The notes beneath the pieces are model-generated. The model was not told the DNA's origin. It saw nothing but the letters and a program-made list of their open reading frames with translations, and did not search any database. The translations under genes and the position numbers were made by a program. From contig JAFWOT010000005.1 of assembly GCA_017509785.1 (NCBI GenBank), positions 1-54,093 of the forward strand: a stretch of 54,093 bases of DNA, read 5' to 3'. Each line of letters begins with the position of its first letter. The stretch's first letter is position 1. This document shows, piece after piece, positions 1 to 54,093 of this stretch. The DNA is from Clostridia bacterium (GTDB taxonomy: Bacteria; Bacillota; Clostridia; Christensenellales; CAG-138).

Positions 1-333
1 AGAAAAAACAACAAGGCTTTCTTCTCCATAAATATCCGGGAAGGAAAACGTATCCTTTGCAAGAGGAGCTTTCGCCATGCTGGAAAACAGCCTATTTTTC
101 TCTTTTATAAATACTCCCGAATCATTAGAATAGAAGCTATCACCTCCGTCTGTTCTGCCAAAAGGATTATTAAACTTGCCATAATAATACCATCCTTCTG
201 GGAAATATCGGTATATGTATTCCCCATCAAACAAGCCTCCATCAATCCATGAAAGGGTTTTCACATCTGTCCTACAGCTTACTAACAAAGCCACCAGGAC
301 TAATATAATAACAATCGAGATAATTTGCCTCAT
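1..333 (-). CDS. Small lipoprotein, 3' end outside window
   Basis: Reading leftward from the ATG at 333, the frame stays open for 111 codons to the window edge, so the C-terminus is missing. The protein starts MRQIISIVIILVLVALLVSC, a lipoprotein signal with lipobox LVSC, so the mature protein should be lipid-anchored at Cys20. The remainder is rich in Tyr, Gly and Phe (for example EGWYYYGKFNNPFGRTDGG) and matches no family I recognise. AAAGGATG lies seven bases before the start. The DNA is AT-rich compared with the genes to its right. It lies just downstream, on the same strand, of an RHS-protein relic, the position where RHS toxin immunity genes often sit. That role is only a guess. Confidence 0.7.
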   Translation of the reverse strand, partial: MRQIISIVIILVLVALLVSCRTDVKTLSWIDGGLFDGEYIYRYFPEGWYYYGKFNNPFGRTDGGDSFYSNDSGVFIKEKNRLFSSMAKAPLAKDTFSFPDIYGEESLVVFS

Positions 334-426
334 TGCAACATCCTTTTAACCACCACAGTTAATATACACTTTGAAAGCTTCATTTTTCTTTTTCCTTTAT
401 TTGATTATGGATTCGGGCAATACCAA

Positions 427-537
427 CTATAGGTGTTTCTTGAACGGTTGGCGTATGTTCCCGCTGCTGTCAATCATCTTTACGATGTTACCTTGAGCAT
501 TGCGGAGGTAGTAATAGATATAGCTCGTACCGGAAGC
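427..537 (-). pseudogene. RHS/YD-repeat protein fragment
   Basis: A 36-codon stretch between a TAG (538-540) and a TAG (427-429) has no start codon. It contains YYYLRNAQGNIVKMIDSSGN, which has the typical form of the RHS core YD repeat (YYYLxNxQGDIxxLxDxxG). After GNIR the consensus is lost and the frame ends in QPFKKHL. This is therefore the debris of a much larger RHS polymorphic-toxin-type protein. Base composition changes close to 540: AT-rich on the RHS side, GC-rich on the other, which suggests a recombination boundary. Confidence 0.75.
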
Positions 538-584
538 CTACCTTGCAGACCACAGCCGCGACGCGCCCCGCGTCAGCCGTTTAT

Positions 585-614
585 CGGTTCTCACATTTTC
601 CGACAGGAGAACCG
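585..614 (-). terminator. Hairpin downstream of membrane protein gene
   Basis: A perfect 8-bp inverted repeat, CGGTTCTC (585-592) and GAGAACCG (607-614), lies 14 bases past the stop codon of the leftward gene ending at 628. No T-run follows on the minus strand, so this may be a weak or Rho-assisted stop rather than a classic intrinsic terminator. Confidence 0.3.
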
Positions 615-627
615 CCCCCGTGTCAGC

Positions 628-1512
628 TCACTCCTCTTCCAGATACGCCTCCAGGTACATCCTGCACCCGTCGTCGGGGTCAATGCCGCAGTCGGTGTTC
701 TCTATCATGTGGCGGATGATCTGCGTCGGGATGACGAGGTTTTCCGTCCTGAGCGACTTTTTATGGGAGCGCGCCATGCTGCCCACCACCTTTTTCACGT
801 CCGCGCCGCCGTAGGCTTTGCGGCAGAGCTCCGCGTCGATCCTCCTCTGACGAAGGCAAGCGCCGTTGTGCCCAAGCCGTGCGAGGGCGGCGATGCCGTA
901 GGTCAGCGGCAGTATCGCGATAAGCGAGACCCAGACGGGTATCCTTGTGGCAAAGCCGTAAAAATCGTTCCAGCCGCCGTTTTCCTCGCCAATGAACACC
1001 ACCATAACGAGGTACACCGCGGCATAGACCGTAACGGGTATCAGTGCGAGGAACGATTCGCCGAGGCGAACGACGTGGCTCTTTATAAAACAGCAGAAAG
1101 TCACGATGGAAAGCACCGGGCAGACGCCGTGCAGGAAGAAGCGGGAGCCCGTGAATATGAGCACGAACCCCTTGACGGGCGCCAATATGCACAGCGAAAC
1201 GAGGAACGTGAGCGACACCGCCGTCACCGCGACGTGAAGCATCACCACCACCCAGTCGGGCAGATGATAGTACCCCGTGCGAAGCCCGTCGACGGTGTAC
1301 GGTATGCAGAGCAGCATCGCAAGCCCGGCGAGTATGTTGGAATCGACCGTGAACATGCAGAAAGTGCGGATGCCCATGTGGTCGAAATTCTCATCAAAGA
1401 GCGTCACGAGGTTCATCGTAACGCCCACGCATACGCACACGGAAACGACCGATGCGCCGATCAGCGCAAACAGGCATTGTATGCGGTTGCTGCGGATAAC
1501 GGGATCTTTCAC
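628..1512 (-). CDS. Six-helix membrane protein, Pr6Pr-like
   Basis: The protein of 294 residues has about six hydrophobic helices (near 14-36, 50-72, 83-109, 113-141, 152-175 and 187-212) and a basic soluble C-terminal tail of about 80 residues. The segment FTVDSNILAGLAML after helix 1 and the HGVCPVL segment in helix 4 resemble the FTxxSNxLxAL and HxxxP patterns of Pr6Pr-type membrane proteins, whose function is unknown. The start is GTG at 1512, with GAAAGGAG nine bases upstream; a sigma-A-like promoter lies at 1549-1577. The gene stands alone between a terminator-like hairpin on each side. The family name is tentative; the membrane topology is clear. Confidence 0.75.
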   Translation of the reverse strand: MKDPVIRSNRIQCLFALIGASVVSVCVCVGVTMNLVTLFDENFDHMGIRTFCMFTVDSNILAGLAMLLCIPYTVDGLRTGYYHLPDWVVVMLHVAVTAVSLTFLVSLCILAPVKGFVLIFTGSRFFLHGVCPVLSIVTFCCFIKSHVVRLGESFLALIPVTVYAAVYLVMVVFIGEENGGWNDFYGFATRIPVWVSLIAILPLTYGIAALARLGHNGACLRQRRIDAELCRKAYGGADVKKVVGSMARSHKKSLRTENLVIPTQIIRHMIENTDCGIDPDDGCRMYLEAYLEEE

Positions 1513-1548
1513 GGGTCGCGGCTCCTTTCAAAAGCATTATCCGACAAT

Positions 1549-1577
1549 AATATACCATAGACCGCGCGGTATGTAAA
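1549..1577 (-). promoter_or_regulatory. Sigma-A-like promoter for the membrane protein
   Basis: On the minus strand TTTACA (1577-1572), a 17-base spacer and TATATT (1554-1549) lie 37 bases before the GTG start at 1512. Spacing and hexamers fit the housekeeping consensus. Confidence 0.55.
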
Positions 1578-1633
1578 GCGCTTTTTGCAGGCTGCGCACG
1601 GCTTCAGCCCCGCCGTTACAGCCCAAATATCAA

Positions 1634-1666
1634 GCCCTCCCGCCCGGGAGGCGCGGGCGGGAGGGC
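1634..1666 (-). terminator. Strong GC hairpin after dockerin gene
   Basis: A perfect 13-bp stem pairs GCCCTCCCGCCCG (1634-1646) with its complement (1654-1666) around a 7-base loop. It lies 17 bases beyond the stop of the leftward dockerin gene, and the downstream minus-strand sequence is moderately T-rich (TTGATATTTGG). It probably ends the lipoprotein-dockerin transcript. Confidence 0.65.
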
Positions 1667-1682
1667 CGGTGATACGGATACG

Positions 1683-2756
1683 TCAATCAGCGTAGTGTAT
1701 TTCGCCGTATTCGTCCTGTATTATGCCGTTGATGTAAACGGGGTAGCCATCCGGGCCGAAGCTCACTTCGACCGTGCCGATGCGCCCGTCCGGGAGCTCG
1801 ACCGCGGCGTAAGACGCCATGTCGGTATAGCGGGGGATCACAACGTCACCGGTGGGAACGGTGTAGGCCGTGCCGTCCTCAAGGGTCACGTCCATCGGGC
1901 GCAGGAGGGTGAGAGGCCATGTCCAGATATCGGGGTAGGTGTACCTTTCGGAAAGATCGACAAAGCCTTCATCCGTCAAGGTGAATCTGCCGTTAAGATA
2001 GTAGGTGCCGAATATCTCGGTCCGCTTCATCATGGGCAGGCCCTCGTCCTGTGTGAATCCGAAGCCCACGGGGAAGCCGTCATAACCGCTGCACTCCGTG
2101 CCGAAATCAAAGCCTTCCGTAGTGAACACGTTAAATCCGCTGCCATCGGCTTTCATACGGAAGGCCACGGTTTTTCCGCCCTCGTCGCGGTCAACGGAGC
2201 AAATGACGGTAAGGCGGCCGTCGTCGGGATCCAAGTCCGCAACGGCGCAGCTCATGAACCAATAGTTGCCCATCTCATATACGAATGGCTCCTCCGGTGA
2301 GGCGGCAAGGGTGATGGTCACTCTGGCGGAATACTCCCACTCCATTTCCTCATTTTCCCCAAGTTCCTCGATGAGCACGGTATCCTCCGCGCCGTCGCCG
2401 TCGATATCGGCATAGGCGGGGATATCCTCAAAAAGCTCCATGAAGAACGCGGTGTACTCGTTGGGAAGCACGGCGGTGCGCAGCACGAGCAGGGCGTCCG
2501 CGGCATCGATCCTGCCGTCGGTGTTCGCGTCGCAGCGATCCTCAAGCTCTTCGGGGAGCTCGATCATCCCGAGCGCACGGCGCATGATGAGGAGCGCGTC
2601 GGCAGTGTCGATCTCGCCGTTTCCGTTGATATCGCCAAGGCCCGGCGTTCCGCCGCGTACGGGCGTGTTACCGACCCCCGCGAAAGCGGGGAGAGCCGTC
2701 GCGCATACGAGTATGAGAGCGGTTAGGATGCAGAAGAGTTTCTTAGACGTTTTCAT
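1683..2756 (-). CDS. Secreted protein with N-terminal dockerin-like pair and repeat domain
   Basis: The protein has 357 residues. A signal peptide (about 1-26, cleavage after AFA) is followed by two calcium-binding dockerin type I repeats at about 41-62 (GDINGNGEIDTADAL) and 74-95 (CDANTDGRIDAADAL). A DIDGDGAEDTV motif at about 115 resembles FG-GAP/DxDxDG calcium loops. The C-terminal 100 residues (TDEGFxx... VTLEDG... GTVEVSFG... INGxxQDEYxEI) are clearly homologous to the C-termini of the two lipoproteins upstream. The first of these (2797-4482) ends 40 bases before this start, so the two are probably co-transcribed. Dockerins normally sit at the C-terminus of glycoside hydrolases; here the pair is N-terminal and no catalytic domain is visible. 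Confidence 0.8.
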   Translation of the reverse strand: MKTSKKLFCILTALILVCATALPAFAGVGNTPVRGGTPGLGDINGNGEIDTADALLIMRRALGMIELPEELEDRCDANTDGRIDAADALLVLRTAVLPNEYTAFFMELFEDIPAYADIDGDGAEDTVLIEELGENEEMEWEYSARVTITLAASPEEPFVYEMGNYWFMSCAVADLDPDDGRLTVICSVDRDEGGKTVAFRMKADGSGFNVFTTEGFDFGTECSGYDGFPVGFGFTQDEGLPMMKRTEIFGTYYLNGRFTLTDEGFVDLSERYTYPDIWTWPLTLLRPMDVTLEDGTAYTVPTGDVVIPRYTDMASYAAVELPDGRIGTVEVSFGPDGYPVYINGIIQDEYGEIHYAD

Positions 2757-2796
2757 GGTGATAAGTCCTTTCTATAATGATTTTTTTATCTTCCTG

Positions 2797-4482
2797 TCAT
2801 TCCGCGACCCAAATCTCGCAGAATTCATCCTGCGGCAGGCCGTTTATGAACACCTCGAAGCCGCCGCGCACCTCGATCTCCACCCGGTAGGCAGAGCCGT
2901 CCTCAAGGCGGATATCGACCCAGCTCCACATATCGGTGGAAACGGGGGCAAACTTCGTTCCCGCGGGGAGCGTGATCTCCTCGTCGGCGCGGCCATTGTA
3001 GAGCTTGAGCACCTCCATATCGCGCTTCAGCTCGCGCCAGCCGTGGTTGTGCTCGGAGGGCTCGGCGTATTGGAAGGGCCCGATGAGCCTGAAGCCCTCG
3101 TCGGTCAATGTCATGCGGGCGGGCAGATACTGCGTGTCGAATATCTCTGTCCTCGTTGCGATGGGGATGCCAAGTGTCGCGTCGAAGCTGCCGTGCGCGT
3201 CAAACGCCTCGGTCGAATCGGTAACGATGATGGCCATCCTCCCTATCGGGAAGGCGCTGAACGAGCCCTCGTCGTTTATCCGCCACGCGACGACTATCTC
3301 GGAAAGCTGCGCGCCGAAAGCGTTGAAGAGCAGATCGAGCCGTTCATCTCCGGTATCGCAGTCGAGCACCCTCAGCGCGCAGGATTCGATATCCTCGAAC
3401 GCATCGAGCAGAATCCTGTTTTCGGGGTCGGAGCCGAGGGTCACGTAAACGGTATACGTGCGGGCGCGCTCGCTGTTGCCGGTCGAGCCGTTGTCCACGA
3501 GCTCTATGGTGTCGGGCTTGCCGTCAAAGTCCAGATCGAATTCGACCGGCTTGCCGGGCTCGACCTCGGCGAGTATGCCGGAGGCCTCGGGCGCCTCCCC
3601 GTCATAGAAGGCGAACGGGGCGCCGCCGACGCCAAACGTGCCGGAGAGCACGAATTCATCGCCGAGGGAGGGCACAGCTTCCGTGACGTTCAGAACGCTC
3701 TCATCGGAATACAGGTCGCCCATCTCGTCATACCAGCCGACGAACTCATGCCCGACGTGGGGCAGGGCGTAGAGCTCATGCACGAACTCGCCCAGGGAGT
3801 CGTCCTCGCGGTATCTGTAACCTACCCAACCGTCACCGTTCGAGGCAATGCAGACGCCGTAACCGTTGGGGCCGAAATCCGTCATAACGAGCTCGCCGCA
3901 GACGTCGCAGCCCATCTCGGGTAGGGCGCCTTTGATAATGACCTGATTCTTTACGGGGCAGTAGACGAATATGCTCGCGAGCTTCGGGCAGCCGCTGACG
4001 GAGAGATCCTCCAGCGAGACCTCCTCGCCGATCTCGATCATGGCGAGCTCGGGCAGATCGCTGAGCTCAAAGCAGCCGGTGAGCACGACGGGTTCGGCCT
4101 CGTCGAGCATATAGGAGGAGAGGTAGATCCCCTCAAGCCTGCCCTCCTCGTTCCAGCCGAGGCGGTAGAAGTCGCTCGCCCAGGAGGCGGGCTTTTCGGG
4201 ATCGTATTCGGGGAAGAGCTTTTGACCGTTCTTCACGCCCGTTTCGTCCGCCGTCTCGAAGAAGGTGCGGAGCTTTTCCGCGTCCTCCCCGTTAAAGGCG
4301 AAATCGTCGGGAATTTCCGTAGGGTTCTCGGAAGGAGCCTCGGTCGGCTGCCCGGTGGGCTCCGCCGTGACCTCGGGGGCCTCAGTGGGGTCCGCCGCCG
4401 GATCGGGGGTCACGCTCGTCCTGCATCCTGCAAGGCAGAGCGCGAAGGCAAGAATGAGTATGAGTGCGGATAAACGTTTCAT
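2797..4482 (-). CDS. Surface lipoprotein with InlB-like repeat and conserved C-terminal domain
   Basis: The protein has 561 residues. It opens with a lipoprotein signal (lipobox LAGC, Cys about 20) and a Pro/Thr/Glu spacer to about residue 60. A region with leucine-rich-repeat-like spacing (LTGCFELSDLPEL, LSVSGCPKLASI) follows, then an InlB B-repeat-like unit (GHEFVGWYDEMGDLYSDES), a DLDFDGKPDTIEL metal loop, and the C-terminal domain shared with the genes at 1683 and 4705. These features point to a cell-surface sensor or adhesin, not an enzyme. GAGG lies before the ATG, and an ECF-type promoter is centred about 75 bases upstream. It probably forms a transcript with the dockerin gene. The ligand is unknown. 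Confidence 0.8.
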   Translation of the reverse strand: MKRLSALILILAFALCLAGCRTSVTPDPAADPTEAPEVTAEPTGQPTEAPSENPTEIPDDFAFNGEDAEKLRTFFETADETGVKNGQKLFPEYDPEKPASWASDFYRLGWNEEGRLEGIYLSSYMLDEAEPVVLTGCFELSDLPELAMIEIGEEVSLEDLSVSGCPKLASIFVYCPVKNQVIIKGALPEMGCDVCGELVMTDFGPNGYGVCIASNGDGWVGYRYREDDSLGEFVHELYALPHVGHEFVGWYDEMGDLYSDESVLNVTEAVPSLGDEFVLSGTFGVGGAPFAFYDGEAPEASGILAEVEPGKPVEFDLDFDGKPDTIELVDNGSTGNSERARTYTVYVTLGSDPENRILLDAFEDIESCALRVLDCDTGDERLDLLFNAFGAQLSEIVVAWRINDEGSFSAFPIGRMAIIVTDSTEAFDAHGSFDATLGIPIATRTEIFDTQYLPARMTLTDEGFRLIGPFQYAEPSEHNHGWRELKRDMEVLKLYNGRADEEITLPAGTKFAPVSTDMWSWVDIRLEDGSAYRVEIEVRGGFEVFINGLPQDEFCEIWVAE

Positions 4483-4520
4483 TTTGAGCCTCCTGTGGAT
4501 CGGATGATATTTGTCAACGC

Positions 4521-4663
4521 CGTTAACAGCGCTTCTGTATATATAACGTTTTATATATGCTCACGGTTCCCACTATTTTGCAAGATGTATCTCCGTCGGG
4601 GAAAGGACTTCCTTATCCCCGGAACCGACGCCGAGCAGCCCGTCGCCGTTCCATCCCCAGGCG
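4521..4663. repeat. 143-bp direct repeat, copy A
   Basis: Copy A matches copy B (6444-6586) over 143 bases with about five mismatches by eye. Copy B carries the 3' end of the RCC1 lipoprotein gene plus the promoter of the next gene. Copy A therefore carries a stranded 3' end of an RCC1-like gene plus the promoter of the gene at 2797-4482. It records a segmental duplication. Confidence 0.85.
4543..4570 (-). promoter_or_regulatory. ECF-type promoter, lipoprotein 2797-4482
   Basis: On the minus strand GGAACC (4570-4565), a 16-base spacer and CGTTAT (4548-4543) lie about 60 bases before the ATG at 4482. The same hexamers and spacing recur at 6467-6494 and 8113-8140. GGAAC in the -35 box and CGT in the -10 box are hallmarks of ECF sigma factor promoters. 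A conserved GTTAACG follows 15 bases downstream. Confidence 0.65.
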
Positions 4664-4700
4664 CGGTGAGGATGCAGAAGAGTTTCTTGGTTAGTTTCAT
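4551..4700 (-). pseudogene. Fusion scar of dockerin-type start and RCC1-type end
   Basis: Four bases after the stop of the gene at 4705, an ATG (4700) begins MKLTKKLFCILTA, nearly the same as the start of the dockerin protein (MKTSKKLFCILTA). After these 13 codons the DNA switches abruptly to the last 26 codons of the RCC1 lipoprotein gene (as in copy B of the repeat), but out of frame. The result is a 49-codon ORF that ends inside the next promoter. This is an internal-deletion scar: a dockerin-like gene and an RCC1-like gene once lay here and only their outer ends survive. Confidence 0.75.
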
Positions 4701-4704
4701 AATG

Positions 4705-6399
4705 TCAATCCGCGTAACCTATTTCCGCATATTCATCCTGGTCGACGCCGTTGAGAAGCACGGGGAACTTGTATTCGGAGTTTCCGAAGGTGACTTCCAC
4801 AGTGCCGATGCTGCCGTCCTCCAGCATGACCTTGACGAAGGTCTCACGGTCGGTGGAATAGGCTGTTATCTCGGAGCCCTTCTTTACGGTCTTCGTCTTG
4901 CCGTTCTCAAGGGTGACCTTGAGGTCCTTCTTCAGCTTGAGCGGTTCGGAGCCCATGTAGCGGTATTCTGCGTCAATGATCTCGATGCCGTCCTCCGTTA
5001 CGGTGAAGCGGTTGGCCACGAAGGTGGTGCCGAGTATCTCAGTGCGCCTTACAAAGTCAAGCCCATGCTCCGCAGTAAAAACATAGTCCTCCGGAAGCCC
5101 GTGATAGTACCAAGTGCCGAACCAGTCGTCGTTTTCTACCGCGACCTCTATATATTCTACAAATTCATCAAAGCCGCTTCCGTCGTCCTTCATGCGCCAG
5201 ACATAGGTCACGGGATCTCCGTCGCACATATCGTAGGAGAGCACGATCTCCTTATGCCCGTCCTCAAGGTCGAAGTCCACAACAGCCGCACAAATACATC
5301 CGCCCTCATCGCCCGCCGGGAAGTAATAGGGATCGTCGGGCTCGGCGGCCAGCGTCACCGTCACGGAGATAAGGTCGTCATTCTCCTCTTCCTCATCATA
5401 TTCTTTTACCGAAACGAGCACGGTATCCTCCTCGCCGTCGCCGTCGATATCGATCTTCGAGGGGACGTTCGGCTTCAGCTCGCAGAAAAAGTCGCCCTCC
5501 GGGATGGGTGTGGGAGCTTCGGGCTGAGAGAACCTTGCGGTATAGCTGTAATCGCCGTTGATATAACCCAGATCGCCGCCGGCGAGATACAGGAATCTAT
5601 CAGTCGAAACAAGCTCCCCGCCGTCGTCGTACCAGCCGAGGAAATCGATGTACTCGTCTGCTGTCGCGATGCAGCTTACCCTGTATTCACCCTCATAGTA
5701 GGCTGCGGAGGCCTTGACTCTCCCCTGCCCCTCCGACTTAAGAGCGAGCGTGAAGGGGTATTTATCGCCCATGAGGGAGCAGTAAACCCCGGAATATGAT
5801 TCGGCGTTGAGCTTAGCCACGTAGCCCGCCTCGATACGCGCCTCATCGAGCGAATTTCCGGAATAGATCATGCAGCCGTCGGTGAGCGCGGGGCAGTCGG
5901 CTATCGTGAGCCGGTCAAGCGTCGTGTACCAGAATTCCACGTCATTGAGCTTCTCAAAGCCGGTGAGGTCGAGCGACGCCGGAATCCTCAGATCCGAAGG
6001 ATAGAGCGTGATCGCGGTGCACTTGCCGGTGACGGGATCCCATTTTACGCCGTGAAAATTATCATGCCACGTCGCGGGATCCTCCACATCAAAGCCCTCG
6101 TAGCAATCCTCGCCGAGCATCTTGGAGTATCTTGTCGGTGTGGAGAAGAACTCGGCAAGCACGAGGTAATCATGCGCGTCGTATCCCGCGGGGACGAAAA
6201 CGTCCGGATCGGGAGTCTCAACGGGAGGTTCGGTCGGCGTCTCCGTCGGCGTTTCAGTCGGATCGGCGGTGGGTTCCGGGGTGCTTTCCGCCGCCTCCCC
6301 GGTGGGCTCCGCAACGGGTGCGGGGGGTTCGCTCGTTTTGCATGCGGCAAGGCTCAAAAGGAGCAGCGCCGCGAGTATGATCGCAAGATACCTTTTCAT
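4705..6399 (-). CDS. Surface lipoprotein with InlB-like repeat, paralogue of 2797-4482
   Basis: The protein has 564 residues, with lipobox LAAC (Cys about 19) and a Pro/Thr/Glu spacer to about residue 68. A leucine-rich-repeat-like part follows (LDLTGFEKLNDVEF, LTIADCPAL), then an InlB-like unit (DFLGWYDDGGELVSTDRF), a DIDGDGEEDTVLV calcium-type loop near residue 315, and the shared C-terminal domain ending NGVDQDEYAEIGYAD. The whole length parallels the lipoprotein at 2797-4482, so the two are duplicates that have diverged strongly outside a few motifs. The ATG at 6399 has an ECF-type promoter about 70 bases upstream. It is probably an exported binding or sensing protein anchored in the membrane; no catalytic motif is seen. 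Confidence 0.8.
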   Translation of the reverse strand: MKRYLAIILAALLLLSLAACKTSEPPAPVAEPTGEAAESTPEPTADPTETPTETPTEPPVETPDPDVFVPAGYDAHDYLVLAEFFSTPTRYSKMLGEDCYEGFDVEDPATWHDNFHGVKWDPVTGKCTAITLYPSDLRIPASLDLTGFEKLNDVEFWYTTLDRLTIADCPALTDGCMIYSGNSLDEARIEAGYVAKLNAESYSGVYCSLMGDKYPFTLALKSEGQGRVKASAAYYEGEYRVSCIATADEYIDFLGWYDDGGELVSTDRFLYLAGGDLGYINGDYSYTARFSQPEAPTPIPEGDFFCELKPNVPSKIDIDGDGEEDTVLVSVKEYDEEEENDDLISVTVTLAAEPDDPYYFPAGDEGGCICAAVVDFDLEDGHKEIVLSYDMCDGDPVTYVWRMKDDGSGFDEFVEYIEVAVENDDWFGTWYYHGLPEDYVFTAEHGLDFVRRTEILGTTFVANRFTVTEDGIEIIDAEYRYMGSEPLKLKKDLKVTLENGKTKTVKKGSEITAYSTDRETFVKVMLEDGSIGTVEVTFGNSEYKFPVLLNGVDQDEYAEIGYAD

Positions 6400-6443
6400 T
6401 GTGATTACCTCCGTATAATCGGTTATAATTTCATCGGTCAGCG

Positions 6444-6586
6444 TCGTTAACTTCGCTTCTGTATATATAACGTTTTATATATGCTCACGGTTCCCATTAT
6501 TTTGCAAGATGTATCTCCGTCGGGGAAAGGACTTCCTTATCCCCGGAGCCGACGCCGAGCAGCCCGTCGCCGTTCCAGCCCCAGGC
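6444..6586. repeat. 143-bp direct repeat, copy B
   Basis: This copy is in its original context: it covers the last codons of the RCC1 lipoprotein gene (stop at 6497), the promoter at 6467-6494 and the start of the 5' leader of the next gene. Copy A is at 4521-4663. Confidence 0.85.
6467..6494 (-). promoter_or_regulatory. ECF-type promoter, lipoprotein 4705-6399
   Basis: GGAACC (6494-6489), 16 bases, CGTTAT (6472-6467) on the minus strand, about 67 bases before the ATG at 6399. The -35 box lies immediately after the stop codon of the RCC1 gene, so the compact spacing itself argues that the motif is functional. Confidence 0.65.
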
Positions 6587-8047
6587 GTAGATGCGGCCCT
6601 CGGAATCGACGGCGAAGGTGCGGTTATAGAGCTCGACTCCGTCGGTGTCATCCTCGTAATCTATGTAGTCGATGTCAAGGCTGCTGTTGACGAACCTGAT
6701 ATCCTTAAGGTCGAGCTTTATGAATTCATAGCTCGAATCCCCGTTCCCCGTGCCGAGGCCACCGTGGATGAAGCCGCTGTCGTCAGCTTCGCCGCACGCC
6801 CATACGGAGCCGTCGAAGGTCACGGCATAGGTCTGCGCCCCGGTGCAGGTATAGTACACGACGTTCTCCAGCACGCATTTGGGGGTTCTGACCGTCTCGT
6901 AATCATCCCTGCCGAGGATACGGCCGTTATAATTCGACCAGGACCAAAGCTCGCCGTTCGCCTTTAACGCGAACTTGTATTCATAGCCCCAATCCTCATC
7001 CATCAAAGAGGCCGCGCGGAAATCGACGACGTCGTTCATTACGGTTTCGAGCTCGCCGATACCGACGGTCTCGGCCGCCCGCTCGCTTTCCGCCGCGGTG
7101 TACTTCAGGAGCTCGCCCTCCACCGTGAGCGCCCATATCACGCCGTCGGATACGACCACGTTCATGAAGCGCCTTCCGACGGTGCCGTCGCCGTAGGTAT
7201 AGGTATCGCAGATGAGTTTTTTCTCATTTCCCCTAAGGGAGTAAAGCCTGCCCTCGGGATCGGATACCGCCACGCACGAGCCGTCGCTCCAGACGTCGCT
7301 GACGTCGTCGGCCCACTTCGTCCATTCGCCGATCGTATGGGAAACGTAGAGCTCGTTATTCTCGGTGACCATGAAGTTCTGGGGAAACTTCTTCACGCCT
7401 TCGCGGACCTTCCGCGGGGTCATCATGGCCTCGATATCCGCGTCGTCAAGCTCCGTGATGCGTGAATAGCTCCATGTGTAGAGCTCACCATCCCCGGTCA
7501 GCGCATAGTATTCCTCCGCGCGGCAAATGACCTCGCTGACGTTATCGAGTATTTTCACAAAGCCCTCATGGGGTTTCGTATCGCCCTGACCGAGCTGAGC
7601 GCGGTCGTTCCTGCCCCAGCCGACAAGCTCGTTATCGGCGGTGAGCGCGAAAACCGTATCGCCGATGAGCACCGGGGTCAGGTCGGAGGCGATGTAGACG
7701 GGCCTTTGCGCGTTGCCCTCATGCCCGGGGAGCTGACCGTATTCGTTATTGCCCCAACCGTAAACGGCGCCCTCGTGATCCACAAGGAAGAAAACGTTCG
7801 CGCCCGCGTAGATCTCGGGCAGCTCATCATCGTCGCCCTCGTTCGCGTCCCATGCGGGAGTGGGATCGGGCGCTTCCGTTTCAACGGGTTCTTCGGTCGG
7901 CTCCGCCGCGGGCTCCTCCGTCGGCTGCTCCGTGGGAGTTTCCGCCTCCTGCGTGGGATCGGCGGCAGGGGGATTCTGGCTCGTTTTGCATGCGGCGAAG
8001 CATATGAGCATCGCCAAAGTCATAATGATCGCAAGATACCTTTTCAT
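6497..8047 (-). CDS. RCC1-repeat surface lipoprotein
   Basis: The protein has 516 residues. The signal is nearly identical to that of the lipoprotein at 4705 (MKRYLAII, lipobox FAAC, then KTS), followed by an acidic Pro/Thr/Glu spacer to about residue 75. The rest consists of RCC1-type units such as VYGWGNNEYGQL, LVGWGRNDRAQLGQG, LYTWS, LWSWSNYNGRILG and IYAWGWNGDGLLGVG, which should fold as a seven-bladed beta-propeller. Bacterial RCC1 proteins are usually extracellular binding scaffolds. It is the first gene left of the ECF sigma operon and is divergently transcribed from it, with its own ECF-type promoter at 8113-8140. No enzyme motif is seen. Confidence 0.85.
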   Translation of the reverse strand: MKRYLAIIMTLAMLICFAACKTSQNPPAADPTQEAETPTEQPTEEPAAEPTEEPVETEAPDPTPAWDANEGDDDELPEIYAGANVFFLVDHEGAVYGWGNNEYGQLPGHEGNAQRPVYIASDLTPVLIGDTVFALTADNELVGWGRNDRAQLGQGDTKPHEGFVKILDNVSEVICRAEEYYALTGDGELYTWSYSRITELDDADIEAMMTPRKVREGVKKFPQNFMVTENNELYVSHTIGEWTKWADDVSDVWSDGSCVAVSDPEGRLYSLRGNEKKLICDTYTYGDGTVGRRFMNVVVSDGVIWALTVEGELLKYTAAESERAAETVGIGELETVMNDVVDFRAASLMDEDWGYEYKFALKANGELWSWSNYNGRILGRDDYETVRTPKCVLENVVYYTCTGAQTYAVTFDGSVWACGEADDSGFIHGGLGTGNGDSSYEFIKLDLKDIRFVNSSLDIDYIDYEDDTDGVELYNRTFAVDSEGRIYAWGWNGDGLLGVGSGDKEVLSPTEIHLAK

Positions 8048-8112
8048 GGATGAGACCTCCTGATAATAAAGTATTATTCGCTCGGTAAGTACCGTTAACG
8101 TCCTCTGCTTAT

Positions 8113-8140
8113 ATAACGAATGGAAGGCGCTTCCGGTTCC
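8113..8140 (-). promoter_or_regulatory. ECF-type promoter, RCC1 lipoprotein
   Basis: GGAACC (8140-8135), 16 bases, CGTTAT (8118-8113), about 65 bases before the ATG at 8047. Unlike the other two promoters, this one lies outside the duplicated repeat and its spacer sequence is unrelated, so conservation of just the two boxes and their distance is meaningful. Confidence 0.7.
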
Positions 8141-8290
8141 CTTTTTTCGGCGGGATCCGACAATTTTTTTGCAGGCTCTCCCCCGTCGCCCGGAAAGCCG
8201 CGCCGCGCTTCATCGGCGCTTTCATATAAATAACAATCGGAAAACGGAAAAGTGGACGGGATACACGGGGCTTTTGATAATATATTTTTA

Positions 8291-8319
8291 TTGACTTCCC
8301 ATGGTGCGAGTGTTATAAT
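8291..8319 (+). promoter_or_regulatory. Sigma-A promoter of the ECF sigma operon
   Basis: TTGACT (8291-8296), a 17-base spacer and a perfect TATAAT (8314-8319) lie 34 bases before the ATG at 8353. The sigma gene is thus probably transcribed by the housekeeping polymerase. No GGAACC/CGTTAT pair is visible here, so no autoregulation is apparent. Confidence 0.8.
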
Positions 8320-8352
8320 CACGTTGGAAAAGGATACCCCGAAGGAGGGAAT

Positions 8353-8922
8353 ATGCTGATCTTTCTTTCATTGACGGATACGCCGGAGGAGCGTGAGCTA
8401 TGCGAACAGCTCTATTACGCGCACCGCTCGGCAATGCTCGGGATAGCGAGATCGTATCTCAAAAACGATCAGGACGCGGAGGACGTCGTCCAGACCGTGT
8501 TCTGCGAGGTCGCGTCGAAATACATGAAGCGGCTAATGGGCTATGACGACGAAGCCCGCAGACGCTTCCTTTTTATCACAACGAAGCACCGCGCGCTGAA
8601 TCTCATCAAAAAGAACTCGCGCATATCCAGGCTCCCCTTTGACGAGACCTACGCCGTGGAGGCGGACGGCGCGCTCGATTTCTCCGACGATGAATTCATA
8701 GAGCGGATCGAGCGGGACTGCGAGTACGCCCGCCTGCAGGAGGCGATGGAACAGCTGAGCACGGACGACAAGGCCCTCATCTGGCTGAGGTTCGGAATGG
8801 AGCTTTCCACTTCCGAGATCGCGGAACAGCTCGGGGAAAAGAGCGCCACCGTAACAAAGCGGCTTCAGCGCGCAAAGAAGAAGCTCGCCTCCATATTGAT
8901 GCGGGAAGGGGGTGCCGCATAA
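8353..8922 (+). CDS. ECF-family RNA polymerase sigma factor
   Basis: The protein has 189 residues, typical for the ECF sigma-70 family. Region 2 is seen at about 15-85 (HRSAMLGIARSYLKNDQDAEDVVQTVF, with the DAEDVVQ core) and region 4 at about 125-185 (LSTDDKALIWLRFGMELSTSEIAEQLG followed by a helix-turn-helix). The ATG at 8353 is set by GAAGGAGG immediately upstream. The stop overlaps the start of the anti-sigma candidate by one base, so the two are translated together. It most likely recognises the GGAACC-N16-CGTTAT promoters in front of the three lipoproteins, directing RNA polymerase to surface-protein genes in response to an envelope signal. Confidence 0.9.
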   Translation: MLIFLSLTDTPEERELCEQLYYAHRSAMLGIARSYLKNDQDAEDVVQTVFCEVASKYMKRLMGYDDEARRRFLFITTKHRALNLIKKNSRISRLPFDETYAVEADGALDFSDDEFIERIERDCEYARLQEAMEQLSTDDKALIWLRFGMELSTSEIAEQLGEKSATVTKRLQRAKKKLASILMREGGAA

Positions 8923-9611
8923 TGGCAATGACGAGAAAGGAATTTGCCGATATCGTCGGAAGGAGCTTTGACGAAGGGCTCGAAGCGGAGACCGGCTATA
9001 AGGAGCAGCCTGAAGCGGAGTTCTCCGCCGATTTTGAGAAACGTATGGATGAGTTCTTTGCGAACCAAGCGGACGGCGGCAAAAAGAAAATAAAGCGCAG
9101 GCGTTGGATACTCGTAGCCGTTGCGGCGGTTCTGGCCTTGGCCGCGACTGCCTGCGCCGTGCCCGAGATACGGGAGAGCATTGCGGGGTTCTTCATACGG
9201 ACTTTCGGCGATCACGAGGAATACTCGGATCCCAGAGTCACGAAGGAACGCATCGAGGAGGAGTACGACCTTGTACCCGTGCCCGAGGGGTATGTGTGCA
9301 CTTACGAGGCCAGACTCGAAAAGGATCTGCAAAAGAACTACACGGACGATGATGGTAACATAATCCAATTCAGCCAATCCTGTGCCGATTATATTTCGTC
9401 CTCTACCGATAATGAGCATGGCGAATTCTTTGAGAAGGAGATCGGCGGAAAAATCGTAAGGATCCATTACGTCCATGACGTCGAGGGAGGATATTTCGGC
9501 GCTTTCGCCGCATGGGTGGAGAACGGCTACTACTTTGAGTTGGTATACGGTTGCGAGATCGAGCTTGAAGTGTTTGAGCAGTGGGTCGCCTCGGTGCAGA
9601 TAAAGCCGTAA
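8922..9611 (+). CDS. Membrane anti-sigma candidate with DUF4367-like domain
   Basis: The protein has 229 residues. An acidic cytoplasmic N-terminus (1-52) is followed by a basic KKKIKRRR stop, one transmembrane helix (about 60-80) and an extracytoplasmic domain. The latter begins with a helix ending FIRTFGDHEEY and contains YDLVPVPEGY, typical of DUF4367/DUF4179 proteins found beside ECF sigma factors. Its TAATG overlap with the sigma gene and single-helix layout support a role as the anti-sigma that holds the sigma factor at the membrane until an envelope cue releases it. The N-terminal anti-sigma part is not a classic zinc-binding ZAS domain: there is no HxxxCxxC motif. Confidence 0.75.
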   Translation: MAMTRKEFADIVGRSFDEGLEAETGYKEQPEAEFSADFEKRMDEFFANQADGGKKKIKRRRWILVAVAAVLALAATACAVPEIRESIAGFFIRTFGDHEEYSDPRVTKERIEEEYDLVPVPEGYVCTYEARLEKDLQKNYTDDDGNIIQFSQSCADYISSSTDNEHGEFFEKEIGGKIVRIHYVHDVEGGYFGAFAAWVENGYYFELVYGCEIELEVFEQWVASVQIKP

Positions 9612-9690
9612 GCTTCGCTCACTCGAAGCGCCGGGCTGAAGGAACGCTCATGATCCTGCTTTTAAGCAGCTTGATGCAGGCGGCTCCGCG

Positions 9691-10125
9691 TCACTCACGC
9701 CGCGCGGCCGCCTTTTGGGTATCGCAGTTCAGCACCAGGGCGAAGCTGCACCATGAGGGCATATTGCCCGTGCGCGGGATGATCTGCGCCTCGTCCGCCA
9801 TCGCCGCAAGGGCGATAAGTCCGCGTTTTCTTGGCCCGGAGACGACGTCCTCCGCAAAATAGAGCCACGCCTCGACCCCGCATCCGTTGAGCATGATATC
9901 CGCCGAGACCTCGTACTCCTCCGAAAAGAGCCTGACCGCCGCAATGAACGCGTCCGCTTGCGCGGCGCGCGCGGCGTCCTTTTTTATTTTCGCCCTGCGC
10001 TCGATCTCGCAAAAGGGCACGGGCGCTCCCCCGCCCGGCTCCCCGGGGCGCGTCAAAAGCTCCTCTTCACCGTATCTTTTGCCGAATACCCGTCTTCCGT
10101 CCACGGACGCCGCCCCCTTTCGCAT
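9691..10125 (-). CDS. Hypothetical protein, unknown family
   Basis: The protein has 144 residues if the ATG at 10125 is used; it is preceded by GGGAA. The frame extends further upstream, but that part overlaps the probable promoter area. The N-terminal half is basic and alanine-rich (ERRAKIKKDAARAAQ), and the C-terminal half has the compact pattern NGCGVEAWLYFAEDVVSG and WCSFALVLNCDT, suggesting a small alpha/beta fold. I recognise no family. Its codon pattern is consistent with coding, and it faces the ECF operon tail to tail. Moderate confidence that it is a real gene. Confidence 0.5.
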   Translation of the reverse strand: MRKGAASVDGRRVFGKRYGEEELLTRPGEPGGGAPVPFCEIERRAKIKKDAARAAQADAFIAAVRLFSEEYEVSADIMLNGCGVEAWLYFAEDVVSGPRKRGLIALAAMADEAQIIPRTGNMPSWCSFALVLNCDTQKAAARRE

Positions 10126-10216
10126 AAGTTCCCTGCAATATAAACAACTCAAAAACCCCGAAGTGGACAGAAAAACGGATGCGAAAAACAATATATTTTA
10201 CGGAAGGGCGACACGC

Positions 10217-10245
10217 TTGCCTTCCTCCCACCGCTCTGATATAAT
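10217..10245 (+). promoter_or_regulatory. Sigma-A promoter for GNAT gene
   Basis: TTGCCT (10217-10222), 17 bases, TATAAT (10240-10245), followed after 29 bases by the ATG at 10275 with AAGGGAG as ribosome binding site. Confidence 0.75.
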
Positions 10246-10274
10246 AGGCGCATCAAGGAAAAGGGAGCATCCGC

Positions 10275-10718
10275 ATGATAATAATCCCCGCGCAGGACAG
10301 GATAGACGACTGCATTGCGATAAGAAAGACGGTCTTCGTCGAGGAACAGGGCGTGCCGATCGAGCTCGAGGTCGACGGGTACGACGACCCCGCCTCGGGC
10401 TGCATGCACTTTCTGATGCTCGAACGCGGCTCCGACGGCCGCCCCTGCCCCGTCGGTACTTTCCGCGCCTATTGGGAAAGCGCCGACGTCATCCACCTTC
10501 AGCGCTTCTGCATACTGAAGGAGCACCGCGGGCAAGGCTTCGGCAGACAGGCGCTCGCTTACGTCGCCGCGTACTGTAAAAAAAGCGGCGCGCGCCGCAT
10601 CACGTTCGGCGCCCAGTGCACCGCCATCCCCTTCTATGAAAAATGCGGCTGCCGCTGCGTCTCGGGAGTCTTCCTCGACGCAGGAATGCCGCACAGGACG
10701 ATGGAGATCGAGCTGTAA
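10275..10718 (+). CDS. GNAT N-acetyltransferase, YjcF/ElaA-like
   Basis: The protein has 147 residues, the normal size of a single GNAT domain. The N-terminal block AIRKTVFVEEQGVPIELE with a following D and H is characteristic of the YjcF/ElaA branch. The acetyl-CoA pyrophosphate-binding loop is RGQGFGRQA at about 95-103, and the C-terminal FYEKCGC is the usual motif-B end. It probably transfers an acetyl group from acetyl-CoA to an amine on an unknown small molecule in the cytoplasm. It is monocistronic, with its own promoter and a terminator directly after the stop. Confidence 0.85.
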   Translation: MIIIPAQDRIDDCIAIRKTVFVEEQGVPIELEVDGYDDPASGCMHFLMLERGSDGRPCPVGTFRAYWESADVIHLQRFCILKEHRGQGFGRQALAYVAAYCKKSGARRITFGAQCTAIPFYEKCGCRCVSGVFLDAGMPHRTMEIEL

Positions 10719-10736
10719 GAGCTTCTAAATAAGTTG

Positions 10737-10760
10737 AAAGTGCCTCCGAAAAGGCACTTT
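10737..10760. terminator. Bidirectional intrinsic terminator
   Basis: A 9-bp stem, AAAGTGCCT (10737-10745) and AGGCACTTT (10752-10760), has a 6-base loop. The plus strand continues with TTTTCATTT. It lies between the converging GNAT gene and the leftward EPS cluster, whose last stop codon begins at 10763, so it probably ends both transcripts. Confidence 0.8.
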
Positions 10761-11633
10761 TCATTTGCCCGAAACGTCCACCGTCACGATCTCCGGCGGG
10801 TTGAATACGCGCGGCACGCCGCGGCTCCCTGAAAGGCCGGTCGTAAGCACGCAGGTCGCCGTCTCACCCTCAAACAGACCCTTCGTGTACGGCGGGAACC
10901 AGCCGACGTACGGCGCGAAAAGTCCTTGGCCGATCAGCGGTATTCGCACGACGCCGCCGTGATAATGCCCCGAAAGCACTATATCCACCGGAAACCGATC
11001 CCGGTAGCCCCAATCGAGCCAGTTCGTCGGGATGTGATTGAGGAGGATCTTCAGCCGGTCCGTGTCCTCGAACTCCTCAAAGAAGCGCTCGTCGGCCTCC
11101 TGCCGCTCCGGATCCGCAGAGTTCATGTGAGCCGTGCGGTAATACCCCGCATAGCCGCCGATGCGCACCGGCGTGCCGTTGAGCTCGATATCCTCCCATG
11201 AGCCGTCCACAACGACCGCCCCCGCCGCAGCGATCCGCTCCGCAAGCGCATCGCCCGTGCGCTCCATATAGCCGTACTCGTGGTTGCCCATGCCGAACCA
11301 GACCGGCGCGATCTCCCCCGCCGCAGCGATCAGCTCAAGCATCCTTTCGACCTGATCCTCGTCCGCATCCCGGTCGAATACGTCGCCGACGAACGCGATC
11401 AGATCCGGCTCCTCCCCCGCTATCTTCTCAAGCAGCCGCGCATTGTTTTCCCCAAACTCCCGCCCGTGCAGGTCGGAGAGGAAGAGGATGCGGAATGGGG
11501 CTGCCGTCTCCGCTTTGACAGCATACCTGCTGACCGTAATGAAATAATTGGAATACAAAAGCTCCGCGGCGAGGGAGATGAGCGCCGCGAGAGCTATGCA
11601 CAATTTGAGGATCCGTTTGCTCTTCTTATTCAT
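10761..11633 (-). CDS. Membrane-anchored metallophosphoesterase, YkuE/YaeI-like
   Basis: The protein has 290 residues with one N-terminal membrane helix (about 10-28) and an outward-facing calcineurin-type domain. All metal-ligand motifs are present: SDLHGREFG (about 53), GDVFDRD (about 82), GNHEYG (about 115), LNHIP and GHYHGG near the end. YkuE/YaeI-type enzymes hydrolyse phosphoesters, including UDP-diacylglucosamine-like and other lipid-linked pyrophosphates. The start overlaps the end of rfbC by 8 bases, so it is the last gene of the EPS operon. A role in recycling lipid-phosphate carriers or trimming a phospho-linked glycan is plausible but inferred from position only. Confidence 0.85.
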   Translation of the reverse strand: MNKKSKRILKLCIALAALISLAAELLYSNYFITVSRYAVKAETAAPFRILFLSDLHGREFGENNARLLEKIAGEEPDLIAFVGDVFDRDADEDQVERMLELIAAAGEIAPVWFGMGNHEYGYMERTGDALAERIAAAGAVVVDGSWEDIELNGTPVRIGGYAGYYRTAHMNSADPERQEADERFFEEFEDTDRLKILLNHIPTNWLDWGYRDRFPVDIVLSGHYHGGVVRIPLIGQGLFAPYVGWFPPYTKGLFEGETATCVLTTGLSGSRGVPRVFNPPEIVTVDVSGK

Positions 11634-12177
11634 CCATCAGCTCGCGAAGGTGCGGCTGAACCTTGTCCTTCTCGGACAGGATCACCGGGACGTCCAATTC
11701 AGGCCACTTAACCCCAACGTCCGGATCGTTCCAGCGGATGCCGCCCTCGTCGTTGGGATGGTAGAAATCAGTCACCTTATAGCAGAATTCCGCCCTGTCG
11801 CTGAGGACGCAGAAGCCGTGGGCAAAGCCCTCCGGAATATAGAACTGTTTGCGGTTCTCGGCGGAGAGTATCTCGCCATGCCATTTGCCAAACGTTTCGG
11901 AGCCCGGCCTAAGATCCACAGCCACGTCAAAAACCTCTCCCACGACCACGCGGACGAGCTTAGCCTGTGGAAACTGTTTCTGATAATGCAGGCCCCTGAT
12001 CACGCCCTTGCAGGACATGGACTGATTGTCCTGCACGAAGACGGCGTCGATGCCGGCTTCGCGCATATCGTTCTCATTGTACGTCTCCATGAACCACCCG
12101 CGGGAATCTCCGAAAACGGTGGGCTCGATGATGAGGAGACCGGGAATATCGCAGAGTGATACTTTTATCTTAGCCAT
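11626..12177 (-). CDS. rfbC: dTDP-4-dehydrorhamnose 3,5-epimerase
   Basis: RmlC/RfbC converts dTDP-4-keto-6-deoxyglucose to dTDP-4-keto-L-rhamnose, the third step of dTDP-L-rhamnose synthesis. The protein has 183 residues, the standard length of this cupin enzyme. The catalytic His64 lies in GVIRGLHYQ and the catalytic Tyr133 in FCYKVTDFYHP; the FYIPEGFAHGF strand and the N-terminal FGDSRGWFMETY motif are conserved. It lies four bases downstream of rfbD and overlaps the metallophosphoesterase gene. Confidence 0.97.
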   Translation of the reverse strand: MAKIKVSLCDIPGLLIIEPTVFGDSRGWFMETYNENDMREAGIDAVFVQDNQSMSCKGVIRGLHYQKQFPQAKLVRVVVGEVFDVAVDLRPGSETFGKWHGEILSAENRKQFYIPEGFAHGFCVLSDRAEFCYKVTDFYHPNDEGGIRWNDPDVGVKWPELDVPVILSEKDKVQPHLRELMDE

Positions 12178-12181
12178 GTCA

Positions 12182-13081
12182 TTACTCCTCCATTTGGTTC
12201 ATGTATCGGCGTAACGCATCCTTCCAACCGGGTAATCTTTCAAATCCGCTGACTGTCAGTTTTTCTTTTCCGAGTCGACTGTTATATGGTCGCTTTGCCT
12301 TACTCAGCCCATACTCCTCGGTTGTAACCGGAATAGTGTTTGTCGTAATATCGGCAAGCCTGAAAATCTCGCAGGCAAAATCATACCAGCTGATAAAGCC
12401 GCCCTCATTCGTCGCATGGTACGTTCCGTACTTTTCCGTTCGGATCATATCCACCAAAAGCCTTGCAAGATCGGGTGTATAGGTCGGAGTTCCGATCTGA
12501 TCGTTTACCACACGAACCGTATCGTGCGTTTTCCCGACCCTCAACATTGTTTTAACGAAATTGTTCCCATTCCTGCCAAACACCCATGCCGTGCGCACGA
12601 TGAAGTATTTCTCCAAAAGCTCTCGCACCGCCTGCTCGCCCTCAAGTTTGCTCTGCCCGTAGACGTTCAGCGGGGCATAGTCGATCTGATCCGGTTCCCA
12701 CGGCTCCGTCCCATGCCCGTCGAACACGTAATCTGTGGAGATATAAAGCATCTTGCAATCGACTGCGCGGCAGGCTTCGGCAATATTCCTTGTTCCTTCG
12801 GCATTTACGGCAAAGACCTTATCCCTGTTTTCTGGCTCCTCCGCGGCGTCGACAGCCGTCCATGCGGCGCAGTGTATAACCGCGTCGGGTCTTGCCCCGC
12901 TTATTATTTGACACACCGAGTCACGATCCGTGATATCCAGCCGCTCATACTCCGCTTTTTCCGGCAGCCCCGAAGCTTCCTCCGGGATATCAGTCGCAAC
13001 GACTTCAATGCCGCGTGATATAAGCTCGTTAACCACATCGAATCCAAGCTGACCGCAGACGCCGGTCACCAATACTTTCAC
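12182..13081 (-). CDS. rfbD: dTDP-4-dehydrorhamnose reductase
   Basis: RmlD/RfbD reduces dTDP-4-keto-L-rhamnose to dTDP-L-rhamnose with NAD(P)H. The 299-residue short-chain dehydrogenase has the nucleotide-binding GVCGQLG at 7-13, ISTDYVFDG at 114-122, and the catalytic Tyr141 and Lys145 in YGQSK. The start overlaps the rfbB stop in ATGA, so the two are translationally coupled. Together with rfbA, rfbB and rfbC the rhamnose pathway is complete inside this window. Confidence 0.97.
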   Translation of the reverse strand: MKVLVTGVCGQLGFDVVNELISRGIEVVATDIPEEASGLPEKAEYERLDITDRDSVCQIISGARPDAVIHCAAWTAVDAAEEPENRDKVFAVNAEGTRNIAEACRAVDCKMLYISTDYVFDGHGTEPWEPDQIDYAPLNVYGQSKLEGEQAVRELLEKYFIVRTAWVFGRNGNNFVKTMLRVGKTHDTVRVVNDQIGTPTYTPDLARLLVDMIRTEKYGTYHATNEGGFISWYDFACEIFRLADITTNTIPVTTEEYGLSKAKRPYNSRLGKEKLTVSGFERLPGWKDALRRYMNQMEE

Positions 13082-14106
13082 AACTCTTCCCTTCCTCCGT
13101 ACATTTTCTCGTAGTAATTCCTATACTCACCGCTGATGATGGTCTCCCACCATTCACGATGTGTGAGATACCACTCAATGGTTTTTTCCAAGCCGTCGGC
13201 GAACTTGGTTTTGGGAAGCCAACCAAGCTCACGGTTGATCTTGGCGGGATCTATCGCGTATCGCATATCGTGACCCTTGCGGTCGGTAACGAAGGTTATG
13301 AGGCTCTCCGGCTTGCCGAGCTTCCGGCAGATGAGCTTGACGATATCGATATTCCGCATCTCATTGTGCCCGCCCACGTTATAGATCTCGCCGACCGTCC
13401 CGCGCCGCAAAATGAGGTCGATCGCACTGCAATGATCCTCGACGTAAAGCCAGTCGCGCACGTTCTCGCCCTTGCCGTATACGGGCAGAGGCTTATCACT
13501 GAGGGCGTTTGCGATCATCAAAGGTATGAGCTTCTCCGGGAAATGATAGGGCCCGTAGTTATTCGAGCAGCGCGAAATGGTCGCAGGCAAGCCAAACGTG
13601 CGTTGATAAGCTCCGACGAGCAGATCGGCTGATGCCTTTGACGCGCTGTACGGGCTGCTCGTATGGATAGGCGTCTCCTCGGTAAAGAAGAGATCGGGCC
13701 TGTCAAGAGGCAGATCGCCGTAGACCTCATCGGTGGAGACCTGGTGATACCTCTTAACACCATACTTCAGAGAGGCGTCCATCATGACCTGTGTTCCGAG
13801 TATGTTTGTCCGCAGGAATATCTCCGGATCCTCTATCGATCGGTCAACGTGTGATTCCGCAGCGAAATTGACCACCGCGTCGGGGCGCTCCTTTTCGAAT
13901 ATCTCATACACCGCCGCACGGTCACAAATGTCTACCTTGTAAAAGGCAAAATTGGGATTCTTGAGCGCCTCCTCGAGGGTCGAAAGGTTGCCCGCATAGG
14001 TAAGCTTATCCAGACACACCACCCTGTCCTCCAGGTGATTCTTCAGTTCAAAGTAGATAAAGTTGGAGCCAATGAACCCGGCGCCTCCGGTAACGATGAT
14101 GGTCAT
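13078..14106 (-). CDS. rfbB: dTDP-glucose 4,6-dehydratase
   Basis: RmlB/RfbB converts dTDP-glucose to dTDP-4-keto-6-deoxyglucose, the branch point for both dTDP-rhamnose and the dTDP-3-amino sugar made by the FdtA/FdtB pair. The protein has 342 residues with GGAGFIG at 7-13, the TDE catalytic trio at 125-127 and YSASK (Tyr153, Lys157). The frame is open farther upstream, but the ATG at 14106 is chosen because AAAGGAGG lies just before it and the family begins exactly at MTIIVTGGAGF. Confidence 0.97.
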   Translation of the reverse strand: MTIIVTGGAGFIGSNFIYFELKNHLEDRVVCLDKLTYAGNLSTLEEALKNPNFAFYKVDICDRAAVYEIFEKERPDAVVNFAAESHVDRSIEDPEIFLRTNILGTQVMMDASLKYGVKRYHQVSTDEVYGDLPLDRPDLFFTEETPIHTSSPYSASKASADLLVGAYQRTFGLPATISRCSNNYGPYHFPEKLIPLMIANALSDKPLPVYGKGENVRDWLYVEDHCSAIDLILRRGTVGEIYNVGGHNEMRNIDIVKLICRKLGKPESLITFVTDRKGHDMRYAIDPAKINRELGWLPKTKFADGLEKTIEWYLTHREWWETIISGEYRNYYEKMYGGREEL

Positions 14107-14157
14107 GTTTCCTCCTTTTGATGTTTCTTTGTCCTCAGAAGCCGTTAACAAATCGAA

Positions 14158-15159
14158 TCAGTTTTTAACCATAAACACCTTCATCAACGGTTTCCACTTA
14201 ACGGTTCTAACAGTAATCATTATAAGGATGCCGCAAGCGATGGCTGCTGCAAACCGAATCAAAGGATCCCAGACATGCAGGCATTCGCCAATTATCTTTA
14301 ACATCACTGTGTGCGTTAAAAAAATCACAGAACTTATGTTTCTGAATAACACGCACATATCTCGGGATAATCCTGTTGAAAAGCGCGAAAGCATAATACA
14401 AAAAGCGAATAGAAGCACCGCCTCTGTTTGTCCAAACGGTAGTCCGTAAAGTGCGTTGTCCGAAGGATACAATAGAAATGCTGCGACAATAACCCCTATA
14501 TACATCAGTGCAACCGCCAGAAGCTTAAGACTGCCTGCCGTTCTTTCATTCTGAGAAAACAGCGCGCCTATGAACAGCATAGGAAAACCGCTCATAATTA
14601 CATTGTTTTCCCACGAAAAAACCGTATAGAATACTCTATGGATCATGCTGCCGACCGCGTCCTCAAGGTTCATACAGTATAATGTATTAAGTATCAGCCC
14701 GCAAACGCAGAAAACCCAGCCCAGCCATTTCCTATTAATGATAAGTGCCAAAACCATTGCCCCTTCTGCAAGCACGAGCAAATACCAGTATGGGGCGATA
14801 CCTGCAGTCAGGATACGCCTCAGTACTATACATACAACGTAAAAGAGAGAGGCATTCTGATGCTCTGCCAGCGCATCGCAGATAATGCTCGGCAGCCAGA
14901 TAATCATCCACACAGCATAAACCAGCAGGACAGACAATGCGTATCTCCAGCATGTTCGCAACGCATTCCCGCTTCCCTTCAGTTTTTTGGCAAGAAAAAA
15001 CCCTGAAGTCAAGAAGAAAAACGGAACAGCTTGTCTTGTGACGCAAGGAATTATTGCGATGCTGTTGCCGAATCCCATATGGATCAAAACAACCATGCAT
15101 GCACAAAGCACTCTGGCAACGTCAATCATCTCATATTCTCTTATTGCTTTCACTTTCAT
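14158..15159 (-). CDS. Acyltransferase-3 family O-acetyltransferase
   Basis: This membrane protein of 333 residues has about ten hydrophobic helices. It begins with [18 protein letters not shown], the typical helix 1 of acyltransferase-3 proteins (OafA/Oac/WecH type), in which the Arg and His are catalytic; [12 protein letters not shown] follows. Such proteins O-acetylate polysaccharide sugars at the membrane. The start at 15159 is chosen because it overlaps the preceding stop in ATGA; longer N-terminal extensions in the frame look non-homologous. The DNA is AT-richer than rfbB and the acetyltransferase gene on either side, suggesting separate acquisition. Confidence 0.85.
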
Positions 15160-15764
15160 GCGTTTATTGACAGTACTAAGTCTTGCTCTGCATTTGCGTT
15201 CGGCGCAGCATCCTGCCCTTGCAGCCCCGCGCTCCCGTCCAGTCTTGATTTCAAAAACCTTGCGGGGTTGCCGCCCCATATTTCATACGTGGGCACGTCC
15301 TTTGTAACCACCGACCCTGCGGCGATTATCGCGCCGCGTCCTATCGTCACGCCCTTCATAATGAGCGAGCGCGAACCTATCCACACGTCATCCCCGATCA
15401 CGATGGGCTCCACCTCGGTCCTTCCCTGCCTGCCCATCGGAACGGTTATATCGTCATGGCGATGCTCGTTTGTAAACATCAGTATGTCGATGCCCATCAT
15501 CACGTTGTCTCCGATCGACACGCCCGTGGGTATGCTGCAACCCGCGCCGATACCGGAGCCCTCGCCGAGCTTAATGTCGGTCGCAAAGGTCACACCCTTG
15601 TCTATGTTGACCCATTTGCCGCAGTCGTCCAATATAAGGTGAGCGCAGAACTGGCGGAACCTGCGCGCGCCGAAGCTGACCCTTGCGCCGGACATGGGCA
15701 TGCGCTTGCCTATTGCAGTGTACAGCGCCCTGCCTATAAAACGCTTGATCTCGCGTCCGTTCAT
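15156..15764 (-). CDS. Left-handed beta-helix acetyltransferase, CatB/WcaF-like
   Basis: The protein has 202 residues. It consists of hexapeptide repeats ([42 protein letters not shown]) and the end motif [24 protein letters not shown], with the catalytic-type His in NEHRHDD. This fold transfers acetyl groups from acetyl-CoA to a sugar hydroxyl or amine. A closely similar paralogue lies at 31311-31835. Because the locus makes a dTDP-3-amino sugar, it could be the FdtC/QdtC-type N-acetyltransferase, or an O-acetyltransferase for the finished chain. The last 25 residues (after RFLKSRL) are an unusual low-complexity tail. Confidence 0.88.
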
Positions 15765-15817
15765 AAACCGTCCCCCGCCTAAACGCTTTGGATTATCCCA
15801 TCCGGGCCTCGCCCGGG

Positions 15818-16705
15818 TCAGCCCCTTATCCTGCCTTCCGCAACGAGCCTCAGATGCGTGCCGTAAGGAGACTTACCGTAAGCAGCCGCAGCCTCAAGCA
15901 GCTCTGCTTCATTCGTCCATCCGTTGCGGAAAGCTATCTCCTCAGGCGCCGATATCTCGATTCCCTGCCTGTTCTGCACCACGCGGATGAACTCCGTTGC
16001 GTCTGCAAGCGATTCCATCGTGCCGGTGTCGAGCCACGCAAATCCGCGTCCCAGGAGCTGCACATCGAGGAGGCCGTCGTTCAGATACATCTCGTTGAGA
16101 GTCGTTATCTCAAGCTCCCCCCTTGCGGACGGCCTGACCTCATCCGCGCGGGCGCTCACGCCTTTGGGGTAGAAATACAGGCCCGTAACGGCATAATTGC
16201 TCTTGGGTGCCTTGGGTTTTTCCTCAATGGAAACCGCCTTGCCGTTCTCATCGAACGCCACAACACCGAAGCGCTCCGGATCCGTCACGTAGTATCCGAA
16301 AACGGTTGCCCGCTGGTTCTGCTCCGCATCCGCGGCAGCCGCACGCAGCAGTTTGCCGAACCCGTTGCCGTAGAAAATATTGTCGCCCAGCACCATGGCG
16401 CAGGCCTCGCCTCCGATGAATTCGCGCCCGATAATAAACGCCTGCGCAAGCCCGTCGGGGCTGGGCTGCTCGGCATAGCTAAGCTCAACGCCGAACGCGT
16501 GCCCGTCGCCAAGCAGCCGCTTGAAATTCGGCAGATCGGTTGGCGTTGAGATTATGAGTATCTCCCTGATCCCCGCCAGCATCAGCGTGGAAAGCGGATA
16601 GAAGATCATCGGTTTATCGTACACCGGAAGCAGCTGCTTCGACGTGACCTTCGTCAGCGGATAAAGTCTTGTGCCGGCGCCGCCGGCAAGGATGATGCCT
16701 TTCAT
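15818..16705 (-). CDS. rfbA: Glucose-1-phosphate thymidylyltransferase
   Basis: RmlA/RfbA makes dTDP-glucose from dTTP and glucose-1-phosphate, feeding both dTDP-sugar branches of this locus. The protein has 295 residues. The nucleotide-binding signature [11 protein letters not shown] is at 8-18, the catalytic [12 protein letters not shown] at 23-34, and [18 protein letters not shown] in the middle is diagnostic of the family. The start at 16705 (MKGIILAGG) has AGGAGAACC upstream; the longer open frame begins in non-coding sequence. It is separated from rfbBDC by two acyltransferase genes. A CCGGGC-CTC-GCCCGG hairpin (15802-15816) lies directly after the stop. Confidence 0.97.
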
Positions 16706-16718
16706 AGAGGTTCTCCTT

Positions 16719-18002
16719 TTACTTAAAAAGATGTATTGAGTCCACATTAAAATCCGTAAACCGTGTATGACCCCACCATTGTGCAAGCCAATCCAAATCG
16801 CGGTCGTCTTTTTTACGCAGTTCGAGCACAGGCGCTCCGCTCACCCTGTCGCACCAGTCCTGATTGCCGAACTCATTCTGTTCGAAAGCAAGCAAGTCAA
16901 ACCTGTATTTGCCGGGAACAAGATGCTCGGTATCAACGTCCAAAACGAGTTCCAATTCCTGACCGGCATTTGCCGCTAAAGGCGTCTTCTCAAACATAGT
17001 GCCGGCAACGGTATTATCGGCCGCGACGATCTCAAACCTCAGGAACATATTGGCGAACGACTCATTTGCTCTGCACAGAAGCTTCAGTTTAACATGGTCT
17101 CCGGCTGCGATCGCCGCTGAAGGATCCGCCATTACGTCCATGCTTACAAACTCCAGCTTCCTGTTTTTCAGCACTGACCTTGGCTGCTCGGAAAAATCAT
17201 AGTGATAATCCATCTTTTGCTGGCTGTCGGCATAGATATCTATCGCCGTCTCTGTATCACCGTCAAAAATAACCTTCCCGTGATCCAGCACGACGCATCT
17301 CGAACAGAGCTGCCTTATCGTGCTCATATTATGGCTGACGTACAGCACCGTTCTGCCGTCGTTATTCGCGGCGTCTCCCATCTTGCCAAGGCACTTCTGT
17401 TGGAATTTCATATCGCCTACGGCAAGGACCTCGTCCATGACCATTATCTCGCTGTCCAGATGCGCGGCAACCGCAAATGCAAGCTTGACGTACATTCCGG
17501 ATGAATAGCGCTTGACGGGTGTATCTATAAACCTGCGCATCTCGGCAAATTCAACTATCTGGTCGAATTTCCTGTCTATCTCCGCCTTGCTCATACCGAG
17601 GATCGCACCATTCATATAGACGTTTTCGCGGCCGGTGAGCTCCGGGTGGAAGCCGGTGCCGACCTCGAGCATGGAGGCAATGCGTCCATTATAGGAGATC
17701 GTGCCGGAAGTCGGGGCGGTTACTCTGGAGAGCAGCTTTAAAAGGGTGGATTTGCCCGCGCCATTATGGCCTATAATGCCCAGCGCCTCGCCCTTTTTGA
17801 CCTCGATATTTATATCGTCGAGCGCAAGAAAGCGTTCGCCGACCTTTACGTCGGTGCGTGCGCCGACCTTTGCGTTGGGATCCTCTTTGCCCCTTTTTCT
17901 GGCCCACCATGTCTGCAGGTCGCCGCGAAGCGTGCCTCCGCCGATTGCGCCCAGGCGGTACTCCTTGGATACGTGCTCGATTTTGATCGCCAATTCGTCC
18001 AT
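16719..18002 (-). CDS. wzt: Polysaccharide ABC exporter ATP-binding protein with Wzt C-terminal domain
   Basis: The protein has 427 residues. The N-terminal ATPase (about 1-245) has Walker [14 protein letters not shown], the signature [14 protein letters not shown], Walker [13 protein letters not shown] and the switch YVSHNM. The C-terminal part (about 260-420) is a Wzt-C beta-sandwich, which in O-antigen exporters binds the finished glycan, often through its non-reducing-end cap. It acts with the permease directly upstream to export undecaprenyl-linked polysaccharide. The ATG at 18002 follows GAGGTGG; an alternative GTG at 18014 overlaps the permease stop. Confidence 0.93.
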
Positions 18003-18010
18003 AGTCCACC

Positions 18011-18850
18011 TCACACCGTATCCATAAAGGTCTTTTCCACCCTGTTGAACAGCAGCAAGCCAAGGAACAGTATCACAATCGTCACTCCCCAGCTGATGAG
18101 ATAGTGAACCGGGTCAAAGCTCCCAAGCCCCAAAAACGCCGTTCGGAACGTGTTGATTATCGGCGTCATGGGGTTTAGCATATACAGCCCCATGTACTTC
18201 TGCGGAATGATGCCGATATCGTACGCGACCGGCGTGCCGTACATCCAGAGTTGTACGCCGAACCCCACGAGCATTTTAAGATCGCGGTATTTGGTCGTGA
18301 GCGACGAGATGATTATCCCCACTCCCAAACTCAGCATAGCCATCTGCAGCAGCAGCACGGGCAGCATCAGCGCATACCAGTTTGGCTGCACAACGCCCTT
18401 CGCCCAATAGATCGCAAGGAAGACAAGGAACATAACGAACTGTATCGCAAACGATATCAGGTTGGTCAGCACCGTCGAGATCGGCATTACGATACGGGGG
18501 AAATAAACCTTGCCGAGTATTCCCGCGTTGCCCGTAAACGTGTTCGCCGTCTGCGTGAGACAGTTTGAAAAATACGCCCACGCGATGTTGCCGCTCATAA
18601 AGAACAGGAACGACGGCACGCCCTCCGCCGCGAGCCCCGCAAGGCTGCCGAATACAACGGTAAACACGACCGTCGTAAGCAGCGGTTGAATGATAGCCCA
18701 AAGCGGGCCCAATATAGTCTGTTTGTACTGCGAAACAAAATTGCGCTTTACAAACAGCAGCACAAGATCCCTGTACTTCCAAACCTCCTTGAGGTGAAAG
18801 TCCAGCCATTTCGACTTCGGTACGATTACGGTTGTGAATTTTTGTTCCAT
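18011..18850 (-). CDS. wzm: Polysaccharide ABC exporter permease
   Basis: The protein has 279 residues and about six membrane helices of the ABC-2 family. The N-terminal amphipathic part (WKYRDLVLLFVKRNFVSQYK) and QTILGPLWAIIQPLL are hallmarks of the Wzm/TagG group, and YWLNP-type PYVLNP is represented by LYMLNPMTPIINTFR. With Wzt it forms the channel that moves lipid-linked glycan across the membrane. It precedes the ATPase gene by eight bases or less. The presence of this pair normally means chain completion in the cytoplasm, without a Wzy polymerase. Confidence 0.94.
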   Translation of the reverse strand: MEQKFTTVIVPKSKWLDFHLKEVWKYRDLVLLFVKRNFVSQYKQTILGPLWAIIQPLLTTVVFTVVFGSLAGLAAEGVPSFLFFMSGNIAWAYFSNCLTQTANTFTGNAGILGKVYFPRIVMPISTVLTNLISFAIQFVMFLVFLAIYWAKGVVQPNWYALMLPVLLLQMAMLSLGVGIIISSLTTKYRDLKMLVGFGVQLWMYGTPVAYDIGIIPQKYMGLYMLNPMTPIINTFRTAFLGLGSFDPVHYLISWGVTIVILFLGLLLFNRVEKTFMDTV

Positions 18851-18872
18851 GTATTAACACCTTTTGTACTGG

Positions 18873-19817
18873 CTACATTCTTATAAACTCATGTATATAC
18901 CCATGAAAAGCTTGTCTGGACAGCAATCGACGAAATCCAGACATCAGCAATAATCTGAATATATACCGTTTAATTGACGAACTAATACTCTTCTGTTTTA
19001 TTATATCTGATAGGGAAGTATCCTTGTTTACCAAGCGGTAGAAGCGGATCCCGTCATCAATGCTTTTATCCACTGCCAAGCCTTCGAGTCTTCGTCCATA
19101 CGCGCGCGCTCTTTTTATTAAAACCATATTCGCAGGCAAAGTATTGTATAACGCCAAAGGTAAAGACTTTCTTGTTGCGCTTTCTTGTTGCTGTCTAAAA
19201 TTATACAGCGGTTTCGATATCATAAAGCCATTCCTACAGCGAATAAACACATCAAAAAGGAAGGTTATGTCCTCCTTCATTGTTAATCCTTCCATAAACC
19301 TAGTTTTACCAATCATATCCTTTTGAATAAGAGCATTCCAACATACTCCTCCCGTGGGAAGCGGCTTTTGGAACAATGAGCTTAACAGAGCGTCTGTATC
19401 TGAGAAACAAATCTCCCGTTGCTTTTGTGTAGTCAATGGAGTGCCTTCCTCTGAGCGCATTATATATGAACAGAACAAGATATCCGCCCTAAGTCTCTTC
19501 TTCTCTGATAGCATGACCTCATACATTTCTGATTCAATCCAGTCATCCGAGTCGACGAAACCTATGTAAGTACCACTCGCAACATCCAAACCTGCGTTCC
19601 GCGCGGCGCTCACACCCTTGTTCTCTTGATGAATAACTGTTATCCTGCTGTCTTTTGAGGCGTATTCATCGCAGATCTCTCCGCAGCGGTCAGGGGATCC
19701 GTCGTCGATCAGAATCAGCTCGAAGTCCGTAAATGTTTGTGAAAGGATGCTGTCGATGCATTTCGGCAGATACTTCTCCGTCTTGTAGACCGGAACTATT
19801 ATCGACAGTTCAGGCAT
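18873..19817 (-). CDS. Family 2 glycosyltransferase
   Basis: The protein has 314 residues with a GT-A fold. LSIIVPVYKTEKYL is at about 4, the nucleotide-binding LIDDGSPD at about 36, KGVSAARNAGL at about 67, and the metal-binding VDSDDW at about 88, followed by MKEDITF. These features mark GT2 enzymes that use a nucleotide sugar and an inverting mechanism. The gene is AT-richer than the exporter genes downstream. AAAGGAGC precedes the ATG. Donor and acceptor sugars cannot be told from sequence. Confidence 0.92.
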   Translation of the reverse strand: MPELSIIVPVYKTEKYLPKCIDSILSQTFTDFELILIDDGSPDRCGEICDEYASKDSRITVIHQENKGVSAARNAGLDVASGTYIGFVDSDDWIESEMYEVMLSEKKRLRADILFCSYIMRSEEGTPLTTQKQREICFSDTDALLSSLFQKPLPTGGVCWNALIQKDMIGKTRFMEGLTMKEDITFLFDVFIRCRNGFMISKPLYNFRQQQESATRKSLPLALYNTLPANMVLIKRARAYGRRLEGLAVDKSIDDGIRFYRLVNKDTSLSDIIKQKSISSSIKRYIFRLLLMSGFRRLLSRQAFHGYIHEFIRM

Positions 19818-19829
19818 GCTTGGCTCCTT

Positions 19830-20831
19830 TCAGTCTTCCCGCGCGGGCTTCTTCCCGTGGGTCAATTTCCGTTTAATTGTACCACATCCCCATACGAAAG
19901 TCCACCAGACGAGGGGCCATTTCTTGCGCCGCTGGTTCCAGATCTCCTTAGCTTTTTCACGGTCCTCCTGCCTGCCGGTCTTCCTTGCGATCCAAAATGC
20001 CTCGGCATAGATCATGCCGCGCACCTTATAGAACTTTGTGCAGCTGCGATGCAGCACGTTCTCCATGTACTCCTCATGCGCGGCATACATGGCGGCGTCG
20101 GTGACCTTATGGTCCTCTACCGCGTAGCGTGATTGATAATTGGTGCCGCCCTTTTCCACAATGGTTCTATGGTGGCTTACGATGCGCGGATCGACGTAAA
20201 CGTTCCCTTTGCCGTAAAGTATCAGCGCCAGCGACTGGTCCCAGACCATGCGGTGCGCCTTCCAAAACACGTCCACCTCACGCTCGGGTGCAGAGGCGAA
20301 AAAGTTGCGAAAGAAAGCTGTATCCGTGCTGTTCGGGAGCCTGTCGAAGAAGTGATAGCTTTGGAAATCCTTATACGAAAAAATCATTGGCTCCGTAATG
20401 TCCCTGCGCACGCGCCGCTCGGTCCCGGCCCTGTTCAGCTCACACCATGAGTTGCAGTACATGCCCACGTACTCGGGATGCGCCTCCATGAAATCAAACT
20501 GATACTGAAGCTTATCCTCCGCCTCCCACCAGTCGTCTCCCTCAAGGATAGCTATGTATTTCCCTTGGCATTGCCTGAGCACTCCGTACATATTGCGGCT
20601 GCCGCCAACGTTGCTGTCTCGCAATGACAGTACGAAACGATCGGGGTACTTTTGCGCATACTCCTGCAAGATAGTCCTTGAATCATCCGGGGAGTGGTCG
20701 TCGTCTACAACTATCTCATACTTGAAATCGACCTTCTGCTTCAAAATGCTGTCCAACAGCTGCGGCAGATATCCCTGCATGTTATAGGTAATGACCGCAA
20801 CGCTGACAGCGATCTCGCCATCTCTGTTCAT
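19830..20831 (-). CDS. Family 2 glycosyltransferase
   Basis: The protein has 333 residues. VAVITYNMQGYLPQLLDSIL near the start, VVDDDHSPDDS at about 40, VGGSRNMYGVL and the metal-binding LEGDDWWE (about 92-99) define a GT-A family 2 transferase. The EGDDWW form and the CNSWCEL segment recur in EPS-locus GT2 proteins that act in side-chain addition. The ATG at 20831 is chosen for its GGAGGTG site; a GTG 18 bases upstream lacks a good site. Confidence 0.92.
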   Translation of the reverse strand: MNRDGEIAVSVAVITYNMQGYLPQLLDSILKQKVDFKYEIVVDDDHSPDDSRTILQEYAQKYPDRFVLSLRDSNVGGSRNMYGVLRQCQGKYIAILEGDDWWEAEDKLQYQFDFMEAHPEYVGMYCNSWCELNRAGTERRVRRDITEPMIFSYKDFQSYHFFDRLPNSTDTAFFRNFFASAPEREVDVFWKAHRMVWDQSLALILYGKGNVYVDPRIVSHHRTIVEKGGTNYQSRYAVEDHKVTDAAMYAAHEEYMENVLHRSCTKFYKVRGMIYAEAFWIARKTGRQEDREKAKEIWNQRRKKWPLVWWTFVWGCGTIKRKLTHGKKPARED

Positions 20832-20845
20832 CGCAGCACCTCCGT

Positions 20846-21346
20846 TCACAAATCCATTCGGATCTCATACCAATTAAGCGCCTTCATCTCGCCGCGTATC
20901 TCGACTGCGTCTGGTTCCGTTTTGACGAAGCGGAAGCCGGCTTTTCGATAGAAGGCGTTGGCTCTGCCGTTATCGGCAAGCACGTTGAGGTAGACACGAT
21001 CAAGCCCAAGTGTGTTGAACGCATATCCGAGCAGCAGCTTTGTCGCCTGCATTGCGGCGCCCGAACCGTGAGCCTTCATTCGCGTGCTTATCGCATACTC
21101 CGCGCAGCCGCGTTCGCGGTCTATGTCCTTCAGGCTGATCGTGCCAAGATACTCATCGTTCTCATCGACGATCGCAAAGTGGGCTGCGTTCTCCGCATTC
21201 GCCGCGTTTTCGATATACTCCTCGCAGGTCCGAAGCGACACGTTCGATGCGTCGAACCTGAAAAACCGCGTGATCTCCGGATCTGTCATCCACTCCAGCA
21301 TGAACGGGGCGTCCTTTTTGCAAAGCGGCCTTAGTCTGACTCCCAT
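20846..21346 (-). CDS. GNAT acetyltransferase next to the amino-sugar genes
   Basis: The protein has 166 residues of the RimJ/RimL type: VRLRPLCKKDAPFMLEWM at the start, LGTISLKDID in the middle, the acetyl-CoA site AHGSGAAMQATKLLL at about 94 and NGRANAFYRKAGFRF at about 130. The ATG at 21346 overlaps no coding sequence but lies two bases from the fdtB-like stop, with GAGGTG as binding site. Because it directly follows the aminotransferase, it is a good candidate for N-acetylating the dTDP-3-amino-3,6-dideoxyhexose. Known FdtC/QdtC enzymes instead have a hexapeptide fold, so this would be a substitution, as in WecD. Confidence 0.85.
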   Translation of the reverse strand: MGVRLRPLCKKDAPFMLEWMTDPEITRFFRFDASNVSLRTCEEYIENAANAENAAHFAIVDENDEYLGTISLKDIDRERGCAEYAISTRMKAHGSGAAMQATKLLLGYAFNTLGLDRVYLNVLADNGRANAFYRKAGFRFVKTEPDAVEIRGEMKALNWYEIRMDL

Positions 21347-21347
21347 T

Positions 21348-22442
21348 TTACACCTCAAACGAATTGACTGCCTCTATCACGGCCTCAACATCATCATCCG
21401 GCATGCCCACATAGATGGGCAGGCTGAGCTCGTTTTGCGCATAGGCCTCGCTCGTGGGGAAGCTTCCCCTGACGTACCCGAGGCGGGCATAGCATTCCTG
21501 CAAATGGGGCGGGATCGGATAATGAATGAGCGTCTTTACGCCTTTATCCGCCAGATGCTTCTGGAGCGCGTCGCGATGCTCCGACAGCACGGCAAACACG
21601 TGATAGACGTGCTCGGCCCCCGGGCGGGTAACGGGGAGAGTGACGAGGTCGCTGCGGATGCCTTTCAGATAGCGTTCCGCTATACGGCGGCGATACTCGT
21701 TGCCCTCATCGAGATGCCTGAGCCCGACTTGAAGGACCGCCGCCTGCACCTCGTCGAGCCTTGAATTGACGCCCTCGAGCTCGTTCACGTACTTTATGCC
21801 GCTTCCGTAATTGCGCAGCTTGCGCACCCTATCAGCTAACGCAGGGTCGTTCGTTATGACCGCGCCCGAATCGCCAAGAGCGCCGAGCGGCTTTGTGGGG
21901 TAGAAGCTGAAGCATCCGATCGTCCCGAACGTGCCGGTGAGCCTGCCGTTTAAACGCGCACCGTGGGATTGGGCGCAGTCCTCGAGAATGTAAAGGCCGT
22001 ATTTTTTTGCTGTCGCGCAGATCGCTTCCATATCACAGGGCTGTCCGTAAAGATGCACGGGAAGTATCGCCTTTGTTCTTGAGGTCACAGCAGCCCCGAT
22101 CCTGTCCGCATCCATGCAAAAGAACCTGTCAGGTTCTACGAAAACGGGCGTCGCGCCATTCTCCGTAACGCCTAAAACGCTGGCGATGTAGGTATTGGCG
22201 GGAACTATGACCTCGTCGCCGGGGCCTATCCCCAGCGCACGAACGGCAAGCGTAAGCGCATCAAGGCCGGAATTAAGACCCACGCAGCATCCTGCGCCGG
22301 TATAATTCGCAAACTGCGCTTCAAAAGCCTCAAGCTCTCCGCCCATAATGTACCAGCCGGAGCGCAGCGCGCGGAGAGCGGCCTCTTCATATTCGGGGGC
22401 AAACAGATCGTACTGCCTTTTGAGTTTAACGAAATCCACCAT
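21348..22442 (-). CDS. DegT/DnrJ/EryC1-family sugar aminotransferase, FdtB/QdtB-like
   Basis: The protein has 364 residues of the PLP-dependent sugar aminotransferase family. LNSGLDALTLAVRALGIG, VPANTYIASVLGV, LEDCAQSHGA and the PLP-lysine motif SFYPTKPLGALGD (Lys about 184) are all present. It is preceded directly by an FdtA-type 3,4-ketoisomerase gene, so the likely product is dTDP-3-amino-3,6-dideoxy-D-galactose or -glucose made with glutamate as amino donor. The ATG at 22442 (MVDFVKLKRQYD) matches the normal family start. Confidence 0.93.
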   Translation of the reverse strand: MVDFVKLKRQYDLFAPEYEEAALRALRSGWYIMGGELEAFEAQFANYTGAGCCVGLNSGLDALTLAVRALGIGPGDEVIVPANTYIASVLGVTENGATPVFVEPDRFFCMDADRIGAAVTSRTKAILPVHLYGQPCDMEAICATAKKYGLYILEDCAQSHGARLNGRLTGTFGTIGCFSFYPTKPLGALGDSGAVITNDPALADRVRKLRNYGSGIKYVNELEGVNSRLDEVQAAVLQVGLRHLDEGNEYRRRIAERYLKGIRSDLVTLPVTRPGAEHVYHVFAVLSEHRDALQKHLADKGVKTLIHYPIPPHLQECYARLGYVRGSFPTSEAYAQNELSLPIYVGMPDDDVEAVIEAVNSFEV

Positions 22443-22443
22443 T

Positions 22444-22848
22444 TTAGTCACCGTTCACTTCTTCCGCAAAAGCCTCGTACGACCTGATGTATTCGTTTGG
22501 ATCGTAGGCTTCGCTCGATATGCACAAAAGAATGCTGTCGCTTGAAAAATCGTACATATCCTTCCAAACCATTTTGGGTATATAGAGGCCCATATTGGGC
22601 TTGTTCAGCTCGAACACAGTGTCGTCGCCTTTGCCGTCGCGCGTCAACACCTTGCAGCTGCCGGCAACATTTACGAGCACGAATTCGCTGTTTCGGTTGG
22701 CATGCTGCCCGCGTACAGCCTCGGGCTCGGTGCCGTAAATATAGAATATGCGCTTGATGTCAAAGGGCACGTCCTTGTTGCTCTCTGCAACGACCAGCCA
22801 GCCGCGCTCGTCACCGCGCTGAGGAAAATACAGTAAAAAAGGTTTCAC
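22444..22848 (-). CDS. dTDP-4-keto-6-deoxyhexose 3,4-ketoisomerase, FdtA/QdtA-like
   Basis: The protein is a 134-residue cupin. GDERGWLVVAE, VPFDIKRIFYIYGT, VRGQHANRNSEFVLVNVAGS, GLYIPKMVWKDMYDFSSDS and YIRSYEAF match the FdtA family end to end. The enzyme moves the keto group of dTDP-4-keto-6-deoxyglucose from C4 to C3, preparing the substrate of the adjacent aminotransferase. The GTG at 22848 is chosen because GGGAGGAG lies seven bases upstream and gives the normal family length. In the active-site HxH of characterised FdtA/QdtA enzymes the second His is Asn here (HAN), a variant that I believe occurs in a subgroup. Confidence 0.9.
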   Translation of the reverse strand: MKPFLLYFPQRGDERGWLVVAESNKDVPFDIKRIFYIYGTEPEAVRGQHANRNSEFVLVNVAGSCKVLTRDGKGDDTVFELNKPNMGLYIPKMVWKDMYDFSSDSILLCISSEAYDPNEYIRSYEAFAEEVNGD

Positions 22849-22850
22849 GG

Positions 22851-23861
22851 TTAAAACTCCTCCCCGCATTCACGGAGCATGGCTCCGTAATTGGTCATTC
22901 TTCCGTCACCGGTCACTTCCTCTTTGCGTCCGAACTTCCATGAAAGCTTGTACATAAACGTGTCGCCCTCGGTGTAGCGTTTGAAGCTTTCCGGATCGTA
23001 CGGGTCGGAAAGGTGCATTATCAGATCGTTTCGGAGCATATTGTTCTTCTCCGGCAGGGTGTCTATCGTCTCGCGCACACAGGGAATGGACCTGTACGCA
23101 AGCTCGAAGATATAGTCGAGCATCAGATAATCAACGGCCTTGTCGCTGTTTTTCCAATACTCATGCAGGCAATCGCGCGCAAACGAGAACAGAGGGAACT
23201 CCTTCCTGCCCGCAAGAACGTATCCCACCCAGCGCGAACGAGACATATTGACGTGGCTTTCCGACACCGCGCGGCAGGTCCAGAACGGCGCCCTGAGCAA
23301 TTCCTCGGAGGCGTCCTGCGACCACCAAACCGTGGCTCCTGTGAAGAAGCCGCCTTCCGCCGCAAGTATGGACACCACCATCAGGTCGCAGATGTGCTGA
23401 AGCGCGATCTTGCCCTCCGCGTGCTTACGCAGGACGTGCTCCGGGATCTCAAAATGATCGCGGTAATTGTCCTTATCAAGCGTAACGATCGGCTGATGCG
23501 TATGCCGTCTTGCACTATCGATGCACATACGGAAAAGCTTGTCCGCATTTTGCTCGCCCTGCCACCACATACTCCACACCTTCAGCGTCGGATTCGGCTC
23601 GCCGACGTCCGAAGGAGTAGCCATATTCCTGTACTTATTCAGCGTTTCAGGGCACTTTCCTTCTATGTAACGCAGTATCCAATCGTGTTTTTCGTCGGAC
23701 AGCTGCTCTGCCTTTTCCGTCTTTCCGAAAAGCTGAGCATAGTTAAGTCTGCGATTGATCTTCGCAAGCTCCTTGGATACGAGGCAGGCGTCCCTGTAAT
23801 TCTCGCGGTCCTTCCGGAGCCAGCGCAGATATTTGGACAAGTGCGCGATATTAAAACCCAT
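22851..23861 (-). CDS. Capsular polysaccharide synthesis glycosyltransferase (GT32-like), altered DXD site
   Basis: The protein has 336 residues. LKVWSMWWQGEQNAD, TLDKDNYRDH, HICDLMVVSILAAEGGFF and the downstream layout match Caps_synth/GT32-like transferases (Pfam PF05704 type). In that family the metal-binding segment is usually GGIWxDATV; here it reads GGFFTGATV, so the expected Asp is Gly. The protein may use a different metal ligand or be inactive. The ATG at 23861 follows GAAGGAG; the longer ORF start adds five residues without a good site. It overlaps none of its neighbours but is tightly packed. Confidence 0.8.
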   Translation of the reverse strand: MGFNIAHLSKYLRWLRKDRENYRDACLVSKELAKINRRLNYAQLFGKTEKAEQLSDEKHDWILRYIEGKCPETLNKYRNMATPSDVGEPNPTLKVWSMWWQGEQNADKLFRMCIDSARRHTHQPIVTLDKDNYRDHFEIPEHVLRKHAEGKIALQHICDLMVVSILAAEGGFFTGATVWWSQDASEELLRAPFWTCRAVSESHVNMSRSRWVGYVLAGRKEFPLFSFARDCLHEYWKNSDKAVDYLMLDYIFELAYRSIPCVRETIDTLPEKNNMLRNDLIMHLSDPYDPESFKRYTEGDTFMYKLSWKFGRKEEVTGDGRMTNYGAMLRECGEEF

Positions 23862-23863
23862 TT

Positions 23864-24679
23864 TTACTCCTTCCAATACACCGTATATTCATGATTCCCG
23901 GGGTAGCGGGGCAGGTTATGATAGCACTCCGGCTTCGTAACGTGGCTGCCGTAGAACAATTCCATATGACGCCGATAGCCCGGAGGCGCAGGGAGCATGT
24001 GCCCCTCGAATTCAAGTTCGATCGGCGGCTCGAGCCATTCCTTCTCGAAGCGTTCCTTAATGGGATCGCCCTCGATCAAAAGGCCGACCCGCGAACACTC
24101 ATCATATTTGTACAGGGACGCCGTCCTTTCAAGCTTTGTTAAGATACTCCACGGAGTAAACAGCATCGCATATGCCGCCCCCTTCAAGCGAACCGCAACG
24201 GACTTCGATCTGCGCATACCCTTAAAACGATCGAGCGAATTATGAAACATGGTATTGAGCCTGCTTAGCTTTTTAAGATGCTCTGTGCAGACCTGCTCGT
24301 TTTCGGGGTGACCGTCCATGGGCAGCACGTCGATATATACACCGGACTGTTTGGTCCGTTCACCGGTCTTCTCGATCAGCACCGTGCGCGTGTCGATGAG
24401 CTTCAAGAAGGTGTATTCGCAGTCGTCCTTCGCGGGGAAACGCAGCTTTATGTGTGGCGGAAATTCATGCGTCAACCCCTTCAGCCTTTCATAATCGGGC
24501 CGAGGCATCTTGAGATCTATATCGTCATCCCATGGGATAAACCCCTCGTAACACATTGCACCAAGCAAAGTGCCACCGTCGATATAATATCGCAAGCCGT
24601 GTTTTTTGCATACCACATCGAGCTCCATCAAAAGCCCTAGCTCGATCTTCTGCATTTCTTTTAACGAGATATCCTTCAT
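23864..24679 (-). CDS. LicD-family phosphotransferase
   Basis: The protein has 271 residues. The nucleotidyltransferase-like signature of the LicD family is complete: YYIDGGTLLGAMCYEGFIPW then DDDIDLKMPR at 32-60. LicD enzymes transfer phosphocholine or related phospho-groups from a CDP- or NDP-activated donor onto cell-surface glycans. No licABC choline uptake and activation genes lie in the window, so the donor may come from elsewhere or may not be choline. It lies three bases upstream of the Caps_synth gene. Confidence 0.92.
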   Translation of the reverse strand: MKDISLKEMQKIELGLLMELDVVCKKHGLRYYIDGGTLLGAMCYEGFIPWDDDIDLKMPRPDYERLKGLTHEFPPHIKLRFPAKDDCEYTFLKLIDTRTVLIEKTGERTKQSGVYIDVLPMDGHPENEQVCTEHLKKLSRLNTMFHNSLDRFKGMRRSKSVAVRLKGAAYAMLFTPWSILTKLERTASLYKYDECSRVGLLIEGDPIKERFEKEWLEPPIELEFEGHMLPAPPGYRRHMELFYGSHVTKPECYHNLPRYPGNHEYTVYWKE

Positions 24680-24715
24680 ACTGCCGTCCTCTCATCGGCC
24701 GCGCAAAGCCACTTA

Positions 24716-25777
24716 TTATAGCCTCAGCCTATTGCGGATTCCCCTAGAAATCCTGCGACAGAGCTTTTTAAAGTTCAGCATAGAACGAGAAGATCTGCTT
24801 TGCGAGCAATACCACTCGGCCCGTTTAAGAGCAGCGCTGAGTTTTTCACTCGGCACAGCATCAAATTCATTGAATATCCCTCTGTTAACACTCAGATTCG
24901 CTTCCCAATCAATCCTCGGAACAAACGCCCTTTCTCCATCTATAGGTTGTGTTCCATAGGAATAGTTTTGAGAGTTGATCTCTTTGTTTTCATCCATCAC
25001 AATTTTCTCGCAGTATGCTCCCGTCCCATCAAATCCAAGGTTTCTCACCTTAGTTGTTACCGGCATAATAAATCTCTTGTCTTTGACCGCAAGATATATC
25101 CTCATCGAAATATCTGTTATTTGGTTAATAAAAGATTTCCCCGCAACCCCATAACAGACCGAATTCACATAGTCGCTGACTGCCCAATCCGTCATCTTAG
25201 AGAATCTTCCGCCATTATGTGCCTCTTCAAAGTCTTTTACCAAGCCACCGTCTTCAATATATCGGCTCATTTCGAGGTACTTGTTTTTCCAAAAGCCAAT
25301 TCCCCAAATACTTCCGGAGAAGTCCTGCGGGAATGCATTGCAGTTCCGATCTACCTCCCAACGGACAGGATAGGAGTATCCCAGTACACCGGCAACCTGC
25401 GGATCCTGTTCACACTCATCTAGCATTTCATCCATATATTGGATGAAATTTGAAGATACTTCAAGATCGTCAAACAGGCAAATACACCTGTCGTATTTTG
25501 AAAAGCATTCCCTCAACAGCTCAAGAAAGTTATCAATTGCTCCATAGTTTCTCCGTCTGTGTATAACCTGAAAACTATTGAAAGCAGAAAAATCCTCTGT
25601 GCATAAATAGTTCTTAATCGCCCGGTATCCCTCTGTATGCGTCTTGGTCTTCGGATAGTCCAAGGCAACAATCAGGTCTGTTTTATCAGCCCAAGCGTTA
25701 GCCTTCAGACTATCTATACACTTAACGAGCGAATCATATCTGCATAAAGTTGGCAACAGCACTGGTGAATACATCAT
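24716..25777 (-). CDS. GT13/GNT-I-like glycosyltransferase
   Basis: The protein has 353 residues. LLPTLCRYDSLVKCIDSL opens a GT-A domain, but the metal motif is LFDDLEVSSNFIQYM (about 108-122), resembling the EDDLEVxPDF of GNT-I (GT13) and related bacterial proteins and not the DSDD form of GT2. SIWGIGFW and DWAVSDYV follow. The start at 25777 overlaps the preceding stop in ATGA, with AAGGAA as binding site; about 30 upstream in-frame codons lie inside the neighbouring gene. The gene is AT-rich. Confidence 0.8.
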   Translation of the reverse strand: MMYSPVLLPTLCRYDSLVKCIDSLKANAWADKTDLIVALDYPKTKTHTEGYRAIKNYLCTEDFSAFNSFQVIHRRRNYGAIDNFLELLRECFSKYDRCICLFDDLEVSSNFIQYMDEMLDECEQDPQVAGVLGYSYPVRWEVDRNCNAFPQDFSGSIWGIGFWKNKYLEMSRYIEDGGLVKDFEEAHNGGRFSKMTDWAVSDYVNSVCYGVAGKSFINQITDISMRIYLAVKDKRFIMPVTTKVRNLGFDGTGAYCEKIVMDENKEINSQNYSYGTQPIDGERAFVPRIDWEANLSVNRGIFNEFDAVPSEKLSAALKRAEWYCSQSRSSRSMLNFKKLCRRISRGIRNRLRL

Positions 25778-26850
25778 CCAAGATTCCTTTCTTTTTTGAT
25801 TCCAAATAAAACCAGCAAATCGTTTGCAAGTTTGTACAACCAACGCCTGATTTTTTTCTTTATTCGCCACAGCTCAAGTTTAAAAAACTGTTTTTCCCGC
25901 ACAAGCTTTAGTTGAACTGCGCCGCTCTCAACCAGCCTTTCGTTTGACAAGGTCAACCTGCCAAAAGATGGCATGTCACAAATTTCCAGAGCCGTTTGTT
26001 TGAGCTCCGTAAAGGAACCCACCCTGTCTCTGAAAATTTCCGCCGACAGCAGATCCAGTATTGACGTCAAAACCAATTGACCGGCCAATGGCAAGCTAAC
26101 TTCATCATCAACGGCAAACAATCCACGCACGGCCAAATCAAGCTGCATAATGACAAAATCAAGGTAACGAATGTCGGGTACTCTGCTCAACAATTTGCTT
26201 TTGTCTTTTTGGATTCGATAGTGATATGCATAACAAGGAACAGCAACGAACTCCGACACATTTTTCAAGCACTTCAACACGAACTCCAAGTCCTCATATA
26301 CAGTAAGTTTTTCGTTGAACCTTGCTCCGCTTTCATCTATGGTTTTGCGTGGAATCACTTTAGAGCAAGATGAAGATAGGCAATTATTCGCAAACAAATC
26401 CATCAGTTCGTTCCTGATTTGCTTGCTGCCGTAACGCTTCATCTCTCTGAAACCCAATCCTATAGATTGGACGACCCTGTCGTTATCATAGGTATCATAG
26501 CTGATGCCTATGTTTAGCATTGCCTCGTCCCTTAAAAACGGCAAAGACGACTCTAAAAACGTATCATCAATTATATCATCCGCATCAATGAATATCAGAT
26601 TGTCCCCTCTCGCGTTGTCTATGCCGGCATTCCTCGCGCTTCCGGCTCCGCCATTTTTCTTGTGAAAAGAGCAGATCCTTTCTTCCGCATCGGCGAAGCA
26701 ATCGCAAAGCTCCCCGCTGCCGTCGGTCGATCCGTCGTCAACGAGCAGTATCTCGAAGTCGGACACCGTCTGTGCGAGTATGCTTCTTACGCATTCCTCC
26801 AAATATTGCCGGCAGTTGTAAACCGGAACTATAAAGCTGAATCTCGGCAT
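25774..26850 (-). CDS. Family 2 glycosyltransferase
   Basis: The protein has 358 residues. FSFIVPVYNCRQYLEECVRS (about 4-23), LVDDGSTDGSG at about 36, GGAGSARNAGIDNA, and the metal motif IDADDII at about 92 mark a GT2 enzyme; VYEDLEFVL lies in the acceptor half. The basic C-terminus (WRIKKKIRRWLYK) may contact the membrane. The ATG is one base after the EpsG stop codon region, and the 3' end is coupled by ATGA to the next gene. Confidence 0.92.
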   Translation of the reverse strand: MPRFSFIVPVYNCRQYLEECVRSILAQTVSDFEILLVDDGSTDGSGELCDCFADAEERICSFHKKNGGAGSARNAGIDNARGDNLIFIDADDIIDDTFLESSLPFLRDEAMLNIGISYDTYDNDRVVQSIGLGFREMKRYGSKQIRNELMDLFANNCLSSSCSKVIPRKTIDESGARFNEKLTVYEDLEFVLKCLKNVSEFVAVPCYAYHYRIQKDKSKLLSRVPDIRYLDFVIMQLDLAVRGLFAVDDEVSLPLAGQLVLTSILDLLSAEIFRDRVGSFTELKQTALEICDMPSFGRLTLSNERLVESGAVQLKLVREKQFFKLELWRIKKKIRRWLYKLANDLLVLFGIKKERNLG

Positions 26851-26851
26851 A

Positions 26852-27979
26852 TCAGGCTCCGTACAGCGAGTAGGGGTTCATCTGCCAAAAGAACCAGAAG
26901 TCCCTCAGTATGTTGTACGAACTCGCTATGTAGTCCCAGTAATAATACGCGGCATACGCGGTGATGCCGATCGTTGCGGCGGTGTAAATATCCCTGTGAC
27001 GGTAGTAGCCCGGGCTCTCCATCTGCACCTGCGCCGAAGGGAGGCCTCCCCGCGGCCTTAAGGCCATGGGAAGGAACAGCACTATGAACTGATAGAAGTA
27101 ATCAGTCAGGCGTGAGAAAACGTTGTTGTAGACCGAGAAGGTCTGGAACATTGCCGCAAGCACCATCACGTTATAGACCTTTGCATACGTCACATCGCTG
27201 CGGCGGACCGGGCGCAGATAGTATCCGCCCACGAGTATCAGCACCATCATAAGGAAGCGCCCGCCGATAAGCTTTTTTGCTTCGCCGAATGCGTCAGCAT
27301 CATCCTGATACAGCTCGGAGAGCACGGATACCAAGCGGTCTCTGAACAGGAACACCAGGCCCAGCATTGCGGCAACAAACAGCAGGTACAGGCGGTCCAC
27401 CTTTTTATGGGCGAACGGATACGCCAGCAGGAATATAAGCGCAGGAGCATGGAAGAATCCGGCGACTGCAGTCCAGAGAAGGAACGGCATAAGCTTTCGT
27501 TCCAGAAGGCTCATCATAGCAAAGCACAGGAAGCCCATGGCGATGGTCTGCTTGAGCCCCGAGAATGTGAACAGGTAAAACCCCATGCCTATGTACATAA
27601 GGTAGCTGATGAACGGCGACGTGGAATACCGGTATATCAGTATGCCGAGGCTTATCGCGGCAAATGCGGCAAATATGAATATGCACACGTCATAGCTTAT
27701 CCCCACCGCGCCCATGAGCCTGAAAAACACGCGTATGCCCATGTTGCTCCATTTTTCCGTGAGGACGCTTTGCCAATCCGGCCCGTTGCAGCCCCTGTAA
27801 AGCGTGTAGTACTTTATCAGGTCGCCCATCCACCATGAGCGCAGCCCGCTGAACACGGTCAGCACCGCGGTGATCACACCGACGACTTTTTTCTTGCGCT
27901 TCAAGGTAGGGTGGACAGGATAAAACAGCGCGATAAACAGCACTGCTACAAACAGAATATAATGAATGTTTGTGTTCAT
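26852..27979 (-). CDS. EpsG-family polysaccharide polymerase candidate
   Basis: The protein has 375 residues and about ten membrane helices. GLRSWWMGDLIKYYTLYRG, the SGLKQTIAMGFLCFAM helix, the GFFHAPALIFLLAYPFA segment and a YQFIVLFLPMAL helix near the C-terminus match the EpsG family, Wzy-like polymerases of Gram-positive EPS loci. The Arg in GLRxxxxGD, the KQ pair and FHxxA are the usual conserved residues. AAAGGAGG lies just before the ATG. A Wzy-type polymerase next to a Wzm/Wzt exporter is unusual, and no Wzx flippase is visible in the window. Confidence 0.85.
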   Translation of the reverse strand: MNTNIHYILFVAVLFIALFYPVHPTLKRKKKVVGVITAVLTVFSGLRSWWMGDLIKYYTLYRGCNGPDWQSVLTEKWSNMGIRVFFRLMGAVGISYDVCIFIFAAFAAISLGILIYRYSTSPFISYLMYIGMGFYLFTFSGLKQTIAMGFLCFAMMSLLERKLMPFLLWTAVAGFFHAPALIFLLAYPFAHKKVDRLYLLFVAAMLGLVFLFRDRLVSVLSELYQDDADAFGEAKKLIGGRFLMMVLILVGGYYLRPVRRSDVTYAKVYNVMVLAAMFQTFSVYNNVFSRLTDYFYQFIVLFLPMALRPRGGLPSAQVQMESPGYYRHRDIYTAATIGITAYAAYYYWDYIASSYNILRDFWFFWQMNPYSLYGA

Positions 27980-28042
27980 ATTCCTCCTTTCCGCCCAATT
28001 CGGGCTTGGTCGCTGTCGTCTGTCTTTCGGATCCGGACGCCG

Positions 28043-29170
28043 TCATCGGCGTCCCGGTCTTTTTTCCTTTGTCGCGTTTTCCAAAAATGCTTCAGTTTTT
28101 CTCGTAAGCGCTTCCGCGGAAAAATCCTTTCCGCGGGCTCCGGCCCTTTCCTCGTAAAGCTTCAAAAGCGCCGGTTCGCTCAGGCATTTCTTCATGCCGG
28201 CGTACAGCCCCTCTCTGCTGTTTGGGGTGATGAACCCGTACTCGGAATCTCCCAGCAGTTCCCTCATGCCCGTGCAGTCAGTCGTCACGATGGGCTTGCC
28301 GAGTATGAGGCCCTCCGTCACGAACGTGCTAAGCCCCTCAAAGCGGGATGAACACACCAAAAGATCCGCGCATTTAACGAAAGGATACGGGTTATTGCGG
28401 AATCCGAAGAATCTGACGGAATCCGTGAGCCCGTTCTCCTTCGCATATGCTTCGAGCCTTGCGCGCTCCTCGCCCTCGCCCAGTATCCAAAGATCGTATT
28501 CATAGCCCTCGCCAACGAGCTGCTTATGCACCTTCAGAAGCCTGTCGTAAGCCTTTTGATGGGTAAGCCTGCCGAGCGTGACCACCGTCATGCGACGTTT
28601 TTTTACGCCTTCGGGCAACGGCTCCCCGGCCATGCGGAGGATCTCCTCGTCGTCCACGGTGTTATAAAGCACTTCTGCAGGCGTTTCGTCCCCAAACAGA
28701 GCTCTAAAGCTCTGCAAGGCATCCTTTGATACACAAACGACCCTGTCGATCCTGCGGTAGGCCGGAGCCGCCTGTTTTACGTATTTTTCGAGGTCCTTTG
28801 CCCTTGACGCCAAGTCGCAGTGCACCCACGCGACTTTCCCGGCCTTTTTATTGTCGGAGGATGCGATTATCTTGGTTGAGCCCATTTCAAGATAGGCCGC
28901 CTCGATATCGTAATCATCCCTGATATGCAGCCTGTACGTCAATCCAAGCGCGCTTTCCGCGCGCATCCTCGCTGTGTTCAAGCGGCTGCGCGAGGGATAA
29001 ACGCTCTTATAGCGTATCCAATCCGCCAGCTTTTTTCGCCCGTTGGAAGGCCAGAGCGTCTGTACGGTGATATCGAACTTCGACCGGTCCATATGGTTGA
29101 CCAGATCGCACAGCACCTTTTCCGCCCCTCCGCCGCCGAGCGTTTCAATAAAGAAAAGCACCTTCAGCAC
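28043..29170 (-). CDS. Family 4 glycosyltransferase
   Basis: The protein has 375 residues with a GT-B fold. LFFIETLGGGGAEKVLCDL at the N-terminus, TLGRLTHQKAYDRLL before the second domain, LWILGEGEERARLE, and the nucleotide-sugar site FEGLSTFVTEGLILGKPIV (E-x7-E) define a retaining GT4 enzyme. It begins at a GTG just after the GT8-like gene and ends inside an 8-bp hairpin (28035-28054). It resembles the GT4 at 30130-31314, probably an old duplication. Confidence 0.93.
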   Translation of the reverse strand: MLKVLFFIETLGGGGAEKVLCDLVNHMDRSKFDITVQTLWPSNGRKKLADWIRYKSVYPSRSRLNTARMRAESALGLTYRLHIRDDYDIEAAYLEMGSTKIIASSDNKKAGKVAWVHCDLASRAKDLEKYVKQAAPAYRRIDRVVCVSKDALQSFRALFGDETPAEVLYNTVDDEEILRMAGEPLPEGVKKRRMTVVTLGRLTHQKAYDRLLKVHKQLVGEGYEYDLWILGEGEERARLEAYAKENGLTDSVRFFGFRNNPYPFVKCADLLVCSSRFEGLSTFVTEGLILGKPIVTTDCTGMRELLGDSEYGFITPNSREGLYAGMKKCLSEPALLKLYEERAGARGKDFSAEALTRKTEAFLENATKEKRPGRR

Positions 29171-29173
29171 TTT

Positions 29174-30085
29174 CTACCCCCGTCTGAGCCGGTTTTTGAC
29201 CCTGCGCCTTACGCGCTTCCACAGAGTGACAAGGTCGCATACGTGGAGCGCAAGATACAGCAGCCTGAATCTGTAGAGCAGCGTCCATCCGAGCCCTTTG
29301 CGGGGCTTGCCGGCGAGCTTTCGCTTTGCCTTTGAAGCCTCAACAAGGTAGAACGCCTTCATGGTGCCGAAGCTGCCCCAATGAATGGCTTTTATACTGC
29401 GCCACTCCCCATTATAATACCACTCGGCGCGCGGAACATCAATATCCGCACGGGTAAAACGGCGGTAAGTATAGAGCCCTACGTCACCGCATTCGACCGG
29501 CCGGCAGCCGTTCACGGCCATTCCGAGGGCAATGACGGGCTCATCCGCAGGATGCTTGAATATCGCAAACGGATACTCGCTGTAGTGTGCCGCAGCCTCC
29601 TTCGCCGTGTCGAACACGTTCTTGCAGACCGGCGTATTCCGAAGATAGTAGACGCCCCCGCTGAAGCTCGGAACAAAGCCTATCCTGTCGCGATATTTGC
29701 CCATGCCGTCGGTCTTAAACCAGCCCCTGTCAGTATCAAGGTCGTCGTATGCGCAGCCGAACACAGAGCAATCGTCCGCCTTTTCAAACAGCTCCCACCA
29801 GCGATCGATATCCCCGTAAACCAGGCAGTCGGCGTCGATGAAGATCGTTTCGTCATAAGGAAGGCAATCGAAAAGCCGAAGCTTATCCATATAGCTGTTT
29901 GAGGGCTCGTCAAGATGCACGACCTTGTCAAACGCGGACGTATATTCGTTCTCTCTGTCGCAAATGATCGCAAAGGGATACCGCCCCGCATTCAGCCTGT
30001 ACGAGCACAGCAGGTTATACGCTATGCGGTAATAATGCTCCTTGCCAGTGGCTATTGTGACAAAGCCTCGATCGTTTGCGTTCAA
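29174..30085 (-). CDS. GT8-like glycosyltransferase
   Basis: The protein has 303 residues. FVTIATGKEHYYRIAYNLL, CDRENEY, LPYDETIFIDADCLVYGDID and a late IHWGSFG motif indicate a GT-A enzyme of the GT8/glycogenin-like group with DAD (in FIDADC) as metal motif. A strongly basic C-terminus (WKRVRRRVKNRLRRG) probably binds the membrane. The best start is the TTG at 30085: AGGAGG lies seven bases before it, whereas the upstream TTG codons have no site. Confidence 0.85.
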   Translation of the reverse strand: MNANDRGFVTIATGKEHYYRIAYNLLCSYRLNAGRYPFAIICDRENEYTSAFDKVVHLDEPSNSYMDKLRLFDCLPYDETIFIDADCLVYGDIDRWWELFEKADDCSVFGCAYDDLDTDRGWFKTDGMGKYRDRIGFVPSFSGGVYYLRNTPVCKNVFDTAKEAAAHYSEYPFAIFKHPADEPVIALGMAVNGCRPVECGDVGLYTYRRFTRADIDVPRAEWYYNGEWRSIKAIHWGSFGTMKAFYLVEASKAKRKLAGKPRKGLGWTLLYRFRLLYLALHVCDLVTLWKRVRRRVKNRLRRG

Positions 30086-30129
30086 TCGTTCCCCTCCTCT
30101 TCGTTCCAACAAGAACCCTTTGCACTCAG

Positions 30130-31314
30130 TCAGTTTTCTATGAGGCCGTAGAACTTTTTCAGCTCCTGTTCGGTCGTATCGCAGGCTGCTTCTCGTGAAT
30201 TTTTTTCCAGCTTCTTCCTTAACGCCGGGTCATCGATCAACCGAATGATCTGCTCCGCCAGCGCCTCAGGCGAGGTAGCCGCAACCACCCCCGTCACTCC
30301 GTTTTCAATCTGATCGGATACAGATGGATAATCCGCCGCAACGATCGCCTTGCCGAGTATCTTCGCTTCATCCAGTACGATCGACTTTCCCTCCACCCTT
30401 GAGGGCTGAACGAGTATTTCCGCCCGTTTCATGTACGGATAAGGGTTCTCTTTTTGCCCCTCAAACACACACCGCTCCACTAAACCATACTGCGCGGACT
30501 TGCTCCTCAGTTTGTCAATCAAACTGCCCGTCCCAATAAAATGCCAGCAAAACTCAACGTTCTTTTCGGCTAGCAGTCTGCAGGCCTCCAAGCCGATATC
30601 GCTTCCTTTCTGGTACTCCAATCTTCCAACGGTCACTATATGTGGCACATCTTCCTTCCAATTCGGGTTCTCCTCATTGGCCATTTTCAGAATCTGTTCA
30701 CTGGATACTATGTTTCTGATCACGTATACCTTGTTCTCAGGTACCCCAATAGAGCCTATGAAAGACTCCTTGCAGGCTTCCGTGATCGTGGCAACGCTGT
30801 CAAACTGCCGATAGCTTTCTGCGTCTGTCTCCGTCGTCTGCTGTGTGCCGAGATCCGAATGTATCCATGCGATTTTCTTTGCCGCGTCTGTCTTGTCAAG
30901 GACAAAAAAGTCAGCAAATCCCTCTAAAAATCCAATCGCCACATCGTATCGACCGGGCAGAGGAGCAATATGCTTAGAAACCGTTTCCCAGCTTGAAACC
31001 GGCTTCATACCGAGTCTTGCCCGCAGAGGCGATCGAATGCTTATCCAAAGCCTTGCGGCTGCTGCTGCTATCCTTCCTCTCCTCAATAAATCGCGCCAAT
31101 ACGTCCTGAGTTCCAGCGTCATTGCACGGGTCACCGCATCCTCCGGCAGAATGGTTACCCAATCGGGGATCTGGTTTTGCAGCACTCCGCCATGCTCAAA
31201 AAGAAAAACGTCCGCCTTGATCCTGTTCGGGTCCAAGCTGTTCAGAAGCGAAACGAGCGCCTTTTCTGCGCCTCCCATGCGCATGGTTGGGATCACAAAC
31301 AAAATGTTTTTCAT
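30130..31314 (-). CDS. Family 4 glycosyltransferase
   Basis: The protein has 394 residues. LFVIPTMRMGGAEKALVSLL, IAWIHSDLGTQQ, TVGRLEYQKGSDIGLE and the E-x7-E site VEGKSIVLDEAKILGKAIV are typical of GT4. The start overlaps the acetyltransferase stop in ATGA, with GAGGGATG as binding site. It is most similar in layout to the GT4 at 28043-29170, and its composition is a little AT-richer. Confidence 0.93.
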   Translation of the reverse strand: MKNILFVIPTMRMGGAEKALVSLLNSLDPNRIKADVFLFEHGGVLQNQIPDWVTILPEDAVTRAMTLELRTYWRDLLRRGRIAAAAARLWISIRSPLRARLGMKPVSSWETVSKHIAPLPGRYDVAIGFLEGFADFFVLDKTDAAKKIAWIHSDLGTQQTTETDAESYRQFDSVATITEACKESFIGSIGVPENKVYVIRNIVSSEQILKMANEENPNWKEDVPHIVTVGRLEYQKGSDIGLEACRLLAEKNVEFCWHFIGTGSLIDKLRSKSAQYGLVERCVFEGQKENPYPYMKRAEILVQPSRVEGKSIVLDEAKILGKAIVAADYPSVSDQIENGVTGVVAATSPEALAEQIIRLIDDPALRKKLEKNSREAACDTTEQELKKFYGLIEN

Positions 31315-31835
31315 TCATCATCCCTCATCCGTATAAGCTTTGCGGGATTCCCCGCCACAACAGCGCACGGCGGAACATCCTTTGTCACAACAGAACCGGC
31401 TCCTATGACCGCTCCGTCACCCACATGAACGCCCGGAAGGATGATGACTCTTGCGCCTATCCAGACATCGTTCCCTATCACAATTGGGACGGGCTTCGAG
31501 GAGCTTTGTCTCCACATGGGTACGCCCGCCAGTTTCATTCCGTGGTTGGATGTGAACAGCATACAGTCCGGGCCCATCATTACATCATCGCCAATAGTAA
31601 CATGCGGCGCAATAAGCGCATGCACCCCTACGCCGGAGTTATCGCCAATTCTTAGATCCCAAGCAAACTGAGCTCCTCTTTCAATATTAACATTGTTACC
31701 ACAATGTGGAAGCACTTGCTTTGCGCAGAAACGCCGCAGCGCCTTACCTCCCAAATTGAATTTGCTGTCCGAAAGAGGCAGGTGCTTTGCAAGCCCCTTA
31801 TACAGCATCCTAACTAACATATGGCGTGAACTCAT
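31311..31835 (-). CDS. Left-handed beta-helix acetyltransferase, second copy
   Basis: The protein has 174 residues. Hexapeptide repeats (VTIGDDVMMGPDCMLFTS, IVIGNDVWIGARVIILPG) end in [24 protein letters not shown], with the active-site His in SNHGM. Together with 15156-15764 (same length and motif order, about half the residues alike by eye) it forms a duplicated pair. It probably O-acetylates a glycan or acetylates a sugar nucleotide. The ATG at 31835 is chosen for GGAAAGGAAAATT upstream. Confidence 0.9.
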   Translation of the reverse strand: MSSRHMLVRMLYKGLAKHLPLSDSKFNLGGKALRRFCAKQVLPHCGNNVNIERGAQFAWDLRIGDNSGVGVHALIAPHVTIGDDVMMGPDCMLFTSNHGMKLAGVPMWRQSSSKPVPIVIGNDVWIGARVIILPGVHVGDGAVIGAGSVVTKDVPPCAVVAGNPAKLIRMRDDE

Positions 31836-31899
31836 AATTTTCCTTTCCAAACCGCAGCGGACGGCATGCCGCTATCCCTTTTTCATTTTTCAGGGGGTG

Positions 31900-32985
31900 T
31901 CAAACCCCATAAAGCGAATAGACCTTTTCCATGAACCCCCTCACGTCCATTCCGGCCATGCGCACGAGAGAGCAATACTCTTCGCTGTTGTTCCGCCTTG
32001 CCGAGCAGATGGCGTCGACCCACTCATCGGCGTTATCCAGCGGCAGCGTCCTGAGCAGATCCGTCACGAAAACGTCCTTTGGGACCCTATCCGATATGAT
32101 GCAGGGAAGGCCGTTCGCCTGCACTTCTACTATGGACAGGGGCAGACCCTCGTAAAGAGACGGGAACGCAAACACATCCATCGCGGACAGGTATTCGTTT
32201 ACGTTGCGGACGTTGCCCGTCATCAGCACTCGTTCCTTAAGGCCAAACTGCTCTATCAGCGTCTCCAGCATTTGCCTGTCGCTGCCCTCGCCAAGCATGA
32301 GCAAGCGGGCGTCAGGCCTGCGCAGAAGGAGCTTTGGCATCATCTTGATAAGGAAACTCTGGTTTTTTACGTCCGCCAGATGTCCGACGTGACCTATAAC
32401 AAACCCGCCTTCCAGACCGTGTTTTCTGCGGACACGCTCCCTCGCCGCCTCGTCGTATGCAAACGCGGCGGTTTGAATGCCGTTTATCAGCAATACCCCT
32501 TTGCTTTCAAAGGCCTTTTTGCCGTAAAGACGTTCTCCGGCTTTTTGCCCGCATGCCGCATAAACCGTGGCGTTCTTCAGTATCATGCGGCGCATCAGCG
32601 CCTCATAGCATTTCTTATACAGCGGCATTGGCACCTCCAGCGCGGAGTGCGAATGCGCTATCCTTACGGGAACGCCGCAGCGTCTTGCCGCCAGCATAGC
32701 CCATCCCGAGTTGAACATTGTATGGGAGTGTATCACGTCATAGCGCTCTTGGCGGATAAGCCGCACAAGATAGTCGTAATACGCCTTATGTCCATTGGCG
32801 GGAGGCGCCGTATGCAGCACTTTGCAGCCCACCTCCGTAAGCTCTTCCTCGTATTCGCCAACCCTGTCGCCGAATACCAGATAATGTACCTCGCAGCGCC
32901 CTTTTGCAAAAAGCCCTATATCACGGCAGACCTTCTCTGCTCCGCCTATATGCAGCGCGCCGGCGATTATCAATACTTTTTTCAT
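31900..32985 (-). CDS. Family 4 glycosyltransferase
   Basis: The protein has 361 residues. VLIIAGALHIGGAEKVCRDI, IHSHTMFNSGWAML, VGHVGHLADVKNQSFLIKM, LLMLGEGSDRQ and the E-x7-E site LYEGLPLSIVEVQANGLPC mark a GT4 enzyme similar to EpsF/CapM-type transferases, which typically add hexoses in Gram-positive EPS. The start overlaps the upstream GT2 stop in ATGA, preceded by GAGGCAG. Confidence 0.93.
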   Translation of the reverse strand: MKKVLIIAGALHIGGAEKVCRDIGLFAKGRCEVHYLVFGDRVGEYEEELTEVGCKVLHTAPPANGHKAYYDYLVRLIRQERYDVIHSHTMFNSGWAMLAARRCGVPVRIAHSHSALEVPMPLYKKCYEALMRRMILKNATVYAACGQKAGERLYGKKAFESKGVLLINGIQTAAFAYDEAARERVRRKHGLEGGFVIGHVGHLADVKNQSFLIKMMPKLLLRRPDARLLMLGEGSDRQMLETLIEQFGLKERVLMTGNVRNVNEYLSAMDVFAFPSLYEGLPLSIVEVQANGLPCIISDRVPKDVFVTDLLRTLPLDNADEWVDAICSARRNNSEEYCSLVRMAGMDVRGFMEKVYSLYGV

Positions 32986-33980
32986 ATTCTGCCTCGTTTC
33001 GTGCAGCGGCGCATCACGCCGTCCATCAACCTTGCCTTTTTATTCCGAACGGGGCATGCCAAGGCCGCACACCCGATATCCTTCGGCTCAAAACCCTCTT
33101 CCCGTGAAAATGCCTCAAGTATCTCACGGGTCTTTTCCCTGCGTTCCTCTTTCGTCAAATCGAATTTGTTAAGCTCCCCGACCACCGTATACGCGCTGCG
33201 GTAGAAGGAATAGCTCAGCGATTTCCCGTACATCCGTCTGCACGGTTCGGGAATGTCGGCTGCGCTCAGCATATCCGACATTATCAGGTGCTCGGTCAGT
33301 ACGCTTTCGCAGAGCCTGTCCCTCTTGCGCCTTGAAAGCGAATTCGGGTCGTCCACGGACAGATAATACAGCTCATCGCGTATCTTTTTGACGCTTTCGG
33401 CTTTCAGCGAGAACGCGAACGCAAACGCCTTGTCTTCGCCAATGTGGAGCCTTTCGTCAAAGCGCAGGCCGCTCTCCTCTATTATTTCCCTGCGGAAGGC
33501 CTTCGTCGTGATGAGGTTGAGCACCTGACGGCGCAGGCATTTTGAAAAGAACCGCGCCGTCCTCTCCCGGCCGGCAACGGTATGCCCCCTGCCGCAGGAC
33601 CTGCGGACCGCGCCCGAAGCACCCATTATGTGTTTGCCGAACAGCAACATATCCGGCGAGCCCTCAAGTGCGGCGTCAAGCACGGTGAAATAGTCGTCCC
33701 TTACAGTATCGTCAGCGTCAACGAACAGCACGTACTCCCCTTTCGCCATGGCGAGCCCCGCGTTCCGCGCCGACGACACGCCTCCGTTGGGCTTTTCAAC
33801 GAGAGTGATGCCCGGGTACTTCGCGGCGTACTCGCGTGATATCCCGACCGTGCCGTCGTCGGAACCGTCGTCTATTATCAGCACCTCGGCGCTGTCGGGG
33901 AGCTGCGAAACCACGCTGTCGAGACAGCGGCGTATCGTCGACCGTTCATTATAGGCAGGTATGATAACGGAATACTTCAT
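32982..33980 (-). CDS. Family 2 glycosyltransferase
   Basis: The protein has 332 residues from the ATG at 33980 (MKYSVIIPAYNE), chosen over a longer frame because GAGGTC precedes it and family homology begins here. LIIDDGSDDGT, GGVSSARNAGLAMA and the metal motif VDADDTV (about 88) define GT2; HIGEDKAFAF is the acceptor-domain ED motif. It is GC-rich, like its direct neighbours to the left. Confidence 0.92.
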   Translation of the reverse strand: MKYSVIIPAYNERSTIRRCLDSVVSQLPDSAEVLIIDDGSDDGTVGISREYAAKYPGITLVEKPNGGVSSARNAGLAMAKGEYVLFVDADDTVRDDYFTVLDAALEGSPDMLLFGKHIMGASGAVRRSCGRGHTVAGRERTARFFSKCLRRQVLNLITTKAFRREIIEESGLRFDERLHIGEDKAFAFAFSLKAESVKKIRDELYYLSVDDPNSLSRRKRDRLCESVLTEHLIMSDMLSAADIPEPCRRMYGKSLSYSFYRSAYTVVGELNKFDLTKEERREKTREILEAFSREEGFEPKDIGCAALACPVRNKKARLMDGVMRRCTKRGRI

Positions 33981-34027
33981 GCGGTTGACCTCATAACAAT
34001 GAGCGTATTCGATCTTGCCGGTTCTTT

Positions 34028-34942
34028 TCAGGATAAGCGTCTGAGCATCGGGCAGTATTTCACCTTCCAAAACAAATGCATTAGCCAACCTGCCGGAAGG
34101 CACGCATACATAAGCGCGGCATGGTCACAGGTGCTTGCCATTTTACCCGGCGTCATCCTTGCAAAGCAGCCATAGCATGTATACAGAAGTCCGTTTTTGA
34201 TCCGGCGCTTAAATCCGTTTTTTTCAGCCATATTCAAATTGGCCGTATACATGCCTCCGTGTGGGTTGCGAATCCGCAGGGGCTTACCCGACTTTGTCAA
34301 CCCCCCGTCAAGATAGCCACACAGATAAACGACCTTATTAACGTAAACGCATTTATGCGTAAAGCTGACACGGTTCCAGAGCGCGCCCTCTGAAATAAAC
34401 TTCTCTCCCGGAAAAACCGGAAACGGGTACTTTCTGAACAGCTCAGCCCGGATAACCTCGCAGGCGTCGCTGCTGCCGTTTGTTATCCTTCGGTAGGCCA
34501 TAATGTCCACCGGTACGTTCTCATCTGCGGCATAGCAGTTGGGGTGCTCTTCGTCCGGGCCTTTAAGCAGGGTCACGATCCCGATACCGGGGTCGTCTTC
34601 CCATCTGCTCCATGCACTTAAAACCTGTTCGACCGCATCCTCCGTTAGAACATCGTCGCTGTCGAGTATCAGCACGTATCGTCCTCTGATATACGGGTGC
34701 GACGCATTCAACGCGGTATGCTTCCCGCCGTTTTCTTTTTTTATATAGCGAAAAGGAAATCCGCCGTTTGAGAAGGTATTCGAAAGCTTCTCAGTATCGT
34801 CGGTGCTGCCGTCGTCTACCAGGATCCATTCAAATCCTCCCGACGTTTGCCGGCACAGGGACTCAAAGCATGCTTTTAAGCAGTTTGCCCTGTTATACGT
34901 CGGAGTAACGATTGAAACCAAGATATCCATCGGTTCAGCCAT
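34028..34942 (-). CDS. Family 2 glycosyltransferase
   Basis: The protein has 304 residues. VSIVTPTYNRANCLKACFES, LVDDGSTDDTE, NGGKHTALNAS and LDSDDVLTEDAV (about 95) are GT2 motifs; GEKFISEGALWNRVS occupies the acceptor region. The GGKHTALN form is seen in many EPS-associated GT2 proteins. The start at 34942 overlaps the end of the upstream gene by 8 bases; a second in-frame ATG at 34930 is possible. Confidence 0.9.
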   Translation of the reverse strand: MAEPMDILVSIVTPTYNRANCLKACFESLCRQTSGGFEWILVDDGSTDDTEKLSNTFSNGGFPFRYIKKENGGKHTALNASHPYIRGRYVLILDSDDVLTEDAVEQVLSAWSRWEDDPGIGIVTLLKGPDEEHPNCYAADENVPVDIMAYRRITNGSSDACEVIRAELFRKYPFPVFPGEKFISEGALWNRVSFTHKCVYVNKVVYLCGYLDGGLTKSGKPLRIRNPHGGMYTANLNMAEKNGFKRRIKNGLLYTCYGCFARMTPGKMASTCDHAALMYACLPAGWLMHLFWKVKYCPMLRRLS

Positions 34943-36050
34943 TTTTTTCAAGCGCCTTTCTGTAGAAACCGCAAAGCCACTCAGCGGTCGCGCCGATATC
35001 AAAACCTGCCCTTTTCACAGCTTCGGAATGATCCCGCCTCGGCTCGCTATTTTTCACAGTCTCCATGATCTGCTCAGCCCATTGTTCGTGAGTGTTTTCA
35101 AGCGGAATGAAGTGCATGAGTTCTGTTACCTTGCATTCCGGAGCAACTACCTTGTCGCTGGTAAAACTGATCAATCCGGAAGCCTGGGCCTCAACACTTA
35201 CCAGCGGGAGACCTTCGTACAACGAGGGCAGCAAAAACACGTCCATAGCCTGATAATACTCGTAAACATCGCTGCGGTTCCCCACAAAAATGACTGAGGA
35301 ATTCAAACCCAACCGCTCGACCTGTTCCCTGATTTCGCGTTCCAAAGAGCCGCTGCCAACGAGCATAAGCTTGGCGTTGGGGAGCTTTTTGTGGATAGCT
35401 CCGAAAATCTCGATCAGAAACTTATGGTTCTTCGGCAGCTCAAACCGAGCCACGTTGCCTACAACAAGGCTGTCGTCGGATATCCCGTAGCGCTCACGGA
35501 TTCGTTTATGCGTTTCGGGATTCCACTTAAACCGATCCGAAAGGATGCCGTTATTGATCACCGTAAACGCAGTGCCCTCTCCGTACTGGGAAACGCCTGC
35601 CGCATTGGAACACGCAAAGTGGTAATCTCCCATATGCCTCAGAGGGAGCTGCCAAACATACCTTGCCGCCCCCCTGATCCCTTTGCCGTGGGAATTGCTG
35701 TGGCAGTGCGCTATCGTTATCCTTCCCGCTTTTTTTGCTTCGTCCAGATATATTGGGGCAGAGCCGCGGCTGTGCCCATGAACGATACGGTACTCAGGAT
35801 GCTCGCAGAAGAATTCTCTCCACCATTTGCGATAGCTGCCGAGCGTAAGAGGGCTTATATGGGGGCACCGATAGATCTTGCTGCCAAGCGACAGTATTTC
35901 TTTATCGTGAGCGCACTCCTCCTGAAGCTGCTCGACAAAATCGAATTGGTACTTTTCTCGATCGATCACACGCAGCAGATTCATTAAGAACGCCTCTGTG
36001 CCACCGAAGTTCATTTGACCCACAACATGAAGTACGTGTATTTTGTCCAT
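34935..36050 (-). CDS. Family 4 glycosyltransferase
   Basis: The protein has 371 residues. VLHVVGQMNFGGTEAFLMNL, IVHGHSRGSAPIYLDEAKKAG, AHCHSNSHG and the E-x7-E site LYEGLPLVSVEAQASGLIS resemble EpsF-type transferases of Firmicutes. AGAGGATACA precedes the ATG. It lies 22 bases after the start of nothing else, directly following the iron-sulfur gene in the same operon. Confidence 0.93.
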   Translation of the reverse strand: MDKIHVLHVVGQMNFGGTEAFLMNLLRVIDREKYQFDFVEQLQEECAHDKEILSLGSKIYRCPHISPLTLGSYRKWWREFFCEHPEYRIVHGHSRGSAPIYLDEAKKAGRITIAHCHSNSHGKGIRGAARYVWQLPLRHMGDYHFACSNAAGVSQYGEGTAFTVINNGILSDRFKWNPETHKRIRERYGISDDSLVVGNVARFELPKNHKFLIEIFGAIHKKLPNAKLMLVGSGSLEREIREQVERLGLNSSVIFVGNRSDVYEYYQAMDVFLLPSLYEGLPLVSVEAQASGLISFTSDKVVAPECKVTELMHFIPLENTHEQWAEQIMETVKNSEPRRDHSEAVKRAGFDIGATAEWLCGFYRKALEKNG

Positions 36051-36072
36051 TGTATCCTCTATTCGATCGCCG

Positions 36073-37278
36073 TCAGATTCTCTTTCTGATCATTACGCGA
36101 AAACTTGACGGAAGTACCGCGCTCGCCATCAAAACCACGCGTTTCAGTTTCTGTTTTGCAGGTTCCCTTGAGCGGTACGCTCTCACCGCTTTTTCAACGG
36201 GGGCGCCGCTTTTCAAAAGCTCCATCGCCTCGCGGTGGGCAGCGGCGTCGGCATAGCCCGCCATATTCTGCGCCCGAAGCATCTCCTCAGGCGTGCCGGG
36301 GTCGAGCGCAATCACCGCGCCGGAGCGAAGCAGTTCCTCTATGGCGGCGCGGCCCGCGTCGGTCAGCGCGAACGCGGCCGATACGCCGTCGCTGCGGCTT
36401 TGGTAACGCCTGCCCCAATAATCGCCTATCCTGAGGTCCGCAAGCGAGACCTCCTTTCTGAGGCTGCAGGTCATGCAGGCGTCGCCCAAAAGCACGTTTT
36501 CAAAGTAAACCTGCCAGAAAAGCTCCCTCTCCCGCGTGCCGTAAAACGTCCTGCCGTTTGCGTCCGCCCGAATGCAATAGCTGTGCCAACCGTCCTTCTT
36601 GTACCTGAAGCGCAGGCTGTCGAACCTGTTGGCTTTGAGCTTTTTGCGGATGCGCTCGGTCTGCTTATCCCACAGGCCGACGGGCGGCACCCCGTGGCAG
36701 AATATCTCGACAAGCAGGAACCTGTCGCGCACCTTCGATACCTCGCAGGCCTTCGCAAGCCCCGCGATCTGGCAGGGCGTGCCGAACACGGTGAACCGGG
36801 CGGAAGGGTCCTTTTTGGCCTCCGCAAGCGCATTGCGGAACGCCTCCTGCGGGTCGCTCTGCAGGTATTTGGAGCCATCGAGCGCCGCAATACCGGCCTC
36901 CGTGCAGACCGTTTCGTGACGCACGCGGTCGGTCCGCGTATCGTAGACCGCGCCCATCGCTTTGCCTCCGCCACGCACGGTCCATAGCGCGAGCTCGTGC
37001 GCGAGGCCCCCCGAGGAGCAGTTTTTGATCGTTTCGGGGTTCGCGCTCTGAACGGCGTAAAGGGGGCTCTCCCTCAGATCGCACCCGGCGACCTCATCCG
37101 AGAACCTGTGACAGACCCGTGTACACAGCCCGCAGCCGACGCATTTTTCACCGCAGACGCGGGCCGTCAGCAGGCCGGTTTCGTCCGGCTTCAGCACTAT
37201 CGCTCCGTGCGGGCAGACCGCAGCGCACGCGCCGCAGCCGGAGCAGGGCCATTCGGTTTGCCTGTTAACGCTGTCCAT
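36073..37278 (-). CDS. FrhB-like iron-sulfur flavoprotein of EPS loci
   Basis: The protein has 401 residues. Two [4Fe-4S] ferredoxin motifs lie at the N-terminus (CSGCGACAAVCP at about 12 and CVGCGLCTRVCH at about 45), followed by FrhB/FdhB-type N- and C-terminal domains (NCSSGGLAHELALW, VFGTPCQIAGLA, GDYWGRRY). In methanogens FrhB carries FAD and reduces F420; relatives in bacterial EPS loci have no established reaction. The start overlaps the pyruvyltransferase by 14 bases, so the two are coupled. The pairing recurs in Clostridia EPS clusters to my knowledge, suggesting a redox step linked to pyruvyl or a related modification. Confidence 0.85.
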   Translation of the reverse strand: MDSVNRQTEWPCSGCGACAAVCPHGAIVLKPDETGLLTARVCGEKCVGCGLCTRVCHRFSDEVAGCDLRESPLYAVQSANPETIKNCSSGGLAHELALWTVRGGGKAMGAVYDTRTDRVRHETVCTEAGIAALDGSKYLQSDPQEAFRNALAEAKKDPSARFTVFGTPCQIAGLAKACEVSKVRDRFLLVEIFCHGVPPVGLWDKQTERIRKKLKANRFDSLRFRYKKDGWHSYCIRADANGRTFYGTRERELFWQVYFENVLLGDACMTCSLRKEVSLADLRIGDYWGRRYQSRSDGVSAAFALTDAGRAAIEELLRSGAVIALDPGTPEEMLRAQNMAGYADAAAHREAMELLKSGAPVEKAVRAYRSREPAKQKLKRVVLMASAVLPSSFRVMIRKRI

Positions 37279-38365
37279 TTTTTACCCGCTCCAAAGCGTT
37301 TTTCAGATACTCGCCGCTCTCTTCGGCAAGCGCGCGTATGCGCCCGTCGGTTTCGGCGTAATCGACCGGCTCCGACAGCACCCGCTCAAGCTCCGCCTCG
37401 GTTATGGCGCTCAGCCGCCGCCCCTGCAAACCGGTCACTTCAAGCAGGGACTCCAGCTTGAAGGCGTTGATGCTCTTCCTCACAAACACGGCGACGCGGC
37501 AATGGTTTTTCATGGCGACGACGCTGCCGTGGAAGGTGTCCGTCACGACGCAGGCGGCCCCGCGGAAATACCCGTACCACTCCTCCGGCCCGCAGGTGAT
37601 ATTCCTGTCGCACCAGGCGTGATAGGTCCCCGCGGAAACCGTGATAAGGCCGTGCTTTTTGGCATAGGCGCGTATCGCCGCGACCTCGCTCCCGTCCGTC
37701 ATGTTGGAGTCGTACGCATAGACCAGCAGGTACGGCTTACCTATCCGTTTGGTCTGCGCCTTATGATCGCCGTCATACAGCAGCACCGGGTCGCATACGA
37801 GCGGCGCATCCCGCCCGGTCAGGCTCATTATCATCTCACGGGTGTGCGCGTCCCTTGCGGAGAGGGAAAACATGCTCACAAGCCCGTTTTTTACAAGGTC
37901 AAAGCAGCCGAACTCGCGCAGCGTATCCTCCGTGGTCCTGCCGAACGCCGGAGCGTACGCCACGGCCGGCACGCCGCCCAGCCCGTGACCGTACATCATG
38001 GGATTACAGCCGACGTCTATGCTGAACACCTCGTCGCTGCCTATGACTATCGCGTCGCAGCCGCTGCTGTCGTACGGCGCAAAGCTATGCTTTGCAATGC
38101 TGCGGTCGATGGCCTTTACCTTGCGGTAGTTGAAGAGCGTAAGCCCCGGCCCCTTTTCGATGAGGTAGTGCTTAATATAGAACGGGAGCGCCTTCCATGA
38201 GGCGGAGTTGCGTTCCTTCTCGCCCTGCATAAAGTCAAAATTCTTTTTATAGGTCAGTATGACGACCTCATGCCCGAGCCCGCGCAAATAGGCTTCCAGC
38301 GATATCATCTGAAGCTGTGCGCCCATGTTATAAACGTTGTAGTGCGTTAATATACCGACCTTCAT
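37265..38365 (-). CDS. Polysaccharide pyruvyl transferase
   Basis: The protein has 366 residues of the PS_pyruv_trans family. GILTHYNVYNMGAQLQ, IVIGSDEVFSID, AYAPAFGRTTED, LSARDAHTREMI, CDPVLLYD and the late VVTDTFHGSVVAMKNH motif are typical. Family members such as CsaB and WcaK transfer pyruvate from phosphoenolpyruvate to a sugar, forming a ketal that gives the polymer negative charge. It is coupled by ATGA to the upstream GT4 and overlaps the FrhB-like gene downstream. Confidence 0.92.
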   Translation of the reverse strand: MKVGILTHYNVYNMGAQLQMISLEAYLRGLGHEVVILTYKKNFDFMQGEKERNSASWKALPFYIKHYLIEKGPGLTLFNYRKVKAIDRSIAKHSFAPYDSSGCDAIVIGSDEVFSIDVGCNPMMYGHGLGGVPAVAYAPAFGRTTEDTLREFGCFDLVKNGLVSMFSLSARDAHTREMIMSLTGRDAPLVCDPVLLYDGDHKAQTKRIGKPYLLVYAYDSNMTDGSEVAAIRAYAKKHGLITVSAGTYHAWCDRNITCGPEEWYGYFRGAACVVTDTFHGSVVAMKNHCRVAVFVRKSINAFKLESLLEVTGLQGRRLSAITEAELERVLSEPVDYAETDGRIRALAEESGEYLKNALERVKNGQR

Positions 38366-39495
38366 CGTTCCGTCAGCCCCTCCAGTATGCGGGCGAATTC
38401 CTTCTTGACATCGCCCACCGAGTACGGTGCGGCCCTGACCGCCCCGCGTTCGCCGGCTATGGCGCGTTTTTCCGGGTCCTTTGCATAGCTCAAAACAGCC
38501 TCAGCAAAGCCCCGTACGTCCCCGGCGGGTATGAGCGCGCCCGTTTCTTCGGACACAAGCTCGTCATGCCCGCGGTTATGCGAGGCGACGACGGGCTTTT
38601 TGCAGAGCATGGCCTCGATTATGTTGAGGGGCATGCCCTCGCGGCGGCTGCAGGAGACGACGAGATCGACGGCGGGCGTGAGCTTCTCGAGGTCCGTGCG
38701 GTAACCGAGGAGCCGGACGACGCCCTCCAGCCGCTCATCCGAGATCAGCCTGCGGAGCTCCTGCTCCTTGGGGCCGTTGCCGGCGAGCAGCACCTTAAGG
38801 TTCGGGAGCCTGTCCTTCAGGAGCGCGGCGGCGCGGATCAGCGTGCTCTGGTTCTTGTTCTCGTTGAGCTCGCCGGTGCAGAGTATCACGAAATCGTCCT
38901 GGGAAAGGCCCTCCGCCTCGCGCATGGCTCGCTGCTCGGCCTCCGTCGCGGGGTGATAACGGTTTTCGTCGACGCCGACCCCGTGGATGTGCTCCACCTT
39001 AGTGCGCCCGCCGAACTTGCGCTTCGCGAGCTCGTAGTCCTCGTTGTTCACCGTGATGAGCATGTCGCAGAGGCGCGCCATGTGCTTCTCGATCGGGTAG
39101 TAGACGAGCCAGTTTTTCTTCGACGCGCCCTTGAAAAAGTGGAATCCGTGCGCCATATAGACGACCTTTGTGCCGCGCTTGCGGGCCTTTTTCGCGGCAA
39201 GCCGCGTGACTATGCCGCCCATTGGCGTGTTGCAGAGGATCACGTCGTAGTGCTCCTCCGCCAGCAGCTTTTTCAGCTGCCTGTATGCCTTGACGTTGTT
39301 CGGGCTCTTGGGCGAGCGGTCGAACGGGACTTCTATGAATTTGTCGCAGTTTTTGAGCCTGAGGCCGTTTTTGACCGCAAGGTTGTCGTGCGCGGCCACG
39401 TGTACCTCCCATCCCGCCTCCCGCAGGTTCTTCATGTGCGGCAGGTGAAATTGGCAGATGTGGCTCAAAACCGTGGAGGTGTAGAGGATCTTCAT
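38362..39495 (-). CDS. Family 4 glycosyltransferase, EpsD-like
   Basis: The protein has 377 residues. LYTSTVLSHICQFHLPHMK, VDENRYHP and ILCTGELNENKNQSTLIRA, then VVSCSRREGMPLNIIEAM (E-x7-E) match the EpsD-like branch of GT4, often the enzyme that adds the second sugar after the phosphoglycosyltransferase. This gene returns to high GC after the AT-rich cassette upstream. The ATG has only a weak AAAAAG site. Confidence 0.92.
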   Translation of the reverse strand: MKILYTSTVLSHICQFHLPHMKNLREAGWEVHVAAHDNLAVKNGLRLKNCDKFIEVPFDRSPKSPNNVKAYRQLKKLLAEEHYDVILCNTPMGGIVTRLAAKKARKRGTKVVYMAHGFHFFKGASKKNWLVYYPIEKHMARLCDMLITVNNEDYELAKRKFGGRTKVEHIHGVGVDENRYHPATEAEQRAMREAEGLSQDDFVILCTGELNENKNQSTLIRAAALLKDRLPNLKVLLAGNGPKEQELRRLISDERLEGVVRLLGYRTDLEKLTPAVDLVVSCSRREGMPLNIIEAMLCKKPVVASHNRGHDELVSEETGALIPAGDVRGFAEAVLSYAKDPEKRAIAGERGAVRAAPYSVGDVKKEFARILEGLTER

Positions 39496-39523
39496 ATCTT
39501 TTTACACTAATTATTTTTAAAGT

Positions 39524-41074
39524 TTACCACGGTAAAGCATTGTTAATGCCATAGTACACTTTTTCGAACAGTTCTCTCTTCTTTGTCTCGTTTCCGTTTA
39601 CAACATGGATGCCGAGCTTTTCGATCCTGTCATCCATCGTGTTCATCATATCCTTCTGAAGCTGATCATCGATTCTTTTTCTCAGCGGAGTACGCAGCAT
39701 CATATCAAGCAGCGCCCTGTTGTTATAAGGAACGGTTATCTCGTTGGAAAGCATATGCTCTCCCGTTAGAGCCATGCCGCCCCATCCTCCAAACACGATC
39801 TCCCACACAAAGAATTCCGACCATGGATAGTCCGTGTCATTCAACGCATCTTCGAGTCCGGTTTTTTTAAGATACTCTTTGAATCTTGCATCGGTTCTGA
39901 CCGCATCCCCTCTGTTAAGCAAGAACACTTTATACATTGACGTCAACATCCGCGGACGAATCTTGCGTGGGAACGACTTTTTGCCGTACTTTTTATATCG
40001 GCTTGCCCTTGCCACTTCAGCGACCCAAGATTTAACCTCCACGTCATAATCAAACTTTTCTTTCAGAACGATCCGCTTGCAAATATCATTAGCGTTCGCC
40101 TTTCCCAAGAATGCATAATGCCGTTCAAGCAGCTTGGAAACCTCTTTATAATCCGGATATGAGTTGGGGTTGGTATCGACGTCATAGATCCTGTGTTCAA
40201 GTCCCAACGCCCCACATATGCTCTGTGCCGCAAGCGCATCGTCCTTCTCTCTCGGCAAAGAAACGTAGCTGAAGTACGCAAAACGCTGCTGCACGCCTTT
40301 TGCGCATGCAAGTGTGGTTTTGCTGTCCGTGCCTCCGGTCAGCGAAATGGCCGGCCTCTCCCATTTGTCCGCGATCAAGCGCATAGTGTTGTTCATAACC
40401 TTGCAGATCGCAGCAACACGTTCCTCATACTCCTTACCGACTGCTTCAGTATAGGGCCTTCTCGGATAAAATCTGTTAACGGTGATATCGTCGTCAACCC
40501 TCACTTCGGTATTCGGCACGATCCTCTTTACCTCAGGGTACGGAGTGAGATCCCCGGGCAAATACCACCCGTACAGATGAAACAGTTTCGACCTTTTAAG
40601 GCTTGATACGTAGGGATCCTCTTTGAGACCGTAAATATCTGCGATCATATTGCTGTACGCGCTGAAGCATTTGGCGCTCCCCACGACCGCATAATTAGCC
40701 CCAAGCATACCGGCGCAATCACATAGGGCGGTTACAGCATCTCCTTCTATAACAGCATAAAAGAAAACGCCTGTCAGACAGTCAATGCTGTCCCGGTATG
40801 CTTCCGATCCAAACTCGAAGGATGCCAAGTGTTTCAGTATTTCTTCTTCATTGGCAGTCATGGAAAACGGATCGTATGCATGACCTACAAGTATGTATGC
40901 GCGTCCGTGTGCTTCAAAACAGTAAAACCTTTGTTCAGGGTGTACAAAAAGGCGAAAACCTCCGACACTTCTGCTTTTCCACTCGCCAAGCATGGCAAGC
41001 TTCCGCAGGGCGGAGTCTTCATCGTTTGTCAGCAAATAGCCAAACGTATATAAGCTTTTAGTCCAATCAGTCAT
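39524..41074 (-). CDS. Asparagine synthetase-like ATP-dependent ligase without glutaminase Cys
   Basis: The protein has 516 residues. The C-terminal AsnB-type synthetase domain contains the PP-loop SLTGGTDSKTT at 244-254, in which ATP is bound and the substrate acid adenylated. The N-terminal domain (about 1-200) retains the Ntn-fold outline (LTGVFFYAVI, CAGMLGANYAV) but starts MTDWTK, lacking the Cys2 needed to release ammonia from glutamine, as in beta-lactam synthetases. It should therefore join an acid and an amine, or use free ammonia, and not act as a normal asparagine synthetase. The start overlaps the second ATP-grasp reading frame in ATGA, placing it in the hydroxyacid cassette. Confidence 0.85.
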   Translation of the reverse strand: MTDWTKSLYTFGYLLTNDEDSALRKLAMLGEWKSRSVGGFRLFVHPEQRFYCFEAHGRAYILVGHAYDPFSMTANEEEILKHLASFEFGSEAYRDSIDCLTGVFFYAVIEGDAVTALCDCAGMLGANYAVVGSAKCFSAYSNMIADIYGLKEDPYVSSLKRSKLFHLYGWYLPGDLTPYPEVKRIVPNTEVRVDDDITVNRFYPRRPYTEAVGKEYEERVAAICKVMNNTMRLIADKWERPAISLTGGTDSKTTLACAKGVQQRFAYFSYVSLPREKDDALAAQSICGALGLEHRIYDVDTNPNSYPDYKEVSKLLERHYAFLGKANANDICKRIVLKEKFDYDVEVKSWVAEVARASRYKKYGKKSFPRKIRPRMLTSMYKVFLLNRGDAVRTDARFKEYLKKTGLEDALNDTDYPWSEFFVWEIVFGGWGGMALTGEHMLSNEITVPYNNRALLDMMLRTPLRKRIDDQLQKDMMNTMDDRIEKLGIHVVNGNETKKRELFEKVYYGINNALPW

Positions 41075-42056
41075 GCGCGTCCTTCCAATAAGTCTGAAAA
41101 CAGTTTGCGATGCCCTCTGTTATATAGAGTCTGTTCCATGTAGAATTCAGCATCCCAGTTTCCCTCTATCATGACTGGCCCTGAATCTGTTACTGCTATA
41201 TCCCAAGAAGTATATCTCAGCTGTGGTGTAACATTAGCAGCGCGAATCGCAAGCTCCTTGACTTTTTCCCAATCTGGAATCATAAATCCGGTAAGGGACG
41301 ATTAGTCTTCGGATGGACTTTATACTTTTGAAAATGCTTGTCCATAGCGGGTGTTTCGATAATGCCGTTGGCAATGTTGATTCCAGCGGCCATACCTCCA
41401 GAATGAACATTATCAACTATCGTATCATTGCCAAATCGAATTATTGCAGTTACGATCTTCGGTCCTTCAGGTGTTTGAAGAACTGTCACCTTAATGGTGT
41501 TTAGCGATTGAGGATGTATCTCTTTAATTCGTTCATGGTTTTCAACAACAGGCTCCGCTACAACATCCGCAGTCATATTGTTCCATATCTCTCTTGCGTC
41601 CTCTATAGTTTCAACTTTTACCTTTTTTGCACCTTCTCCGCCCCATCCAACTGATTTTTTTATAAACAAATCACGGTATTGCATTGAGAATTCGATAAAC
41701 TTCTCTAATCCTTCTCTTTTCGAATACTGTTCTCTATTCAAAAGCTCTGCATAATAGAGAACTGCCAGTGACTTATTTCCAATCCTTTCGCGAAGTTCCA
41801 ATGGATTATACCGGTCGAAAAAGCTAAACATATGCCTTCTGGTCATATAAGTAAGCTTCTCGCTGCGTTTTTTTGCATAAAAACCATATCCTGCAAACTC
41901 AGAGAAGCTTGTTCCATAAATGATATAACTCGCTATAGCCTTTATCGCAAACGTCGGCAAACTAATGTGCATCTTTTTGGGAAGCATTTCGTCCGCATTG
42001 ACAAGGTCATTGTAATAGGTTTTTAACTTTTTTATATTGGAAAGCTGCATAACCAT
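41071..42056 (-). pseudogene. Sugar-transfer-associated ATP-grasp gene with frameshift
   Basis: The first frame (42056 to 41280, 258 codons) encodes an ATP-grasp N-terminal and central part (LFIKKSVGWGGEGAKKV, VVAEPVVENHERIKEI, NTIKVTVLQTPEGPKIVTA, NVHSGGMAAGINIANG) and stops after HPKTNRPLPDL. The second frame (41283 to 41071, 70 codons) continues the same protein: MIPDWEKVKELAIRAA, SWDIAVTDSGPVMIEGN, with the C-terminal metal ligands. Restoring one base just before 41290 gives RPLTGFMIPDW, as the family expects. The break could be a mutation, a sequence error, or a real ATGA-coupled split, because the stop and restart overlap in ATGA. ATG at 42056 or 42050 (AGGAGG site). AT-rich. Confidence 0.85.
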
Positions 42057-42070
42057 TCTCCTCCTTTAGA

Positions 42071-43159
42071 TTATTTTTTGGATTTACTTAATAATTGGAT
42101 AATTACTTCTTCCGTTAAATCACCAAACAGAGGTCCATTACAATACTGGGGAAGAATGATGCCCGGCCAGTAAACATTATACTCAATAAGGACAGGTTCC
42201 TTATGTCTATCAAGTGTGATATCAAAACCAACGATATCAAAATGCTGTAGTCCTTCATGGACCGTCAAAGCAGTATCAATTATCTTACTAAAATTGGGGA
42301 TGTCCATCTGCTTTTCAATTCCGAGATCGGAAATAAGATTCCTTCTTCCATCCATATCATACCATTCTTTGGCAACCTTTCCCGCCTTGTTTACTGCACA
42401 AACATGTGCGATTTCCTTGCCTTTAATAAAATTCACATCAGTATGGAATCCTGGTGTCCCAAAGCGAAGCGTAGAATGAAGATGATGCAGTTTCCCATTC
42501 AACCTCAAGGTGTAGACACGGATGATGTTGACAGAACTATCATTATATATTGCTAAAGATTCATGTTGTTCAACGACCTGTTGAACAACATAGTTCGTTC
42601 CAAAGTTTTGCAGTTTTTCTTTTAGACTTATATAGTCATGCTTTCCTGTTTCAATTAACTCGACTCCTCGCCCCTCCATCCCATACGACGGTTTAACGAT
42701 GATTTTGTCAAATCCTTTTAAAATAGTTTTCGATACGCTTTCAATGTCAGCAATTTTATAGTCTTTGTCGTAAAACAATCCGTCAATCATAAAAGCAATC
42801 ACGCTAGGCTGTTTGACTTCAGGAAAAAACCTTGAATAATAAGCCTTATCATCCCAAGCAGGGATCAAATTTGTAGCATTCAGCCTCGGCCATATTTCAA
42901 GACCATATACATCATTCGGAACATAGCGCGCATCAAAGCTGTTTGTAGCTTTATAAAGGCGATGCCACTCGCCTTTTCCCCTATAACCGATGGGTTTCCA
43001 AAGAGAATCAATTGCTTTGATTTCCTGCTTTGTAAGCTTGCAGCATTCATCATGCTCTTTCAAGCTTGACAAAGCCATTTTTCTGTGAACGCTGATCAAG
43101 TGGTTTTCGCTTATTCTGTTAATGGTCCCTGATGCGAGGTCTCGAATTCTACTAATCAT
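42071..43159 (-). CDS. Sugar-transfer-associated ATP-grasp protein
   Basis: The protein has 362 residues. KIIVKPSYGMEGRGVELIE (about 154-172) is the ATP-binding lysine/glycine loop, NYVVQQVVEQHESLA the hinge, and VGFDITLDRHKEPVLIEYNV (about 313-332) carries the acidic metal ligands; SSVNIIRVYTL and LHSTLRFG lie between. This matches the ATPgrasp_ST family, common in EPS and capsule loci and of unproven function; ATP-grasp enzymes join an acid to an amine or hydroxyl through an acyl-phosphate. It is AT-rich and abuts a very GC-rich gene, overlapping it by 8 bases. GGGAGAG is the binding site. Confidence 0.85.
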   Translation of the reverse strand: MISRIRDLASGTINRISENHLISVHRKMALSSLKEHDECCKLTKQEIKAIDSLWKPIGYRGKGEWHRLYKATNSFDARYVPNDVYGLEIWPRLNATNLIPAWDDKAYYSRFFPEVKQPSVIAFMIDGLFYDKDYKIADIESVSKTILKGFDKIIVKPSYGMEGRGVELIETGKHDYISLKEKLQNFGTNYVVQQVVEQHESLAIYNDSSVNIIRVYTLRLNGKLHHLHSTLRFGTPGFHTDVNFIKGKEIAHVCAVNKAGKVAKEWYDMDGRRNLISDLGIEKQMDIPNFSKIIDTALTVHEGLQHFDIVGFDITLDRHKEPVLIEYNVYWPGIILPQYCNGPLFGDLTEEVIIQLLSKSKK

Positions 43160-44075
43160 GTTTCTCTCCCAAGAACAGATTGTTCTTCACACACTTCCAC
43201 AGCCTTTCGCCGTTGCCGTCGCTCACGAAGCTGTTATGCGGGGTGAGGACGGTATTGGGCGCATCCCAGAGGGGGCTTGAGGGGGGCAGGGGTTCGGTCT
43301 CGAAGACGTCGAGGACGGCGCCGGAGAGGGAGCCGTTTACGAGTCTTTGAGCGAGGGCGTTCTCGTCGAGGACGGGGCCCCGCGAGATGTTGACGACGAC
43401 AGCGTCCTTCGGCATGAGGCTGAGGCGGCGGCCGTCGATGAGTCGGACGGTCTCCGGGGTGAGCGGCACGCAGAGGACGAGCACGTCGGTGGTTTTGAGG
43501 GCCTCATCGAGCCCTTCAAGAGGGAGCATGGTGTCGTACGCCGCGTCCGTTCTCGGCGCGATATCGACGCCCGTCACCCTGCAGCCGAAGGCCGAGAAGC
43601 GCTTCGCGCACTCGGTGCCGACGCTGCCGCAGCCGACTATCGTGACGTTTTTTCCGCAGAGCTCCCTGAGCCCGCGGTGCTTTTCCCAGCGGCGGACCTT
43701 GCGGTTTTCACGGAAGAACTCCGCCTGCTTATAGAGCTGCAGCACGCCGCAGAGGGCGAATTCCGCCATAGGCACGCTGTAGACCCCGCCTGCGTTATGG
43801 ATCTCGATCCCGTGTGCGCGGACGAAATCCATGTCCACGCGGTCGTAACCCGCGCTCGTGAGCTGAATGAGCCGGAGGTTCGTGAACCGGTCTATCGGGT
43901 GGTGGAGGAACAGCCCGTTGCAGATGACGCCCTCTACCCATTCCGCTTCACAGGGGAGCGGGTCGCTCTCCTGCCGAAGGAACACCACGCGGTGCCCCAT
44001 GGCGGTGAGCTCATCCATATGAGTCTCCGCTTCCCGCCACGCTCCCGTGACGAGCAAATTCATTCCCCCGCTCAT
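43152..44075 (-). CDS. D-2-hydroxyacid dehydrogenase
   Basis: The protein has 307 residues of the D-isomer-specific 2-hydroxyacid dehydrogenase family. The Rossmann motif VGCGSVGTECAKRF lies at about 148, the substrate-binding Arg in NISRGPVLDE, the Glu in FETEPLP and the catalytic His in LTPHNSF. It should interconvert a 2-oxoacid and a D-2-hydroxyacid with NAD(P). Family members include D-lactate, glyoxylate and phosphoglycerate dehydrogenases; the substrate is not determined here. The start overlaps the aldolase stop in ATGA, so it probably reduces the aldolase's product or consumes its substrate. Confidence 0.92.
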   Translation of the reverse strand: MSGGMNLLVTGAWREAETHMDELTAMGHRVVFLRQESDPLPCEAEWVEGVICNGLFLHHPIDRFTNLRLIQLTSAGYDRVDMDFVRAHGIEIHNAGGVYSVPMAEFALCGVLQLYKQAEFFRENRKVRRWEKHRGLRELCGKNVTIVGCGSVGTECAKRFSAFGCRVTGVDIAPRTDAAYDTMLPLEGLDEALKTTDVLVLCVPLTPETVRLIDGRRLSLMPKDAVVVNISRGPVLDENALAQRLVNGSLSGAVLDVFETEPLPPSSPLWDAPNTVLTPHNSFVSDGNGERLWKCVKNNLFLGEKHD

Positions 44076-44908
44076 TCCTCGGCTCCCTTTGTAATGAGCC
44101 CGACGAGGCGGACGAGCTCCCTCTCGTTATCGTAGAAGAAGCGGCTGTGCCTCTCGCACTCCTTTTCAAGCTTGCGGATCTCCTTGACGCCCCGGAGGAA
44201 CGTCGCGTTGATGACGCCGATATGGTTGACCTTGTCGACGTCGCAGAAGCTCCTTGAGAGTATCACGCAGCCCGAACCGAGCCTGTAATGCTCCTTGATT
44301 ATATATTCAGAGGGAAGCATCCCGTTGCCCACCGAGGCGACCCCGCCGAAGCCGAAGGGGATGCCCTTCTTGCGGAATTTGAAGCAGAGCTGCTCGACTG
44401 TCCCGTCGGCGAGAAGCTCGAACATGAATTTGCGCCCGTAGCCGATGCTGAGATCGTTGAGGCCGATGTGTATCTCGTCGATGCCCGGGAGCTCGAGTAT
44501 CTCGTCGATCCTCTCGACGGCCTCCGGCGTTTCGATGAGGAGCATCGTCTTCGCTCTGCCGTTAACGAGGCGGAGGAATGTCCCGACCTCCTCCACGGTC
44601 TTGAAATAGGGCAGCATTATGATATCCGCGCCGGCTTTTACAACGGCGTCGATCTCCTCCTCCGAGGAGGGGTAATCGGGAAGCGCATCGTGAATGGGGT
44701 TGACTCTGACAAGCACCTCCGCGGTCTCAACGCTGCGCTTTATCCGCGCCGCGTCCTCCACCGTATGGTGGGATTTCACGGTATCCATGCCCTTTTGCCG
44801 GACGTCCTTGCCGATGAACTCCATATCAACAAAGATCCGGTCGACGCCTGCGGATTCCGCTATCTGCGCGATATCCGGCCTGTTTGTGATGTACATGAGT
44901 TTAAGCAT
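44072..44908 (-). CDS. HpcH/HpaI-family aldolase
   Basis: The protein has 278 residues. DRIFVDMEF at about 25, LVRVNP, IMLPYFKTVEEV, LLIETPEAVERI (with the metal Glu) and IHIGLNDLS (metal Asp) match the class II pyruvate-dependent aldolases HpcH/HpaI. These cleave or form 4-hydroxy-2-oxoacids using pyruvate or related ketoacids. The ATG at 44908 is fixed by GGGGGGAGGT seven bases upstream; the longer frame upstream overlaps the sugar transferase. Coupled to the D-hydroxyacid dehydrogenase, it may build the acid part of an unusual glycan substituent. Confidence 0.9.
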   Translation of the reverse strand: MLKLMYITNRPDIAQIAESAGVDRIFVDMEFIGKDVRQKGMDTVKSHHTVEDAARIKRSVETAEVLVRVNPIHDALPDYPSSEEEIDAVVKAGADIIMLPYFKTVEEVGTFLRLVNGRAKTMLLIETPEAVERIDEILELPGIDEIHIGLNDLSIGYGRKFMFELLADGTVEQLCFKFRKKGIPFGFGGVASVGNGMLPSEYIIKEHYRLGSGCVILSRSFCDVDKVNHIGVINATFLRGVKEIRKLEKECERHSRFFYDNERELVRLVGLITKGAEE

Positions 44909-44933
44909 GCTGACCTCCCCCCGGCGGATCGCG

Positions 44934-45599
44934 TCAGCTTTCCGCCCCGTCCTTATTGCTCTCCGGCGCGACCGTTGCGCCCTTGTTCTCATTGTCGGCG
45001 TTGGTGAACACCTTGCCGACCGTCACAAGAAGGATCTTCAGATCCAACGGGAACGATACGTTATCCACGTACCAGCAATTGAGCTCAATGCGCCTATGCC
45101 ACTCCACGTCCTTGCGCCCGTGCACCTGCGCCCAGCCTGTGATGCCGGGACGCACTTCGAACATCCTGCGCTGTGCGGAGGTGTAGTTTTCCGCCGGCCA
45201 CGGGTGGTAGGTGAGCGGCGGCCTCGGCCCGATGAGCGACATATCGCCCTTTAAGATATTGAGGAGCTGCGGCAGCTCGTCGATCGAGGTCTTCCTGAGC
45301 AGGCGCCCTATCCCCGTCATGCGGGGATCCTTATCGTCGCTGTACACGCCGGAGCCGGTGTGTTCGCTGTTTTGGCGCATGGTGCGGAATTTGTAGATGG
45401 TGAACTCCTCCGCGTTCCGCCCGAGCCTCTTCTGCCTGAATACGGCCGGGCCTTCGGAGGTCGCCCTCACGAGGAGGGCGGTCACGAGCATCAGCGGCGA
45501 GAGCACAACGAGCCCGATCCCGGAAACGAGTATGTCGATCCCCCTCTTGACGAACCTGCAATAAAAGCCGCGCGCGCCCTTTTTCGAGTGCTTCTCCAT
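44934..45599 (-). CDS. Initiating phosphoglycosyltransferase (bacterial sugar transferase)
   Basis: The protein has 221 residues. A membrane-inserted helical hairpin lies at about 20-45 (ILVSGIGLVVLSPLMLVTAL) after a basic CRFVKRG. The conserved KFRTMR, SIDELPQLLNILKGDMSLIG and GPRPPL, then RPGITGWAQV, define the monotopic PglC/EpsL-type enzymes; the DE pair in SIDELPQ is catalytic. It transfers a sugar phosphate from UDP-sugar to undecaprenyl phosphate, the committed first step of EPS synthesis. The ATG at 45599 is one base after the upstream stop; the longer frame lies in the repeat tail of the kinase gene. Confidence 0.95.
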   Translation of the reverse strand: MEKHSKKGARGFYCRFVKRGIDILVSGIGLVVLSPLMLVTALLVRATSEGPAVFRQKRLGRNAEEFTIYKFRTMRQNSEHTGSGVYSDDKDPRMTGIGRLLRKTSIDELPQLLNILKGDMSLIGPRPPLTYHPWPAENYTSAQRRMFEVRPGITGWAQVHGRKDVEWHRRIELNCWYVDNVSFPLDLKILLVTVGKVFTNADNENKGATVAPESNKDGAES

Positions 45600-45600
45600 A

Positions 45601-47064
45601 CTATTTGCCTTCCTTGCCGGAGGCGGAGGAATAGCTGCCGTAACTGCCGTAGCGCCCGTAGTAGCCGTAGCGCCCGTAACGCCCATAGCGACCGTAATAG
45701 CCGTACTTCCCGCCGCCGGAGCGGCCGCCGTTCAGTATGCAGCCGGTTATCGGCGCGCCCGTCTCGGCGATCTCCTCTATGCCGTTGACTATGTAGCGGC
45801 GGCGCGCGTAATCGCTCATTATCACGTAGGCTATGCCGTCGACCTGTTTTACGAGCATCATCGCGTCGACGAGCACGGCGGAGGGCGGGGTATCGAGAAT
45901 GACCATATCGTACATCCCGCGGAGGTGATCGAGCAGATTGGTCATAGCCTCGCCGCTCAGCATCTCCGCCATTCGGGACGTCGTCCCCGCGCCGGGCATG
46001 ACCGTGAGCCCCGTGGGTTCGCCGTTGCGCATGACCTCAACGAGCGCGTCATCGACCTTCGACTTGCCGTCGAGCACGGAGGCAAGCCCGGGGTATTTCC
46101 CCGTGAGGTTGAACATCCTGCCGACGGAGGGGTTCCTGAGGTCGCAGTCAATGAGGACGACCTTCATGCCCCTCAATGCCATAGAAGCCGCGAGGTTTGC
46201 GGCAACGGTGGATTTGCCCTCGCCCGCGACGGAGCTCGTCACCATGAGGACCTTGTTCATGCCGAGGTCGCGTTCTATGCGCGTCCTAATGAGGCGCATC
46301 GCCTCAATGTATTCCTCCCTGTTGGAGTCGTAGAGTATGTTGATATCCACCCTGGGGCTGTTGCGGCGCTCCTTCTTGCGGCACACGGGGAGCGTGCCGA
46401 GGAAGGGCACGTTCACGACCGAACGGAGCTCATCCTCGCTGCGGATGGTGCGGTAGACGAGCGAACGGAGCACCACGAGGGCAAGGCCGATAACGGCTCC
46501 GATTATGGCGCCGTTGCGGACCGACCCGCGGACGACCGCCGCCCTGCCGGTATCCCTCGGGACGCCGCTCTCGTCGATGACTGTGAGCGCCGTCTGGCCG
46601 ACTACGTACTGGGCGACGTCCGGGTAATTGGTCAGCACGGAGCGAAGCACCCTGTACGCGAGCTCGGGATCCCCGCCGCTGACGGATATTGTAAGAAGGT
46701 TAGTGCCCTTTATGCAGTTGGCGCTGATGGAGCCCGGCACGTAGCCCATGCCGAGATCGGCGGCGACCACCTCGGAGAGGACGCCGCTGTTGAGTATGTA
46801 GGGGAATATAAGGCCCATCTGCTCGGCGGTGTTGCGGTTGGCGAACGAGCCGCCGTTTACGAGCTCGACGGAGACCGTCGCCTCGGCGGTGTAGGAGGGG
46901 GAATAGCTCCTCCTCACCCTGAAATACGAGAACGCCATCGCCGCCGCTACGATGAGAAGGACGAGCCACCAAAGCCTCCTGAAGCTGTGGAAGAAATCCG
47001 AAAGGAAGGCTTTAATGTCTATCATGTCGAGCTGCTGCTCGTTTTTGACTTCGGACTCGCTCAT
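45601..47064 (-). CDS. Wzz-BY-kinase fusion with Tyr-Gly tail
   Basis: The protein has 487 residues. An N-terminal Wzz chain-length domain lies between two helices (about 33-52 and 180-200), followed by a CpsD-type bacterial tyrosine kinase: Walker A SSVAGEGKST, Walker A' VVLIDCDLRNP and Walker B MVILDTPPS. The C-terminus is a tail with eleven tyrosines in YGR/YGS units (from about 450), the autophosphorylation cluster. In Gram-positive loci CpsC and CpsD are usually separate; here they are fused as in Gram-negative Wzc. It regulates chain length and export under the control of the CpsB phosphatase. GAGGAAGG precedes the ATG. Confidence 0.93.
   Translation of the reverse strand: MSESEVKNEQQLDMIDIKAFLSDFFHSFRRLWWLVLLIVAAAMAFSYFRVRRSYSPSYTAEATVSVELVNGGSFANRNTAEQMGLIFPYILNSGVLSEVVAADLGMGYVPGSISANCIKGTNLLTISVSGGDPELAYRVLRSVLTNYPDVAQYVVGQTALTVIDESGVPRDTGRAAVVRGSVRNGAIIGAVIGLALVVLRSLVYRTIRSEDELRSVVNVPFLGTLPVCRKKERRNSPRVDINILYDSNREEYIEAMRLIRTRIERDLGMNKVLMVTSSVAGEGKSTVAANLAASMALRGMKVVLIDCDLRNPSVGRMFNLTGKYPGLASVLDGKSKVDDALVEVMRNGEPTGLTVMPGAGTTSRMAEMLSGEAMTNLLDHLRGMYDMVILDTPPSAVLVDAMMLVKQVDGIAYVIMSDYARRRYIVNGIEEIAETGAPITGCILNGGRSGGGKYGYYGRYGRYGRYGYYGRYGSYGSYSSASGKEGK
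45631..45710. repeat. Codon-triplet-based tandem repeat encoding YG-rich tail
   Basis: Imperfect 9-base units of the type CCGTAGCGC / CCGTAACGC code for repeated Tyr-Gly-Arg/Ser on the minus strand. The units are similar at the DNA level, so slippage could change the number of tyrosines. Confidence 0.7.
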
Positions 47065-47074
47065 GCCGCCTTCC

Positions 47075-48610
47075 TCACTTTCCGCTTTCAGAGGAGTCGG
47101 AATGCTCCTCGCTGCTGTAATGCCCGTAGTAGCCGTACGTGCCGTAGCTGCCGTACGTACCGTAAGTGCCGTACTTGCCGTACTTCCCGTACCTGCCGTA
47201 CTTGCCGTACTTGCCGTATCTTCCGTAGCCGCCGTAGCCGACTACGGTCTTCCGCTCGCCGGGGAGCGTGCGGATCTGGTTGAGTATGCAGCCCGCGAAA
47301 TGCGCGTGGCAGACGCGAAGCGCGTCTATCGCGTCGTTGAGGTCCCTCGCCTGAACGAGATCGTACTTGACGGTGAGCACGCTGACGTCGGAGAGATCCG
47401 CAAGGACCTCGGCGTCCGCCATCAGGGACATGGGCGGCGTATCGATTATGACGTAGTCGAAGCTCTCCCTCGCGGCGGAGATGAGATCCGACATGTTATC
47501 GGAAGAGGCGAGCTCGGTCGAATTGGAGCAGCCCTCCGAATTGAGGAGCAGGCAGAGATTGCGTTTTTCATCGCGGACGAGCGCGTCCTCGACGAAGCCC
47601 CTGTCCTCGAGAACGTCCCGCAGGGTGATCGCAGGCGTCTCGCTTTCATCCATGAAGAGCTTCGTCAGCGCGGGGCGGCGCATATCTCCGTCTATGAGGA
47701 GGACGCGGTCGGTCTTTCTCGCAAGGGCGAGCGCGATATTCGCGGCGACGGTCGTCTTTCCCTCATGCTCGCGCACGCTTGTTACGAGTATGACCTTGCC
47801 CCCGTGCTTTTCGGCTTCCGTGGAGACCCTCGCGGCGAGCTTCTTGAACCTCTCTATGAATTCGAAGCCCGCCGTAAGCTCCGTGATGAGGAGCTTGTTC
47901 TTCTTCTTTTTGATGAGCGCGCGGAGCCCTCCGCCGTAATCGTAGAGCTCGCCGAGGGAGTTCGCGTCGAGCTTGTCCTCGAGCTCCTTCTCAGTCCTGA
48001 TGGTCCCCTTGTTATAGGAGAGGAACGCGAACAGCGCCGTCAGCACGACGGCGGCAATGAGGCCCGCCTTCAGCATGCGGCTCCTCGGGGAGGCCATCCA
48101 ATCCGGCTGAGTGGGGACGGCGGGATCCTGCAGTACCTCCATTACCATGTCGCTCGATATATGGCTCGTCAGCTCCTCCATGTTCTTCATGACGGAGCGC
48201 GTTATGCTGTACGTATTCCACGGCGAATCGCTCGTGACGCTGAGAGTCATGAGGTTGGTGTCCGTGATCACGTCCGCGGACATGGCGGCTTCAAAGCTGT
48301 CGACCCCGAGATCCTTGCAGACCTTCGTCTTGAGGAGGCGGCTGTTGAGCACGTTCGTGCAGCTCTCGGCGACGGTCGAAGCCGCGGAGAGATTGTTGTA
48401 GGCGTAGTTGCCGGAGGTCCTCGAGGTTATGACAAAGGTGGCCTTCGTTGAATAGGTGTTCTCCCTTCTCATATGGGCGATCATGTTGACTATCATCGCG
48501 ACTGCCACCGCGCCGAGAATTATAACCCAGAGATTCTTTATAACGTCGCGCAGTATGCTGTAGACGTTTATGGTATCCAGAATGGAGGCTTCGTTGTTCT
48601 TCTCGTTCAT
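47075..48610 (-). CDS. Second Wzz-BY-kinase fusion with longer Tyr-Gly tail
   Basis: The protein has 511 residues from the ATG at 48610. This start is preferred because GGAGG lies seven bases before it, whereas for the ATG at 48616 the site touches the codon. Two helices (about 24-44 and 176-196) flank a Wzz-type domain; the kinase half has a degenerate Walker A (REHEGKTT), Walker A' VLLIDGDMRRP and Walker B YVIIDTPPMS. The tail holds fifteen tyrosines in YGK/YGR/YGT units and ends in an acidic SSEEHSDSSESGK. It is a tandem paralogue of the preceding kinase. GC-rich, EPS regulation as above. Confidence 0.92.
   Translation of the reverse strand: MNEKNNEASILDTINVYSILRDVIKNLWVIILGAVAVAMIVNMIAHMRRENTYSTKATFVITSRTSGNYAYNNLSAASTVAESCTNVLNSRLLKTKVCKDLGVDSFEAAMSADVITDTNLMTLSVTSDSPWNTYSITRSVMKNMEELTSHISSDMVMEVLQDPAVPTQPDWMASPRSRMLKAGLIAAVVLTALFAFLSYNKGTIRTEKELEDKLDANSLGELYDYGGGLRALIKKKKNKLLITELTAGFEFIERFKKLAARVSTEAEKHGGKVILVTSVREHEGKTTVAANIALALARKTDRVLLIDGDMRRPALTKLFMDESETPAITLRDVLEDRGFVEDALVRDEKRNLCLLLNSEGCSNSTELASSDNMSDLISAARESFDYVIIDTPPMSLMADAEVLADLSDVSVLTVKYDLVQARDLNDAIDALRVCHAHFAGCILNQIRTLPGERKTVVGYGGYGRYGKYGKYGRYGKYGKYGTYGTYGSYGTYGYYGHYSSEEHSDSSESGK
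47113..47243. repeat. 9-base tandem repeat encoding YG-rich tail
   Basis: About fourteen consecutive imperfect units of the form GCCGTACTT / CCCGTACCT encode (Lys/Arg/Thr)-Tyr-Gly on the minus strand. Several adjacent units are nearly identical, a pattern prone to slippage. Confidence 0.75.
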
Positions 48611-48612
48611 AC

Positions 48613-49473
48613 TCATTCCTCCACTATAACTATGAGTTCCGCCGTGCCGAGGGCCTCGCCTTCAAGGCCGGTCAGTCTGTAGATGACCTTATATATGCCG
48701 GGGGTCCCGCAGTCGAGCCCGTTTTCGTCGATCGAAACGTTTGCCGCGCTGAGCCTGACGTCCGCAAAGCTTCTGACGCTGCCCGCGGTCCAAACGCCGA
48801 CGACGTACGACCCGAGATCTATCACGCCGCCGCACGGGACGTAAGCTATGTATTCCCTCAGCGCGGGAGCCTGCTGGCTGTAGAGGAGATAATCCTCCAG
48901 GCTGACCGTCAGCTCCAGTACGGAGGTATCGCCGCCGCTGTTCGTCACCTGCACGTTCATCTGCTGCGTGGTCGCGGAGCTGCTGACGGCGGTCGTCTTG
49001 CCGAGGCTTATCTTTATCTGCTGGGTGATAACGCCGTCAAGGCAATCCTCCGCGGACATGTTCTCGAGATAATCGGTGCCGGTCGATCCCGCAGCGTAGC
49101 GAAGCGGCGCCGTAAGATGGAACCTCGGTGAAACGTAATCGACGTACACGACCTCACGAACGAACGTGCCGACGTTCTTGTTCCCGTCGAACGCGGCATA
49201 GTGCACCTGCTGCGTGCCCTTTGCCGTGAATTTCGATTTCGAGACCACCATCAGGGTGTTCGTTACGTCGCCGTCTATTTTGTCGATCGCCTTCATTCCG
49301 CGGAGCAGATCCTCGTCGGTCGCCGATATGCTGACCATTATGGAATCCTCCTCGGCTGTGATATGAGGCGGGTCATAGTCCACGGTCATCCTGCGCTTTA
49401 TGAAGGTATAACCGAAAACAGCCGCCGTCACGACGAAGAACACGATGATGATTATTCGAAGCTTTTTTATCAT
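48613..49473 (-). CDS. Membrane-anchored Ig-like protein (DUF5011-type)
   Basis: The protein has 286 residues. One N-terminal helix (about 4-24) anchors an extracytoplasmic region with two or three beta-sandwich modules. The pattern AIDKIDGDVTNTLMVV then VHYAAFDGNKNVGTF matches DUF5011/bacterial Ig-like units, which often bind carbohydrate or act as spacers. It lies between the CpsB phosphatase and the BY-kinase genes, and its stop overlaps a kinase start. Position suggests a periplasm-facing partner of the chain-length/kinase complex, possibly an analogue of outer adaptor proteins. No close named homologue is known to me. Confidence 0.75.
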   Translation of the reverse strand: MIKKLRIIIIVFFVVTAAVFGYTFIKRRMTVDYDPPHITAEEDSIMVSISATDEDLLRGMKAIDKIDGDVTNTLMVVSKSKFTAKGTQQVHYAAFDGNKNVGTFVREVVYVDYVSPRFHLTAPLRYAAGSTGTDYLENMSAEDCLDGVITQQIKISLGKTTAVSSSATTQQMNVQVTNSGGDTSVLELTVSLEDYLLYSQQAPALREYIAYVPCGGVIDLGSYVVGVWTAGSVRSFADVRLSAANVSIDENGLDCGTPGIYKVIYRLTGLEGEALGTAELIVIVEE

Positions 49474-49525
49474 ACGAAGGTTTCCTTTCCCGGCCTGCGG
49501 GCCGGTACTGTTTTGCCTTTATCCG

Positions 49526-50269
49526 CTAATTGAACGGGAACGGCTCGAAGCCGAGCAGCTCCTTCCCCTCGAGTATGCGCGAGGGGTTGCGCGTGAAGAG
49601 CAGATGCGCGAAGTCCCCTCCGAACTCCTCCGAAACGAGATCCCTTGCATCCGCGAGCCTTGCCGTGCGGCGGTGCGTGCCGTGGGCGTCGCTCGAAACG
49701 AGGGCGGCAAGCCCGTGGCTGATGAGCCTCATCGCGGTGAGGCGCGCCTGTTCGCCGAATCTCCCGAGCAGGCTTCCCCTGTTTATCTGCAGGCCGCAGC
49801 CCGTGCGGCACCAGCGGTAGGCGATCTGCGGATCGCGCTGTATGAACATATACCGCTCCGGATGCGCTATGACGGGCATATATCCGCGCCCGAGACACAG
49901 GCCGAGATACCGCATGCAGTATTCGGGATCCTCCTCGAAGCGGAACTCGGTCAGAAAATACTTCGTTCCCCCGAGAGTCCAGAGGAGGCCTTCATCAAGG
50001 AGGTCGGGGACGTCCTCATCGGCCATTATCTCCATGCCCCGGACGAGCCTCACGCCCATCCCTTCCGCCTCATATTTTAAGCGGAGGAAGGAGCTTTCAA
50101 GCTCATCGTAAGCGTAATTCGCGTATCCCGAAGCCCTGTCAAAATGCGGAGTCGCCGCAACGACCGTGACGCCGTCCTCCCGTGCGGTGCGGAGCATCGA
50201 AAGCGAGGTCCCGATGCTGTCGGAGCCGTCGTCGACGGCCGGGATAACGTGTGTGTGCAGATCAAGCAT
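49526..50269 (-). CDS. CpsB/CapC-type tyrosine-protein phosphatase (PHP domain)
   Basis: The protein has 247 residues. All PHP metal motifs are present: DLHTHVIPAVDDGS at 3-16, VAATPHFDR at about 38, a central RGMEI, VIAHPERY at about 133 and the late SSDAHG. CpsB-type enzymes remove phosphate from the tyrosine tails of CpsD-type kinases, setting the EPS export state. The TATA-type neighbourhood, and GGGGGAGCT before the ATG, support the start. Directly upstream of the kinase genes, it is the expected antagonist of both YG-rich tails. Confidence 0.95.
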   Translation of the reverse strand: MLDLHTHVIPAVDDGSDSIGTSLSMLRTAREDGVTVVAATPHFDRASGYANYAYDELESSFLRLKYEAEGMGVRLVRGMEIMADEDVPDLLDEGLLWTLGGTKYFLTEFRFEEDPEYCMRYLGLCLGRGYMPVIAHPERYMFIQRDPQIAYRWCRTGCGLQINRGSLLGRFGEQARLTAMRLISHGLAALVSSDAHGTHRRTARLADARDLVSEEFGGDFAHLLFTRNPSRILEGKELLGFEPFPFN

Positions 50270-50279
50270 AGCTCCCCCG

Positions 50280-52073
50280 TCAGAAATCCATCGCCATGAG
50301 CGAGGTCTCCTTCTCGTCCGCCTCCCTCACGGAACCGTCCTTCACGAGGTAGACCCGCTGACAGAGGCTCAGGACGGTCGGCCTATGAGTCGTGACTATG
50401 CAGGTCTTCTTCGGATCCTTGCCGATTATGTTGCGGAGCACCTGCCGCTCGGTCGCGACGTCGAGCGCGGAGGTAGCCTCGTCAAGGAGCAGTATGGGCG
50501 CGTCCCGCAGGAGCGCCCGCGCTATCGCGAGCCTCTGCGCCTGACCCTCGGAGAAGCCCTTGCCCCTCTCGCCGACGCGGCTGTCTATCCCGTCGGGGAG
50601 CTTTGCGATAAAGTCCCACGCGCAGGCGGCCTTCAGCGCCTCGATTATCTGCTCGTCCGTGGCGTCCTCGCGCACCATGCGCATGTTCTCCGCCACGGTG
50701 CCGGAGAGTATCGTGTTCCCCTGCGGCACGTACGAGAAGAGCAGACGGCTGTCCGCGTTCATCTCGACTCCCGTCCCGTCGCATGCCCTGAGGAAGGCCG
50801 TGCCCTCATCCGGATGGATGAGCCCGAGCATGAGGCGGATCATGGTGGTCTTTCCCTCTCCGGAGGGACCGACGAGCGCCACTATCTCACCGGGCGCGGC
50901 GCGAAACGAGGAGCCGGATATGACCCTCTCCCCCTCGACGTAGGAGAAATCCACGTCCTCCATTATGACCTCGAACCCCTCCGCCGCGGTCTCCATCAGC
51001 TTGCCGCTCTCCGGGAGATGCTTCTCCCTCGGGAGCTCAATGAGCTCGCGTATGCGGTGTGCGGAGACGGAGCTCGTGAGGAAATTCGGCACTATGCTGA
51101 CCACGCTGTTGAACGCGCCCGAAAGCCTCGATCTCTGCTCCATGAAGAGCGTCATTGTGCCGAAGGTTATCTGCCCGCTCCACAGCAGGAACAGACAGTA
51201 CCCGAACGCCGCGTACTGGACTATGAGCCCGAGCACGGACATGAACACGTTCGTCTTTATAACGAAGAGATTGTATTCGAGGCTGATCTTTTTCAGCTTC
51301 TGCTGCCAGGTGCGGAGCTTCCTGCCGTAGCCCTCCATGATGCCGAAGGACTTGATGGTGTCGAAATTGTAGAAGGTCTCCACTTCGAAGCCCATCATCT
51401 GGCTCCCGGTCTGCTTCACCTTCTTCGCGTACTCGCGCTGTTTGCTTATGAAATACCGGCTCATAAGCAGCATTATCGGCGCGCTCGCGAAGGCGAGCAG
51501 GCTCATCACCTTGTTGTAATGCCATATCACGATGAACGTGACTATGAAATTGTAGACAGCGATGATTATCGAGGGCAGCCAGCTTATCGCGTTCTTGCTG
51601 ACGGTGTTCACATCGTTATTGAAGCGGTTAAGAAGATCTCCGCTCGAATAATTGCTGATAGACTTCCAATCAACGTCTATTATCTGGTCGAAAATATCCG
51701 CCTGGATATCGTTGTTTATGTTGATGCCTATCCTCGTGGAAAGGCGGCTTATGAGATTCGAGAACACGAGGCTCATGCCCGCGCTGCCGAGCATTATCGC
51801 GATCAGCAGACCGAGCTTCGAGGTCTCATACCCGGTGATGATGTCTATAAGGTACTTCCCCGCGATCGAGGCGACAATGCCCATCGTGGTCGAAAGTATG
51901 CCGAGAACGGTATAGAAAAGGACCGCAAGCTTGTGGCGCTTCGTGTAGGTGAATATCCACTTCCAGTCGTCTATGACCTCACGAAAGCTGCCATCCCTGC
52001 GCTTTTCGCGCAAAGCATGGAGAGATCCGAAAAAAGCCCCCCTATCCTCTTTCTCGTTTATAGACTTTCCCAT
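50280..52073 (-). CDS. ABC transporter, fused permease-ATPase (MsbA-type)
   Basis: The protein has 597 residues. Six helices (about 55-330) precede an ATPase domain with Walker A GPSGEGKTT, signature FSEGQAQRLAIARA (a change from LSGGQ), Walker B ILLLDEATSALD and the H-loop THRPT. Type IV exporters of this kind flip lipids, peptides or lipid-linked glycans. It is the first gene of the EPS operon, so a lipid-oligosaccharide flippase or export role is plausible. No ribosome binding site precedes the ATG at 52073, and the -10 box ends six bases before it, suggesting a leaderless mRNA. Confidence 0.92.
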   Translation of the reverse strand: MGKSINEKEDRGAFFGSLHALREKRRDGSFREVIDDWKWIFTYTKRHKLAVLFYTVLGILSTTMGIVASIAGKYLIDIITGYETSKLGLLIAIMLGSAGMSLVFSNLISRLSTRIGININNDIQADIFDQIIDVDWKSISNYSSGDLLNRFNNDVNTVSKNAISWLPSIIIAVYNFIVTFIVIWHYNKVMSLLAFASAPIMLLMSRYFISKQREYAKKVKQTGSQMMGFEVETFYNFDTIKSFGIMEGYGRKLRTWQQKLKKISLEYNLFVIKTNVFMSVLGLIVQYAAFGYCLFLLWSGQITFGTMTLFMEQRSRLSGAFNSVVSIVPNFLTSSVSAHRIRELIELPREKHLPESGKLMETAAEGFEVIMEDVDFSYVEGERVISGSSFRAAPGEIVALVGPSGEGKTTMIRLMLGLIHPDEGTAFLRACDGTGVEMNADSRLLFSYVPQGNTILSGTVAENMRMVREDATDEQIIEALKAACAWDFIAKLPDGIDSRVGERGKGFSEGQAQRLAIARALLRDAPILLLDEATSALDVATERQVLRNIIGKDPKKTCIVTTHRPTVLSLCQRVYLVKDGSVREADEKETSLMAMDF

Positions 52074-52079
52074 ACTATT

Positions 52080-52108
52080 ATTATACTACTGTGAGTGTAC
52101 AAATTCAA
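52080..52108 (-). promoter_or_regulatory. Promoter of the EPS operon
   Basis: TTGAAT (52108-52103), a 17-base spacer and a perfect TATAAT (52085-52080) on the minus strand. The next six bases run directly into ATG (52073), so transcription would begin at or next to the start codon. Confidence 0.7.
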
Positions 52109-52145
52109 CAGATTTCTTTCCCGAAACGAACAATGTTTTAAATAT

Positions 52146-52167
52146 AAAAAGCCGCGGAGCCCGCGGC
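52146..52167 (-). terminator. Intrinsic terminator of the amidohydrolase gene
   Basis: GCCGCGG (52151-52157), a 3-base loop and CCGCGGC (52161-52167) form a 7-bp stem followed on the minus strand by TTTTTATATTT. It lies ten bases after the stop at 52177 and insulates the EPS promoter from upstream transcription. Confidence 0.9.
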
Positions 52168-52176
52168 GGTTTCAAA

Positions 52177-53541
52177 TCAGTCTTCACACTCCCAATCATC
52201 CGGTTCCTCTTCGATGTGATGGAGTATCTTCCATATGTTGACGATGCTTTTTTCCGCCCTCTCGCGGACGCCGCTCTCGTTCGTTCTGATGATCTTCCCG
52301 TCCCGCATGACGATCATGCCGTCCACCATCGTCAGCCTGCAGTCGGCCCCGCTCATCATGGTTATCATCTGCTCGTCGAGCTTGGCCGCGTCCGGATTCC
52401 CGAACGGGCGGAAGTCCATAACGGCAATATCCGCCGTCGCGCCCTCCCTCAGGCGCCCTATCTCCTTGCCGAAGTATTTCCGTACAAGAGCCGCGTTCGC
52501 GCTGAAGAGCATCTCCGCCGCAAAGCCCGCCCCGAGCAGCGGATCCTTCTCCGCCGTCCTTCTCACTCCGATGGCGATCCTTGCCGCCTCGAGCGGATCC
52601 GTAAGCCCGTCCGTTCCGAGGCAGACGGGTATCCCCTTTTCAAGCATCCTGCCGACCGGAGCCGTGCCCGCGCCGCTCATCAGATCTCCGTAGGGGACGT
52701 GCGCGACGAACGCTCCCGCGCTCTTGATGAGGTCCATGTCGCTTTCCGAAACGCAGGTGCAGTGCGCGAGTATCGCCTTATCGTCGATCATGCCGCGGTC
52801 ATAAAGCCGCTCCGTGGAGGTCTTTCCGTATCTGCGGGAACAGATGACGTCGTCTGCGGGATCGTCCGAAACTATGGCGTGAATGCCCGCATTTTGGGGC
52901 TTGCCCCTCATACAGCGGTCAAGATCCAGATCGGAAAGAGTGCTCGGCGAGTACAGCCCGTATGCCGCAGTGCAGCGCTTCTCATCCGCCTTGGCAAGAT
53001 ACGCCAGCATGTCCTCGTTATCGGCGAGCAGAGCGGTGCAGACGTCATACGTCGAGCGGCTGGTTATCGCGGCCGAGGCGCATATCCTCAGCCCCGCAAC
53101 CGCCGCGGAGCCTGCGGTCGCCAGCTCCGTCCCGGGCCTTTCCCAGCATATCTCGCTGAGATCGAAGACCGTTGTCACTCCGTGCCTCAGACAGCTCAGG
53201 GCGGAGACTCTCGTGATGTTCGAGCAATCCAGCATTGCGACGGCGGCGTCGAGCCTGGTCTTCTCAAGCAGAGCGGCCGCGGCGCGTCCCCGGGTCATCG
53301 GCTCCTCACCCTCGAACAGCCTGAGCAGCGGATTCGCGAGATGCGAATGCGCGTCGATCATCCCGGGCATTATGATCCCGCCGCGCGCGTCGATGAATTC
53401 GGCCTCCGGGAAGAGCTCCCGCAGTTTCTCCGTTGTCCCGATCCGGGATATCAGATCTCCGTTTACCGCGACCGCGCCGTTCTCCACAAGCGGACGCTCC
53501 TCATCCCTTGTGACGAGGAGCCCGTTTCCGACAAGATACAT
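52177..53541 (-). CDS. SsnA-like amidohydrolase
   Basis: The protein has 454 residues of the metal-dependent amidohydrolase superfamily. The HxH metal motif is in DAHSHLAN (about 62), other ligands in ILAHCT and the catalytic Asp in CLGTDGLTD. Domain order and IIMPGMIDAHSH match the SsnA/chlorohydrolase-like group seen with selenium-dependent purine enzymes. The usual HNPxSN segment is altered to HVPYGD. Such enzymes hydrolyse C-N bonds in purines, cytosines or related rings; the substrate here is unknown. The ATG at 53541 has GAGAGG ten bases upstream. Its own terminators on each side set it apart from the EPS operon. Confidence 0.85.
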   Translation of the reverse strand: MYLVGNGLLVTRDEERPLVENGAVAVNGDLISRIGTTEKLRELFPEAEFIDARGGIIMPGMIDAHSHLANPLLRLFEGEEPMTRGRAAAALLEKTRLDAAVAMLDCSNITRVSALSCLRHGVTTVFDLSEICWERPGTELATAGSAAVAGLRICASAAITSRSTYDVCTALLADNEDMLAYLAKADEKRCTAAYGLYSPSTLSDLDLDRCMRGKPQNAGIHAIVSDDPADDVICSRRYGKTSTERLYDRGMIDDKAILAHCTCVSESDMDLIKSAGAFVAHVPYGDLMSGAGTAPVGRMLEKGIPVCLGTDGLTDPLEAARIAIGVRRTAEKDPLLGAGFAAEMLFSANAALVRKYFGKEIGRLREGATADIAVMDFRPFGNPDAAKLDEQMITMMSGADCRLTMVDGMIVMRDGKIIRTNESGVRERAEKSIVNIWKILHHIEEEPDDWECED

Positions 53542-53578
53542 TATCGTTTTCAACCTCTCAACCAAGCATATCGACAAA

Positions 53579-53600
53579 GCCCGGCGGCGATCCGCCCGGC
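53579..53600 (-). terminator. GC hairpin after the right-edge gene
   Basis: GCCCGGCGG (53579-53587) and CCGCCCGGC (53592-53600) form a 9-bp stem with one mismatch around a 4-base loop, followed on the minus strand by TTTGTC. It lies five bases past the stop of the leftward gene at 53606. Confidence 0.6.
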
Positions 53601-53605
53601 CCTGC

Positions 53606-54093
53606 CTAATCTATTATATCATACAATTTGAGAAGTTCAATACGGTCCCTGCCGATGCGGAGGCTTTCCGTCGGGCTGACCCTGCCGCGGTCGCGCCCGC
53701 AGAGGTAGCCGAGCGCCCTCTGAGTCCAAGCAAGCGGAAGCAGGACGCGGTGCTTTTTGAGGTAAGGGTAGCGTCCCTCAAGATCCTTCGCGGGGAGGAA
53801 CACCGAGTGCCACGCGCCGCGGCTCCGGCGGCCCTTCCTTTGCGAGGCGACTGCGTTCAGGGTCATCGTGCTCGAATGAGCGCGGTTGACGTCCGTGACC
53901 CCGTAGAGGCCCCCGGAGAGCATATCGAGAAGCAGCGGCTCCGGATCGACCCTCCCGCTCTCGAATATCCCGTTCGGAGCGAAGCCGAGGTGCTTTTCGC
54001 AGACTGCGAACATCCCCGCGGCAAAGAGCGATACGCGGAGCTTCTCGCACTCGCGCCGGATATGGGCTTTGTCTATCTCCTCCGAATAACGCT
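53606..54093 (-). CDS. Nucleotidyltransferase-family-like protein, 5' end outside window
   Basis: The frame is open from the right edge (translating as RYSEEIDKAHIRRECEKLRV...) to the stop at 53606, so about 162 C-terminal residues are visible. The first in-window ATG (54013) is unlikely to be the start. LYGVTDVNRAHSST, FLPAKDLEGRYPYLKKHRVL and LPLAWTQRALGYL resemble the C-terminal end of the NTP_transf_5-type uncharacterised nucleotidyltransferases (YPxLKKxPxLLPxxWxxR). The catalytic N-terminal domain would lie outside the window, so this identification is tentative. Confidence 0.55.
   Translation of the reverse strand, partial: RYSEEIDKAHIRRECEKLRVSLFAAGMFAVCEKHLGFAPNGIFESGRVDPEPLLLDMLSGGLYGVTDVNRAHSSTMTLNAVASQRKGRRSRGAWHSVFLPAKDLEGRYPYLKKHRVLLPLAWTQRALGYLCGRDRGRVSPTESLRIGRDRIELLKLYDIID

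What the first reader, a model, noticed from the sequence alone, without database searches (positions are those of the whole stretch)
39524..44908. Aldolase, D-hydroxyacid dehydrogenase, two ATP-grasp and AsnB-like ligase cassette inside an EPS operon
Seen: five adjacent, overlapping genes encode an HpcH/HpaI aldolase, a D-2-hydroxyacid dehydrogenase, two ATPgrasp_ST proteins and an AsnB-like protein without the glutaminase Cys. Known: the first two families make or change hydroxy/oxo acids, and the last three form acyl bonds using ATP. Inference: together they could make an unusual D-2-hydroxyacid and attach it, or an amide of it, to a glycan sugar. I know of no described pathway with this exact set.
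Basis: partly seen in the sequence, partly recalled or inferred. Interest (0 to 1): 0.72.

Follow-up and report, generated by a model that had tools for sequence, protein, structure and literature searches.

The report
Hydroxyacid-making module for sugar coats
Three of the five reported genes (an aldolase, a dehydrogenase and an acid-activating ligase) recur together beside the gene for a predicted starter enzyme of sugar-coat polymers in dozens of bacterial genomes, and are predicted to make a small hydroxy acid and likely attach it to the coat's first sugars; a fourth gene is split by a frameshift in this genome.

Summary
Two other genomes of the genus have it intact.

The conserved core is phosphoglycosyl transferase (PGT) - aldolase A - D-2-hydroxyacid dehydrogenase B - AsnB-like ligase E - GT4; C and D are accessory. 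Of 58 genomes found with E, 56 carry A, while A is in 20 of 391 genomes of the window's class. A control gene (pyruvyl transferase) goes with A in 5 of 43.

In some genomes A is fused to the PGT, to PGT-GT4, to GT4, or to a CoA_binding_3 protein. Of 24 A loci sampled without regard to E, 12 have B nearby, 4 an L-type dehydrogenase (Ldh_2), 2 a class-IV aminotransferase, 6 none of these; the tree of A needs repeated switches. All three use 2-oxoacids, so A likely makes one.

E's model has the carbapenam/beta-lactam synthetase/AsnB fold, a conserved ATP loop and a lost glutaminase nucleophile. Best reading: a glycan-initiation module that makes a D-2-hydroxyacid and joins it to an early sugar. 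The acid, the acceptor and E's substrate are not shown. The papers searched hold no description.

The parts
44934..45620 (-). Small phosphoglycosyl transferase (PGT, Bac_transf); start codon chosen by me, the ORF can begin further upstream
   Evidence: PF02397 223.6 bits; directly beside A in 61 of 79 distinct A loci and fused to A in 4
44072..44908 (-). A: HpcH/HpaI-type aldolase, predicted to make a 2-oxoacid
   Evidence: PF03328 52.5 bits; R68, E126, D152 invariant in 35 of 35; model pLDDT 93
43152..44075 (-). B: D-2-hydroxyacid dehydrogenase
   Evidence: PF02826 170.6 bits; R232, E261, H280 invariant in 27 of 27; D-2-HADH structures match its profile
42071..43159 (-). C: ATPgrasp_ST ligase, intact, accessory
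   Evidence: PF14397 95.3 bits; in 3 of 59 E loci
41280..42056 (-). D, first piece: ATPgrasp_ST, cut short by a frameshift
   Evidence: intact 324-aa copies in G527 and G528
41071..41301 (-). D, second piece in another frame, holding the end of the ATP-grasp domain
   Evidence: alignment A4
39524..41074 (-). E: AsnB-like ligase without glutaminase Cys
   Evidence: fold match to carbapenam synthetase, beta-lactam synthetase, AsnB; ATP loop conserved in 70 of 70, nucleophile position lost
38362..39495 (-). GT4 glycosyltransferase following E
   Evidence: PF00534 118.3 bits; a relative often follows E

Best explanation
The window carries a glycan-initiation module (PGT, aldolase A, dehydrogenase B, AsnB-like ligase E, GT4) that is predicted to make a D-2-hydroxyacid and likely attaches it, as an acyl-adenylate, to one of the first sugars of an exopolysaccharide. 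Proposed steps: (1) inferred: A joins pyruvate (or a related enolate) to an aldehyde to give a 2-oxoacid; (2) inferred from family and invariant residues: B reduces it to the D-2-hydroxyacid; (3) inferred: E adenylates the carboxylate and passes it to an amine (or hydroxyl) of the first or second sugar without using glutamine; (4) inferred: ATP-grasp C, and D where it is intact, adds a further amide-linked group. Shown: gene order and recurrence, A in nearly every E genome found, fusions of A to PGT and GT4, swaps of B for an L-dehydrogenase or an aminotransferase, loss of E's glutaminase nucleophile. Separate odds: steps 1-2 about 0.75; step 3 with this acid about 0.45; placement on the first sugars about 0.5.
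For: A in 56 of 58 E genomes against 20 of 391 class genomes; control pyruvyl transferase goes with A in 5 of 43 (against 23). In the order sample (121 genomes) E is in 3 and all 3 have A. Of 44 E loci with 4 kb or more upstream, PGT in 32, A in 30, B in 33, A and B in 29, same strand. Fusions PGT-A (L102, Pfam; L131), PGT-GT4-A (L147, L148), GT4-A (L145), CoA_binding_3-A (L093 by Pfam, L052 by likeness). Of 24 A loci: B 12, Ldh_2 4, class-IV aminotransferase 2, none 6; tree needs 3 changes for Ldh_2 and 2 for the aminotransferase. E: fold and ATP loop.
Confidence: 0.48

Rival explanations
1. E (and the ATP-grasps) activate a uronic-acid carboxylate of the glycan and join an amine to it, as Cj1438C does in a Campylobacter capsule; the acid made by A and B is a separate substituent and not E's substrate.
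For: Near E: UDP-sugar dehydrogenase cluster in 11 loci, epimerase cluster in 12, TupA-like ATP-grasp cluster in 9. Cj1438C, a TupA-like domain, amidates GlcA (PMC11800379, passages read). In L044-L047 an aminomutase-like gene follows E, a possible amine source.
Against: No UDP-sugar dehydrogenase was seen among the window proteins scanned (not every ORF of the window, and the rest of the genome was not searched for it). E needs A in nearly every genome found (56 of 58), and A, B and E are often consecutive genes.
Confidence: 0.25
2. A acts on a sugar aldehyde and pyruvate to make a 3-deoxy-2-ulosonic-acid-like residue that becomes part of the glycan itself; B reduces its keto group, and E activates that sugar acid.
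For: Sugar-acid aldolases YfaU and GarL are among A's nearest named relatives; A is fused to PGT and GT4.
Against: No CMP- or nucleotide-activating enzyme for such an acid was seen in the genes examined; swaps of B for Ldh_2 or an aminotransferase fit a small free oxoacid as well.
Confidence: 0.12
3. Two independent modules lie side by side: PGT-A-B for one decoration and C-D-E for another.
For: A and B occur without E (14 of 20 class genomes with A lack E); A and E lie on different contigs or far apart in some genomes.
Against: E almost never occurs without A in the genomes found (2 of 58), and E follows B directly in many loci without C or D.
Confidence: 0.13
4. A and B belong to an unrelated catabolic pathway.
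For: Both families are common in catabolism (general knowledge); another PF03328 gene lies elsewhere in this genome.
Against: A is beside or fused to a PGT in 65 of 79 distinct A loci.
Confidence: 0.02

Closest known systems
Carbapenam synthetase, beta-lactam synthetase, AsnB (AsnB fold family), for E
   Different: 11-14% identity; nothing in the PDB by family profile at E 0.01; substrate unknown; lies in EPS loci with A.
HpaI/HpcH, YfaU, GarL pyruvate aldolases, for A
   Same: Pfam family; aligned metal-ligand region; R68, E126, D152 invariant.
   Different: 21% identity to the HpaI row; insertion with invariant K34, R37, Q38, H48; under every NCBIfam cut-off; fused to PGT or GT4 in some genomes.
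Cj1438C, TupA-like ATP-grasp amidoligase of the Campylobacter HS:2 capsule
   Same: ATP-dependent amide bond on a glycan carboxylate, domain fused to a glycosyltransferase (PMC11800379, passages read).
   Different: C and D match ATPgrasp_ST, not TupA; E is an AsnB-fold ligase; no aldolase is described there in the passages read.
Tetronate (2,4-dihydroxybutanoyl) amide of the Vibrio cholerae O1 antigen
   Same: A 2-hydroxyacyl amide on an amino sugar, the kind of product proposed (PMC6272311 and PMC3441752 seen as listings with the start of the abstract).
   Different: Its genes are recalled to be of other families (acyl-activating and carrier-like); not compared here.

Membership tests
HpcH/HpaI aldolase (PF03328) | Pfam score over the curated cut-off | tested here: met
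   52.5 bits, cut-off 25
HpcH/HpaI aldolase (PF03328) | Arg and two acidic metal ligands (roles recalled) | tested here: met
   R68, E126, D152 in 35 of 35 rows; E126 and D152 regions align with YfaU and HpaI
HpcH/HpaI aldolase (PF03328) | Active-site His base in its usual place (recalled) | tested here: inconclusive
   The DxE motif is followed by an insertion with invariant H48; equivalence not settled
Named NCBIfam aldolases (HpaI, GarL, RhmA) | Score over the equivalog cut-off | tested here: not met
   HpaI 24 bits against 368.8; the others likewise
D-2-hydroxyacid dehydrogenase | NAD and catalytic domains with Arg, Glu, His (roles recalled) | tested here: met
   PF02826 170.6 bits; R232, E261, H280 invariant in 27 of 27
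Glutamine-dependent asparagine synthetase | N-terminal catalytic Cys | tested here: not met
   F11 in the window; C in 2 of 70 relatives and not N-terminal
AsnB / beta-lactam synthetase fold | Two-domain fold and SxGGxDS-type ATP loop | tested here: met
Beta-lactam / carbapenam synthetase | Intramolecular amide formation | not testable with these tools
   fold only
ATPgrasp_ST (PF14397) | Pfam score over the cut-off and Mg-binding acidic/Asn residues (roles recalled) | tested here: met
   C: 95.3 bits, cut-off 31.4, D313, E326, N328 present. D as read in the window scores 84.3 bits but lacks that part
TupA-like ATP-grasp (PF14305) | Pfam match at E 0.001 | tested here: not met
   C and D match ATPgrasp_ST, no TupA match listed

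The most novel reading that the evidence does not exclude
A previously undescribed, CoA- and carrier-protein-free way to acylate bacterial glycans: a membrane initiation complex in which an aldolase, built into the phosphoglycosyl transferase in some species, makes a 2-oxoacid on the spot; interchangeable partners turn it into a D-hydroxy, L-hydroxy or amino acid; and a glutaminase-dead AsnB-type ligase caps the first sugar with it. The swappable second enzyme lets strains vary the chemistry at the root of their coat.
Probability: 0.35. Interest if true: 0.78.

Novelty: new variant of a known kind. Interest (0 to 1): 0.62.

Why it matters
If true, it gives a genome-readable marker for hydroxyacyl (or aminoacyl) decoration of the coats of many gut and rumen bacteria, most of them uncultured, and names the ligase class that does it. 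It makes clear predictions: A loci with B, with Ldh_2 or with an aminotransferase should give different stereochemistry or nitrogen at the same carbon. The fusions of A with PGT and GT4 point to the first sugars as the site, which can be checked on lipid-linked intermediates. It would also give a role to an ATP-grasp family (ATPgrasp_ST) and to glutaminase-dead AsnB proteins found in EPS operons.

Tried and rejected
Catabolic role of A and B: rejected on gene order and fusions. All five genes as one conserved unit: rejected; among the 59 named loci only L042 has the A-B-C-D-E order and L044 has all five in another order. PDB sequence search with E's family profile: nothing at E 0.01; the single-sequence search gave weak, unrelated chains. 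A first alignment of A with another PF03328 protein of this genome used a wrong-frame ORF and was redone; that protein looks CitE-like to me. Class-wide frequencies of B, C and D were not measured; C was searched in 121 genomes of the order (3 hits, the window's genome included). Papers: searches found none; one search found five, by listing general genome or transcriptome papers; one search found one (PMC11800379, passages read); one search found three (listing only); one search found 18, of which 12 were listed, none on such a polymer by title. The library holds open-licence PMC papers only. Prediction of ATP-grasp amidoligases by comparative genomics (Iyer, Aravind and co-workers) is recalled, not seen.

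Limits of the counts. ORFs were called by a simple rule; a first pass lost genes and was redone. Of the 80 A rows, L102 and L150 are one place, so 79 are distinct: PGT directly beside A in 61, fused in 4, near in 4, none seen in 10; those 10 include rows at contig starts (L074, L139, L141), the GT4-A fusion L145, and L123, where a PGT match seen was lost to my overlap filter. One search counts same-strand genes only, so L088 (A and B on the other strand) is not in its A count. L159 and L160 repeat L040 and L041 and were left out. One search used 70 of 74 E ORFs. Pfam was run on some members of each neighbour cluster only; the rest are placed by likeness (L121 with Ldh_2, L114 with the aminotransferase, L118 with the ATP-grasp, L052, L131, L145, L147 and L148 as fusions). 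The tree's bootstrap had not settled. The distinctness of the 32 E genomes not searched rests on their record prefixes.

Full report
What is there. The window is one contig (G000:C28) of a 2.4 Mb genome in 30 contigs, 94% complete. On the - strand an EPS operon runs CpsB-like, two Wzz/tyrosine-kinase-like proteins, a small phosphoglycosyl transferase (PGT), then A (HpcH/HpaI), B (D-2-hydroxyacid dehydrogenase), C and D (ATPgrasp_ST), E (AsnB-like), a GT4, a pyruvyl transferase, an FrhB-like iron-sulfur protein and further glycosyltransferases. The 258-aa ORF ends before the columns that are invariant as D313, E326 and N328 across 15 C and D relatives, so as read it should be inactive (inference). 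Of the 12 other genomes of the genus two carry D, both intact (324 aa) in the order PGT-A-B-D-E-GT4. Whether the break is real or an assembly error cannot be told here.

E goes with A. A scan of GTDB genomes for E's family gave 59 loci in 58 genomes (L069 and L094 share a genome). 32 of these genomes have A in the E locus (in L088 on the other strand). I searched the other 26 whole (27 loci; one of them, L093, also has A beside E): 24 have A. That is 56 of 58. The two misses are seen through contigs of 3,055 and 3,969 bases (L046, L089). In 391 genomes of the window's class A is in 20, E in 7, both in 6 (Fisher 5.5e-8, relatedness ignored); the seventh, G276, has two weak, partial E matches. 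In 121 genomes of the order A is in 6 and E in 3, all three with A. As a control, the pyruvyl transferase two genes after E is in 43 of the same 391, and 5 of those 43 have A. The reverse does not hold: 14 of the 20 A genomes of the class have no E.

The conserved unit. Of 44 E loci with at least 4 kb upstream, 32 have the PGT, 30 A, 33 B and 29 both A and B on the same strand; over all 59, C is in 3 and D in 10. A common order is PGT-A-B-E-GT4; L051, L053 and L058 (records titled WOR-3, Pacearchaeota and Acetofilamentum) have PGT-A-E-B. The other titles are mostly Clostridia and their kin, with one Victivallales record. D is most frequent among the window's near relatives: in L039-L047 it is in 7 of the 8 with enough sequence. 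L042 (Christensenella sp. UBA1214) repeats the window's order PGT-A-B-C-D-E-GT4-pyruvyl transferase-FrhB.

A works at the start of the glycan. In 79 distinct A loci A is directly beside the PGT in 61, fused to it in 4, near it in 4 and without a PGT match in 10, several of these at contig ends or affected by my ORF filter. Fusions are PGT-A (L102, by Pfam; L131), PGT-GT4-A (L147, L148), GT4-A (L145), and a CoA_binding_3 protein joined to A (L093 by Pfam, L052 by likeness). Fused proteins usually share a pathway or complex (general knowledge), so A's product is most likely used at the first one or two sugars.

Where the case is weak. Near E stand clusters whose sampled members are a UDP-sugar dehydrogenase (11 loci), an epimerase (12) and a TupA-like ATP-grasp (9), so a uronic acid could be E's substrate. 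A TupA-like domain, Cj1438C, amidates GlcA in a Campylobacter capsule (PMC11800379, passages read). In L044-L047 a lysine-2,3-aminomutase-like gene lies by E. In five E genomes I saw no B in the loci fetched (L064, L070, L071, L078, L093). I therefore give the full mechanism 0.48 and the uronate rival 0.25.

Novelty. Acylated and amidated bacterial glycans are known, and so are ATP-dependent amidoligases of capsules. A PGT-linked aldolase with an interchangeable oxoacid-converting enzyme and a glutaminase-dead AsnB ligase was not found in the papers searched (open-licence PMC only). I call it a new variant of a known kind.

Noticed in passing
window 12182-22869: Downstream glycan genes: RmlA-, RmlB- and RmlD-like proteins, a DegT aminotransferase with FdtA-like and GNAT neighbours (looks like dTDP-Fuc3NAc synthesis), an Acyl_transf_3 protein and Wzm/Wzt-like ABC exporter parts.
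   Followed up: no
window 45601-48616: Two Wzz/tyrosine-kinase-like proteins in a row, both with long Tyr-Gly-rich C-terminal tails.
   Followed up: no
window 36073-38365: Pyruvyl transferase followed by an FrhB-like iron-sulfur protein; the same pair follows the GT4 in L042 and L091 and lies near E or A in L044, L056 and L137.
   Followed up: partly
L044 11578-12840; also L045, L046, L047: A lysine-2,3-aminomutase-like radical SAM protein (Pfam on the L044 copy) lies next to E in four relatives, a possible source of a beta-amino acid for the polymer.
   Followed up: no
L045 7152-8129, L108 8380-9348, L124 4103-5080, L146: An Acyl_transf_3 membrane acyltransferase (Pfam on the L045 copy) sits between A and B.
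   Followed up: no
L093 8741-9856: VanZ domain fused to the PGT, in the same locus as the CoA_binding_3-aldolase fusion.
   Followed up: no
L114 9442-10704: An ornithine/DAP-decarboxylase-like protein lies between A and the PGT, with the class-IV aminotransferase after it.
   Followed up: no
L062, L068, L075, L076, L097: Two E genes in tandem, which suggests two acyl or amine substrates.
   Followed up: no
window 29174-30112: 312-aa ORF inside the EPS operon with no Pfam match at 0.001.
   Followed up: no
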